From Crambe crambe (Eukaryota; Porifera; Demospongiae; Poecilosclerida; Crambeidae), in the NCBI GenBank assembly GCA_963924555.1, contig OZ004587.1:1116001-1180000 (forward strand): a DNA stretch of 64,000 bases, in the 5' to 3' direction. The position numbers were made by a program, and so were the translations under genes. The notes under the pieces are model-generated. The model was not told the DNA's origin. It searched no databases and worked only from the letters and a program-made list of their open reading frames with translations. Numbering within the stretch: the first letter of the stretch is position 1; each line of letters begins with the position of its first letter. Shown piece after piece: positions 1 to 64,000 of this stretch.

Positions 1-449
1 ACAGTGAAAACCTGTTTAATCAGACCACCCTGTAATGAGACCACCTCTCTATTAAGGATGTCCCAACAGTATCCATTCTAGCTACAGTGAAAACTTGTTT
101 AGTCAGACCACCCTGTAATGAGACCACCTCTCTATTAAGGATGTCCCAACAGTACCCATTCTAGCTACAGTGAAAACTTGTTTAATCAGACCACCCTGTA
201 ATGAGACCACCTCTCTATTAAGGATGTCCCAACAGCACCCATTCCAGCTACAGTGAAAACCTGTTTAATCAGACCACCCTGTAATGAGACCACCTCTCTA
301 GGATGTCTCAACAGCACCCATTCTAGCTACAGTGAAAACCTGTCTAATCAGACCTCCCTGTAATGAGACCACCTCTCTATTAAGGATGTCCCAACAGCAT
401 CCATTCCAGCTACTGTCCACCCTATAATGAGACCACCTCTCTATTAAAT
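1..449. repeat. 83-bp tandem repeat (minisatellite)
   Basis: Copies begin at about 1, 84, 167, 250 and 329 (the fourth copy lacks 4 bases), and a degenerate partial copy runs to about 449. Each contains the cores CAGACCACCCTGTAATGAGA and CCCAACAG. Related degraded pieces occur at about 5995-6090 and 23625-23740, so this is a dispersed sponge repeat expanded here. The array may extend left of the window. Confidence 0.9.
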
Positions 450-1298
450 TTCCTGGCCATTATGGTGGTCACAATAAGCCGGTTTAACTGGATTAGAGCT
501 ACGTACGCCTACGTTGGGTAGTGCAGTTGATTACTCTAAATAAAGCACACTATTAGTGATTGGATATGTAAACCTACCCGAAGGAAAAAGTGAACCAGAT
601 GGTGCAGAGGACGGCTGATTGTCTGAGATATGACCAGGAGAATAGCTCAAGAGTAGAAGTGATGACCTGTATGCATGCATACATGCAGTTACACACATGA
701 TAAGAATACCGAACTCATGTATTTTTTAGGTTATATGCACTTATATCCTTATAGGAAACAGGAGTATGCAGAGAGATGATTAATTTAATTATGGGTGGGC
801 ATTAATTAGAGAAGAATCACCAGCAGTTAAGTGGCAACACTTTTAAGCGAAGTAAGTGTAGTGAAGAGTTGCTCAACAAGTAAGAGAACAAAAACAAGCC
901 AGAAGAAGCAAGCAAGGAGCACTTAAGTCAGAGCAGCAAGAAAACCAGCACCTAACTGCTTATAAGTGAGATGTGCCTGACAATGTGCGAGTATGTAAAG
1001 ATCATTACATGTATGTACATGGCAGTTACGCTGAAGAAGATGGATGGATATACAGATAGAGAAGGAGAAGGAAAGGGGGAAGGGATCCGGGAGGAGAGGA
1101 GGGAGGGAAGAAAGGTGGGAGGAGAGGGAGGGAGAGAGGAAAGTGGGAGGGGGAGGGAGGGAGAGAGGAAAGTGGAAGGGGAAGGGAGGAGAGGGAGGAA
1201 GGAAAGGGGGAGGAGAAGAAAGAGGGGAGATGGATATCCCTCTGTATGAATGCATCCAAACATGATTCCATCACAGTACTGCACTGCACTGTACTCAC
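450..1298. other. Non-coding stretch with a polypurine tract
   Basis: No gene is seen. Positions 1062-1233 form an almost pure purine tract on the plus strand (GGGA/GGAA-rich). The long reading frames across it, proline/serine-rich on the minus strand and glycine/arginine/glutamate-rich on the plus strand, are composition artefacts. The tract lies in the intron downstream of MFS exon 5. Confidence 0.7.
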
Positions 1299-4200
1299 TG
1301 TTTTCATTTTGATGAGAAAGCTTTCTTTCTCTTCTTCTTTCTTTGTGATCCTCTCCAGATCATCATAGTCGATGCTACTCTCAAGAGGGGAGTAACACTG
1401 TTTGCACCACCTGAACAATACAATAATGATTATAATGTTAACAATGAGGGTGAAATTACATTCAGGCAGTAGGGACAATTATAAGATAAATTGGACATTT
1501 CCCTGTTCGTCTGCAGTATAGCAAACTCAGTGCTATTCCATGATTAGGTGGCCCTGAAACAAGAGCATTTGAAACGAGTTTCTATATACTTACGAATTCA
1601 TGTGTTTGATAAGTTTTAAAGCGGAGAGGGTTTTATCCAGTTTTCCCTTGGAGAATAGGAAGCTGGGACTCTCTGGCAGGAAGATCAGACAGAAGGCAGC
1701 ACTCAGGGCAGGCACTGTGCATAGCATGACGTAGACTCGCCACGACGAGATGTGAATGCTCCCTGCATAAAAAAAAAAAAAAAACAACACAAAAATAATC
1801 GAAAGGGTTTTTCTCTTCTAATAAACTTACGAGCTAAATTGTATAAACTTACCTTAAAACGAGACTTATTAATAAAAAATGATAATTATTATGCTGAAGC
1901 TGATGAACTATTCTAGTTCAAAGAGTAAGACCCCTGTAATTAGTTAGCACCACTTTGATCATGTAATGATGTATTGATTTTCATTCTAAAAGACCACCAG
2001 AAAAAAAAAATGTGCTAAATCTACACTAGCAGTAATCTCTCAGTAAACTCTCCCAGTAATCTCTCAATAAAATACTCCCAATCATGTTTAGTAAAACTCT
2101 TCCAGAAAAATTCCCAGTAAACTCTTCCAGAAAATACTCTCTCAGTAACATTTCCCAGTAAATCTCAGTAATTTAGCTCTGAGATTGCCCGTTCATGCTG
2201 ATACACTGATAATACCTAATTTAGTATCCTCGAGAGCTGGCTTTAGGGGCTCTATCACCCCCAGAGCCAGTAGAGAAGCGAATATTGATCCTACTATCCA
2301 AAATCCTGCCAGCACTATCACAAAGGGACCTCGTGTCTTCTTGGAGAAAAATTCACAGAAGTATGAGAATGCAACCGGCAGTGATCCACCAACACTGCAC
2401 AAATACAGCATTGTATATTCATGCATGTACCATTATGGATCCATTCATCCACGCTGTATTATACGTACATTGTATAGGGCATGCATGTGAAAATAAGGTG
2501 CATGTACATGCATGCACATACATTGTATAGCATTGCGTATTGTACATACATGCAGGATCCGACAATGTATTGGATATTAAAGGGGACATTGGGTAGATTA
2601 GGCTATTGCCACACATGCATTTTAAAGCCTCCACCCAGACTGCACTCTTACAGTATTAAATACTGTATCATAGATAGGTACATTCCGCAGAGGTCAAAGA
2701 AAAACTGCTATTTCCTAGAGAGCTTAGCGTCTGTACTTTGAACAGTATCATTCAGTAAACAATCATTTTGAATACTGCAATGTTCAATTGACCTCCACTG
2801 AATCATGTACGCATGATTAGAACATATCATACATAATTTGTATACAACTGGATGGAGTCCTAATACATGCCATGCTAGCCAGCCAGGAGAACACACATCC
2901 AGAAGGACCCTTTACCATCCCACAGTGTACAGGAACCCACATTCAGCAAAGGAAGGTACCATGCATGATCAGTATAATCGTGTATGCTGCATGATCAGTA
3001 TAATCGTGTATGCTGCATGATAAATATGATCATCTTTTTTTTACAGCATAAAGGTACAATAAATTAGTCTTGGCTGTCTGGCCATTGGATGAAATCTGTG
3101 ATGTAATGAATGTTTAAGTAGCATCACACTCTGAACTTACTATCTGAAAATCATTTTGTGAATTTCTCAATCTGAATCATTAATGTATTATTGCAACATT
3201 GGCTGGGCCTCAATGCGGAATGTCAGACCCCCCAAGATGTTGCTAGACTGAAACTAATGGCCGACACTTTTATATGATCACCACTTGATATGTGAAAATG
3301 ATGCAGTCAATTAGCTTAATTTTGAACTCCTCATTTGAGAGAACAGATATGTCATGCTGGCAAAATTAAAGAACTAGCCAGGAGAGATTATAAATAAAAA
3401 GCTGGGTCTTGAATGAAAGTAACACACCAAATTGCACAGTCAAATGGTGCCAACTGCAGTCTCTATGATATAGCCATAGTATTTATAGCAGGCATTACTC
3501 TACACTACAGTCTTTGACTTCTAAGATGAGATCAAGAAATCTTTCATGTGTACAACATCAACATGCAGCGAAGTCATCACTCATTAAGTACTGTAATACT
3601 GTACTGTAGTGTAGTGTAGTACCACCACATGCCTATGATTACATCTCCCCCAATGCATACCAATGCTTGGACTAATTTCCCCAATTGCTAGACATGAGAC
3701 ACACATACAACCAAGGCTCACTGTCATAATTATTACAATACAGAAGTCATTACTGCCAGTGACTGCCTGTCAAATGACTTGGCAGTCACTAGAAAACTCA
3801 ATAAGACTAAAGGTGGTTCTGTCAAACTATTATGACAGTACAAGATGATAAGAGCCATTTGACAAGATGAAGGTGATTGGGGGGGGGGGGGGGGGGGTAT
3901 GAGGGAGGGTAGCAAGACGGAATTTTTTGTGCCAAAAATAGAAAGAAGAAAAAGAAAAAAAAAGAAAAAAAAAAAAAAAAGGGTGTGCATATGGCAAAGG
4001 AATTCCACAGTACTTAGTGCTATTAGGCTCATAATTCCAGTGTGCACCATCTGTGAAGGTATTGTTTTGCCTTGTATGTGTTTGTGTTTGGTGAGTTCAG
4101 ATTTTCAGGAGTGGATCGAACAGGGACGTCCCCATGGCCCCATTCAACAAGGGGCCTGTGCCTACTTGCTTCAGTTCTCCAGACCCTCACAGAAGGCAAT

Positions 4201-5081
4201 TACACATATTTACACCTTAGGGTACATAGCCTATTAGACTTACCCAACTCCACTCATGAACCTGAAGAAGAGGAAGACGGGGAAGTTTGGAGAGAGGGAG
4301 GAGGCAAACCCGAATACCCCATTGAAGGTAAGACTTGTGACAAGACAGGAACGTCTCCCGATAATATCTGACCAACTCCCCCAAAAGTAGCCCCCTACCA
4401 TCATACCCAGGAAGATAATAGCATCAAGAAGACTCTTCTTGAACTGAACATTACATATGTGTGCATGGTAAGAAAGACCTTTATCAAAGTGCAATTGCAT
4501 GAATTTTCCAATTGGTTAACAGTTGCTAACCATGTGATATAATCCACCATTTGAAGCCAGTGCAAAACATTGTTCAGGCCACCCTAGCAACCATGCTCTA
4601 CAGTTAAATGTAGATATGCTCAGGTTATGACTAAGTAGATAGTACTGATGGGAACAAGCTTGGAGCTCCAAAAGAGCAGGAGTTAGCTTACTTACTTACT
4701 CCACCCATATTAAAATTACTTTTGTGGTTTTCAACATGTTAAAAAGCTTCCCAGCTACAAACAACAACCAAACCAGCCACTTACATCGTCCAAATCTAGA
4801 GCAGGATCAGGGTTTCCATAATCCGCGCTGAGTTGAGGCGTCACGAAGCTTATACACTGTACTTCAACCGAGTCTGAGGCAAGCGCCCATCCTGATACGA
4901 GAATTAGCAACACGTGGAAAAAACCCACTCCAGTGCTATCCAAAGCTTCGTCGAACGATTTTATGCCTTTCTTTTCGAGTAAAGGCTGGGTTTCTTCTAC
5001 TTCTGGGTCGCCTGGTCTGTACATTCTCACGCAAGTAACATCTATCACTCCTTTCTCACCATTATCACCAAGCTCGTCCAT
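1299..5081 (-). CDS. SVOP/SV2-like MFS transporter, 5' part (partial gene)
   Basis: Multi-pass membrane transporter of the major facilitator superfamily, closest in layout to SVOP/SVOPL and SV2; the substrate cannot be told. Exons on the minus strand: 5081-4785, 4443-4244, 2394-2216, 1762-1594, 1410-1299. Phases agree at every junction (0, 2, 1, 2). The N-terminal cytoplasmic segment holds an acidic stretch EVEETQPLLEKK. TM1 follows (FFHVLLILVSGWALASDSVE). Exon 2 has the motif-A-like loop WGSWSDIIGRR. Exons 2-3 join as RFMSGVGVGGSLPVAFSYF, as in SVOP. Exon 4 carries the family motif LPESPSFL. Exon 5 encodes the central charged loop. The C-terminal half is not found in the window and should lie to the left. 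An in-frame ATG at 5168 could add 29 residues; 5081 is preferred because 5168 would leave only 15 bp to the DBR1 start. Confidence 0.85.
2395..4243. other. MFS intron 2 with homopolymer runs
   Basis: Intron between MFS exons 2 and 3. It contains a G-run at about 3880-3897 and an A-rich run at about 3950-3980. No coding sequence with family resemblance was seen on either strand. Confidence 0.6.
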
Positions 5082-5183
5082 TATTTGAAAATTACTTTTA
5101 TTAAAAAATTCGTTTAATAGAGCAATAACGAGGTGGCTCGAAAAGTACTGTGATTTCATTTTTGTCAAGAAGCTGGTGAAGAG
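5082..5183. promoter_or_regulatory. Putative bidirectional promoter, MFS transporter / DBR1
   Basis: Only 102 bp separate the minus-strand MFS start codon (5081) from the plus-strand DBR1 start codon (5184). The two genes are head to head, so they must share or overlap promoter and 5' UTR sequence. No TATA box is evident. This is inferred from the spacing alone. Confidence 0.55.
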
Positions 5184-8082
5184 ATGAAAGTAAGTTTAAG
5201 GGGATTCAATAAAGCTGTACAGTGAGTATGTAATTTTAGAGTGATGTGGTTAGCTGACATGCTGTCGGGTAAAGGATCGTCATGGCTGTGCGCACAGCTG
5301 CTCAGATCTGTGCCAGCTATATAATTATATAGCTAAAAGCATGGCAGTATGCATACCAACAACACAAGGTAGAGTGTGGGAAATATGGACATAGTCTCTA
5401 GATAAGGACTTCATAATATTTGCCAGCCAGACCTATACCACTTCAAGTTGGTCAGGTTTATAATCAAAACGTGCTGTTATTTAAGTGCTTAATTGGAAGG
5501 ATCAGGGTTTTATAGTTATTTGAAATTGTTATATTCAGATAGCAGTTGAAGGGTGTGCTCATGGAGAGCTGGACAGGATCTACGAAGTGCTGGGAAAAGC
5601 TGAGGAGAAGGAAAACATCAAGATTGACCTGCTGATCTGCTGCGGGGATTTTCAGGTAGGCACCAGTGCTGGCAAGGGGTAGACACTAGTCAGTCACTGG
5701 ATAATGTCACCGATGTTCTAGCTAAAGTGTGTGGAATCATATTATGACATTTTCTGGTACCAACAATTTCACTGTAGCTGCCGGAATAGGTAGGACATGT
5801 GGAATGGCCTGGGTGGTCCATCACAGAGTATTCTGATTAGATATGGTTCTTTGGTACCAACAAATTTCACTGTAGCTGCCGGAAAATAGGTAGGACATGT
5901 GGAATGGCTACCTAGGGTGGTCCATCGCAGAGTATTTTGATTAGACATGTACCATCACTAGCACTATGACATCAGTGTTGGCACGACATCAGTATTGCCA
6001 CTAATCTGACCACCCTATATTATTAAAGCCACTTTGCCAAGCTTATCACTCCAGCTAACTTACCTTCTTAAAGAGACCACCTAAATCATTGCATAGGTGA
6101 CAGGTTTCACCGTAATAATTATCATGTATAAGTACTGTGCAGGGTTCTCCCCAGTGAAACTGATCAGAGCGGTGCTTGAATACCCCACATTATTAAAGGA
6201 TTTTGATATTCTTGTGGCCATTGAAATACATTGTTTAAAGAAAAATGGGCCCCATCAGAGTGGTGTTGCACCTCTCTAGCACCTTTTGGGGACTGTAGAT
6301 GCAGTGAAAATTAGCTGAGTTGATCCCTCTTAGAGGTCACAATTGACCACTCTCCCTGCACAAACACCTCAACTGTATTTAGTTGAACATTAAACTTGTC
6401 CACACCACCTATAACCTATAACAACTATACACTCAGTCTGACTCTGAATATCGACGGCTGACGAAGAGTGGTGTAGAGAGGGTGCATTATTTACCTTTTC
6501 CACGGTAACGGCAGCCATCTTGAGAGGCAAGTGCCCGTAAATTGACATAATATATTTTACCTCTCAAGATGGCTGCCATCACTATAGCAATTGTCATGGT
6601 GAGGTAGATAATGCACCCTCTCAATATCCTCATAGAGACGACTTATTTATTGAAGTTGTTATTACTTAGGCTGTTCGTGACAGTGGTGACCTGAACTGCA
6701 TGGCAGTGCCTGTGAAGTACCGACACATGCAGACCTTTTATAAATACTACAGTGGAGAGAAGAAGGCTCCCATCCTCACCATCTTCATCGGAGGAAATCA
6801 TGAAGCCTCTAATCACCTCTGGGAACTGTAAGTTGAGGTACACGTAAAGGGCATGCGCACTTTGTGGTTCAAAATGCATATAATATTAATGTTTGGGAAT
6901 TATAGATTATAATTTGGTTTGTTTTGCCATCTCAATGGAAGAAGAGCACAGCTTAGGCTTAGCTAGAAGAAACCAGCCCCATTTCTTAATGCAAAATGTG
7001 ATTATCTGTGATTATCATTATCTGTGGGTGCATGCAAGCTAGTTCATGCTATGAAGCGCCAAGGGAAGAACAACAAGGTACCGAAGGTAGCATAGATAGT
7101 TTAGTTCATATTTCCAAGTGTATAAGCTGGAAAGCCTACCTTAGTTTTTTGGTGATTTCAGTTGTTGGATTCTCCATGCACGAAGCTTTCATGTAACTTT
7201 AGTGCTATATTTGTAAGCTTTACCTAGTCTCACTGAACTATCTCTGCAGCAACTCATGCATATTGGGTTAAGGGTTGCCGATAAGTTTACATGTTAGTAT
7301 GTGACGTCTAATTATGTAGCTAGGGGGAAAATGGTGTTCTGAACTGCTGAGCAATGTAGTACAGTAGTCAGTACTAAGCTCTAGAGTCGTAAGAGATATT
7401 ACATTACATTACATTACACATTGTTTAAATTATTATTTTTAATTTTTCTACTTGGTATAATTATTATTATCTATATATTAATACGCTTGTACGTACATAC
7501 GTCTGTCCATCATGGTTCAAAGGTCAATTGGTAACGCACATGCATGTCACTCGTGGCAACATACAAATTCAAAGCAAGGAAAGAAGGGTGGATTGAGTCG
7601 CAGAGCGGCTCGATACGCCCAAGCACTTGAGTTTCTAGCTATGGACTTGACTCAACAATGAATCTTGACGCTCTAAGACGCTCTAAGAATCCAATGTTAC
7701 AAAGAGGTGAGAAAGAAAAAGAGAAATGCGGTTCAAAGGTCAATAGCTACTGTGACTGCAGCACGCCTAGCCAGGCTGCAGGTGAAGATAGAAACAAGCA
7801 ATGGGCCAGAGACTGCAGTAGGTCTAGGCTAGCGAAGAAAGAGGTGAGGGGGAGAAAGAAAGAAAAAGAGAAATACGGTTCAAAGGTCAATAGCTGCAGC
7901 AAGCCTAGCCAGGCTGGCAAAGATAGAAATGAGTGGCTAGTAAGCTGAAGAATGCAGGGCTGTAGCAAGCTAGCAAGCAAGAGCACAGCATAGGCTTAGC
8001 TAGAAGAAACCAGCCCCAATTGCATGCAATTTCAAATGCAAAGTACAGATTTCCTGTGGGTGCAGGCTAGTTATTATTATTA

Positions 8083-8131
<49 letters not shown>

Positions 8132-11100
8132 TTACATTTATTATTATTCAGATATTGTTTAAGTTTTAGTGCCATATGGTATTTTGTTTGAAGCCCATTT
8201 TCTGATGGGTACCAGTACCTAATGGTGCTTACAACACAGGAAAGATGCCGTTTTCTATCCAGTGATGGTTCATATTTCCAGAGTGCATACAGGTGATATG
8301 CTGCCCTGCGGTAAACATCCTCTTTATCATACTCATTCTCGTCTGTGTGGCGAAGTACTATAGCTATGGTGAGGACGTAATAATCCAAGCAGATGCTATG
8401 AAAGTGATAATCTTCAGTTATGCAGTCTTCTTTGTTACAGCAGACGTTATCATATTTATTGTCCATGTGCTTACAATGCTTGCATATGCACCAGTTAGGT
8501 TTAGGTCTTGAATCTTTATCATCTTTCAAAATTTCTCGAGCTAGAGGTACCCCTCCTCTTTCCAATTGAAGTTTAATTGTCAGCTGGTTAATATTCTGCT
8601 CATCCATTGGATCTGTGTCTGAATCACATTCACTGACATTAGTGAGCAGGTGTAATGCTGAATTCTGAGGTAATAGTATGCCACCTCTTTTAAACAATAG
8701 CTTATTCATTAACTTCTTAATTTCTTCCTGTGATTGAGTATTCATAAATTTAGTATGAGTCCTTGCTCGTTAAATTTGATGCTTGGCCTGCTTTCATTCT
8801 AGCTTTGTCCGGATAGCTATGCCCCTGCTACAACATCTGGCTTTGATAATGCTATTGATGGTAATTTTAGATAGGAATCTCTTTGCATGATTATTTATCG
8901 TGTTAGGGAAGTCCCTTATAATCAGTGTAACTAACAATTTTTAAAAAGTTAGTTTTGTTTGTTTTTTGCTCAAAGGAGACACAAAAAGAATAACTATAGC
9001 TACAGTTTAGAGTAAAAAAATATTTGAATTCATGTATTATAATAAGCATTTGTGCCATATTTAATACTTAAGAGGTACTCTACGTACATCTGTTGAATAT
9101 CATATTAAATGCCAGCCAATGAGTGTCCAAGATATTAACTGAGTTATGGATATACCACCTCTATGGGACAGATCTTTAATTTTACTTGTCAGCCTCTGGA
9201 TGTCATCATTAGTCAATATTTTCATGTATTTCTGGTAAAATTCAAGGGTCATTCATTTTCATACATTATATTTATTAGTGGCTGCTAACACTTAGTATGA
9301 GCATAGCTATCTAAATGAGCAAGAATAAGTACTGTATGTTAGCACATGGTAGAATATATATGGTAGGAGTAAAGTTTTGTTCAGGTATTACATTCCTGTA
9401 TATAGCTGAGTAGCTATACAGCTATTATTCTCTCCTAGATCCTAGGCCTCTCCACATAAAACTTCAAAACCACATACCTGATATAAACATCAACATCAAT
9501 ACTATGAGTATTAATAAGATCTTCTCGATCTTCTCCATAGTTTTTTTTATTGACATTAGCTAGTTTATAGATATTTGCCACATCATTCTTGTGTTGTTGA
9601 TGGTGTTGCCTTATTTGGCTAATGTTTATTTTTGACGTCACTGTAATACTGTTAATGATAATCATGAATTTGATTTTAAATTTTGAATATTTTGAATTGA
9701 ATTTTTGTATTCATCAGAGAGAGATAAGTAGTTCTCTCTATGTAAGGATGATGCAACCTACTCCATTAAAACAATATACTGAAATATCTCAATGAAATCA
9801 GCTTAAACTGCTCATGCATGCTATCTACTATGCATCTTCTTATTCTTATTAACATGAGAATATGTATACCAATGTTTGGGGATCATGCTATAGCCTGCCT
9901 GCTGTACCTGCAGGGACAAGAGGCATCTTCTATCCAATGGCACGTTGTTCGCCCCTCCAGGTCCAAATATAGGTAGCTACATATTTGCTACATCATTCCC
10001 ATGTTATTAGTGGTGTACATTGCCTTATTTGGCTAGTGCACTGTGTATTATTCTTGTCATCATTGTACTGTGGCTATATTCAGTGGGAGCTAGGATACAC
10101 TTTTATTCAAATTTGAATAATGTTCTTGAGTATGTCTATAATAATAGTATATTCATCAGAGAGACTGGTGTCTCTCTCTATGTAAGGATGCTAATATTAA
10201 AACAATATTAAAATGAAGCTTTAATATTTCTAATGAATCTTGACTCAAACCGCTCTCATCTAAGTTAGTGTCTAGTAGGCTGGATAATCATTCATAGTAG
10301 CTTTTGTTAAGTCTAAGTGGGAGAACTAGTTTGTATTAGTCTATATGCGGCATGCGCAACTGTCTGTGTCATCCCTACATAGAGAGAGTGCTCTCTCTGA
10401 TTAATGCAGGGGTTCTCCCCTCTGATTATTTGTTAGATTATGCTGTCGATGGTTTCTATGTTTTAGTATGATTCCTGTAATACCCTGTAAATCTGCATAT
10501 TATTATTTATTTTTCCGCTGGTTGAGTGCTCCACGATAATAAAATTAGTATTATCAATGGACTTCTGGTCTAGGTTGTGGAAAGACTGTTGCTATTACAA
10601 ATTAATAATTGAAATACTATATAGTTAGTTTGTATAGTAAATTAACAATTACATAAATTGTTATTTACTTTGTTTGAAGCCTTCATATTCGCCATTTTCT
10701 GCTGGGTACCAGTACCTAATGGTGCTTACAACACAGGAAGGATGCCGTCTTCTTTTATTCTTTCCTAATGGTCCATATTTCCAGAGTGCATATAATTGAT
10801 ATGCTGCCCTGCGGTAAACTCTGTTTTCATCCTTTTCATCTTTATCCTCTCTCTGTGTGTGGTGAAGTACTATGACATAATAATCCAAGCAGATGCTATG
10901 AAAGTGATAATCTTCAGTTATGCAGTCTTCTTTGTCACAGCAGACGTTATCATCTTTATTGTCCATGTGCTTACAATGCTGACATATGCACCAGCTAGGT
11001 TTAGGTCTTGAATCTCTATCGTCTTTCAAAATTTCTCGAGCTAGAGGCACCCCTCCTCTTTCCAGTAGAAGTTTAGTTGTAATATTATGCTCATCCATTG

Positions 11101-14100
11101 GATCTGTGTCTGAATCACATTCACTGACATTAGTGAGCAGGTGTAATGCTGAATTCTGAGGTAATAGTATGCCACCTCTTTTAAACAATAGCTTATTCAT
11201 TAACTTCTTTATTTCTTCCTGTGATTGAGTATTCATAAATTCCTGTGAAAAGAATGGATATTAAATATTTTCCCTGAAAATCATAAAGATTACCTGTATT
11301 TGCTCAACTTTATTATCAATCCTCTGCATCAATTCTGTTTTCTCTCCTGAGTCACTGTCAACCTTTAATATGTACAATGGTATGTGAAATTTGCTCAGTA
11401 ATTGTAATTTTATAAGGCAAATTCACATCTTTTGTTGAAATTAATCTTAACTTTATGTAAGTATATCTTTGTATGACTTTCGTCCCTTTTTAGTTAAAAA
11501 TTACCTTTATTTTCTTAATATTTTGAACTTTTTTATCCAGTATAAGAAGTATCTCTGTATTTTTCTTGAACTGTGTAATAGAGTGTAGTATTATTTATTA
11601 TAACTGCTAGAAAAATTACATACCAAGTAGATAAAGTAACGTAAGTAATGTTTTCTGCTCTTACAGGCACTCCAGAGTTGTATTCTTCCCCATCTCAGTA
11701 CTTATTACTTACTATGCCTTGCTCAGATAGTTCAGTAGGCCATTTTCTTTTCTCTATGTAGCATACATAGGTACATAGAAATACATGTGTGATGTTAATG
11801 TTTAGAGCTTAGAATCAACTAAGCAAGTTAGTCAGCCATGAAAATTTCGTGCATGGAGAATCCAACAGCAGAGGTAGGCTTTCCAGCTTAATTATACACT
11901 TCGAAATATAAGCTATCTACACGACCTTTGATACTTTGTTGCTCTTCTCTGGGCTTTGGTTGGTGCTTGGTACCATGGTAGTGCCAGGAGCTATGTAAGA
12001 AACTAGCTTCTGTGTGACTCTAGTTTGAAATTCTGCCTCTTGCAGAAATAATGTTCATGTTGTAAAACTTAAACACCTTTTTACTTGGTATGCAATTGCC
12101 CTTGAAAAAAAGGAACAACAAATAATAAATAAATAAATAAACAAACAAACAAACAAACAAACAAATAAAATAAAACAAAGCAAATTACTCTACCTCTGTT
12201 ATTAAATGCCAGCCAACGAGCGTCCAAGAAATTATCATATATTAACTGAGCTATTGATATGCGGGACAGATCTTTAATTTTACTTGTCAGCCTCTGGATG
12301 TCATCATTAGTCAATTATTTCTGAGTAAAATTAAAAGGTCATTCATTTGCATACATTGTGGCTACTTTAACCGAAGCCAGTAGGTAGCCACATGAAGACG
12401 TATGTACTGATGACTGCCAGAACTGGCTTGAGCTGTTCCTCTTAGGGAAAGGTGTGATGACCCCCTAGGGCATATGAAATCACTTCTAATGCTACTATTA
12501 AATATGCTAATCCTTTAGTCCTGTGGGACAGCCCTTCTTTGATTTTCACATAGGGATTGTTACATGGTTGAAAGAATAGCCTCTACAGTGTACCTTTTCA
12601 TCAAAGTATAGGTACAGTATTCCTGATAGAGTGAGTACATAGGTCCAGATCAGAGTGGTGAATAATGGACATGCTGTAAAGATGAGTATATAGATCTAGT
12701 AACGTTATAGTATTTACTATTTTTTCACACTTCATAACTAACTAACAGCCATGGCCTTCAAGTAAGGTCTATAGTATAACCATCATATGTACGTAGAGCA
12801 TGATACGTAGGAATTGGCTTTTTTAATATGAGACTAGCTGTCATTTTGCAGGGAACTATTATGACTTACAGTTTGTTAGTATGAGCATAGCTATCTAAAT
12901 GAGCAAGAATATAGTACTGTATGTTAGCACATGGTAGAATATATATGGTAGGAGTAAAGTTTTGGTCAGATATTACATTGTCCTCTCCTAGATGTTAGGC
13001 CTCTCTACATAACCACATACCTGATATATACATCAACATCAATACTATGGGTATGGCTATGAGTACGAGTATGGCTATCTTCTTTATCTTCTCCATGGTT
13101 TTTTTATTGACATTAGCTCGTTTATAGCTATTTGCCACGTCATTCTTGTGTCGTTGATGGTGTTGCCTTATTTGGCTAATTCTCGACGTCACTGTAATGT
13201 TGTTTGCCTGTTAGTGACAATCATGAATTTGATTTTAAATTTTGAATAGAGTATTCTAATAGTGAGAGAGACAAGTAGTTCCTCCATGTAAGGATGATGC
13301 AACCTACTTCATGAAAACAATACAATGTACATGTATGCTGAAATATCTCTGATGAATTTTAATGAAGTCAGCTTAAACTGCTCATGCGTGCTATCTACTA
13401 AGCATCTTCTTATTCTTGTTAACATGAGAATCACAGAAATCAGTATGTATAGCAATATTTGGGGATCATGCTATAGCCTGCCTACCATACCTGGGAACAA
13501 GAGTGAGACATCTTTTATCCATTATGATTCAATGGCATATTGTTCGCCCCTCCAGGTCCAAGTATAGGTACTAGGTAGCTACATCATTCCCATGTTATTA
13601 GTGGTGTACATTGCCTTATTTGGCTAGTGCACTGTGTATTATTCTTGTCATCATCTATATTCAGTGGGATTTGAAAAATATATTCAAATATTGATTTGAA
13701 TAATATTTTTTTGAGTATGCCTATAATAATAGTATTCATCAGAGAGACTGGTATCTGTAACAAGAATGTGTGAGGCAGAGCTGGCAAAAGACTGTAGCTA
13801 GCTAGCTAGCAATCAAAGATCATGTGGTGGTGGGCATGATATGAAGCAATGACATAATAATAGTAACGTTTGACACTATGATACAGTATCTCTCTCTATG
13901 TAAGGATGCTATTAAAACAATATTAAAATAAAGCTTTAATATTTTCTAATGAATCTTGACTCAAACCGCTCATCTGAGTTAGTGTGTATAATGTTATAAT
14001 GTTAGACACTTCTTGGAGCCTCTGTAACTTACACAAAAATATACAATGATTATGAATGATATATGTGCAGTAGGATACATAAATTATGTGCATGTAATGT

Positions 14101-17100
14101 GTGTATGTGATGATTGCAGGAATGTGATGAATGTATAGCATGAATATAGTTATCTTTGCAATATCTTGTAATCATAATGCAGTGATCTTGGAATCCTATA
14201 GAACTATATGAGTCCTTGCTTGATTTTCTATGTCAGTATCTAACTAGAGGAGATCACAACGCCTAGCTTTCTCTTTCTTATCCGGATGCCCTGATTCGAC
14301 ATCTGGCTGTTCATTGATGCTATCATGATGAGTGCTGTCATATACAGCCTTCTTTTTAGTGTTGATATCCAGACTATGACATGCTACCTCGTTCCCCCTG
14401 GTATCCTCGTCATGGTTGCCACTAGGAGTTGACTTCTCCCTGGTTCCCTTATAAAAGCTGTCATTAGAGGCTGTCTTCTCCCTGGTGCTGATATCAAGGC
14501 TGTCACTTGAGGCTATCTTCTCCCTGGTAACAAGGTTATCAGTTGAAGCTTGCTTCTCCCTGATACTTCTAGGAACTTGCGTGACCTTATCAAGGTTCTC
14601 ATCGTGTGAGGCTTGCTTCTCTCTGGTTGTCTTGTCAATGCTGTAACTTGAATCTTGCATCCTGGTGCTATTATCAAGGCTATCACTTGAAGAATCCTGC
14701 TCCATGGAGCTGTTATCAAAGCTGTCATTAGAAACGTGTATATCCTTGGAATCAGAGTGACTATCATCAAGGATGCCATTTAAAGCTTCCCTCTCCATGG
14801 TGCTGTTATTGCTTGAAATTTGCTTCTCCTTGGTTCCATCCTTAGCACCATGGTGTGATGGTTCTTTCTCCTTGGTGTGGTTATCATCAGTGTTATTTTG
14901 AACTTGATTCTCCTTGGTGCCAGCCTCAGGACTATTGTGCACAACTTGCTTCTCCTTGGCGCTGTGTTCAAGGCTGTCGTTTGAAGCTTGTTTCTCTTCA
15001 GTGCTGTTATCAAAACTGCAATTTGAAGCTTGTATTCCACTCTCGGAACTCTGGATGGTGACTTTCTCCTCACTGACATCAAGTGAAGCATTTTTCTTGC
15101 ACAATGTGCTATAAATGTGACTAGTACTTTCGTCAGACTTGAGTACACATATTTTATCACATGATGCAGTTTGGCTTATATCAAGTGAAGTGCCGTTCTT
15201 GCACAGAGTGCTAGATGCTGCAGACTGGAGTGTGCTGATTTTATCACATGATGCTGTTTGGCTGATATTGAGTGAAGCTTTGGTCTTACACAGAGTGCTG
15301 TAAATGTGACTGGATGCTGTGGCTCCCTCATGCTCGAGTGCACTGGTTTTATCGAGTGATTCTGTTGGACTGACATTGAATGAGTGGCATAAGACATCAT
15401 GAAGTGGCGAAGCATTATTGCTTCCTAGAGGATTGTATGCAGGGATGGGTGGGGTTTCTTCCGACTTAGTGAGTGGATCAAGTGAAGTGGTGGGACTGAC
15501 GTTAAGTGAGTGATACAAGACGTCTTCGACTGACACATCAGTCTCGGCCAGAGGGTTATAAGCAGGAATGGGTGGTGGAGCTTCTTCAGACTCTAGGAGA
15601 GTTGGTTCTTCATTGGGTGGGGCCTGCCGTGGTTGAAAGGGGAAGTGGTCCTTGTAGACTGTGAGTAAGCCCAGCAGCTTCTTTTGCTGACTCTTTCTGA
15701 TTCCACTACTGATCAATTTCCTGCAGGAAAAATGTTCAGTAATACATTGATTTTGTGTTTACTTGATCCCTTGAACTACTTATGTGTAACTTCCTCAATT
15801 CTAACAAAAACCAGTGGATAATCATGGATGTGAAATTGTGTTACGAAAGAGTGAATATAGCAAATGATCAAGGGTATACTCAACCCTCACTGTTGGTGAT
15901 ACTTAGGGTAAATTTAGTAGAAAATAAGAATATTTTTAAAATTTAGTTATATGTAGCTAACGATGATTATTGTAGTCGTAAGAAACCTGACTTTTAACTC
16001 TGGAACTGAGACAGCAAGCTTCAATGCATATGTGACAGTCGAGGGTAGAAATCAAACTTTATTCACGTTTCTACTTTTAAAAAGAAAAGTTCAAAAGGCA
16101 GAAAATTTTATTGTAAAGAATAAGTCATGACAAAAGGAAACTTTGACTAAAACGTGAATAAAGTTTGATTTCTACCCTCGACTGTCACATAATATTTTGA
16201 TACAAAACCAAAACTTTTTCTCGTCCCTTTTCCCTACGCACTGTCATAGGGACAGCTTGGCATGGCATGGTAAGGGACAGCTATAGAGGACATAAACAAG
16301 GCTACAGAATAATATCCAGCTAGAGTGACTAAGAGTTCGAGTAGTAATACAGTCAGAGAGCTGCACATGGAAGTTCGATATTCATAGAGTATACTTGATG
16401 GTTGCACTAAACTTTCGTGTACCTTTTATTTTTCTTGCGGCAAGTTAGTATCCATCCTATGACCACACCCATTAGTGCCACTCCCATTAATCCGGTGACA
16501 GCTCCAAGTGCTCCCCTTAACCTCCTGCACTTTGCACCCTCTTCTCTTAGTGAATCTGTTGCAAAGGGTGCAGGCATTTGTGACATCATTAGAAGTGTTT
16601 GTGACACTTTTGGAGGAAGCATTGACTCTGATGAAGGTTTATTTGACTGGGTATTCGATTGTAATGAGGGTGATCTTGACTCTACAAAGGACACGGTATG
16701 AAATGATTTTGATTGTAAAGAGGGTGCTCTTGACTCTGCATCAGACATGGTTTGAGAGGTTGAGGTGGATTCTGGCAATAGAAGTTGAGTGAAGGGTTCG
16801 AGTGGCGTAGGTTGAATGGGTTTGATTGACGTAACTTGAATGGTCGTGGTAGGTTCCATTGGAAATTGTGATGGGTGGTCCATGCATGGCATGATATCGT
16901 CTTTTGGTGTCCAGGATGTATTGCCTACAGAAGGTATCAGCATTATTATGAGTGGGACACCTCAATCATATTCATGCAGGCTTGTACATATGTATGTTAG
17001 TCACAGAGTTACTAGGGAAATGCAAGCATTGTGGGGTGAGCGTGCATGCTTGGCTTACCCAAGGTTGACACACACTCCAAAGTTATGAGGTATGCATATG

Positions 17101-19015
17101 AAAAGTTTTTTCCCCCCTCTCATTCAATTCCCTAGTGTGGAGCTTGGTTTGCTCACCCCAATAAGTATAACAAGTTCAGTGTTTCTCCCACTAAATTGAG
17201 TCACTATGTGTGAACTATAATGCACCATGCAGTTACTTAGATGAGCCTACAATATCAACTATTAATGATATGAGCTATGAAATGGGAGGGAATGGCACAC
17301 CCTCTTTTTTGGGAGAAAATACTATTGTATAATCCTCTCGCACATATGCAGCAGCCCCATATATCTTTTCCCTTCCTTTTCTATTTTTCTCCTCATGCTT
17401 CACGTACCGCATATGATTCCTATTTCAGATATGCATGAGTTTTTCTTCTTTAAGAAGGCGCAATCTGCTAGCTTGCTCTTCTTTCCGGTGCAGTTGAATT
17501 GAGTCAGACGAATCGATGAATTCACCTTTCCAAAGCAGGCATCTGAGCAGTATCCAATCTCTGTACAACATTAAAAGCATCTGAGCAGTACCCAACCTCT
17601 GTACAATGTTAAATGCATTATTAGAATCTGAGCAGTATTCAACCTCTGTACAATGTTAAATGCATTATTAGAATCTGAGCAGTATTCAACCTCTGTACAA
17701 TGTTAAATGCATTATTAGTATCCAATCTCTGTTTAATGCATTATTAGCATCTGAGCAGTATCCAATCTCTGCAGCTACAATGTTAAATGCATTATCATAT
17801 ATAAGCTTTGGAGGTATGTGTTATAGAGAACATGCAATCTGATATATAGGCTTCCTGTACAATTTGAAAAAATCTTGATCCCTTGATCATAATATCTGCT
17901 CTAACTTCCACAATAATTGTTTTTGACCAAATTCACATCATAAACACCAACAGAGAGCTGATCACCCAGCTATTTTTTGAAATTTGTTTCAAGAGATAGC
18001 AATCATAATGAAAGATCAAGTGGCTAGACCTTAAATTATACCATGTAGTTCCTTGATAGTTCCTTGATAATTTTATACCCAATGCTACTTCTAAGATAAA
18101 TTTAATCATCGCATTTCTGTGAATGATTCAGTATGATAGTATTATGCTGCATGTACTATGATAGGATATTCTGTTTAGTTACCTGATGTTGAAAGATTGA
18201 GTTCTCTGCAAGTGACCCTAGTCTCTTCTATCCCCCAAAATTTCTGGCATACAGTCCCCCAGACATCGTTGAAACACAGCTGAATTGCTCCAGCAACAAA
18301 CCTGCCCTCTGTTGCATTCACCAATCTGACACTGCCATTGCTACATGGAGACTCGTCATCAAATAGATCACCAGATTCTGCCATAACTAGCTGGACTGAT
18401 ATCAAACCTGTTAGCAATACAATTATGATATCCATTGTAATAAACTTTTAAACTATCGTCAGTCAAAATGATCACAATATATAGTCAGGATTTTGAAATG
18501 TCATCGTGAGTTTTATACTCTAACTCTTAAAGATGTTGTGTTTGTGTGGTGTGGCAATTAAGAGTGCACATTCCAGCTAAATAAGTCTTGCTTTTAGTCC
18601 ATAGCTACAGGTGATATTTGTGCCCTCACATTAACTACTATCATGTATCTATATCTGATGGGGCAATTAGTGCCTTAGCTACACCTGCTGTATGTATGTA
18701 TCATAATAGGTACTATAGATGCATGTGTTGATGGTGTTGGTCTATAGCTAATAAGAAACTTCATTGAACCTACGTAATTGCTTTCCAAGAACTACTTAGC
18801 TACCTTGGTGGTTCTTCATACTTTGAAGCATTGAGGATCACTTTGAAGGAAGAAGACTTGATTGATTGTACTCTAAGTCAATAGGTTTATAGAATATCTA
18901 TGCATTGATCTATACTTATGAACAGAAAACCACAAAACCACACATGAGCTCACTTGCATGATATCCTAAGAAGAAGCACCTTCCATATCTTGTTGGTGTT
19001 GTCTTTTTTCTTTTC

Positions 19016-19088
<73 letters not shown>

Positions 19089-22000
19089 CTAGGCCTTGTT
19101 TCTGAGCAATGGTCATCCCTACATTTTTTTCCCTTTCATTTCACGGAAATGTTTTTTCCTTAGCAATAATATTACAGGAACAAGTGGATACACACAGTGA
19201 CATCATGTTAGCTATACATACATGACTACAGTGCACTCTATTGTGTACACATACATACACATTATGTATAACAATGTATACAAGTATGTAAACATGCTAG
19301 GTTGTTTCACATGCTAGGTTGTAAGTGTGGTATTACAATGTTCATAGCTACATATACATGTAAATGTGCATAATACATTCATGTGCATGTAAATAAATAA
19401 GTATAATATTATATAATGTATTATTGCAAGTACACATGATCTAGTGAATTTCTCTCTGTGTCATATCTGGTAGCTATGTATCCTTCCCGAATTTTTCCCT
19501 CCTCCTCCTCCTCCTCCTCCACTTCCTCTTGGCCCTCCGTCTACTTCTCTTTCTTTTTTTCCCCCTTCTATTTCATCTCCATTTCTTGCTCTCTCTGTCT
19601 CAAACTGTGGAAGATCGATTACATCATCTTCTTTTCTGGTGTGACTCCCCGCCACATTCAGTTTCTCTTTCATAATATTGTCGTCAATGCTTGCACTCTT
19701 GTGTGAGACTTTTATCTCTGTGGTAGTACTGCTATCAACTGTGTGAGGCACAACTTCATTCTCCTTTACTCTGCTGCTGCCAAGGCTGTCATCAGTAACT
19801 TGAGGAGCAGTCCTGCCAACGAGATTGTAATACGTGACTCCATTGCTTGTTTTGCTTTCTTCTCCTCCACTTCCTCTTCTGTCACCGATAGAGTTCCAGG
19901 ACCTCTCAGCAAGCGGGAGATCATAAATTGCTGTATCCTCTTCCATATTTCCATGCCCCGTTGTTGCGTCTGATTGTTTTTCTTTATTGTCCTTGTTGTC
20001 ATCAGATTCGAGTGTGTGATAAAAAATCTCATTCTCTGACATGGTGTTTCCATCAAGTCCACTTGTCAAAGGTTCCTTCAAAGTCTGCAATTCTCTGGTG
20101 CTGATATCAAGTCTGTTATAGACGATTTCGTTCTCAGACCTGGTATTTCCGCAACGACTCTCTGTTGAAGCCTTTTTTTCTTTTGTGCTATTATTGAGTC
20201 TGTGGTAGAGGTCTTCATCCTCCTCTGTGGTCTCATCTTTGGACACCACTGTCTCCCATGGATCACTCCTGCTAGCAAGATTGTAATATTTGGCTCCATT
20301 TTCTATTTCTCCTTCGTTTCCTCTTCCTTCGTTGGTGGAAATCCATGACCTATCAGCATGTGGGAGGTCGTAGATTACAGCATCTTCTTTATTCCCTGCG
20401 GCGTCCGGGATCGTGTCTCCATCATTCTTGTGATGATCAAAGTTAGTGCAGTCATATAAGGGTTCTGTATCATCCATGATATTGCTTTCAAGTGTATGAT
20501 AGAATACTTCGTTATTTTTAAGAAGGCTGAGTTGATTTTCTTTGTTGCTAGAATCTTTTGGAATCTTTTTTTCTCTATCACTGATATCCAGTGCGTTATA
20601 CACGACATTGCTTCCTTCAAGGCTGACTCTCTGTTGATCTCTAGGTCTGTCGAGCCTGTGATACATGGCAGCAGCTTCACTTCCTCCTTTATCAGCAGGA
20701 TTGCTCACTACTTTAGGAAGATCATAAATTGCATCATTTTCTTCCTCGTATTCTTGTCTGACTATATCGGGCTCTGTCTTATCATTTTCGCTGTTCTCAT
20801 TAAAGTCGGTACATTCGTACAAACCTTCTTCCCTTGCATTAGAAGTAGAAGTATAAAGTGGAAGTTTGCTGTCCCTGATAGTACCTGGAAGACCACAGTA
20901 TGAGTTTCTGGTACTACCATCAGGTATATGATGTGGTGATAGTATGCTAGGAGATGGAGTATCTTTCTTCACAATGTTACAATCATTGGAAACTGTACAA
21001 CTTTCATTTGAGGCTGGCTGATCCCTATTGGGAGTGTGTGGTGTGCCTAAGAATTCTTTATCAGTGCAACTGTGACGGAGAGCTTTTTTCCCCTTAGGAC
21101 TGCTGTCAAAAGAACTTGTAGTTTCCTCTTTGATTCGAAGGGGACTGGATTTGTTACAATGCTGAGATGATTTGGGACTGACACTTAATGTCTTGTGACT
21201 AAGATCCGATTCCCCTTGGCTGATATCAGAATCTAATGTGTGATAGACCATAACCTCAAGTTGTGTAACATTTTTACACGGAGTACTGTGAGCAGATATC
21301 CCAACTGTTTCGATGAGTCCGTGCATTTGTGCACTATTCCTGCATGGAGTGTCGGAAGCAGGTGCTTCAATGGATTGCTGTGTATGATTCCTGCTTGGAG
21401 TGCCGTGCATGGGGGTTTCTTGAGGTCCGTTTTGTTTGCATTCTTCATGCATTGCTTGCTGCTGTTGTTCTAAGTGAAGTGGCATGCAATCTTCATAAAC
21501 GGAAACTTCAGTTCGAGGTTTATTTAGTTGGCTGTTGCTGATTTGAGTGACGATTGAATTCCTGCAGTGTTTATAATTGCAAACTTAAAATTCCACTATT
21601 GATTTTCAGTATGATTTCTGAGGGAATAGCTACAGTAAACACTGAAAGCATTGAATTTGATGTCACAAAGAGACTAAATGACGCTGTTTTTGTGTGAAAT
21701 GATATTGTTGATCAATGGGGAAAGCCCTTCAATTAAGTTGTGTATCATTATGAATTGTGTACAGTGGACATTTTTGGACTGGCAAACCCTTCAATGGCTT
21801 TTTGATTATGATCAGAGGCATGATCTTATTTTGGGGATTGAATACTTAAGATTATGGGGGCTGTTCGCTCATTGTGGGGCTCTCCCCATTTCAAGGAGTC
21901 TAGGTTTTATTTCTCTCACTCTCACTTTTTAGTTTTCTTCCAGCAAGTTAGTATCCATCCCAACACCACACCCACAAGTGCCACTCCCATCAGTCCAACG

Positions 22001-22313
22001 ATGCCTCCCAGTGCTCCCTCTAAATCATGACATGTAGAACCTTCTTCCCTTGGGTCTGTATTTGTAGGTGTATGTATGGAGGGAAAGAGTGATTTCATCT
22101 CAATCTGCGACTTCATGGAAGACATTTCTGCCTGTACTGAAGATGTTAAGTCTGTAGAGGGGAAAATGATACATTGGAATAGTAAGACCGACCATGGGAA
22201 TACCCAGAACTGGTCTTTTATATTGAGGTGGTCTCAGTTCTGAATTAAATTTTTGGAATTAATGTCTACAGTTTTCATTAATTACTTATTACAGCTTACT
22301 TTTTTATTTTGAG

Positions 22314-22402
<89 letters not shown>

Positions 22403-25400
22403 TTTTGGTGTTCAGTTACCTATTTTTGATTGAGTGTTAGTTGCTAGTCGCAGCTGAGACTGATCGCTTGTTGCCATCTGCAGCTGAATCTGAGTGTTTG
22501 TTGCCAGTGGCAGCTGAGACTGATCGCTTGTTGCCATCTGCAGCTGAGTCTGAATGTTTGTTGCCATTGGCAGCTGAGTCTGAGCATCAGATGGGCAGTT
22601 TTGGTTAGTACTTACTGTTGGTGACCAGGATGTGTTACCTGCAAAATATCATCGCACATTATGATAGCTGGATATATTATAATATACATTATAATAAGCT
22701 TATGATTTGAAAGGGAAAAAAATTATGCTAAAATAAAAAGGCTATGTAGTGTTAGTCTGTACTTTTACCTATAACAGTTTCTGTGAACAAACATTAGCCT
22801 TCCATAATAATCCCTACATCATTGCCTCCCACCAAGCTGCTTTAATTGTTCATGTCAGTATAAAAGTTCTGGTTGATTTAGGCAGTGATGTAGGGATTAT
22901 TATTGAAGGCCGATGTTTGTTCACAGAAACTGTTATAGGTTAAAGTACAGACTAATACTACATTACAATAAGCTTGTAGTTCTTCTCTCCCATATATCTA
23001 TTGTTCTCATGCACCCAAGTTTCTCTGATACATTCTTTTGTGCTTTTATACTTGCCCCAAAAACTTTCATTTTCCATGCAGGGTTCTCCCCAGTGAAACT
23101 GATCGGAGCAGGTGCTTGAATACCACATTAAAGGATTTTGATATGCTTGTGGTTATTAAAATTCATTGTTTTAATCCACATGAAAGAAAAATGGGCCCCA
23201 TCAGAGTGACTCTCTAATATCCTTCGGGGCGAACCCTTCATGGTACATAGCTATTAACATACCACATATCACTCCTGCTTCTGTTATACATGAACCATTT
23301 TTTATTGCCATGGAACAGTTTTCCAGATTCTGTTCCATCCCCGTACAGTTGAATTGAGTGAAGCGAATGGAAGAATTCAATTTTCCGAAACAGGCATCTG
23401 AGCAGTATCCAACCTCTGCATGTGCATGGAGTGATTTCAAGAGTTTATGTGCATAGTGCTTCTAAACATGCCAATCATTAGCTAGTTAATAATAACGAGG
23501 ATTATAATAGTCTGCCATAGGCCGTTTACCAGGTCAAAAGGTCAAATGTTTGAGCAAGATTTGCTTTGGTCTGACGTCATATTGGCGTAATACATCCCAT
23601 TGCACTTAGGAGTGTATCTATTCAAGGCCACCCTGTAATGAGACCACCTCTCTATAGACCACTCCACCATGTCCCAACAGCACCTATCCCAGCTACAGTG
23701 AAACCTTGTCTAACCTGTGAGACCTCCTCTCTATTATAGATAGATAAATACATAGGGCCAGCTGGTTTGTTGCATGTATGCTTTTCTTTTGGTTCTATAA
23801 GTATGTATGTATGTATCACTCTCAATACTTCTTTATACCTGATGTTGATAGACCAAGTTCCCTACAGACAACTTTAGCATCATTGTATCCCCAGTCTTTT
23901 TGACACACAGTCCCCCAGACATCGTTGAAACACATCTGCATTGCACCAGCAACAAACCTGCCCTCGATCGTATTCACCAGTCTGATGCTGCCATGGGTAC
24001 ATAATGTCTCATTATCAAGTTGATCATCAGGTTCTGCCATAACAAACTGAAGAGACACCATACTTAGTAGCGCCATGAAAGCCATAACTTCCATCATTTT
24101 AAACTTGTTATTTTCGAAAATGCCAGCAACCTGATTGCAATTTTTAGCTTCTGTGTACTGCATGTGGCTATGTTATCCTATTTGTGTAGCTATATGTAAG
24201 TATATGTTGATATGTTTATTCAACACATAGCTATTGCAGCTAAAATAATATAAAATTGAACTGAAAGAAATCTTTATGCACGTGAAAAGAGTATAGAACT
24301 GGCTCCAAAGCACATGCAGTAACTTGAGAAACTGGTTTACTGGTTTTATTTATTTATCTAATAACGAGTTCTGTTGGCTACTGAGCATGTGCAATATGAC
24401 ACACAACACTGAGCATGTGCAATGATACAATAATAATAATAATGAAGTCATGAAGTAAAGGGTCATTACTGAATATTAATTAAGTGACTGTATGTATATC
24501 ATGGTAATTCTATGTAAGGTATTGCAACCTACTACATAAGTGCTAAATATAGATCCATCCTTTCCATTGTTCCATGCAGTGGTTTTGGTGGCTGGGTAGC
24601 TCCCAACATTTACTACCTTGGCAATGCTGGCGTGGTGAAGTATGGTGGTCTCAGGATAGCTGGACTGTCTGGCATATACAAGGAACATGACTACATTAAG
24701 AGTGAGTCCCATGGCTTTGTGTGTCTGTCAGACTGGTCAAAGGAGGAGGTTCAGATCCCCCTCATTAAAAGGCTATAATTTGTTTTCCATAGTGGAAAAT
24801 AATGTATGCTTGTATGTGCAATATTTAAAATTTCATTTGTGTATTTCTGGATTTGTGTTGTGTTTTTAATTTTGCTCATTCTTATTATTTGTTTGTTTGT
24901 TTGTTTGTTTGTTTGTTTGTTTAGATCATTTTGAAAGACCACCGTATGATCAGTCAACGATTCGAAGCACATATCATGTCAGGTCATGTGATGTCTTCAG
25001 AATGAAGCAAGTAAGTTAAGTAGCTATTGTAGACATCAATAATTGCAAAGGATCACCACCAACATCTTCATCTTGACATCATCCCTTCCCATAAATTATT
25101 ATTATGAATGAAGCAAGTGGATTATCATGATGTTCTAATAAAAAGCATGCATCCATTATATTATACCATTTTTATTGTTTTTTGTTTGTTTGTTTTGTTT
25201 GTTTTGCTTGTTTGTTTAGTTGAGTGGTAAGTTTGACATCATGCTTTCCCATGACTGGCCTCTGGGCATATATGACTATGGAGACAGAAATCTACTCATA
25301 AAACTCAAACCTCACTTTGCAGAAGATGTAAGACCATTATAGCTACTGGGAGGGGGGGGGGGGGGGGGAGGGGGGGGCGGGGGTAGGGAAATGCCCATTA

Positions 25401-28400
25401 ATGTAGGTTATATATGTATTATTAATGTTCATGTACTATATACAATATAAAATTATTATTTCATATTTTGTTAAATGGACCTAAATTATTTACTACGAAA
25501 TTATGAGTTGTTGATACAAAGTTCATTTAGCATCGAAGTATTTTTATTGAGAGCCTGCAGGCAGTAAACTTGCATGTGAAAGCACTACTAAGAATCATGA
25601 TTGACTTGCATATTAATCGACTTGCTTGCAGATGGGCATGAACTGCTTGGGAAATCCTCCAGCAATGGAACTGTTACAACTCCATCGACCATCATTCTGG
25701 TTCTCTGCTCACTTGCATGTGAAATTCGCGGCTGTTTACTACCACACATACCCAACCACGCCCCATAATCACGCCCTGCCACAAACAACAACTACGGCCC
25801 AAACTGAAGTGCCACCAACAAAACCTGAAATCATGAAAGATGAGTCCGAGAATAAAGAGCTTGAAACGGATACAAATACTGCTAAAGAACTTGGAACCGA
25901 AACGGACTCTGTTAAAGAACCTGGAACCAGTATGGATGCTGATATAGAGTCTGGAACCAATGTGGACACTGACAAGGAACCAGGAAGCAGTACAGAAACT
26001 GATAAAGAGCCTGGAACCAGTATGGTAACTGATAAAGAGCCTGGAACCAGTATGGAAACTGATAAAGAGCCTGGAACCAGTATGGAAACAGATAAAGAGC
26101 CTGGATCCAGTATGGAAACTGATAAAACAGCAGAATCAGATGTTAAAAGTTCACCTGACAATATCAATTCTGGAGAGAGTAACATCAAGGGTCAAAGTAC
26201 AGAGGTGAGTGCTCAGACTTCAATTGAGGATCCTCCGATCTTAAGTGACTGTGCTGATGGCTACATGAGTCTCGTTACACCATCTGGAGAAGATGTTTCA
26301 GCAGTTTCATCTGTCCAGAGCACTGAGACCCCCGTCTACACAAAGTTCTTGGCACTGGATAAACCTCTGCCGAGAAAGAGGTTTCTGCAGGTTCGAACGA
26401 TACAGCTAAAATACAAACTTTAGACCTGTATCCTCTGTACTGAAAAGTTATGAGCAAAATGATTTCAGATACTTGATGTTCAAGGCGAGGAGGAAAAGAC
26501 CCCTTACCAGCTGGAGTATGACAGTGAATGGCTGGCTGTTCTCAAATCCACAGAGTCTTTGATGAAGTATTCAGAAGGTGCTTGGATTCCTCCTCACTCT
26601 GGTGACAGGTACGTATATATACATTCATAACTGTACATATACTGCATGGACATGCATGACCACATGTACGAACATGTAGCTAGCTACATGTATGAATAAG
26701 TATACACTACATGCAATGCATCTACAGAGGGCATGTATATAAGGCAGAGGGTATGACTTATTCAGAGCATATACAGAGGTCATATTATATAGAGGGCATA
26801 TACAGAGGTCATTGGCATAGAGGTTATATACAGAGAGCATACAGAGGGCATATTCAGAGGTCATATACAGAGAGCATAATTCAGAGGTCATAATACAGAG
26901 GGTATACAGGGATATTAGCTAGCTATAGTCAAAATTTATGGCTTTGCAAAATGTGTAATGGCATATATGCATGTCCAGTGTGTCGTATTATTAGGGTTCT
27001 ATCCAGCAGTGCCCATTTAGCTCTATAGGTCTACAAATTATATCAAAAATGGTGCCTGTCTGAACTAAAGCACCACTGACTGTAGAGCGCTACATATATG
27101 TATTGTGTATATGTTACAGGCAGAAGTTCACTCCAACTGAGGAAGAGTTGAAGGATGTAGAAGAGAGATTTGCAGTGGAAGGTTGCGGTGAACGTCTTGT
27201 CATCCCTGAGAACTTTGAAGTGACAGTACCAGCTTACGTCGATGGGACAGGAATAGACTACAATGCAGGTCTGCTAAAATAAGTGTTTATGCCATGGAAG
27301 TCTGCACCTAATGACAGAGCTCTCTGCCATTATTTTTGTTGTTGTTGTGGTAATTTGATTGTATACTAGAAAGCCAGTGACACGTGATAAGCTTGTGGTT
27401 TTTTTTACTTGGTTACTATGTTACCCCCATAAGATTAGATAACCAAAAGAAATTAATTGTTAAATACTGTATAAGCAGGTCTATTTAATCATAAGCACCC
27501 TATCTTGAGTTTAGCTATTGGCTGTTGTCTGCATGTGCACATCTCAGTGGATGGATCAAGTATTGGCAGTATTCCAGTCCAGTAATCCATCCCAGTATTC
27601 CATCCCAGTATTCCAGTCCAGTATTCCATCTCAGTATTCCAGTCCAGTATTCCATCCCAGTATTCCAGTCCAGTATTCCATCCCAGTATTCCATTCAACC
27701 ATTCTGAATCCTTTGGGCCACTATACCATGCAGAAGGGAAAGAGGACCAGTTTGGAATTTGCTATTCTAGTTAGTAAACTTCCTTCCCCCATCTATTGTT
27801 AAAGATGTGTGTGTAACTCAGGAAGTGATTTTTTAAGTGATACTAATAACTCCCTTTTCCATGAGACCACTTTTCTTAAGTACTATCAGTTCCTTCCCAT
27901 CCCATAAAAAAGAATTCCTGGTACCTCTTGGTGAGTCTAAGTTCTCTCTGATAATACTAATAACTCCACTTCCTTCCTGGTATCAAAATTAATTGTTGGT
28001 GATACTTCAGTCAAAGTAAAACATCCTATCACTGTAGTAAAAACAACCCATTTTTAGGTTATCTGAGTTGCAACTCAGATAACCTAAAAATGAGTTGTTT
28101 TTACACATTTGTTTTTATAGTGTAGGACACATCTTTCGAGGCAAAGCTATGAAAAGATAATTCATTTTTTGTTAGTATATATATCAGACAGAACTTAGAC
28201 TGCAGTGAGGATTACAACTCTTCTGTCATTTTCATTTTCAATTTAGCGGGTTCTTGTTTTAACAAATTTTAGTGACTTAGGCCTAAATCGCTAAAATTAG
28301 TATGCTGCACACAACTATTCTAAATCTGGTATATAGTCACATAGAAAATGGCCATGTATGAATGTTGTGAGAATTATTGTACATTTTACTCTTGTGTCAA

Positions 28401-30288
28401 TCTTCTATACCTGTAACTTTGCTTTTATTAATTTTGTCATTAAGTCTAATGTTAGAATCTGATAGAGAATGACAAGATTTGAACTAACATGCATGTTGCA
28501 GTAATGTTCTGTTTTCTACTTATTAAAATTAGTACCAGCCAAATCCTTTGGTTAAAATTAGTACCTGCTAAAAATACCAGCCTTAGGGTATGATGTAATG
28601 AGATAAGTATAATCTTATACATGCAGTGACAGTGGCAAGGGAGAACCCACAAACCACCAAGTTCTGTGAGAAGCTGAACATTCCTAATCCTTTCAAACCA
28701 AGAGGTATGACTGTACTATCACATGACTACTCTTTAAAATAGCCATAACCAGGCCCATTAATTTTTTTGATGGAGAGGAAAGAAGAAAAATTAGCTTACT
28801 ATGAGCATGATTTTACTATATAGCATGATGGTAGCCTCGTACCCAGGCCTGCTTTCTTCACAGGGCGGGAGACTAGGAGAGCTGATACCAGGCCATTCGC
28901 TTTCCCACCGCCCACGGAAACAGCGGGCCTGGGTACAGAGACTAAGCATGATGGTGGCTTTGTAATAAGTGTGAACCCATGACATTATATTAAATATCCG
29001 AAACCACACAATCAACAATGATCTCACTTCACAAAAGTATCCCACTAGCAATAGGACTAGGCCCTACCATATTATTCCAGCATAATTTTGAGAATAATAG
29101 ACCTTTGTAGCATAATAGAATAATTCTAGAATAATAGGAAAATTTGGGGGAATAATTAGCTACACTGTGAAAACAAAAGTGTTTACTGCACATCATTTTG
29201 TCCCAGTTTTGTGTGTATTGGGACAATTTAGTGTGCAGTACACACTTTCGTTTTTACAGTGTAAATTGACTTGGCTATTGTTGGATCATCTTCACAGGTA
29301 ATGTTTACATGTTGATGATGTAGTAAGCAATTTAGGCAATTATTGCTAGTATAGCTGCATGAGCTTGCATAGCTTGGCCTGCTGGATAGTATAGGTAGCA
29401 ATGGCTTCTGAAGATATTCCAGTTCAAGAGCTGTTGTTTGCCTTCTGAAAATGCAACGTGTTTTTTCCATAACATTTTTATGGATAAACAAGCATCCTCA
29501 CTGCAAGACTATATAAAAACATGTCATGTTACAATAATAACACAACATGATTTTACTATGTCACAAACACTATGGAATTTTATGGAATAATAGCCTTTCT
29601 CGTCGGAATAATCAGAGATTTGGGGGGAATAATTATCAAAGGGAAGAAATTGGGAATAATATGGCAGGGTCTATATAGGACACTTCTGTCAGTGCAGTAG
29701 AATGTTCATTTTTATTATCTCTGTAGAATCGGACACACCCACTACTATGACTGTTCCTGGATCTACTGTGAATCCAGACGAGATAGATCTTGACGATGAT
29801 GTTGAAACAGGTGAGATGTGCTAGCTTCACTATGATAGCTACTTACAAACAAATATGTAACAATCCACCTAGTGGGGATGTTGAAACAAGTTCATTAATT
29901 CAACTCTCCTCACTCTCTCCCATAACAATTATTAGACTGCTGTAAAGGATCTTTTGGAGACGAACCAGTCATCCGTGCATTGGTCCTTCCTCCGCCCATC
30001 AATGTCACTAATGAAGTCATCACTGAAAAAGCAGTAAATGTAGCAGAAGGAAAAGTAGGAGAAGAGGAAGCAGTAGAGCAAGAAACATCCGACGAATCTC
30101 AAGTCACTACTACTGCAGGCATCAAAAGGGCCCTACCTATCAGCCCCACTGCTGTATCACATGACTCTGGTGAAGGATCACATGATCTTGGAGTGGAGTC
30201 TAGTACTAGTGCTAGTGGGGGGCCTTGTATCAAGAGAAGGAATATAGCCATTTACAATCAAGAGGCTGAAGAAGATGAGGAAACATAA
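5184..30288 (+). CDS. DBR1: RNA lariat debranching enzyme DBR1
   Basis: Nuclear metallophosphoesterase that hydrolyses the 2'-5' bond of intron lariats. Exons: 5184-5189, 5539-5655, 6670-6827, 24580-24701, 24925-25010, 25220-25327, 25632-26390, 26469-26608, 27120-27268, 28627-28704, 29727-29810, 29936-30288. The sum is 2160 nt (719 aa) with consistent phases and GT-AG sites. Exon 1 codes only Met-Lys, giving [14 protein letters not shown], which matches the family N-terminus. Metal-site motifs visible: C8/H10 in GCAHGELD, D39 in CCGDFQ, N84/H85 in [10 protein letters not shown]174 in SHDWP, H226/H228 in SAHLHVKF. The family's LALDKxLPR segment and a C-terminal DBR1 domain with NPQTTKFC follow. 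The tail ends in a basic IKRRNIAIY segment like the vertebrate protein. Odd features: an inserted 10-residue repeat array (about residues 300-370) between catalytic and C-terminal parts, and a 17.75-kb intron 3 full of antisense genes. Confidence 0.96.
5756..5948. repeat. 97-bp tandem duplication in DBR1 intron 2
   Basis: Two adjacent copies begin GGTACCAACAA at 5756 and 5853 and share the cores CACTGTAGCTGCCGGAA and GTAGGACATGTGGAATGGC. A fragment related to the window's first tandem repeat follows at about 5995-6090. Confidence 0.8.
6097..6290. repeat. Dispersed repeat, copy 1
   Basis: The segment beginning GCAGGGTTCTCCCCAGTGAA at about 6138 recurs at about 23078-23213 with small indels. 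Both copies lie in DBR1 introns. No coding capacity was recognised. Confidence 0.6.
6476..6622. mobile_element. Fold-back MITE in DBR1 intron 2
   Basis: The left arm starts GAGAGGGTGCATTAT and the right arm ends ATAATGCACCCTCTC. Inner arms pair GGCAGCCATCTTGAGAGG with CCTCTCAAGATGGCTGCC. It is about 147 bp with a short loop and non-coding. Each arm carries an AAGATGGC core that resembles a YY1 site. Confidence 0.75.
6828..8079. other. Left part of DBR1 intron 3; direct repeats, no gene seen
   Basis: A direct repeat pair starts near 6934 and 7979 (shared AGGCTTAGCTAGAAGAAACC); a related GTGGGTGCA segment follows each copy. Between them a block of about 95-100 bp is duplicated (about 7700-7795 and 7837-7930, core GGTTCAAAGGTCAATAGC). 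The segment 7040-7200 recurs inverted at about 11850-11980. The plus-strand frame 7658-7948 is a product of the duplication and not a recognised gene. Confidence 0.55.
8070..8131. repeat. (TTA)n microsatellite
   Basis: A near-pure TTA run directly abuts the 3' end of P2RX7_C copy A and contributes the poly-isoleucine end of its extended minus-strand frame. Confidence 0.9.
8080..9665 (-). pseudogene. P2RX7_C-domain gene copy A, decayed
   Basis: Paralogue of the unit at 10661-13191. The main frame (8745-8080) encodes the P2X7-receptor C-terminus-like cysteine/histidine domain: [53 protein letters not shown]. Compared with copy B, a deletion of about 10 nt after YPSENG shifts the frame, so the family ending (NGEYEGF) is lost and the frame runs into the TTA microsatellite. 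The upstream exon near 9130-9235 ([18 protein letters not shown]) has a 10-nt deletion relative to B and hits a stop. The exon near 9480-9640 ([20 protein letters not shown]) has one extra A in an A-run before its hydrophobic segment. The splice acceptor seen in B before MNTQSQEE is missing. The domain exon could still be expressed alone from that Met, but a pseudogene is more likely. Confidence 0.6.
8800..8880 (-). pseudogene. Relic of an SRCR-receptor tail end
   Basis: The minus strand from about 8875 to 8805 aligns by eye with the last coding bases of receptor R2 (14260-14330): shared AGCCAGATGT, GGGCAT, ATCCGGA and AAAGCTAG blocks with indels. The flanking TATGAGTCCTTGCT is also common to both places (about 8754 and 14208). 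It suggests that a receptor copy was once next to P2RX7_C copy A. Confidence 0.45.
9666..10660. other. Duplicated non-coding part of copy A unit
   Basis: Positions 9680-10260 match 13230-13985 closely (for example TTTGGGGATCATGCTATAGC in both). They belong to the same tandem segmental duplication. No independent gene is seen. Positions 10260-10660 have no recognised feature. Confidence 0.6.
10661..13191 (-). CDS. P2RX7_C-domain membrane-associated protein, copy B
   Basis: Minus strand, partial model. Terminal exon 11242-10661: [19 protein letters not shown], an acidic linker, then the P2X7 C-terminus-like domain with [58 protein letters not shown] and the family ending NGEYEGF. The spaced Cys/His residues fit zinc binding, as in the P2X7 cytoplasmic ballast. 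Preceding exon 11362-11294 ([20 protein letters not shown]) joins in phase 0. Farther upstream, an exon 13191-13021 encodes [13 protein letters not shown] and a hydrophobic segment [18 protein letters not shown], likely one membrane span. An exon-like piece near 12190-12310 ([19 protein letters not shown]) has stops in every frame right after the apparent acceptor, so the middle of the model is unresolved. It is not a full P2X channel: no ectodomain is seen. The first exon was not found. Confidence 0.6.
12119..12172. repeat. (AAAT/AAAC)n simple repeat
   Basis: A short tetranucleotide array (AATAAATA then CAAACAAA units) inside the copy B gene, absent from copy A. It accounts for the hydrophobic minus-strand frame over it. 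Confidence 0.8.
13192..14243. other. Spacer between P2RX7_C copy B and receptor R2
   Basis: Non-coding as far as can be seen. It includes the right part of the segmental duplication (to about 13985). A degenerate extra copy of the SQIRQ exon lies near 13590-13650 on the minus strand, and its counterpart in unit A is near 9985-10050. Confidence 0.5.
14244..18435 (-). CDS. SRCR-domain single-pass receptor R2 (tyrosine-poor repetitive tail)
   Basis: Exons 18435-18183, 17560-17408, 16924-16423, 15720-14244; 2385 nt, 794 aa, phases 1, 1, 2. A signal peptide ([20 protein letters not shown]) precedes one SRCR domain split over exons 1-2 ([47 protein letters not shown], ending GIICG). A Ser/Thr/Pro-rich stalk and a transmembrane helix (about residues 273-296, [16 protein letters not shown]) follow, then basic CRKKNKR. 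The tail starts with PIPAYNPL and [18 protein letters not shown] recurs, but its following block has Cys for Tyr ([10 protein letters not shown]). Two IYSTLCK motifs are next. The rest is about 16 degenerate 13-17-residue repeats of the STREKxASxDSLD type with few tyrosines. R2 is paralogous to R1, 18-24 kb along the window. The role is surface ligand recognition with weak or altered signalling capacity (inferred). Confidence 0.85.
16031..16189. mobile_element. MITE with GTGACAG inverted ends, copy 1
   Basis: The ends TGTGACAGTCGAGGGTAGAA and its complement flank a 159-bp non-coding fold-back with TA on each side, in R2 intron 3. A second copy of the family is at 32961-33085. The TA target and short TIRs suit a Tc1/mariner-type non-autonomous element. 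Confidence 0.8.
17540..17800. repeat. Minisatellite made from the R2 exon 2 splice-acceptor boundary
   Basis: About five extra copies, period about 47 bp, of the segment that spans the start of R2 exon 2 (plus-strand core ATCTGAGCAGTATYCAACCT then CTGTACAATGTTAAATGC). On the minus strand each copy repeats an acceptor-like CAG and the codons for E-V/I-G/E-Y-C-S-D. The array lies just upstream of the true exon. Confidence 0.8.
18436..19460. other. Spacer between receptors R2 and R1 with (GT)n tract
   Basis: Intergenic on the minus strand and inside DBR1 intron 3. A pure GT run spans about 19018-19087. The poly-His/Thr frame over it is an artefact. No gene is seen. Confidence 0.75.
19461..24097 (-). 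CDS. SRCR-domain single-pass receptor R1 with multi-tyrosine cytoplasmic tail
   Basis: Exons 24097-23839, 23415-23263, 22638-22420, 22151-21926, 21561-19461; 2958 nt, 985 aa, phases 1, 1, 1, 2. Signal peptide [20 protein letters not shown], one SRCR domain ([54 protein letters not shown]), a stalk of five 10-residue repeats ([10 protein letters not shown] type), TM about 257-279 ([16 protein letters not shown]), then CWKKTKK. The tail (about 700 aa, one exon) has roughly 20 tyrosines. A module recurs about three times: LYD/ECT, IYDLP, MYHRL or YYNL, VYNxLDIS, FYHTLES. YxxL motifs number about ten; several fit (I/V/L)YxxL ITIM-like consensus. IYDLP motifs suit SH2 binding. Two later copies have lost the tyrosine ([15 protein letters not shown]). 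The tail ends in Gly-rich and basic sequence. Likely a tyrosine-phosphorylated recognition receptor (inferred). Confidence 0.87.
22319..22400. repeat. (CT)n(CA)n compound microsatellite
   Basis: About 60 bp of CT followed by 20 bp of CA in R1 intron 3, about 20 bp past the donor of the stalk exon. On the minus strand it lies immediately downstream of that donor and may affect splicing. Confidence 0.9.
22744..22963. mobile_element. Fold-back element in R1 intron 2
   Basis: Arms of about 85 bp: the left begins ATGTAGTGTTAGTCTGTACT and the right ends AGTACAGACTAATACTACAT. Inner parts pair CTGTGAACAAACAT with ATGTTTGTTCACAG. The loop is short and the element non-coding. Confidence 0.75.
23078..23215. 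repeat. Dispersed repeat, copy 2
   Basis: Matches about 6138-6290 (GCAGGGTTCTCCCCAGTGAA, then AAATGGGCCCCATCAGAGTG). It abuts the 3' border of R1 exon 2. Confidence 0.6.
24098..24579. other. Right end of DBR1 intron 3
   Basis: The upstream region of receptor R1 (minus) and the last part of DBR1 intron 3 (plus). It should include the R1 promoter. No TATA box or other element was recognised. Confidence 0.5.
25352..25384. repeat. G-rich run in DBR1 intron 6
   Basis: A nearly unbroken G tract of about 33 bases shortly after the exon 6 donor. Transcribed as G-rich RNA, it could form a quadruplex. Confidence 0.85.
25958..26128 (+). repeat. Coding minisatellite in DBR1 (10-residue repeats)
   Basis: A 30-nt unit encoding D-K-E-P-G-T/S-S-M-E-T is repeated about six times cleanly, with more diverged copies upstream. 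It sits in the linker after the catalytic domain, where vertebrate DBR1 is short. Confidence 0.88.
26725..26910. repeat. Minisatellite in DBR1 intron 8
   Basis: Irregular tandem units of about 20-24 bp built on ATACAGAGGTCAT and CAGAGGGCAT. The short frames across it on both strands are artefacts. Confidence 0.75.
27566..27705. repeat. 13/26-bp minisatellite in DBR1 intron 9
   Basis: Alternating units CCAGTATTCCAGT and CCAGTATTCCATC repeat about ten times. Non-coding. Confidence 0.88.
28037..28104. mobile_element. 68-bp near-perfect palindrome in DBR1 intron 9
   Basis: Two 34-bp arms with no loop meet at GAGTTGCAACTC. The ends are GTAAAAACAA and TTGTTTTTAC. A tiny fold-back element is likely; the palindrome could extrude as a cruciform or form a strong RNA hairpin. 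Confidence 0.75.
29161..29263. mobile_element. Fold-back MITE in DBR1 intron 10
   Basis: The left arm TACACTGTGAAAACAAAAGT pairs with the right arm ACTTTCGTTTTTACAGTGTA; inner arms end TTTTGTCCCA and TGGGACAATT. It is about 103 bp. Confidence 0.75.
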
Positions 30289-30435
30289 TGAGATTTACAA
30301 CAGCATGAATATAAACCTCTGTATTATTATCTGCATACGTAAGATTATCATTGTGCGCGCATGTGGCCACTGGCCAATGAGTGAGATGAATGCGCATGCG
30401 TGCCAATTGACATCAAATCTGTGTACATCAATAAC

Positions 30436-32875
30436 ATGAGTTATAAAGCCTTTAGTTTTCTTCTTTTAGCCGTGCTCTGCACTGCTGAAGCAGCCCATGA
30501 CCATGACCAACAGCACTTTGAGCGAAGAGACCCTCCGGACTTCTGTCTGAATGGTCCCTTTCACAAAGCAAGGCCTTCACCCGAAGAGGAGGAATTTCAC
30601 GAGTGTCTGTCCTGGCAGAGCAAAGCTTGCTGCAATCTCAGGCTCTCCATGACAATCAACCAACAGAAGGCTATTGGACTGTACAACTATTCGTGGGACT
30701 TGTGTGGAAATCTCTCAAAGGGCTGTGAGAACTTCATCAAGGTACGTAGTTCAGTGACTTATAAAATAAAAAAAAGGCATTAAATTAGCTATCAAGATCT
30801 CGTTAATTCTCCTTAGAATGGGCAATTATTTCCATTCAAGCAAGTGATGAAACTTTAGCTCTACACTGCACTGTATGCACCCTGGTAGCCACATGGCTTA
30901 CTATCAATTGCAGCTAAAGGTACCAGGTCTCATAAGATCTTGCACTTCGTGGGCTTAGCTATATAGCTATTAGTAGTTAAGTGACCAAAAATTTTACCAG
31001 ACAAATAGCTGAAGTTGAAGCCATAGGCCACATTAATAATTATATAACCACAGCCCTAGCCTCTGCTGTAAAGTTGTTAGCACCTGCATGGCAAGTTTTT
31101 AGCTGAGGCTCTGTATTATGACCACAGCCAGCCGGGTTGTTAGCACCTGCACGGCAACAGGGTTGCTAACTCAGTTAGATTTTGTACCAATTCAGAGGTG
31201 TAGCATGGTCAGTCTTGCTAGTCAGGCTCTCCCCTATAATACTGAGTGGTATGAAGAATCTGGGAGGTGTCGGTAAACAAAATTTAATTATAGGACTGAA
31301 GTCATGGAAACCGCATTAATAGATCATACAGTTGTAGCTATCAGACTCTCTCTGAAGTGAGACTATTGGGATATGAAAGATGTGTTGGCTTGTATTGATC
31401 AGCATGACCTGCCTGACCTAACATGCGCTGCACCTATGCAATTTATCTAACCCTATGTAAGTTCAAGCAAGAAGCTGAAGCTATATAATGTAGGATGACT
31501 TAGCTAGCTATAGAGTTCTTGACCACAGCAGGCACAGATCCACAACCCTATATGGCAAGGATTGGCTGACTATTATAGTCAGTGCAGCTGTAGCTATCCT
31601 AAGGTCAAAGGTCAATATCACCGAAAACAGTATCATGGAAAAAAATAAAGCAGAATACATGAAATGCGACTATGACATGCTGTTGCGGTTTGGCAAGTGT
31701 TTATAGCTAAACACATAGAAGAAGTAGCTAGATGAAGTGTAAGATGTATCACATATCTATGTTATAAAGCCATAATTAAAATTTGCTAAAATATACAGTA
31801 GCTAGTAGTGATGGTACTGAGCTGTTCATATCACAATAAACAGGTGATCAGTGCCAGTGTGCCACAGTTTATTATCAGGCACTAGGGAAACATGTCCACC
31901 ACATGAACTGTGGAATGATGCAATTGTGTGGTTGATTCATGGTTGCTTGATTTCAATAGCTACTAGTTACAGCCACAATAGCTAGTTATGTGGTCCATTT
32001 AGATAATGGATCTATTATTGTGGATATATCAGAACAGTAGCTACCTACCTACGTACCTTTCAGCCTGAATGACATTGGTGTTCACCCACAATGCTTGCAT
32101 GTTGATTCTTAGCTAATTATGTTAGCTACAGCTACAGTACCATTCAAGGACAATCCCGTCAATCCTATAATAATTTAATTCATTCCTGTAGATAGTGAGT
32201 TAGCTAATAATTAGTAAAATTATTGAAAAAACCAAAAACCAAATGAATGTGTGCAAAAAAAAGCATTTAGATTTATCTCAAAAGAACTTATTATTGAATA
32301 TTTAATGGAGGATTGTTACTATACCACACTATTGTTATTTGAACATGTTACATTATTATTATTATAGCTACAGTATTATTATAAATTATTTGCAGTAGCT
32401 AGCGTTTATGTTATAATTTCTAATGCAGGATGAGGAGTGTTTCTACCAGTGTGAACCCATGCTCGGCTACTTTGAGGATGGTGTCATGACTGGAAGGATC
32501 CAAAATGTCCCAGTCTGTGCGTCCTATTGTGACCGATGGTTCGAGGCCTGCAAGGACGACTTTACCTGTGTGGAAGACTGGCTGGCTGACTTTCAGTATC
32601 ATCCGGATCATAATTACAACTCTTGCCCTCAAAACTTGTCCTGTATCACTTTTAGGCAGATGTATGGGAATGCTGAAGGATTGTGTAACAAAATGTGGGG
32701 CAAAGCTTTCTTCTATGAGCGTGATGAGAGCAACTGCACTGTCATGGCCTTTAATAACACTCGACCTAATCCTAACTTTCTACTTCGCTTCCCTGATAAT
32801 TCTGGCAGCTCAATGTATCAAGTTTCTCTTTCTATTCTGTGGCTTGTTTTTTTGCTTGCTGCATTTTCAGTATGA
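30436..32875 (+). CDS. Folate-receptor-family protein, probably GPI-anchored
   Basis: Exons 30436-30741 and 32429-32875; 250 aa, phase 0 junction. A signal peptide (MSYKAFSFLLLAVLCTAEA) precedes a folate-receptor/riboflavin-binding-protein-type domain rich in cysteines: CLNGPFHKARPSPE, CLSWQSKACC, CGNLSKGCENF, DEECFYQCEPMLGYF, VPVCASYCDRWFEACKDDFT, CVEDW, GNAEGLCNKMWGKAF. These follow the family order and spacing. Residues 231-249 are hydrophobic and end the protein (SILWLVFLLAAFSV), as for a GPI-anchor signal. Several N-glycosylation sites (NYS, NLS, NNT) are visible. The start lies 148 bp after the DBR1 stop on the same strand. The ligand cannot be assigned: folate, riboflavin or a sterol-like ligand are all possible in this family. 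An upstream in-frame ATG at about 30400 would spoil the signal peptide. Confidence 0.9.
30742..32428. other. Intron of the folate-receptor-like gene
   Basis: A 1.7-kb AT-rich intron. Two similar segments with GGTTGTTAGCACCTGCA-type text occur near 31075 and 31135. No gene or mobile element was recognised. Confidence 0.55.
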
Positions 32876-32960
32876 CTATAATTATAGCTACTGTGACAGA
32901 TTTTTAGATGATGTAGGGATAATGTACAGAAGGAAATGAAGAAGTTGAATAATAATAATA

Positions 32961-33085
32961 GTGACAGTTGAGGGTAGAAATCAAACTTATTCACGCTTTC
33001 TACTTTGAAAAAAAAAAGTTTGAAAGGCATAAAAGTAAACTTCGACTAAAATGTGAATACTTTGATTTCTACCCTCAACTGTCAC
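32961..33085. mobile_element. MITE with GTGACAG inverted ends, copy 2
   Basis: Ends GTGACAGTTGAGGGTAGAAA and complement, 125 bp, the same family as 16031-16189 but with a shorter centre. It is inserted in or next to an (AAT)n run at 33086-33130. Confidence 0.8.
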
Positions 33086-33131
<46 letters not shown>

Positions 33132-33586
33132 TAATAATAATTATTATTATAATTATATAATAAAGGGAAGGAACATTACTGTAGCTACTAATAGGTGAAC
33201 CTCAGCTGCATAATGAAGTAATGACTCAGAGTATTGTTTTGTGGACAATGCATGGATATGGAGAGGCAAAGAGGTGATAGTTAAAGCCTCAAAGTGAACA
33301 GAAGAATAGCATATAATGCAAGGAGTCAGAATCACAACAGGACAATTAAAGAACATTCTTATTAGGTCACCATGGAGATCATTGTGATAATTCACGCGCT
33401 TCTCAATGAAAATTAATGAATTTTTTCTTTATTGAAACAGCACAACTATTGAGAGATTACAGAAACAAGTTGTAGCTACTTAACTAGTATCAAGCATGAA
33501 GAATTGTTTATAGCTAGCTAGTAGCTAAATGAGTGAGGAAAACGAGAAGAGAATAAGAGCATAATAACAGGAGGAAAGTGTCAATA
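33086..33586. other. 3' flanks of the folate-receptor-like gene and D1
   Basis: Convergent 3' ends. An (AAT)n microsatellite comes first. On the minus strand an AATAAA (33433-33428) lies about 150 bp past the D1 stop and is a plausible poly(A) signal. Confidence 0.5.
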
Positions 33587-36500
33587 TTAAATGTTAGTGC
33601 GTAAGTATTTAACCACCTCACTGTGACCCTTCTCTTGGGCCAACTGGAGTGGTGTCTGGTTAAACTTGTTCTTGACGGTTGGGGGGTAATGTTTGTTTTC
33701 AATGAAATGTTTTACTGTTGCTAGTTGACCATGTTTGGCTGCCCAATGAAGCGGAGTGTTCTTTTTCTTGGTTTGACACATCGAGATACCATCTTTATTT
33801 TGGGTGGTGAGGTATCGGACAGTGGAGAGGCATCCTTTCCGGACAGCCATGTGCAGAGGTGTGACATTATAGTCATCTTGACAGTTAGGGTCACAGCCAT
33901 GCTCCTCGATGAGGTTCTTGACAAGGTGGAGATGACCCTCTTGAGAAGCATCATGAAGTGGTTGTCTTCCTTGCCAGCCAGGAACATTAGGATTGCAATG
34001 CATGACATTTATTAAATAGTCCACTACATTGCTATGTCCATTACGGGCTGCATCATGAAGTGGTGTGTTACTTCTATTGTTTGAACTGAGTGGATCACAT
34101 TTTCTCTCTTCACATAAATACTTCACAGTAGATAAGTGACCTTGCTGTGCAGCAAGATGTAGGGGGGTGGCTTGATCGTTATCTCTACTGGCAGGGTCAC
34201 AGCCACACTCCATTATCAAGAACTTGACAATGGACAAGTGACCCTCCTGGGCAGCAGCAAAGAGAGGTCCTCTACCAGCCGCGCCACAAGGAAGGTTGGA
34301 GTCATATTGACATCCATTGATAAGAAACTTTACGATAGTGATGTGCCCTTCCAGAGCTGCTATGTGGACTGGAGTAGTCTCGCATGTTGTGGAGTCTGGA
34401 AATATATCCTGAATGTTCTTCATCAAATATTCCACAACTTCTAAATTTCCGCCATTACAGGCTCTATGTAGGGATGAGTAGCCTTTTTCATCCTGGTCGA
34501 GTGGATCCATTTGAAGATCGTCAACTAAGTACTTGACTAAAGAGAGATGCCCTGCTTCAGCTGCTTTGTGGAGAGGAGTAATTCCATGCCTATTTGAAGG
34601 TGTAATGTTGCATTGGATATGTTCGATTAGATATTTAAGCACTTCCAGTCTTCCATATTCGGCTGCAACATGTAGTATTGTATCACCATCCCTATCCTTG
34701 GTCAAGGGATTGAATCCCATTGCGATGAGACGCCTAACTTCTTTTAGGTTTCCTTCTTTGGCTGCATGGTGTAGTTCTTTATTGTGCTCTGTTGTGGTTT
34801 GTGCTGAGTCTCTCCCAATGTTGTCCTGTGATGTGAAGGAAGGAAATTTCACTACTATAATGATCATGATTCTGATTATCAATTTTCAGGCCCAGTTATG
34901 ATGTCTTGTTTGCATGACATGACTCTAGTTGGTTGATCAAACCCTTTAGGTTCTTATCAGAATAGTATAGTTTTGTATATAATTGGGTCATTCCATTTCA
35001 AATCAATGAAAGATAAAATGTGACCCCTCCAGATTTTTGTCAAATTTGGTGAGGTCAGAGTACTTATAGAGTATTGTAGCCACACCAAATTCAGCTCCAT
35101 CCATCAAGTATTCTTGTACTTGTGGTGGTTTGAAAGTCACCATTTTGACGACATTTTGGGTAAATTAGGTTTACTCTAATTCCTGCAACTTCAGTAATTT
35201 TTAACATGGAGATTTGGGTCTAGTACCATCTTGATGCTCTTTTGATGCTCTTTCAGATGATAAATAAATATAACAATTGTGAAACTGAAAGTGAATAATG
35301 GTGAGCTGTGACCTTTGACCTTTGTTATTTCAAAAAAAATGCTTCAATTTCAAATTTTTTTCAACTGTAATTTAATCTTATGGACTTGTTTAACCTCCTT
35401 AAGTTTCAATTTGGGATTGCTTTGGGATCATGAGATATCGGGCAAAAAGGTCCTTAAAATGGTGTCTTTCGTGTGATCTCTGATATCTAAAGACCTCATG
35501 ATAATATTTGGCTATCTCATTTTGAAGCTCTTTGAATGCTCTTTCAGGGATCTGGGAGTATCATGCAGTGTCATTTTGGAGATTAAGGGTTAATGTACAT
35601 CATTTGACCTTTAACCTTTGCTGTATAGAAGCATAGCAACCTACACTTGTTAGTTGCTCTTTAGTCCTTCAATAAACAATTCAATCACCTAACTCTTGAT
35701 TGCCAACAGCCATAACAATAATTGGTGATTTATTGTAAGTTTGAAGAATTGCATGTAGCTCATTACATAACAAGAAAGTACTTGGTGATTTGCTGTAAGC
35801 TCTAGCTAAATGAAGCAACTAGAAATTAGGTAGAATGAATATCTGAGGCATAGAGGTAACAAAGGCCAAAATTTTTTTGTAAGTATGGAATTCCAACAAA
35901 GGTCAAAGGTCACACATTGCACTTTAACCTTTTAGTTTTGAAATACTTGTGCAGGGTACCCCACCTATAAGAGCATTCAAAGAGCTTCAAAATGATACAA
36001 AAGTCACATCTATAGCATGACTACCAACAAAGTTAGGGGTCTTTAAATATAGAAAAGACATTTTTTTAAGGACATTTTCACCGATATCTCATGATCCCAA
36101 AGCAATCCCAAATTGAAACTTGGGGAAGTGAAACAAGTCCATGAGACTAAGTTACACTTGAAAAAATTTTGAAATTGAAGCAGCATTTTTTGATATAACA
36201 AAGGTCAAAGGGTCAGTCCACCATAATTTACTTTCAGTTTCATAATTGCTTTTATATTTATTCATCATCGGAAAGGGCATCAAAAGAGCTTCAAGATGGT
36301 ACTAGACTCGAATCTCCATGATAAAAATTACTGAAGTTGCAGGAAGTAAAGTAAACCTATTTTATCAAAAATGTCATCAAAATGATAACTTTCAAATTAC
36401 CACAAGTCCAAGAATACTTGATGGATGGAGCTGAAATTTGGTGTGGCTGCAATACTCTATAAGTACTCTGACCTCACCAAATTTTACAAAAATCTGAAGG

Positions 36501-39208
36501 GGTCACGTTTTATCTTTCGTTGATTTGAAATGGAATGACCCAATTAGCTATCATAGTTTCTTTTTTCTGTTTTACTAATAATTAACTAGTTTCTCCTCTG
36601 GAAGAGATAATACCTTAAACTCCACAGAGATATTCGTCCCAAGTCCAGAAGTTGATGTGCTTTTGCCATATGTTGAATGAGTGGTCACACTTGTTCCAGT
36701 TGTGTCACTGATCATACCAAATGCTGAATCAGCATGATCATCAACATCCTTCACTTGAAGAGCAGCCATTTGTTCCTCTAGAGAGACTGCAGGGGAGGGA
36801 GGATCTGGGCAGGGAGAGAAGATGATCATAGAGACAGTATAGTCAAGGTCAAAGCACTGACTATGTAGCTACAGACAACATTTCAATAGATCTCTCAGGC
36901 AGCTATTTCAAGAACTGATTTCTCATCTAGCCATCAATGTGGCTACCTGGTGTATTGTTCTTTTCGGCCTCCTCATGATCTTCATATTCAGCCATTTCTT
37001 TCAATGGAGATACATGATTCAATATTCTTCCTCCATAGGCGATGCTGAGGACTCCCATATTCCTCAGGGCTTGCTGGTGCTTCTGGATCATCTTAACTGC
37101 ATTGGACAAGGCTCTGAAGGTCAGTTTGACACAGCCGGGATCTGTTTTTAGCAGTCTCAAATTGTAAGAGCCTATTGCTGAGTTGAGACGAAAGCAAAGC
37201 TTCTTCAATTCATCCACAGTCATAGTTTCAAAGTTACATTCTTCAATTTTGAACACGATAACTTTTCCATTCTTCTTTTCGTCCTCAAAGACATTATTTG
37301 GACACTCACATATTCTGCGTCTTGCATATTCCTTGAATTCTGTTATATAAGCATTTAGCCGAACCATGAGGTGATGCTCATCTTCAAAGATGCAATCAAT
37401 GAGCAACTGAATCAGATCATAGTCAAAGAATGACCAGTGTTCCTCTGCTTCATCAAGCAGTTTATCAATTGTGTCACATTTTTCGAATATTTTGCGAAAT
37501 TTATCATCTTTTCTGGCAATAATGTGAATGATTTCTTCAACTGTTGCTTCCTCTCTCTTCAAAGCTCTCCGCAATCGAAATTCAAGAGCTATGAATCTGT
37601 TCTTGATGTTGGCAGTGTCTTCTTGTAAACGATAAATATGGTTGGCACGAACATGTGGAGGCATGTCTTTGGATAAATATGGAAAGAGAGCCTCAACACC
37701 TGAATAAAAGAAAGTAAAAAAGTGAAGTTTTACAGTGAGATTGCAGGAGTAGCCAACTAGCAACTTAACTAGCTTAACTAGCTAGCTAGTAGTGGAAAAC
37801 AAGCTATAAAGAATGGCACTTAGGTTACCTGGTGGATGAGAAGTCTTGAGGTATCTCTCCTCGACAGCCTTAGCTAATGCAGGATGGTTTACTGGTGATG
37901 CTTTCAGTGCTAAGTAGAGATTTCTCCATGTTGCTTCTAAGCCCTGACCTGCCAGCCAATCCATAAGCATTTTATTGAAACACTCGGTTGGATCATCTCT
38001 GAACTTTATTCTGATAGCCTCAAGGGTTGAAGAAAGGAGACCCAATTCCAGTCCTAAGTGAGACCACTTTGTGTAAGCACCCCAAATGAAGTTCTTCACT
38101 TCCTTCAGATCCTTTCCCACTAAAAGAGCTGCATGAATGATTAAGGATTGATCTAGCAGGGGTGGCAGGGGTGGCATACATGGGGGCTAAAGCCACCCTA
38201 TTTAAAAAAAAAGTGGTGGGGCATACCCTCCACTTTCTTATGCTGCATATTAGTTACTGATTATGTCATTAAAGGAATTTTTACTTTTAAGTCAGTTTTG
38301 ATTCTGAAGCATAATGGATAGCAGAATTGCCCTGCTTTACTTTATGTATGATGGAAATCTAAGCTTCTTGAGTAGTATAATTTTATCTACCTCAACAAAT
38401 CCCCCCAGCCAGCCCTCATAATGAAGCCCATAAAATTCCTTCCAGTTAATTAGATCAAAATTGTTGGGGTTCCTGTGGATCCCACCTTCTTGTGGAGTTC
38501 TAATGGATATAAGCAAGTGAATTTTACAGGCTGTGATACCAACCCATTTACTAGGAAAACATTGGCTTCTGTTGTGGGAAAACACCTTCGGTAGCCATAA
38601 GGTCACATCATAATTACTCTGGACACAATTCGCTATACAAAGTTTCTCTGTACATGCATAAAGTGAAGTAGAGAATCTAAGATCTAATTGCATGTGGTGT
38701 TTACAAAACAATTAAAGAGATCTAGAACCATGAAATAGAGATTGTTCAGTGTCTATGCTCTATACTTAAAATGTCTATTGTTTGAAAATTTTCTCTATTA
38801 AATGCAAGTGGTCACCTTAAAATTGGAGAATTATTAATGAAATAATATTTGCCGTGACAGTGTATATACAGAAATTAAGTGGGTTTACATAATGGCTTCT
38901 TTGGCATCACAAGAAACGAAAACACTTTCAATATAATGACAGGATAAATTTTGGAAGCTTGTATACAACCTAGCTACTAGTATACAATCTGGACATCCAA
39001 AGAATGCAGAAAATATCTACAGAAGTCATAAAACCACTGATTCATGACATTGTTCCCAGAACTTGAATGCACTTTTCTGATTTACCATCAAATTACACTA
39101 GCTATACCAATGTGTGGTGTGATAAGTACTATCAAAAGATACTAACTAGCTATATCCAGTTATTTGTGACTCTACCTTGATTAACTTACTCTCTGGGCCA
39201 GGATCCAT
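33587..39208 (-). CDS. Death - X domain - ankyrin protein D1
   Basis: Exons 39208-39190, 38128-37829, 37699-36947, 36804-36614, 34825-33587; 2502 nt, 833 aa, phases 1, 1, 1, 0. A 6-residue MDPGPE start exon is followed by a Death domain (residues 7-106; KWSHLGLELGLLSSTLEAI, WLAGQGLEATWRNLYLAL). Then comes a conserved domain X (107-357; FPYLSKDMP, EEHWSFFDYDLIQLLIDCIF, RRRICECPNNVFEDEKKNGK, LLKTDPGCVKLTFR), an acidic Ser/Thr linker (358-421), and about 12 ankyrin repeats in one exon (422-833; TPLHxAA...GHLSxVKYL). X is a sequence type I recall from many sponge and cnidarian Death/NACHT proteins, but I cannot name a family entry. No kinase or protease domain is seen. Probable cytosolic signalling scaffold (inferred). 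Intron 4 carries a 1.56-kb fold-back. Confidence 0.9.
34985..36541. mobile_element. 1.56-kb long-arm fold-back element in D1 intron 4
   Basis: Ends GGGTCATTCCATTTCAAATC and complement, flanked by AATT on both sides (4-bp target duplication, or palindromic ends). The inverted arms are about 570-590 bp each and match well (for example AGTACTTATAGAGTATTG on both), leaving about 400 bp in the centre. No coding frame of note. Non-autonomous DNA element. Confidence 0.82.
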
Positions 39209-39700
39209 CTTAATATCATCATAGATCTTCAAGAGGAAGGAGAACTAACTAGCTCAATAGCTATCCGTGCAAAAGGATGACCACCAGATGAAGATACAGC
39301 TATTTGGAGTGGAATTATAGCTATAGGCTGACTGGATAAATGGAAGTCTAGTATTACTAGTAGGCTACTCATCAGAGCATCGTTTAGGGTAACCTAAGTT
39401 CAGTATAAGTCCATAGAGTAGCTCGTATCTATTCTCGATCGCGAGCGCGCTCGCGAGGGTGTGGCGCACAAGATTAATAACTCAGACGCATGCGCAGTTA
39501 GGCCATTCGATGCCACTTTAACTTGGTAGCTATAGCTCAACAGGCTCTTAGAGACAGCTTGACTACAATAAATCTCTAGTTTGTAAGTAGAATAAGCGCA
39601 GTATAGCCTCGTTTATATAGCTACCAGGCCTTCGTCTCTCATTGAAGAAAAAAGGTATTTAACTGGTAGTCTCTCATCGAAGAAAAGTTAAATTTACGCT
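39209..39700. promoter_or_regulatory. D1 upstream region with an 18-bp CpG palindrome
   Basis: TCGCGAGCGCGCTCGCGA at 39439-39456 is a perfect palindrome with seven CpGs, about 230 bp upstream of the D1 start codon in otherwise AT-rich DNA. It could be a promoter element or a CpG-island core; the function is inferred from position. Confidence 0.4.
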
Positions 39701-40146
39701 GTGGCTATTCGTCCGGCAGCCGGATACTATTTTCAGAGCTATTCTTCCGGCAGTGCTGGCACTTAGAAAATTTTCAAAGATTGAAAATCTGAAAGAAGAA
39801 AAAGCAATTCCGGGATCGAACCCACGATCGGACGTTCCAAAGCACACGGCACTAACCAATACACTACGGTGGCAACGCTGCAAAACTCAGTTCGAGAGTG
39901 ATATTTATACTTGTTACTCTCTGGTGGCCTTAGGGAGCCCTTTGGGCCTGCACTGCAAGCTGGGCGAGTGTTGCCTAGCCTTGGAGTCACAACAGTGCGT
40001 GAATAGTACGTCCCATGCACCTAACGCTCGCTGCGCTCGCTCCCTTGCAGGAGCTTTTATAATACATAGGCCAGCTTCGCTGGCCTATTTAGACTGCCGG
40101 ACGAATAGCTCTGAAAATAGTATCCGGCTGCCGGACGAATAGCCAC
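39701..40146. mobile_element. TIR element carrying a tRNA-derived segment
   Basis: The ends GTGGCTATTCGTCCGGCAGC and complement form inverted repeats of about 55 bp (shared CCGGATACTATTTTCAGAGC). Weaker inverted similarity extends outside (AAGTTAAATTTACG versus CGTTAAACTTACC). Inside, the minus strand at 39878-39804 reads like a tRNA with an A-box-like GTAGTGTATTGGTTAGTGC and a B-box GGTTCGATCCC. The plus-strand frame 39753-40142 is an artefact. Confidence 0.75.
39804..39878 (-). other. tRNA-derived sequence (SINE-like, probably not a functional tRNA)
   Basis: The D-arm and T-arm box sequences are recognisable, but the 7-bp acceptor stem has mismatches and the T stem is short. Inside a TIR element it fits a tRNA-derived internal promoter better than a working tRNA gene. 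The amino acid type is not assigned. Confidence 0.55.
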
Positions 40147-40335
40147 TTCGTTAAACTTACCTTTTTCTTAAATGAATAGTACCTTTTTCTTCGATGAATA
40201 ATCTCTCAATTTAAGGAGGGAGGGGAGAGGAGGAATGGACAAAGGACGGGAGGAAGGGCAGAGAAAGTAAGAAGAGGAATTAAGTGATAAAGAGAAGGGG
40301 AAGAGGGATAGCCAGTTCAAGATTTCTTTGCATGG

Positions 40336-40651
<316 letters not shown>

Positions 40652-40817
40652 TACTAAGCTGATGTAAGGTTTGGCTTCATCAGGTGAGGTTCTTCAGAGT
40701 AATTCCAATAGCTACACAGCAATGATGACCACCCATTACCAAAAATACTTACTACAATTCTTAGGTTACAATCATTTCTTTAACAAGGAATTTATTAGCT
40801 AGTGGACAAATCTTTTT

Positions 40818-42482
40818 CTAGTGAATATTGTACTTCTTAACAATTTTTTCATAGAGACTATTGTCGAGACCTCGCACTGATTCAGCAAGCATCTTCCAAC
40901 TTGGCTTCCCGTATTTCACATAGTTATACTCCAACTTCAACCATTCCTTCAATGCTTCAGAAAGACATCTCACAACATCACGATTATTCCTTTCAATGAT
41001 GTCTATGCAGTCAATACTGAGATGCAGTCTGCCAGCAAGCTGGTTCCACTTGGCAGCCTGTGACTTCACTTCATCAAATACTTCTTGATGATCATCTTTG
41101 CCTAAAGAATATCATAGCTACCATAATCATGTGAATCTAATCATTGTGGCTAGCTCATTACCTAGTTCTTCACCAATACTGGCAACTGTAGCACTTCCTG
41201 AACCTGTATAATATAGACAATGAAATATACACACAGCTAACAGCATAACTGTTACAGTAGCTACGTACACTAGCTATCTCCTATGGATATGGCAGCAAGC
41301 TAGTCAACCGATCTTTGTTGTACCAATATCTTCCTTGTATTGGAATACTATTAGCTATAGCTATCAGGTGCTGCAGCTAATTATACTGTGTCAGCTATGT
41401 AGCTAGTATGTAGATATATACATACCTGATGAATGAGAAGTCTTGAGGTATTTCTCCTCAACAGCCTTAGCTATTGCAGGATAGTTTACTGGTGGTGCTT
41501 TCAGTGCTGAGTACAGATTTCTCCATGTTGTCTCCAAGCCCTGACCTTGCAGCCAGTTCACCAGCATTTGATTGAAACACTCGGCTGGATCATCTCTGAA
41601 CTTTATTCTGATAGCTTCAAGGGTTGAAGAAAGGAGACCCAATTCCAATCCTAAATGAGACCACTTCGTGTAAGCACCCCAAATGAAGTTCTTCACTTCC
41701 TTCAGATCCTTTTCCACTAAAAGAGCTGCATGAATGATTATAATGCTAGCTACATGTTAAGCTGCATGGCTACGCCAACTAGCTACATATAGTGGTAGCT
41801 ACCAACCAACCAACAGTTAAACTTACTGGAATTTTAGGGAATCTTGAAACACTGGTCACCAACCGTCAAGTGACATGTGCACATACCTACGTATAGAGCC
41901 AAATTTTGGCCTACCAGTGTATTGCACATGCATAATGACGTTTGTGCATGGTTATCACTTGATGGTTGGCGACTGGTGTTTCAAGATTCCCTAAACCACA
42001 ATAGAGCTATGCTGCCGGCAATCATCAGCCATAATTACGTATTACTACCTCATGATAGCTATTCACCTAGCCATAGCTAGCTATAACATACTATATTTTG
42101 TGAGTAGAAATGAAAGTATTGGTTAGATTTAATCAATGAATCCATATAATAATCTAGCCATCTTGGTTTGGATAGCCCACCACCGGAGGAACCATGCACT
42201 TACTAATTGCTAAAGGCTTTTGATGATCACCAGATTTGATTTGATGACCATTGCCAGCTTGAAATGTTGTAAGACCAAAACCTTACTAGCCTTACTGGTC
42301 CTGATTTTGTGGGTTCTACCTGTGATACCGAAATTAATTTCCCTGTACATAGTAAGCCTACCATTATTAATATTATATTCACTGGAAAAAAAATTTGTAG
42401 CTGTTGTGCAAGGTTAATTCTTGTATGGTGGATAAACTACATCTATTGTGCCAGTTAACTTACTCTCTGGGCCTGGATTCAT
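40818..42482 (-). CDS. Small Death-Death protein D2 (possible adaptor)
   Basis: Exons 42482-42464, 41725-41426, 41203-41162, 41101-40818; 645 nt, 214 aa, phases 1, 1, 1. The MNPGPE start exon and first Death domain (LKEVKNFIWGAYTKWSHLGL, WLQGQGLETTWRNLYSALKA) are nearly identical to D1. A 14-residue linker exon follows, then a second, different death-fold domain: VKSQAAKWNQLAGRLHLSID, SEALKEWLKLEYNY, PSWKMLAESVRGLDNSLYEK, ending KKYNIH. There is no X domain and no ankyrin array, so it has the size and layout of a two-domain adaptor (compare FADD, MyD88 or CRADD in principle). A minus-strand AATAAA (40796-40791) lies 22 nt past the stop. Confidence 0.87.
41833..41995. mobile_element. Fold-back MITE in D2 intron 1
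   Basis: The left arm TTTAGGGAATCTTGAAACAC pairs with GTGTTTCAAGATTCCCTAAA; inner arms pair GGTCACCAACCGTCAAGTGA with TCACTTGATGGTTGGCGACT with mismatches. 163 bp. Confidence 0.8.
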
Positions 42483-43452
42483 CTTGATGAGGAGAGAACT
42501 AGCTAGTTTGATAGCTCTATAGTATCCGTGAAAAGGAATCTGAGAGATTAGAAGATATCTGAAGAAATTCAGTCACTCAGTCACAATATTATGATGAACT
42601 ACCTATTAAATGCGGTGCTTTATAGCTAACGAAGTGGTACAAGCCCGATGCCGAGACTCTCGAGTCAAGCGCTAGGTATAATAACAAGGGCATATCATAA
42701 TAATGGTCAACAGGTAGGTGTGGCAAGCATGCCAAAACTTATGCGCATGCGTAAAATTCGAGTTCTTATATAAAGCTATTGTATGAAATTCATGCACACT
42801 GCCTATTTTTTTTAATTTTTTTTTTATGATACTTCTACTGCTTGTTCTCCACCTGACAGAGCTGAGCCAGCCCATACCCGGCGCCAGTACTGTATACTAT
42901 ATACTAGCTAGTCAGGCGTAGTCGACCCTTTACCTAATATGCCTAATATGGTAAAGGGTGGACTACGGGTAGATGGGTCCAGCCAGGCAGGATCTACTGG
43001 AATCCACTGAGCTTCACTCCTGGGGCTTGCCATGGCTAGTGGTGAAACCTGGACCAAAGTGGCATTGATACCTACATTTTTGCTCCATAAGACCCCTATT
43101 CTCAAGTATTATCACACATAGATGGAGCAGGACTTTTCAGCAAAAGATTGGAACGACACTTAGCTGCTCAAAATTCTACCTAATGCTCAAAATGCATCAG
43201 CACACCTAGTTAGCTATATTAAATTTTATTGAGCCCTAGGAACATTGTGTTTGTTGCAGGTGTACGTGTCTAGTGTGCCACAAGATAGAGCTTTAGGACC
43301 ACTACTCTTCCTGATTTTTTTAGGATGTTACAGCTATAAGTTATGCTACCAGCTACTGTCAGCATGCTGTGCACTAGCTATGTAGCTAGCAGGTTGTTTA
43401 GGAGCTTCTATTTGGCATAATTATTTCAGCTCAATCATAATTATTTTGATAT
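42483..43452. other. D2 upstream region
   Basis: D2 promoter side. A hairpin at about 42918-42968 pairs CGTAGTCGACCCTTTACC with GGTAAAGGGTGGACTACG. No gene is recognised. Confidence 0.5.
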
Positions 43453-43820
43453 TAGGCCACATCAAATTAATTTCTTCAAAAAATAGAGAGGCTTTTATTT
43501 TTATTTTTTATCAGTTTCCATGGCAACTATTTATACACGATCTTATTCCACAAAAAAGCAAATAAGTATAAGCATGATAGCTATGATTATAAAAAACACA
43601 CAAAGAGCTGAAGTTTAACAAAAAATAATGAAAACAAAAAGCTGAAGTACCTGCACACCTTATATTGAAGAATAACAAACACCACAATAGCTGCCAAAAT
43701 AAAAATCACACTGAAAATCATATAATATTATACCAAATTTCAAATAGAGCACATCATCAGTAGAAATAAAATTAAAAGTCCAGAAGAGCAAAAACAAGTA
43801 ATTAAGTTGATGTGGCCTTA
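43453..43820. mobile_element. Short TIR element (MITE), 368 bp
   Basis: The ends TTAGGCCACATCAA and TTGATGTGGCCTTA are imperfect inverted repeats of about 14 bp. The interior is AT-rich and non-coding. Confidence 0.55.
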
Positions 43821-43934
43821 GACCTTTCTCATGTTAACAGCGTTTAACCAAGGCCATAGTTGAAGCTGATGCACTTTTTCAGCAGACTCAGAGTTTGTAC
43901 TAGCCCCACTAGCATCTGGAAGCATTGCACCATA

Positions 43935-45744
43935 GATATAAGAGGTTTACGGGATTGGAAACGGATCACGTGCTCTCGTTAGCAACTAACAACCGAGGCG
44001 CGTTGACAGCTGAATGACATAGTACTTTTGTCAAAGTTGCTGTTCTGACAAGATCCGTAAGGTAAGACTTATGCCAATGATACTATAATACACTAGGGCA
44101 TAGATTTACTGTATGAAATAAATTTCAGCTCAGATTTTCAAGTTTATTCCTACAAATACTACTGTAGTGGTTAATGGGACTGTAATCCCTCTCACGCTTG
44201 ATGGAATCAATTGCTGTTGCCCAGTTTCTGATCAAAAGGCATGTAAACTTTAGCTACATGGAATAGTAATGTTGGTTTTTGTATTAGCTGACATATATTG
44301 TCTCTAGCATTTGCAAGTGGTGTTAAAACTGTAATCCCTCTCCCAAGAAATAGATTAACAATATTGAAACTGTATTAGTTATTTCAGGGAAAGGATAGAA
44401 CAGTAAATGGAATTGGTGCATTCGTTTTCTATACAATAGTCATCCTATGGAGATGGCAAGCTTACTATATTTCCCCCCTAATATCCATAGGGTCCACAGG
44501 ACAGCTGACTGAGCCGAATTCTTGAGGTGGATGGTGTCAAAACCCAACAGCCAAAAGCTGGAAGTATTGCAATAATGTTGATATGGGAGAACTGAGCAGA
44601 AACTGGCGGATAACTTTGGGGCAAAATTATCTAGCTATAATAATAATGAATTTATGTCTAATTTTAATACCAAAAGTTATTCTGGCCTTTCTTTCAAATC
44701 AATCACATAAAATTAATGTATAATGAGCAATGATAGATACTCATAGTTATAATTACAAGGAAAAAAGTTATGAATAATTAAGAACTTCCTTCCTCAGACT
44801 CTCCAACTTCAACTCTCTGACTCTTCACTTCTTCAATACCTTCCCCTTAGCTTACTTGTACTATTCTGTGAGCTGTAGGGGCAGAATATCACTTTAACTG
44901 CCTTGAAAGGAGTGAATATTGATCTCTTTTCACAACGATTAATATAACTAGAGATGCTCGTATAGCATTAGTTGGGCGAGCAAGCAGCCAGTGGTCATTT
45001 CAATGTGCTCCTCCCTCACTTATGATTATATAGCCCCAACAGTGACTTTCGATATCTAGCTATTCAGGTTGTTAACTGACTTGGTGCATTCCCAGTTAGC
45101 ATTAGAGTGTCTTCTCTGAACCCAGGCTACCACTCCTGTTCAGACTCAGTAGCTAGTCTCTCAAATAATGAGCCCTCATATGCTCTAATCTGGCAGCTCT
45201 GTGTTCTACTGACTCTGCTCTCCTTCTGGCTCTCATTTGCTCTGCTCTTGCAGCATTATCTTCTGCTGACTCTGTACATTCCCTCCTCCTGGCTCTATCT
45301 GTCGCATTTCTTTGCTAGTCTTGTTTTTCTCTGTTCCTTTGACTCTGTTCTCCTTCTAGCTCTGTCTCTTTCATTTCTTTCATGAGGTCTCGCTCTTCTT
45401 TGCTGGTCAGTTTCTAGAGGGTGTTCTGGGGCCCTCCTTCGCTTGTTTTCTGGTTCTCTGGGTTCCATAATACTCGCTACAATATAGTGTTTTAACTTCA
45501 AGCTTAACGAAAATGATTGCTTATTATGACGTTGCTTAGTAGCTATTTCATGCGCATGCGTAAGCGCATGCGCATTTTGAGTGACGTACGTGTAACATAT
45601 AAATATCGCAATTTTCCATTTTGACCAATTAGTGTGGGGCTTCGCTCGCTCGCCAATTAATGCTGCATGCGCGTGCGCATCTGTCAACGCGCCACGGTTG
45701 TGCAGTTCATTGGGCGTTTCCAATCCCGTAAAACCTCTTATATC
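43935..45744 (-). mobile_element. TIR element with STPR-like coding remnant
   Basis: Ends GATATAAGAGGTTTACGGGA (43935 on) and its complement at 45744 extend through GGGATTGGAAAC and AACCGWGGCGCGTTGACAG, about 60 bp with a gap. On the minus strand from about 45476 to 45160 a repetitive Arg/Glu-rich frame (REPENKRRRAPEHPLETDQQ, then RRRTESKEQRKTRL and, after a frame change, RRRAESVEHRAARLEHMRAH) resembles the 23-residue STPR repeat found in some transposon proteins and in FMBP-1. No transposase core was identified. Confidence 0.55.
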
Positions 45745-48125
45745 AGTCTAATCGCCAGCGTTGGCGAGGCCCATAGGGCTAATACAACTTTAATTGCACA
45801 GACACGCACTTTTATCACTCACCAGTTTACGGAAGTATCCGGAGAGAGTATTTGTGGTCAAATTCACTTCTTTTAGTTGTAGTGCCGAGATTTTCCCTTT
45901 ACAGAAGGCATAAAGCTGCCTGTAGCTGCACCTTGCACGGTACTAACTCCACTATAATTTTTATAGCAAATGCAGCTGCACGTGCGAAGCAGCTGCTACA
46001 TTTTTGTGGTCTTTGATGTTGTGATAATCAATCGTGTTGTGGGCTGTGACATTTGTATTTCACACTTCCTGCCACTACTTCGAAGGTATGTAGAGCTCCT
46101 CCTATTATAAGTGGCATGTTATGCGTAATAAAATTAACTGTCCATTAGTGCATGTCTGTAATACAGCCTTTGCTTTATAGAGCCTTTGAATGCTACTCAT
46201 AGCTTGAAGCTATACTGTTCATTGAATATAATGGCCTACTGAATAAGAATGGTGTGTTGATATTAGCTATTAGCTAGCAGTAGTCCATCCAAATCTTTTA
46301 CTATAGCTATACACACACTATAGCAATGACAACCCTTGCCCATGGACCATGTCACTCTGTAAGCAGTGATCATTCAGATACACACTTAAAAATATTGATT
46401 GACTATTAATCATCATGGGACACTTTCAGACACGGATACCTCTGCCAGGCTTCCATGAAGCAAATCAAAACGAAAACCCTTAGCTAACATTAAAAATTTC
46501 CATCCTTGATGGCTGCCCAACCAAGCAGGTAGCTACGAACAGAAACAATTTATTGTATTCAGAACTGTAAAAAACTGACATACAGCACCACCAATCTTTT
46601 AATACCCCAGGCCAACCCCAGATAAGGTTGATATTCTCTCTTGATAGGTACAGATGTGTACCACATACGTTTGATACTATTATGTTTCCTGGGAGTAAGA
46701 TTTTCATCCTAAAGATGCTATAGGTTCCTGAATCAGAATGCCCTTATCTCTCTTTGAACACTATCACAGAAGAGCTACTACCACACTTAATGTCTGTACT
46801 CCTTTTTCATGGGATCGGGAATACCAGTTTTCTCTCTACATTCTATTATTTTTCTCCTTCATCAATAATGAAACACTGTGTGGTTCACTAGGACAAGTGA
46901 CAGCAGATCCTGCCTCCCCTTCCCTCCGACTTGTTGGCTTTGGATATTTTAGAGTATATTTATCCAATCTTCACCAATCACCCTCTTTTATTCAATGAAA
47001 TCAGAGTCTCTCCATGACTCGCACTATCATCAGGAGAACAGTGTGGGAGTGAGCAGACATGACCATGCCCTCTACCGAAGCTCTAAAGCTCCACTGGAAT
47101 CGCTCCCTGTGGTATTAGAGATGTGGCATCATGCAACTTCCACCGACATTGATCTTCCAGGTAAGTTAGCTGTTTGAGAAATGTAATTAAGATTCGATTT
47201 CTAGCTCACTGACACACATACATTTACCTATATAGCTGGAAATGGTTGGATGGAAAAGTCCAAAGTGTCTTAGACGTTCCTGAAAACATGGCAAGAGTTC
47301 AGGATTTTGTTTCAATGGGTGTGGCTGAAAATTGACATGCATACAAATGTGGACCAGGATGCAAGTGTGTCAACTGTTTAAATAGCTATGACAACAGTCT
47401 CAATCATCCTGAAGCAGTGATGGAGCTGTAAACATTGATGGACTTCAGAAACAGAACGAAGAATTGATAGGAGATAATATAGAGAGTGATGAAGAACATG
47501 AACTAAATGAAAGACAGGATGAATGGGTGTGACATTTGCATTTTGCAATACTTACATCCACAAAATTGCTACTGTATATTATACAAGCAATGCTACACAG
47601 GATCCAGCTAGAATCTGAAGTGTCCACTGCTAGGAACGAAAGTTCTAGCAAGAAACACTATGACGTGATGAAACTAGCCAAGCAACAGAGGCAACATATA
47701 GCTGAATTTTCTGCCTGTTTATAGCTTGCAACAATGTTTACTGTGCAGTAATACTTACCTAGGTTTCATCTTTAGCAGAAAGTGCTCTCCATATTGCTTC
47801 TTCGGCTTCTAAGAGGCAGTTACAGTCCATACAAAACACCCGCACAATTTCTGTTTTTCGACTACAATTTATGACGTCATCGCTAATACGTGGTAATTAA
47901 TTACGTCCACTGGCGATTAGACTGATATCTATGATTGCACTAACTTCATGTATCATTGTAATTGCCTAGCAATACGCACGCGCGTTTTGACGCATGCGCA
48001 TAGAGGCGAAACCCGGATGGTTCGCGCGTGAGCGGTGTTTCCAATCCTGGTTACGTAGTCTATAATATCTTGGCTTAAAGTGCTTGTGGTAAGGGTAAGT
48101 ATTTACAGCTTTCTATGTATGAAGC
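45745..48125. other. Inverted-repeat-bounded interval of unknown content
   Basis: CAGTCTAATCGCCAG at about 45744-45758 is repeated inverted at about 47910-47927, so 45741-47927 may be a second element nested against the first. Within it, short open frames at 46738-46998, 46995-47177 and 47536-47724 (plus) were not recognised. GTTTCCAATCC near 48030 resembles the ends of the neighbouring element. Confidence 0.4.
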
Positions 48126-48729
48126 CAGTGGCGGATTTAGGGTGGTTCCTAGGGTTTCATGGAACCCCCCTTTCATACAATAAGGCTGGCAGAGTCTTGG
48201 CAGAGACTCTAAGCAACTTATAAGAGTCTCCTAACCTACGTACTACTAATTCGATCTTCTTATTCTACGATCGATCGCGGGCTCCGCCTTTTCCGGAACT
48301 GTTTGGCTAGAAAGGGAATTTCCCACTGCTACGTGTTGTTTACAAGCACCAACAGCGATTGCAGGTCGCTTGACACTAGCAGCAAGGTCACATGGACCAA
48401 TCAGATTCATGCTGACATCATTGCCTGCAAATCTGATTGGTCCATGTGACCTCGGTGGCTGAAGTACTAGTACAGCGGTTTTCCAAAATCTTGCAACTGC
48501 AGAAAGCGAGTCACATGATCGATATGAGCAATCTGACCAACCAGTTCGCTCCAATCACTTCCGCTTTCCACTTTCCTGTTGCAAGGTTTTGGAAAACCGC
48601 TGTATAGTGTCAAGCAACCTGTATACAGCCTATATAGTGGGTAAAGTTTGACCAAAAGGGTGTGGTTAGATAAAGTGGGCGTGGCTAAGCTAAAAAATTT
48701 TCCTTTCCATTTTTCTAGATCCGCCACTG
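48126..48729. mobile_element. 604-bp TIR element with 5-bp target duplication and nested hairpins
   Basis: CAGTGGCGGATTTAG at the left and CTAGATCCGCCACTG at the right are flanked by GAAGC on both sides. Inside are two further inverted pairs: GGTCACATGGACCAATCAGA with its complement (48385-48450) and CAGCGGTTTTCCAAAATCTT with AGGTTTTGGAAAACCGCTG (about 48473-48602). The latter looks like an element inserted into the first. Non-coding. Confidence 0.75.
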
Positions 48730-49108
48730 GAAGCTTCCCGGTTGGAACCACAACTTACATGACTCTTGTCTCTGACAGCAATATCAAGCAATCAGCTGCT
48801 CACTTGTTCACTGTCAAATGCTGCACATTGCTATAGTAGTTGTTGTAGAGGCTCTAGGCTTCTTTGTTACATATAAACTCAATAGCAATATCTTCTAAAG
48901 AGTTCTAACTTGCTTGCTTGCTCACTGTCAACTTGATATTGCACATTGCCCTAGTTAGAATAGATGTTTTTTCTTTACTTGTGATAATAACAATGCATAG
49001 TCTCACAAAATGTTCGATCACTGCCATGTCTACTAAAAACCATTATACTATAGTAACTTGTTCCTAAAACTTCCATATATATATGCACACAAAGTAGCCC
49101 TTGTGGTA

Positions 49109-49139
49109 ATGTATAGTCTGGTGAGGTTCACCAGACTAT
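49109..49139. other. Small perfect hairpin
   Basis: GTATAGTCTGGTGA and TCACCAGACTATAC are separated by 3 bases, about 540 bp upstream of the D3 start codon. No function is assigned. Confidence 0.6.
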
Positions 49140-49680
49140 ACGTACCCTTTAACTATGTGGTTCCTTCAACAGGATGTAGGGATTTCCTTATCACAAAATC
49201 TAGCCTAGAGATGCCAAGTCCCAAGTTAACTATATGAGCTAGCTATAGTCTTCTCATTGGGAAGCAGAATCAGGTTAGGTCCTTTCCACAGATAAGCAGA
49301 ACCAATGAGGCTCATTAGGATTGATCCATAGATAAACAGAACAACTGAACCCAGCTAGTGGTTAGGTCCTTTAGGATTGTGTTCTTTAATAGCTTTTGTT
49401 ATAATACATCTACTTTACACCAACAAGGCTGATTATCGTAGCAACTGCTGAAGAGGTACGCCTAAAGTGTCTTCTCTTTATGGTAGACAATTAGTTCTGT
49501 CCTCCAGAGCTTATCTGTCTAGCTACGCATATATAGCTAAGTATAGCTCTGTTGTGTGTGCATGCACCAGTCTGATCACGGTGAGCATCCTTTTTCTCTC
49601 CAGATAAACATTTTATCTTCCTGACTGACCTTCCAAGCTCATCCTCAACTTAATAGCTACCCTTCTGTAGTGACAACAAT

Positions 49681-52600
49681 ATGAATCCAGGCCCAGAAAG
49701 TAAGTTTAGCTAGTTAGCTAATCTTACCATCGTCATTGTATACTTTGTATGCAGCTGTGTTGGGGACGGATGACCTGAAGGAAGTCAGGAACTGCATTTG
49801 GGATGCCCAAGTGAAATGGTTCCATTTGGGGGTGGAGTTGGGACTGCGTCCTTCCTCTCTTGCTGCAATAAGAACAAAGTTCAGAGATGATCCAGCTGAG
49901 TGTTTCAGTCAGATGCTGATGGACTGGCTGGCAGGTCAAGGTTTAGAACCTACATGGAAGAATCTCTCCTTTGCACTGAAAGCACTACCAGTAAACCATC
50001 CTGCATTAGCTAAGGTCATTGAAGAGAAATACCTCAAGATTTTTCATCCACCAGGTATAGCCACATAGTTGACACAGTGTAGCTATACTTTTTATTGTCA
50101 TACTGTCCTTCACTGTATTCTATTCCCCTTCTTACATTGATGACTTTGTAATTCTGTAGATATTGAGGCTCTCTTCCCCTACTTATCCAAAGACATGCCT
50201 GAACACGTCCGAACCAACTTCATCTTTCGTTTATCTAAAGATACTGCTGATATCAAAAACAAATTCATAGCTCTTGAGATTCGATTGCGCAGAGCATTGA
50301 AGTCTGAAACAAGAGCTGAAGAAATCATTCGAATAATTTCCAAAAAAGATGACAAATTTCATGAAGTATTTAAAAACTGTGACACAATTGATGAACTGCT
50401 TGATGAAGCAGAGCAACACTGGTCATTCTTTGACTACGATCTGATTCAGTTGTTCATAGATTGCATCTTTGAAGATGAGCATCAACTCATGGTTCGGCTA
50501 AAAGCATATATAACAAAATTCAAGGAGTATGCTAAACGCAGAATATGCGAGTGTCCAAGTAATGTCTTTGAGGATGAGGAGAAAAATGGAAAAGTTGTTG
50601 TGTTCAAAATAGAGGAATGCAACTTCGAAAAAATGACTGTGGACGAATTGAAGAAGCTTTGCTTTCATCTCAACTCAGCAATAGGCTCTTACAACTTAAG
50701 ATTGCTGAAAACAGATCCTGGCTGTGTCCAACTGACCTTCAGAGTCTTGTCCAGTGCAAACGAGATGATCCAGAAGCTAATTAGAGAAAAGCAGAAAGCT
50801 CTGAGGAGTATGGGAGTCCTCAGCATCACCTATGGAGAACAAATATTGAATCTTGCATCTCTATCAGAAGAAATAGTCGAACATGAAGAGGCAACAAAGA
50901 AGACCACATCAGGTATACTGATATAGGATGAGAAATCAGTTCTTGTATGTGCCTTTTGCTATAGCAACTCTATTTGTAGAAAATGTAGATGCATGAACTA
51001 TAACTAATTTTTATTTGATGTTGCAGACCTCAATGTTGAAGTTACTGAAAGTGAAGGTGAAAACAGTGACAAATATGACAGTCAAGCTAATATTTTTCTC
51101 TCCCTGCCCAGATCCTCCCTCCCCTACCCTCTCTCTGGAGGAACCAATGGCTGTCCTTCAAGTTGAGGGTGGTGATGATGATGCTGACTCAGCATTTGGT
51201 ACGATCAGTGATTCCGTTGACACCAAGGTAAGGAGCAAATGACAGTGTGTAAATCCACTTTTTGGAGTCTTCAATGTTGTAACAGCAATTACCATAATCA
51301 TTATGTGTAGTAACTCAAATTCACAACTATATACTCACAATAATATCATACCAAGGCAGGACTGAGTCCAACTGAGTTAAATATACATTATAATTAACCA
51401 CAAAAATGCATTAAAGATCGCTATATTACATTGTACATAATTATAGTGACGAGGAAGCATCCCTCCCTCATGCAGCAGGAAGCAAAAAAGATGAATCCAA
51501 TGAGGTCTCAAAAATTTTAATAGCTTATTAATGAGTTAGAAGAATAAGTGGCCAATGTCAATTCATTTTCATGGTCATGTTCAACAATGACATGAAAATT
51601 AATTACTCTATACACCCCTAGCTTTTACACTAGCCTTTAGTAAGTATGTAAACAAAGAGAGACCACATAATTATACAAGAAGTGACATCATTCATATTCT
51701 AAGTTATGGTGAGGAAATGCCAACAGTCATAATTTCAGGTGAACATGTACTACTGTTTTTTCAGAGATCTAATAAGCATAGCCTAATGGAAACTTCAACT
51801 CATATTCCCTTACCACGAGCATAGAACAAGTTCTTAAATACTCTTGCCTTTAAATCTAAATGGGGTATGGGATCTATATTACCTCTACTTCAAAGATAAT
51901 GCAAAGAATGTTGCCAAGAGTTTGAACAACCAACCCGAATCTCCTAATAGCTACTAATTCTTGTTTGCAAACAAGTGTCAACACTCTTGTTCATCTCAAA
52001 AATTTTTCCAAGCACTGAAAATTGTAAGGAATTGAGTCTCATTAAGTTCAATGGAGTTGTCAGTCCAACCTACTGTTTCCCTGTTTAGACCTACACATGA
52101 AGCTTTTTAGCTACACAATAATGCAAACTCTAATTACAGTCACATGTAAACAATAACATTATGGTTGTACCTCAATGATGTAATTAGAGAGAAATAATCC
52201 ATAAACTTTCATCATGAACAGTTTCCTTCCCTCACATCACAGGACAACATTGGGAGAGACTTGGACAACCCACAACTGGACATAATAGACTCGCCACAAA
52301 CAACAGAGCACAATGAAGAACTACACCATGCAGCCAAAGAAGGAAACCTAGAAGAAGTCAAGCATCTCATCATAAAGGGGCTCAATCCCTTGACCAAGAA
52401 TTGGAGGGGTGATACCGTATTACACATTGCAGCCAACAATGGCAGACTGGAGGTGCTCAAATACCTAATTGATGAAGTTCAATGCAACCCTGCACCTGCA
52501 GGTTTTATAGGAACTACTCCTCTCCACAGAGCAGCTGAAGTGGGGCATCTCTCCATCGTCAAGTATTTAGTCGACAATCATCGAATTGATCCACTCGACC

Positions 52601-53523
52601 AGGATGAAGACAGCTACTCATCTCTACATAGAGCCTGTTTTGGTGGAAATTTGAAAATTGTAAAGTATTTGATGGAGAAAATGCTACAGTTCATGTCAAT
52701 TCAGGATATATTTTCAGACTCCACCTCACACAAGACCACTCCCATACACGTGGCAGCTCTGATGGGGCACATCGATATCGCAAAGTATCTGATCAACGAC
52801 TGTCGATGTGACCCCAACTTTCCCGATGGAAAATTTGGTAGAGGTCCTCTGTTTTCAGCTGCCCAGAAGGGTCACTTGTCCATAGTCAAGTTCTTGATAA
52901 TGGAGTGTGGCTGTGACCCTGCCAGTAGAGATAACAATCAAGTCACCCCCCTACATCTTGCTGCAAATAACGGACACTTATCTACTGTGCAGTATTTTTG
53001 TCAAGAGAGAAAGTGTGATCCACTCAGTACAAACAATGATAAGAGCACACCACTTCACGATGCAGCCCTTGATGGACATAGTGATGTAGTAGACTATTTA
53101 ATAAATGTCTTGCATTGTAGTCCTAATGTTCCCGGTTGGCGAGGAAGACGACCACTCCATGATGCTTCTCAACAGGGTCACCTCCACCTCGTCACGAACT
53201 TGGTTGAGAGGTATGGCTGTGACCCCAACAGTCTGGATGACTATAATGTCACACCTCTTCACATGGCAGCTAAGAATGGACACCTCTCTATCATCCGATA
53301 TCTCATTGAAAATAAAGAATGCAACTTGATGTGTCAAGATATTGACGGAGAGAATCCACTCCATTGGGCAGCAGAAGATGGTCAACTTGCCATTATCAAG
53401 CATCTGATTGAACACCTCCATTGCCCCCCAACCATCAAGAACAAGTTTAACGAGACACCACTCCAGTTGGCCCTAGAGAAGGGTCACAGTGAGGTGGTGG
53501 AATACCTACTCACTAAACAATGA
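49681..53523 (+). CDS. Death - X domain - ankyrin protein D3
   Basis: Exons 49681-49699, 49755-50054, 50160-50912, 51112-51227, 52243-53523; 2469 nt, 822 aa, phases 1, 1, 1, 0. MNPGPE start, Death domain (7-106; VKWFHLGVELGLRPSSLAAI, WLAGQGLEPTWKNLSFAL), X domain (107-357; FPYLSKDMPEH, EQHWSFFDYDLIQLFIDCIF, KRRICECPSNVFEDEEKNGK, LLKTDPGCVQLTFR), a shorter linker (358-396) and about 12 ankyrin repeats (397-822). An extra 30-nt exon (51027-51056, DLNVEVTESE) with matching phases could be included by alternative splicing. Same domain plan as D1 and D4. The ankyrin exon is intronless, with a repeat-length variation relative to D1 (an extra MLQFMS segment). Probable cytosolic signalling scaffold; partners unknown. 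Confidence 0.92.
51228..52242. other. D3 intron before the ankyrin exon
   Basis: Shares long stretches with the corresponding D4 intron (for example GTCAGTCCAACCTACTG and ATTAGAGAGAAA at 52185 and 63700), showing that D3 and D4 arose by duplication including introns. No gene is seen. Confidence 0.6.
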
Positions 53524-53829
53524 CACTTCCCTCCTCATCCACCACTATTGTGTTGTGCTCATTTGTGCTTTCCCTCCCTCACTCAACACTTTCATTTTGT
53601 CATCTTGAAATTATGCTGTAGCTTTTTGTACACTTCATGCTAGCTAACAGAATTTTTTTGTATTGTTCATAACATTTAGCTATGTAATACTTGGTAATTC
53701 ATTATTATTTTTTTATATTTTTTTCCTAAAAAAATTATTATCTGGCTACCATGCGATTATTATGACACCTCCATGGTGACTTAATGATAAAGTTGTACTC
53801 TATTGGGCTTTGGATCATAGCTAGAGAGG
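53524..53829. other. D3 3' flank
   Basis: AT-rich spacer between the D3 stop and the retroelement fossil. No clear AATAAA on the plus strand and no gene seen. Confidence 0.5.
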
Positions 53830-56800
53830 GTAAGAAGATATAAGACCAGCAGAAAGGAATCCAAGAAGTTCCGTAAGGGGAACAGGAGTGTGCATCATGT
53901 GGAAGAGGAAGAACAGATTTCAGATGAGGAAGACACGGATTATCCTCTACACCACATCACCAAAACAGTGTAGGCAACACAGCACTCACCACCCTTGGAA
54001 GTGGACCTGAAAGTGGATGGAAAGGAACTCCGCATGGAGTTGGACACAGGTGCCGCCCTCACTCTGGTGAACGAGAAGACACATAACCAGCTATGGCCAG
54101 GAAAGAAGCTTCAGCCAGCTGAGGTGAGGCTAACCACATACTCTGGGGAAGCCATTTCAGTGGTTGGGAGCAGGGAGGTACTTGTACTCTATGGTGGTCA
54201 ACAGGTCAATCTCCCATTGATAGTTGTCAAGGGTGATGGACCAAGCCTGTTTGGCAGAAATTGGCTGGAAAAAATCACTTTAGACTGGTATACCATCCAT
54301 CTAGTGGGTGACGGGGCACTAGAACACATACTTCAAAGGCACAAAAGTATATTCCAAGAAGGGTTGGGCACTATGAGAGGGTTCAAAGCAAAACTGTCAG
54401 TTGATCCTCAAGCTACCCCTAAGTATTGCAGGGCAAGAACTGTGCCATATTCCATGAGGGGGAAGGTTGAGACTGAGTTACAACGATTGGTAGCTGAGGG
54501 CACACTTGAACCAGTACAGTTTGCTGATTGGGCCTCTCCAATTGTCGCAGTACTTAAGCCAAGTGGTGCTATTCATATTTGTGGGAATTTCAAGCAAACA
54601 ATAAACCCTGTCTCAAGACTTGATAGGTACCCCATTCCCCGAGTCACTGACTTATTTGCAAAGCTTAAAGGTGGCCAGTTATTCTCACACCTAGACCTAA
54701 GTCAGGCATAGCTATCAACAATTGCCATTGGATAAAGATTTTAAAAAGTTCGTTGTTATTAACACTCTTCCGTTTTAACAGGTTACCCTACAGTGTCTCC
54801 TCCGCACCGGGAATCTTCCAACGTGTTATGGAGGACACCAGGTGGACAAAGAGGGACTAGCTACATCCTCTCACAGAGAAAGTACAGGCCATACAAAAAG
54901 TACCTCATCCCACAAACGTCTCAGAGTATCTTGGACTGCTTTCATACTACAGCAAGTTCCTACCAAACATGTCCACAACCTTAGGGCCTCTCTATAAGCT
55001 GTTGAGGAAGGATGTTGATTGGAAGTGGGATCAAAGGAGCTTATCCTATCATCAGAGCTCTTGTTCATTTTGATCCGAAGTTGCCTATTACACTGGCATG
55101 TGATGCTAGCTCGTATGGAGTTGGTGCAGTGTTGGTTCATCAAATGCCAGATGGAACTGAACATCCTATTGGGTTTGCATCGAGAACTCTGAACAAAGCT
55201 GAAAAGAACTACGCACAGATTGAGGGAAGGTTTGGCTTGCGTGTTTGGAGTCAAGAGGTTCCATGTATACTTATTTGGACATCATTTTGAGCTAATCGCT
55301 GACCACAAGCCACTGCTGACACTCCTAAACCAACACAAGTCTACATCTGAGCAGGCCTCTGCCAGGATCAGGAGATGGGCATTGTTTCTGTCCACATATG
55401 AGTATACCATCAAATTCAGAACCACCAAGAAACATGGAAACGCTGACGTTCTCAGTAGACTACCATCCTTTGTTGAAAGAACCAACAGAAGTACCAACAC
55501 CAGAAGAATTAGTCCTACTGATTCGCTATTTGGACGACTCACCAGTGACAGCTGCGGAAGTACAGACTCTCACCAGGAAAGATCCTACACTGTCTCTGGT
55601 AAAACAGTATGTCCTACAAGGCTGGCCAGAGAAGTGCAGCAAGCAGCTGAAACCGTACTTTCAGAAAAAACAAGAGTTGACAGTACACCCTCTGGGGAGC
55701 ACGAGTCATTATTCCACCACAAGCAAGGAAGACCGTATTGACTGAGCTACACGTGCCAGTGGGACACCCTGGGAGCTCACAAATGAAGTCATTAGCAAGG
55801 ATGTATATTTGGTGGTCAAGTTTGGATACAGAGATTGAAGCTGAAGTGAATGAATGTCAGGCTTGTCAGATGGCACAATCCTCACCACCATCTGCCCCAC
55901 TACATCCTTGGAGCTGGCCGAGTCGACCATGGTCCAGACTCCACATTGATTTTGCTGGTCCAATCGAAGGACACATGTTGTTAGTGCTCGTGGATGCCCA
56001 TAGCAAGTGGATAGAAGTGTTTCCTACAAAGAACTCAAACACCAATGTGGTGATCGAATATCTGAGGAAAGTGTTCTCACAGTTTGGCTTACCAGAGATT
56101 CTCATCTCAGACAACGGATCTGCATTTGTTAGTGAGGAGTTTAACCACTTCTTGCTCAGAAATGGAGTGAAACAAATTACTTCAGCTCCGTACCATCCTG
56201 CCACTAATGGCCTAACAGAAAGAGCAGTCCAGATTGTAAAAAAAGGGCCTCAAGAAAGAAAATCTGGTACCCTGGAAGCCAAACTTGCTCGAATTTTAAT
56301 GGCCTATTGACTCACACCACATATGACCACTGGAGTTTCTCCTGCTGAATTATTATTGGGACGTCAGCCGAGGTCAAGATTGGACCTCTTGAAACCACAT
56401 CTCGCTGACAAGGTGGAAGCATGTCAAAAGAAACAGCAGGAGAATTATGACAAAACAGCTCGAGAAAGATCATTTCGAGAAGGAGATCGAGTCTATAGTA
56501 AACATTTTGGCCAAGGACAAAAGTGGTTACCTGGAACTATTGCGGAAATCACTGGTTCCGTGTCCTTTCTGGTCAAGTTGACCAGTGGACAACTTGTGAG
56601 AAGACACCAAGATCATATCAGGCACCGTAAAAATGATCTGGGGGAAGAAGAGGAGAGAGTGATTGAAGTGGACACATCTCCAGCTGAACCATGTGGAAAT
56701 GGCATACTAGATCCTCCTGAGAACCCTAATGGAGACCTAGAGATGGGAGAACCAGTGTCAACACCTACTACTGAGGAGACAGGCTCACCAGTAGTCGTGG

Positions 56801-56960
56801 AGAGCACCACACCAGTTGAAATGCCGGCTACACCAACACCACAGAAAACTGCACAGACTCCTGTGAGAAAGTCGTATCCCAGTCGACAGTGAAAGCAACC
56901 TGCTTGGCTGGATGGACCTCGAGGTAGAGGTAAAGGAAAAACTTGACATTTGATTCTGGA
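53830..56960 (+). mobile_element. Ty3/gypsy LTR retroelement pol fossil, broken
   Basis: Parts in order: aspartic protease (about 53985-54260, DTGAALTLVN core), reverse transcriptase beginning (about 54340-54715) followed by a poorly preserved stretch, RNase H (about 55020-55480), integrase with its zinc-binding N-terminus and core (about 55740-56310), and a C-terminal region (to about 56890). The domain order is Ty3/gypsy. No gag and no flanking LTRs were recognised. It is broken, with roughly half a dozen breaks. Domains are still readable, so it is of moderate age. It lies between D3 and D4 in the same orientation. Confidence 0.88.
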
Positions 56961-57304
56961 ACAACACTAAACTGGTACCATTGTATGTTATTGTATGTAC
57001 AACTAATGATTTTTTTTTGTGTTATTTAGGCTTGATTTTGATTGTGTCATTATTCCTTTATGTTCTCAGTAATTATTTCCTGTTGTTAAATCATTACCGG
57101 TGTAAGATTGATAATTGTCTTATACGTCATCATTTTTATATACGTATAGAGTAAGTGAAGTTATTCAGTTCTTTAGTTGTTATTCAATGTATAAAACTAG
57201 CAATTGCTTCTGGGCTGGGCTGCTCTAAGTTACGACACTAAGTTAGCCAGAAGCAGTGGAAGAGCTACTACTTTGGCTATTTATGAACAGCATACTACTA
57301 GCAT
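56961..57304. other. Spacer after the retroelement fossil
   Basis: AT-rich, no gene seen. It could include remnant end sequence of the fossil, but no matching repeat was found at the other side. Confidence 0.45.
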
Positions 57305-57444
57305 GTGATAGTATGGTTAGCTGTGGTATTTTGGGATTAATAGCACTTGTAATGCAGTAAATAGCACTCGGCTTCGCCTCGCGCTATTACCCTTGCATTA
57401 CTCGTGCTATTAATCCCAAATACCACAGCTAACCATGCTATTAC
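57305..57444. mobile_element. Fold-back element upstream of D4
   Basis: Arms of about 60 bp: GTGATAGTATGGTTAGCTGT pairs with ACAGCTAACCATGCTATTAC and TGGGATTAATAGCAC with GTGCTATTAATCCCA. The loop is CpG-rich (CTCGGCTTCGCCTCGCG). Confidence 0.8.
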
Positions 57445-57654
57445 ATAATTATACTAATCGTCACTAATTAACTGCGCATGCGCGTGAGATTTGTTTATCC
57501 CGGCCAGGGCGCGGGCCCGTGGCCCAGCCGCCTGTTTTGTCTAGCCACACCCAAAATTTTCGAGAAGGTAGCCATAGCTATCGTTATTTGCAGTTTACTG
57601 TGTACATAGCTAGAACTAGTCAATCGAACCTAGTGTGAGTGAGCGCCCGAATTT

Positions 57655-57770
57655 GATTGCATCGTTCAGGCCGCGACGTCTTGTCAACTGCATCATTCAG
57701 GGGGCGGGGCTCGTACCACGTCTTGTCAACTGCATCGTTCAGGGGGCGGGACTCGTACCACGTCTTGTCA
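57655..57770. promoter_or_regulatory. 42-bp tandem repeats with GC boxes upstream of D4
   Basis: Units starting ACGTCTTGTCAACTGCATC at 57676 and 57718, with a partial third at 57760, each carry GGGGGCGGG (Sp1/KLF-like GC box). They end about 210 bp before the D4 start codon. The DNA here is much richer in GC than its surroundings. Promoter function is inferred. Confidence 0.5.
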
Positions 57771-57981
57771 TCTCTTTAGCTGTAAAGCTAAGACATATAC
57801 GCAGGGTTTGATTAAAAGAGCCCGTGCACTCTTTCCGTTCAGACACTTTTATCGGGCCCCTTTTATCTCTCTTGATCAGTGCTGTTTCTTCCCACCTTCC
57901 ACTCCCAAGGTGATCTGGTGACCACCCTCAACCTGTCCAGATACATAGTTCTCCCCTCCCTCTATCAGTGGTGACATCAAG

Positions 57982-60900
57982 ATGAATCCTGGCAAAGAAA
58001 GTAAGTTATTAAACTGACATGAATAATCATAGCAAGTCCTTTGGATTTATGAGGCAAATTCATTACATGCTACTACCAGCTATGAATATTAGCTAATAAG
58101 TTTATCATTTATAATAGCTACAAGATAACTGGCTACTGTTATTTCATATTTACTATAACAATGAAAATAAGTAGCTAGCTATCCTGCTTAGATATAATAA
58201 TAAGACAATTTATACTTATTGCACACTCCTTTGTTGAATATCAGATTTATTTACTACCCAAGGTGGGAATATTTCACGAGGCCTACGGCCTCGTGAAATA
58301 TGCCCAACCGAGGGTAGTGATAAATCTGATATTCAACAAAGGAGTGTGCAATAAGTATTTTATTATTATATATAGCTAAGTGGATTCTACAGTTGTTCCA
58401 TGTGAACCTGTAATACTTACCACGAAGCACTTAGATAAGCCTATCAGTCCACCAGACCTACAAACAACTAAGATAAGCCAATGCACTTCAACAAACCACT
58501 GTAGAATTCAATTAGCATCTATCAATTTCATTAAAAATTTCATAGCTAACAAGTTAGTCTTTAAAAGACCTTATGCCTCGGCACTGATGACTATTATTTA
58601 GGCTTTTGTAATCAATGAAGTGTCTGGGGTTATGTATACGTCAAATGAGTTACATGTCAATTCAGCGATAATTATTATTTCATTGTTCTGATATCTGGCT
58701 GATTATCTGATATGACATGTGGTCGTCTCTGCTGTCTCTGTTCCTTGTTTTCTCAGTGGTCTGACCTATATTCATACTCCTGATCCTGGCTTTATATTTG
58801 ACTTTCTGGCAGTAGTCGGATGTTCTCTTGTGCTCTTGGCTGCCTGGCTAAGATGTTCTCTCATGCTCATGGTTCCTGTTGCCTGGCTAATCCTGGCCTG
58901 TAGTAGCTATTTGTTCAGGCTTTCAAACCAGACTTTCGTCTCTGCTGTTCTGTTGAGACTGTTCTTCACTTTCTGGCATGTAGTCGTGCTCTTGGCTTTC
59001 TTATTTGTGGCCTCTGCGGAAAAAAAAAAGCGGTCTGGCCCACGAGACTAGCACTCAGTGACACTACCTGGTTAAAAATTTTACTTGGCGATCTCCATCT
59101 CGTACTCGCCTAGACTTTCACTCTGCCATTTAAGTCCGTTACTTTCTCGCTGTCTCTCGGTTCATTCTCTGAGATTTCTACATGTTCTGCTTGAATGTAC
59201 TAGAGTAACAGCTGGTTGTTTCTAGTTACTCCATGGATCCATCTTGTTCACACCTGCACATGGGTGCAATGTATTGCATGGGTGTACATGAAGGTGTGCT
59301 ACACCAATCCCAGGACTTTACCTCGGCACTTTGGTGCCGAGGCAAAAAATGAAGATTGTTACCTTGAAGGTCTTCCATTCCCTCCACTGTAACTAGTTAC
59401 TGTTGGCTGTTATAATTATTTACAACTGGTCTTTTGCTGTTGTACGTAGGTCTGTTGGTTATTAAAGACTTGAAGACAGTGAGGAACTTTATCTGGGCTG
59501 CCTACACTAAGTGGTACCACCTAGGAGTGGAGTTAGAACTCAATCCTTCAGACCTTGAAGCCATTAGGACCAAGTTCAACAACGACCCGGCTGAGTGTTT
59601 CAATCAAGTCCTTCTGGATTGGTTGATGGGTCAAGGCTGTTCATGTACATGGAAAAACCTTGCCACAGCTCTCAAGGCACCACTCATCAAATTCTCTTCT
59701 TTATCAGAGGCTATTGAGAAAAAATATTGTGAGACTGGTCAAACAGGTAACTCTATGCAATTAGCTCAAATAAGACACATTACAATCAAAATACATTTAA
59801 CAAATGCTTGAGGTTCAAAAAATCAGGCTGTGGACTGCATGCACTAATTATTTCTGGATAAAACTAACTAGCTATCTATAATATGAAATAATTCTTAATC
59901 CTGCTGGAAATAAATTGAAAATCATGACAGAAATTGGAATGATTATCAATGTGACATTAATTTTTTATATAGCTAGCTAAGTTATAATTTTTCATAGGTG
60001 CACAATCATCAGGTTCCGACTGTCCAATCGACTCAAACACAAGTTCAACAGGTAAGTTAACCAGGCACAGATGAAGTGTAGCTTCATGATTTAGCTGGTA
60101 TATGTAATTATTAACTGGTATCTCTGCAGATGTTAAGGCTCTCTTTCCATACTTATCCAAGGACATGCCTGAACACGAAAGAATCAACCTCATAGATCGT
60201 CTGAAAGAAGACACTGCAGATATTGAAAATGACTTCATCACTCTTGAGTTTCGGCTAAGGAGAGCCTTGATAAGATCAGAAATAACAGCTAAAGAGATTA
60301 TACACATCATTACAAGAAAAAATCACAAGTATAGCAAAATATTTCAAGATTGTGATACGATTGATAAATTACTTGATGAAGCAGAGAAGCATTGGTCGTT
60401 TTTTGACTACAATCTGATGGAGTTACTCATCCTTTGTCTCTTTGAAGATGAGCAACATCACGTCAAAGTGTTGCTGAAACATTATGTAGCAAGTTTCGAA
60501 AAGTATGCAAGACGCAGAATATGCGAGTGTCCTAGTAACGTCTTTGAGGATGAGAAGAAGAATGGAAAAGTTGTTGTGTTCAAAATAGAGGAATGCAACT
60601 TTGAAACTATGACTGTGAATGAATTAAAGAAGCTTTGTTCTCGTCTCAACTCAGCAATAGGCTCTTACAAATTGAGATTGCTGAAAACAGATCCTGGCTG
60701 TGTCCAACTGACCTTCAGAGTCTTACCAAATGCAGACGAGATGATCCAGAAGCTAACCAGAGAAGAGCAGCAAGCTCTGAGGAACATGGGAGTCCTCAGC
60801 ATCACCTATGGAGGACAAACATTGAATCTTGTATCTCCATCAGAAGAAATGGCCGAACATGAAGAGGCAAAGAAGAGCACATCAGGTATACAGAGGATGA

Positions 60901-63900
60901 AAAATCAGTTCTTGTATGTGCCTTTTGCTATAGCAACTCTATTTGTAGACAAAGTAGATCCATGAAGTATTTAGCTATAACTGATTTATTTGGTGTTGCA
61001 GATCTCACTGTTGAAGTTATTGAAAATGAAGGTGACAGTTCAGACACAAGTATGAACAGTGATAACCAGGAAAATAAAGTTTAATATATTTTCTCTCTCC
61101 CTGCCCAGATCCTCCCTCCCCTACCCTCTCTCTTGAAAAACCAATGGCTGCCCTTCAAGTCAAGGGTGGTGATGATAATGATGCTGACTCAGGATTTGGT
61201 ACGATCAGTAACGTGACTGAAACAAGTGTGGCCACTCGTTCAACACACAGTGGAAGCATAACTTCAGGACTTGGGACCGATGAGTCCAAGGTAAGGAGCA
61301 AATGACAGTGTGAATCCACTTTTTGTTCGTACGTAGGTACTAAATTTAGTGCTGACCGGTATAATCATAGTTGCTTTTCTTTTTGATGTGGAAAATTTGC
61401 CTTGTAATAGCTTCAAATAATGTTAGTGTTTAGTCCAGTATACAGAGTGGCAAGGTGACAGCTTTCATAGGGCATGAAAGAAAAAAAAATCCTATGTGCT
61501 CTCAAAATTATGGCTTTAAAATTATGATTGATTGAATTTTGTTCCTTTCTGCGTAGCATCATTCATCATTCATTTCAGTCACCCACTACTTATTATATTG
61601 GTGGCTATCCATTGTCTGCCATGTATGCAAATGTATCATTTTATTAAGTGTCGTGTGCTTGCTGGGAAGTCCAGCTGTTCTGTTCTATCCTATTCAGATT
61701 TGAGCATCTAGTTTTGTGGCTTGTAGTTTCTTGATGTCGGCATGCAAAGAATAGAATGGTTGAGGTAGCAGTCAAAGTGTGGGAAAGGAGAAAAACAAAA
61801 CCTTTAGAGTCCAACAGGCTCAAGAAATCGAATGATGATTTGTCATGTAAGTGGAAACTATGAGCACAGGTAAGGTTGCTAGTACCATTAGGATTCCTCC
61901 ATCTACACTGAAGGATGAGGATAAGAGCAAGGACATTCTTTTCAAATGATAACGAAATTCAGTTCATTGATAGCTATACCTTTATCATGAGCAAAGCGAA
62001 GAGCCAGAAGAAGCTCTGAATCAGCAGAATAAAGATGGTCAAGGTTTGATAAAAGGATAGAGAAAGAAGAAAACAACATGCTGAGTCTGAGGATGCCAAG
62101 TCCAGAAGAAATGAAAGAGATAGAGAAAAAAGAAAAGCAGATCTGAAAATGACAGAAATAAGGCTGGACAAGAAAGGCAGAGATTTGATTCAGAGTCTGC
62201 TGAACAAAGAGAAGCTAGGTTAGTAGTATCAAGGGCGTAGAGACATGGAATTCCAAAATATCACAATGCAACATTTAAAGTTTTCTCAAAAGCAAGCTGT
62301 GTTGCTTCACTCACCCTTCCGTGCTACGAGCACATAACTTCTTTTCTTGTTTGTTTTAGTATTAACTAAACTGTGGCATTTTGAACTATAAATGGTATAT
62401 GACCAACAATAGTATAATTGTGAATTAAGAGAATAGGCTAGAACCAATGAATAAATTGAAAGAAATTTGTAGTTTCTGTTGTAGCATCAGCCAGTTTAAG
62501 CCTCATCTCAGGACAAAGTTCATTCACAACTAATATCAGTCTCCATAGGTCTCAGTTACATCAGATATCATAATTTATCGATAATCTATAGTTGGCAACC
62601 TCTACAGAACACAAAAATCATGCTGAAAACTAAAGTCTCTTAGCCATTACAATGCAACCATATTAAGTGATTATGTTATGTAAGCTTTGTGCATGTGGTT
62701 AAGTTGTACCAACTGCAGTGCTAATTGCCAAGGGAAGTTAGTTCCCAAGCCTTCCTCTCTCACGTACTGCACAGGAGGAAGAGAAGAAGAAGCGGTACGT
62801 TAGAGAAGAAGGTGAACCTCCAAATAAAGGACACTCGATAACCTCTAAATAAGGACACTTGTTGAGGACCAATCTTTTTAACATCTGTATAAAGGACACC
62901 TCTCTACAATGGACAAAATGTTTGGGAGGAAATAGTGTACATTAAGTAGCAAACATGAGATTAGCAAGGTATAAATATTAAATATTCACTTTAACATTCT
63001 CCAGATTCTAATAAGGAATGGGAAATCAATCATGTATTTTAACAAAGACAGAATCAACTGCTCAAAATGTGTATATCTTGTGCACAAGACTATCATTCTG
63101 AAACTAACTAGAGAATGGATTAGAACAGGTTTCTAACCAAATCATGATGCCTGCAATGTGGAGAGTAGACAAGATCAACCAATAGACTAGACTAATAGTG
63201 GATTATGAATCTAAACCCTATGTGTGCATGTACGTAGCATCATAATAATATGATTTAGATTTAAAGGCAAGAGTATTTGAGATCTTGTTCTATACTCATG
63301 TTAAGGGAATGCGAGTTGATGATTTCTATGGAAGTTTTCATTAGGCTATGCTTATTGAACCTCTGAAGAAATAATTAGAAAACTTGATCAGGTATGGGAT
63401 CTATCTAGTTCCAAGATAACACAAAGGATGTTGCCATAATAACCTGAGGGTTTGAATAGCCAACCTTAATCTCCTTATAGCTACTAATTCTTGTTTGCAA
63501 ATGACTCTTGTTCATCTCAAAATATTTCCAAGCACGGAAAATCAAGTCCAATGGAGTGGTCAGTCCAACCTACTGATAAATGCCCCCTGTCTAAACTTGT
63601 CCTATACACATGAAAAAGTACAAGCTTTTTAGCTACACTATAATTACAGTCACATGCAAACAACATGAACATTTATGGATCAGGTACCTCAATGATGTAA
63701 TTAGAGAGAAACAATCCATAAACTTCCAGATTCAAACTAAGTCAATAAAAACACTTCATCTCATGATTATTAGTACTAGAGTGACAGTTTCCTTCCCTCA
63801 CATCACAGGACAACATCGGGAGAGACTTGAATGACCCACGACTGGACATAATAGACTCAGCACAAACCACAACAGAGCACGATGAAGAACTACTCCATGC

Positions 63901-64000
63901 AGCCAAAGAAGGAAACCTAGAAGAAGTCAAGCGTCTCATCAAAAAGGGGCTCAATCCCTTGACCAAGAATAGGAGGGGTGATAGTTTATTACACGTTGCA
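57982..64000 (+). CDS. Death - X domain - ankyrin protein D4 (runs off the right edge)
   Basis: Exons 57982-58000, 59450-59746, 59998-60051, 60130-60885, (61002-61031 optional), 61109-61290, 63809 to beyond 64000. All phases agree. MNPGKE start, Death domain (KWYHLGVELELNPSDLEAI, WLMGQGCSCTWKNLATALKA), an 18-residue extra exon (GAQSSGSDCPIDSNTSST) absent from D1 and D3, X domain (FPYLSKDMPEHERIN, EKHWSFFDYNLMELLILCLF, RRRICECPSNVFEDEKKNGK, LLKTDPGCVQLTFR), a linker (LEKPMAALQVKGGDDNDADS) and the first ankyrin repeat (DEELLHAAKEGNLEEVKRLI). The remaining ankyrin array should lie right of the window. A 2.5-kb intron separates the linker and ankyrin exons and holds an STPR-like relic. Confidence 0.9.
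58212..58358. mobile_element. Fold-back MITE in D4 intron 1
   Basis: Arms of about 48 bp, nearly perfect: ATACTTATTGCACACTCCTT with its complement, continuing through TTGAATATCAGATTTAT. The centre pairs CACGAGGCC with GGCCTCGTG. 147 bp. Confidence 0.85.
58359..59449. other. Rest of D4 intron 1
   Basis: No gene recognised. The frame 58719-59051 (plus) is Leu/Cys/Phe-rich and lacks family resemblance, splice context or a matching partner exon. Confidence 0.45.
61790..62230 (+). other. Degenerate STPR-like coding relic in a D4 intron
   Basis: Across changing frames the plus strand reads Arg/Glu/Ser-rich text such as RRNERDREKRKAD and SESAEQREAR, similar to the remnant at 45107-45476. It is probably debris of the same transposon family. 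No intact frame. Confidence 0.4.
62231..63808. other. Remainder of the D4 intron before the ankyrin exon
   Basis: No gene seen. Positions 62810-62920 contain short repeated text (AAATAAGGACAC-type). Positions 63240-63808 match the D3 intron just before its ankyrin exon. Confidence 0.5.

Follow-up and report, generated by a model that had tools for sequence, protein, structure and literature searches.

By which route would the SRCR receptors of sponges signal inward? This question is raised by a 64,000-nucleotide stretch of Crambe crambe DNA (assembly GCA_963924555.1, contig OZ004587.1, positions 1,116,001 to 1,180,000; hereafter the window), in which an initial annotation had recognized an SRCR receptor gene, here R1, with a long array of phosphotyrosine-type motifs: is this a receptor gene, and would its tail recruit SH2 proteins? 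In Amphimedon 296 SRCR genes are annotated (PMC10855680), and some sponge SRCR genes are reported to rise after contact with microbes or microbial products (PMC7308585). The words 'tyrosine' and 'ITIM' have 0 occurrences in the main text of PMC10855680. In a literature search on sponge and invertebrate SRCR receptors with ITIM, ITAM or phosphotyrosine signalling, none of the matches listed mentioned, in its title or abstract opening, an SRCR receptor of a sponge that carries motifs of this type.

R1 is a probable receptor gene

R1 is a minus-strand gene running from 24097 to 19461, with its start ATG at 24097 and its stop codon at 19463-19461. The five predicted exons encode 985 amino acids in a frame that is open to the stop, and were arranged as follows.

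23839..24097, minus strand: R1 exon 1 (initiator ATG, a signal-like hydrophobic N-terminus and the SRCR domain's first half; donor GT directly after)
23263..23415, minus strand: R1 exon 2 (second half of the SRCR domain; splice model and Pfam match)
22420..22638, minus strand: R1 exon 3 (stalk of 10-residue repeats, a 30-nt repeat in the DNA)
21926..22151, minus strand: R1 exon 4 (stalk next to the membrane, then the transmembrane helix and the lysines after it)
21943..22017, minus strand: R1 transmembrane helix, aa 256-280, by hydropathy
19461..21561, minus strand: R1 exon 5 (predicted cytoplasmic tail; about 700 codons in a single open frame that holds the tyrosine motif array)

All four introns (4/4) are cleanly bounded by GT..AG with matching phases (1, 1, 1 and 2), in agreement with the five-exon model first proposed. 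The layout, in order, is a hydrophobic start, one SRCR domain, a repeat stalk, one membrane helix and the tail. A single SRCR domain and one transmembrane helix had been claimed at the outset, and both were recovered: PF00530 matched aa 50-137 at 57.7 bits (curated Pfam cut-off, 26.1), placing the protein in the SRCR superfamily, and Kyte-Doolittle hydropathy resolved, the N-terminal hydrophobic stretch aside, a single helix at about aa 256-280. A PDB search with the SRCR part returned 27 hits, with CD163 chains at the top and CD6 (E 6.5e-19), MARCO and DMBT1 also present. Judged from its sequence, R1 is probably a sponge gene for a cell-surface receptor with repeated tyrosine motifs in a long tail, motifs of the type by which immune receptors of other animals recruit signalling proteins. 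An SRCR expansion and silicatein-type active-site codons also make a sponge source likely.

The tail carries tyrosine motifs in duplicated modules

The R1 tail (aa 281-985) has 705 residues and 21 tyrosines, close to the 700 and 20 estimated initially. Every motif named earlier was found in it, i.e., VYHTL, MYHRL, VYNAL, FYHTL (twice), LYHRL, VYNRL, YYNL (twice) and IYDLP (three times), together with YCGL, YECT/YDCT, YEEE, VYEDC and YTST. The following module copies were delimited.

20463..20825, minus strand: tail module 1, aa 532-652 (YECT, YEEE, IYDLP, MYHRL, VYNAL, FYHTL; without the YYNL stretch)
19977..20462, minus strand: tail module 2, aa 653-814 (YDCT, IYDLP, YYNL, LYHRL, VYNRL, FYHTL)
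19680..19976, minus strand: partial tail module 3, aa 815-913 (IYDLP, YYNL, then VPHTV with the tyrosine lost)
19524..19634, minus strand: decayed module 4, aa 929-965 (VI-DLP, tyrosine lost)

The module had been described as repeated about three times; the repetition stands, whereas the count gives way to two long copies, one partial and one decayed. Since one YHTL-type copy reads VPHTV, not all copies have been kept. A Pfam search found no domain in the tail, which therefore lacks SH3 and FAT, and a PDB sequence search gave no match below E 0.76. AlphaFold, given the single sequence, predicted no fold for the tail (mean pLDDT 35, a value that says little on disorder).

A shared motif grammar in the tails of R1 and its paralogue R2

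Motif counts were compared with 20,000 shuffles of the R1 tail, which ignore its internal duplication, so that the enrichment tests for R1 are inflated. The 10 YxxL sites (shuffle mean 1.2) were reached in 0/20,000 shuffles and the three YDxP sites (mean 0.08) in 2/20,000; there was no excess of YxxP as such (3 versus 1.04 expected, 1,598/20,000) or of YxN (2 versus 1.5 expected). When the motif families of R1 and R2 were each counted once, by hand, 8 of 18 were YxxL (binomial P 6e-6). By position, and subject to the same inflation, Leu stood at +3 of 10/20 tyrosines of R1 compared to 31/682 other residues (P 2e-8), and a hydrophobic residue at –1 of 14/21 compared to 107/683 (P 4e-7).

R2 is a tandem paralogue that lies beside R1 on the minus strand (18435-14244).

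18183..18435, minus strand: R2 exon 1 (start, first half of the SRCR domain)
17408..17560, minus strand: R2 exon 2 (second half of the SRCR domain)
16423..16924, minus strand: R2 exon 3 (stalk and transmembrane helix, the latter at 16440-16514)
14244..15720, minus strand: R2 exon 4 (nearly all of the tail)

The plus-strand neighbour has a DBR1 C-terminal domain, and its reading as a phospholipase was dropped for that reason.

The 497-aa tail of R2 carries YNPL (twice), YHSL and YSTL (twice), followed by repeats of about 20 aa, delimited by eye and largely without tyrosine. It also shows losses, with C replacing Y, copies without tyrosine, and few tyrosines in the long C-terminal repeats. While the heads of R1 and R2 share 46% identity across 340 columns (E 9e-87), just about 37 membrane-proximal residues of the tails align (E 0.055), other matches being at E 0.5 or worse, and the tails can therefore be treated as near-independent replicates. 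In R2, Leu was again enriched at +3 (5/9 tyrosines versus 30/485 other residues, P 1e-4) and a hydrophobic residue at –1 (6/9 versus 78/487, P 1e-3). The excess in R1 of D/E/H/N at +1 (16/21, P 5e-6) and of acidic residues at –5 (9/21, P 0.005) was not repeated in R2 (4/9, P 0.2, and 0/9, respectively), and the R2 tail has no YxxP. A control SRCR receptor with a transmembrane segment (L086) has 5 tyrosines and one YxxL in a 330-aa tail.

The module copies of R1 were compared with one another as well. Tyrosine was kept in 8/9 of the tyrosine columns aligned without a gap, and +1, +2 and +3 were identical in 6/7, 7/8 and 7/8, compared to 26-34% around other conserved residues. The dN between copies was 0.20 in motif windows, whose centring on shared tyrosines favours a low value, versus 0.88 and 0.56 in spacers. 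Both enriched and conserved are Leu at +3 (Pro in YDLP) and, at –1, a hydrophobic residue. The –1/+3 enrichment shared by R1 and R2 speaks more strongly than any other result against chance or drift, and gives a docking tail its strongest support.

Searched against the genome, the R1 tail found itself and one match at E 1.7, with no wider tail family, and the R2 tail itself and one match at E 0.24. A search for the head gave at least 154 matches; among the matches listed, only R1 and R2 extend to the transmembrane segment. Viral contigs gave one pattern match and no relative.

A putative docking platform and its candidate readers

The best-supported reading, and in our view a fairly likely one, is that R1 is a single-SRCR receptor of type I with a flexible tail that would serve as a multi-site phosphotyrosine docking platform, comparable to CD6 or LAT. 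This retains the SH2-recruiting receptor of the initial annotation, shorn of its vertebrate labels, ITIM lacking clear support and ITAM finding none. In such a receptor, a ligand would cluster the ectodomain and Src- or Abl-type kinases would then phosphorylate the tail tyrosines, with their hydrophobic residue at –1. The phosphorylated tail may bind two or three classes of SH2 protein: tandem-SH2 proteins such as SHP or a Shark-type kinase at pYxxL sites, CRK/NCK-type adaptors at pYDLP sites and GRB2 at pYYN sites. The signal, whether activating or inhibitory, would arise by summing many sites, as in the tails of CD6 or LAT.

SH2 reader genes are present in the same genome: an SHP-type gene (SH2-SH2-PTP), whose C-SH2 exon is closest to SHP-2 chains (E 1e-57), an NCK-type gene (SH3x3-SH2), a PLC-gamma-type gene (SH2-SH2-SH3) and an SRC-type gene (SH3-SH2-kinase). 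A GRB2-type gene was called from single-stretch matches and exon reading; SHP-2 matches ranked higher, most of them with the sum of two SH2 stretches. The Shark-type kinase gene (SH2-ANK-SH2-kinase) is named by domain order alone because neither Syk nor ZAP-70 was among the 60 listed PDB matches of this piece. No CRK gene was identified in the genome.

Alternative readings of the tail

The YxxL sites might instead be YxxPhi sorting signals, bound unphosphorylated by AP-2 mu, so that the tail would drive scavenger-receptor uptake and not kinase signalling. SRCR receptors are frequently endocytic, the R1 tail has 11 YxxPhi sites against 3.6 expected (3/20,000 shuffles), and YxR[LIMFV], a strong AP-2 form, occurs 3 times against 0.17 expected (9/20,000). 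We nevertheless consider this role unlikely: a single signal would be enough, the first YxxL is 112 residues from the membrane, and –1, +1 and +2, for which AP-2 has no strict need, are also conserved between modules. Repetition also extends to three YDLP and two Y(E/D)CT sites, none of them YxxPhi.

Neutral growth of a disordered tail, in which an ancestral tyrosine segment was duplicated and the number of motifs has no function of its own, would account for a tail made of internal duplications, for the loss of tyrosine in several copies (VPHTV and VI-DLP in R1) and for an R2 repeat array that grew mostly without tyrosine. It is improbable given that, at high synonymous divergence, conservation is much higher at the motif positions than in the spacers, that tails which barely align show the same –1/+3 enrichment, and that the collapsed families still give P 6e-6.

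The initial annotation equated (I/V/L)YxxL with the ITIM consensus. This was an error: the consensus is [S/I/V/L]-x-Y-x-x-[L/I/V], its defining hydrophobic or Ser residue being at –2 and not at –1. A specifically ITIM-type inhibitory receptor, recruiting SHP to dampen responses, would be in keeping with the SHP orthologue in the genome and with the five of the 10 YxxL sites that fit [SIVL]xYxx[LIV] (0.79 expected, 17/20,000 shuffles). However, ITIM-type residues at –2 were not clearly enriched in R1 (7/21 versus 174/682, P 0.28; I/L/V alone, 6/21 versus 98/682, P 0.075) or in R2 (3/9 versus 149/486, P 0.56), and –2 was conserved in 0/8 comparisons between module copies, which leaves ITIM without clear support at –2 as the class of the array. 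YDLP and YYNL sites also point to activating-pathway adaptors, and we regard an ITIM-type receptor as distinctly improbable. Paired, ITAM-like YxxL had been suggested too, but at ITAM spacing (YxxL/I x6-12 YxxL/I) the R1 tail has 0 pairs, and the 21-115 residues between neighbouring YxxL tyrosines rule this reading out. The hemITAM, in which acidic residues and then G directly precede YxxL, is ruled out by the missing Gly (0/21 tyrosines with G at –1; the nearest is DEDLYHRL, Y738). IYDLP belongs to neither ITIM nor ITAM, and is a CRK-type YxxP motif (PMC5043372).

Very unlikely, finally, is a wrong gene model, with a tail exon that belongs to another transcript or is untranslated: the model was built from genomic DNA alone and neither AATAAA nor ATTAAA occurs in the 900 nt after the R1 stop, but some 700 codons without a stop, a clean donor and acceptor in matching phase, an exon plan common to R2, and first 37 tail residues alike in R1 and R2 argue against it.

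Relation to known receptors and significance

Like CD6 and CD5, the vertebrate T-cell SRCR co-receptors of a type that docks many SH2 proteins, R1 combines an SRCR ectodomain, one transmembrane segment and a long tyrosine-rich tail; unlike CD6, which has three SRCR domains, it has one, and its 21 tail tyrosines lie in a repeated module and include YDLP sites. The likeness appears to be a resemblance of layout and not descent of the tails. Published work presents CD6 as a signalosome whose nine tail tyrosines can dock SLP76, TSAD, GADS, GRB2 and SHP1 (PMC6305463). The substrate domain of BCAR1/p130Cas has repeated YxxP sites, and such repeated sites occur in transmembrane proteins of Salpingoeca and Monosiga (PMC5043372). 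Where a BCAR1/Cas protein has an N-terminal SH3, YxxP repeats and a C-terminal FAT-like domain, R1 has just three YxxP among its 21 tyrosines, ten YxxL, and no SH3 or FAT.

We know of no repeated tyrosine module in WC1. The ectodomain of Hydractinia Alr is Ig-based and not SRCR. Bovine WC1 comprises multigene SRCR co-receptors with a signalling tyrosine in the tail and tail-length variants (PMC3511184), and differs from R1 in having up to 11 SRCR domains. Invertebrate recognition receptors of the Botryllus FcoR and Hydractinia Alr type carry YxxI/L/V-type motifs in their tails, the fester co-receptors (FcoR) on an Ig-based ectodomain with sushi in place of the SRCR of R1; a review lists Y-x-x-I/L/V, without an assigned function, as a core tyrosine motif next to ITIM and hemITAM, and the available part of this source describes no long repeated array for FcoR or Alr and names no sponge ITIM/ITAM receptor (PMC12065747). 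Amphioxus BbLcLRR is an invertebrate receptor with ITIM-like tyrosine motifs for which phosphorylation is needed (PMC8211107), unlike R1 in its LRR ectodomain and three sites.

The R1 tail, with defined and repeated candidate sites for kinases and SH2 proteins, offers a directly testable signalling route. ITIM/ITAM-type pathways are used by unrelated recognition receptors from cnidarians to mammals (PMC12065747), and if R1 signals, a sponge receptor comparable in kind would join these. More tentatively, sponges may have a receptor-intrinsic, LAT/CD6-like signalosome, a doubtful but conceivable extension in which the tails of R1 and R2 would evolve fast by module duplication, keep [hydrophobic]-Y-x-x-[L/P] and be read by many SH2 proteins of the same genome, possibly including a tandem-SH2/Kelch family. 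Were this so, immune-type receptor signalling through phosphotyrosine would extend as far back as the sponge lineage, there with an ectodomain that is not of the immunoglobulin type.

Architecture of the receptor gene and its paralogue

R1, the minus-strand SRCR receptor gene, is predicted to splice through GT..AG introns of agreeing phase into a product of 985 residues, and is adjoined on the same strand by a paralogue, R2.

Exons of R1 and R2 (window positions)
24097-23839, 23415-23263, 22638-22420, 22151-21926, 21561-19461; minus; R1 exons 1-5, GT..AG introns with matching phases
18435-18183, 17560-17408, 16924-16423, 15720-14244; minus; R2 exons 1-4, product of 794 residues

In R1 a hydrophobic N-terminus is followed by one SRCR domain (PF00530, 57.7 bits), a stalk built from 10-residue repeats, a helix (residues 256-280) and a tail of 705 residues with 21 tyrosines, in agreement with the initial annotation of a single SRCR domain, one transmembrane helix and a tail of about 700 residues with roughly 20 tyrosines. 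AlphaFold returned a mean pLDDT of 35 and no fold for the tail exon alone, a weak hint that the tail may be flexible. TP(S/C)(R/K)N occurs three times (aa 340, 357 and 379) in the first third of the tail, which is poor in tyrosine. Intron 2, upstream of exon 3, holds an 84-nt inverted repeat (22744-22963; 93% complementary, arms 52 nt apart) that resembles a mobile element of the small hairpin type.

R2 follows the exon plan of R1, except that a single exon covers what R1 divides between exons 3 and 4. Over 340 columns the two proteins share 46% identity, in an alignment that stops about 37 residues into the tail; past this point the best match between the tails was no better than E 0.5. By eye, R2 exon 2 is directly preceded by several incomplete tandem copies of its own beginning (17560-17780).

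Other features of the window
8080-8769 and 10661-11260; minus; two similar ORFs, the first matching the P2RX7 intracellular domain family (E 6e-15)
25617-26423; plus; neighbouring ORF matching the DBR1 C-terminal domain (PF05011, E 4e-6, 27.6 bits against a cut-off of 26), with an acidic 10-residue repeat
33587-37781 (minus), 50144-53523 (plus), 60108-60965 (plus); repeated gene pieces with the common segment EALFPYLSKDMP... (copy at 36927 without a Pfam match) and long ankyrin arrays at 33587 and 52198
53974-56892; plus; polyprotein ORFs, retroelement-like by eye from the ORF list

A shared tyrosine grammar in two divergent tails

YxxL occurs at 10 sites in the R1 tail (392, 507, 586, 607, 640, 711, 738, 767, 800 and 863), whereas 20,000 composition shuffles averaged 1.2 and never reached 10; IYDLP occurs at three (565, 683 and 832). 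Because such shuffles take no account of duplication within the tail, two further tests were made, a family-collapsed count and the paralogue. With motif families counted once by hand across R1 and R2, 8/18 were YxxL (P 6e-6). Leu at +3 follows 10/20 tyrosines versus 31/682 other residues in R1, and 5/9 versus 30/485 in R2; a hydrophobic residue at -1 precedes 14/21 versus 107/683 and 6/9 versus 78/487, respectively. Since the tails are barely alignable and yet carry the same -1/+3 signature, their sequences speak as near-independent witnesses of one grammar, hydrophobic-Y-x-x-Leu. Other R1 features were not repeated in the R2 tail: YxxP is absent, the D/E/H/N excess at +1 is not seen (4/9 tyrosines, P 0.2), and the upstream acidic excess of R1 (34% at -6 to -2 of 13 Yxx[LP] sites versus 17% in the tail) has no counterpart, 0/9 R2 tyrosines having an acidic residue at -5.

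Constraint between the tail modules

The repeated modules of the R1 tail (1-2 and 2-3) were aligned with MAFFT for a codon-level comparison. Synonymous divergence was high, at 0.58-0.91 differences per site; it was saturated in the motif windows of modules 1-2, and dS was about 1.1-1.2 for modules 2-3. dN was 0.20 in motif windows versus 0.88 and 0.56 in spacers, although the windows were centred on shared tyrosines, a choice biasing toward low dN. For this reason the flanks of other conserved residues were taken as control: identity was 19/30 and 8/16 around tyrosines, versus 23/99 and 49/151 around the control residues. By position, identity was high at -1 (5/7), +1 (6/7), +2 (7/8) and +3 (7/8), and low at -2 (0/8) and +4 (2/8). 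Tyrosine itself was shared in 8/9 gap-free aligned columns, a count that leaves out tyrosines facing a gap, namely the YEEE of module 1 and the YYNL of module 2 in its comparison with module 1. One YHTL-type copy in R1 reads VPHTV and one YDLP copy is also Tyr-less, while some R2 copies have Cys for Tyr and others no Tyr; thus single sites are dispensable.

Which motif class the tail represents

Binding of the YxxPhi sites by AP-2 is possible, given 11 such sites in the R1 tail versus 3.6 expected, but would leave the YDLP and Y(E/D)CT sites unexplained, would not account for conservation at -1, +1 and +2, and does not explain the 112 residues separating the membrane from the first YxxL. An ITIM requires a hydrophobic residue or Ser at -2. 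Although 5/10 YxxL sites match the ITIM pattern, neither R1 nor R2 shows clear enrichment at -2, and this position is conserved between modules in none of eight cases; the ITIM reading initially proposed is not supported at -2. The proposed ITAM-like pairing fails for want of ITAM spacing.

As for phosphotyrosine signalling, the hydrophobic -1, accompanied in R1 by acidic residues upstream, matches the preference of Src and Abl kinases, I/V-Y-x-x-P is the classical Abl substrate form, and the conserved positions +1 to +3 are those read by SH2 domains. I/V-Y-x-x-P is also the form bound by the CRK SH2 domain, and a CRK gene is present in Amphimedon (both from PMC5043372); no CRK gene was identified among the family matches of the Crambe genome.

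Readers and kinases in the same genome

Family searches of the genome (143 Mb, 119 contigs; the window lies at C10:1116001-1180000) gave at least 135 SH2 (150/166 candidates scored), at least 183 PTP (150/601), at least 160 kinase (121/1,944) and 94 SH3 matches (142/142). Domain orders were assembled by joining matches by position.

Reader and kinase genes
C18; SH2-SH2-PTP; best match of the C-SH2 exon, SHP-2 chains (E 1e-57)
C17; SH2-SH3 copies; GRB2 type
C14; SH3x3-SH2; NCK order
C21; SH2-SH2-SH3; PLC-gamma order
C15 and C16; SH3-SH2-kinase; SRC and ABL order, named by eye
C14; SH2-ANK-SH2-kinase; Shark order; the 60 listed PDB matches of its kinase piece include no Syk or ZAP-70

Large, often paired SH2 clusters lie at C5:1.417-1.523 Mb, C9:1.487-1.614 Mb, C12:1.75-1.84 Mb and elsewhere, with no kinase or phosphatase among the listed matches beside them; in loci L079 and L082, tandem SH2 domains are followed by Kelch-type repeats. 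These are possibly lineage-specific phosphotyrosine readers. At C14:3697948-3702252 (minus) three SH2-like matches stand at an exact 2058-nt spacing in one open frame of 9513 residues.

Distribution of the tail and proposed role

The SRCR search gave at least 175 matches (150/2,833 candidates scored). Silicatein is a demosponge enzyme, and its active-site pattern matched the genome eight times versus once for the backward pattern, with 7/8 matches at C15:865-885 kb reading CG(A/S)SYAF; taken together, the SRCR expansion and silicatein point to a demosponge as the likely source. At least four YxxL occurred in 4/490 open frames (≥90 aa, 84 overlapping loci), all four being R1 or R2; because each SRCR or SH2 locus spans about 3.3 kb, the scan may have missed the tails of other SRCR genes. 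Another SRCR receptor with a transmembrane helix (L086) has a 330-residue tail with five tyrosines and one YxxL, and searching the R1 tail against its own genome gave no relative at E below 1.

Tyrosine-motif tails on SRCR receptors are already known in vertebrates (CD5, CD6 and WC1). Botryllus and Hydractinia receptors already offer ITIM/hemITAM tails (PMC12065747). Within the accessible portions of the literature on sponge and invertebrate SRCR proteins and ITIM/ITAM/phosphotyrosine signalling, we found no sponge SRCR receptor of the R1 kind. CD6 is described as a signalosome that closely resembles LAT and PAG (PMC6305463).

The Crambe genome holds the R1 gene, a tyrosine grammar that is constrained between its modules and recurs in R2, and SH2 readers. 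We infer tail phosphorylation, partners, a ligand and the sign of the output as steps of a platform model. Most likely, the R1 tail would work as CD6 does, serving as a multivalent phosphotyrosine platform.
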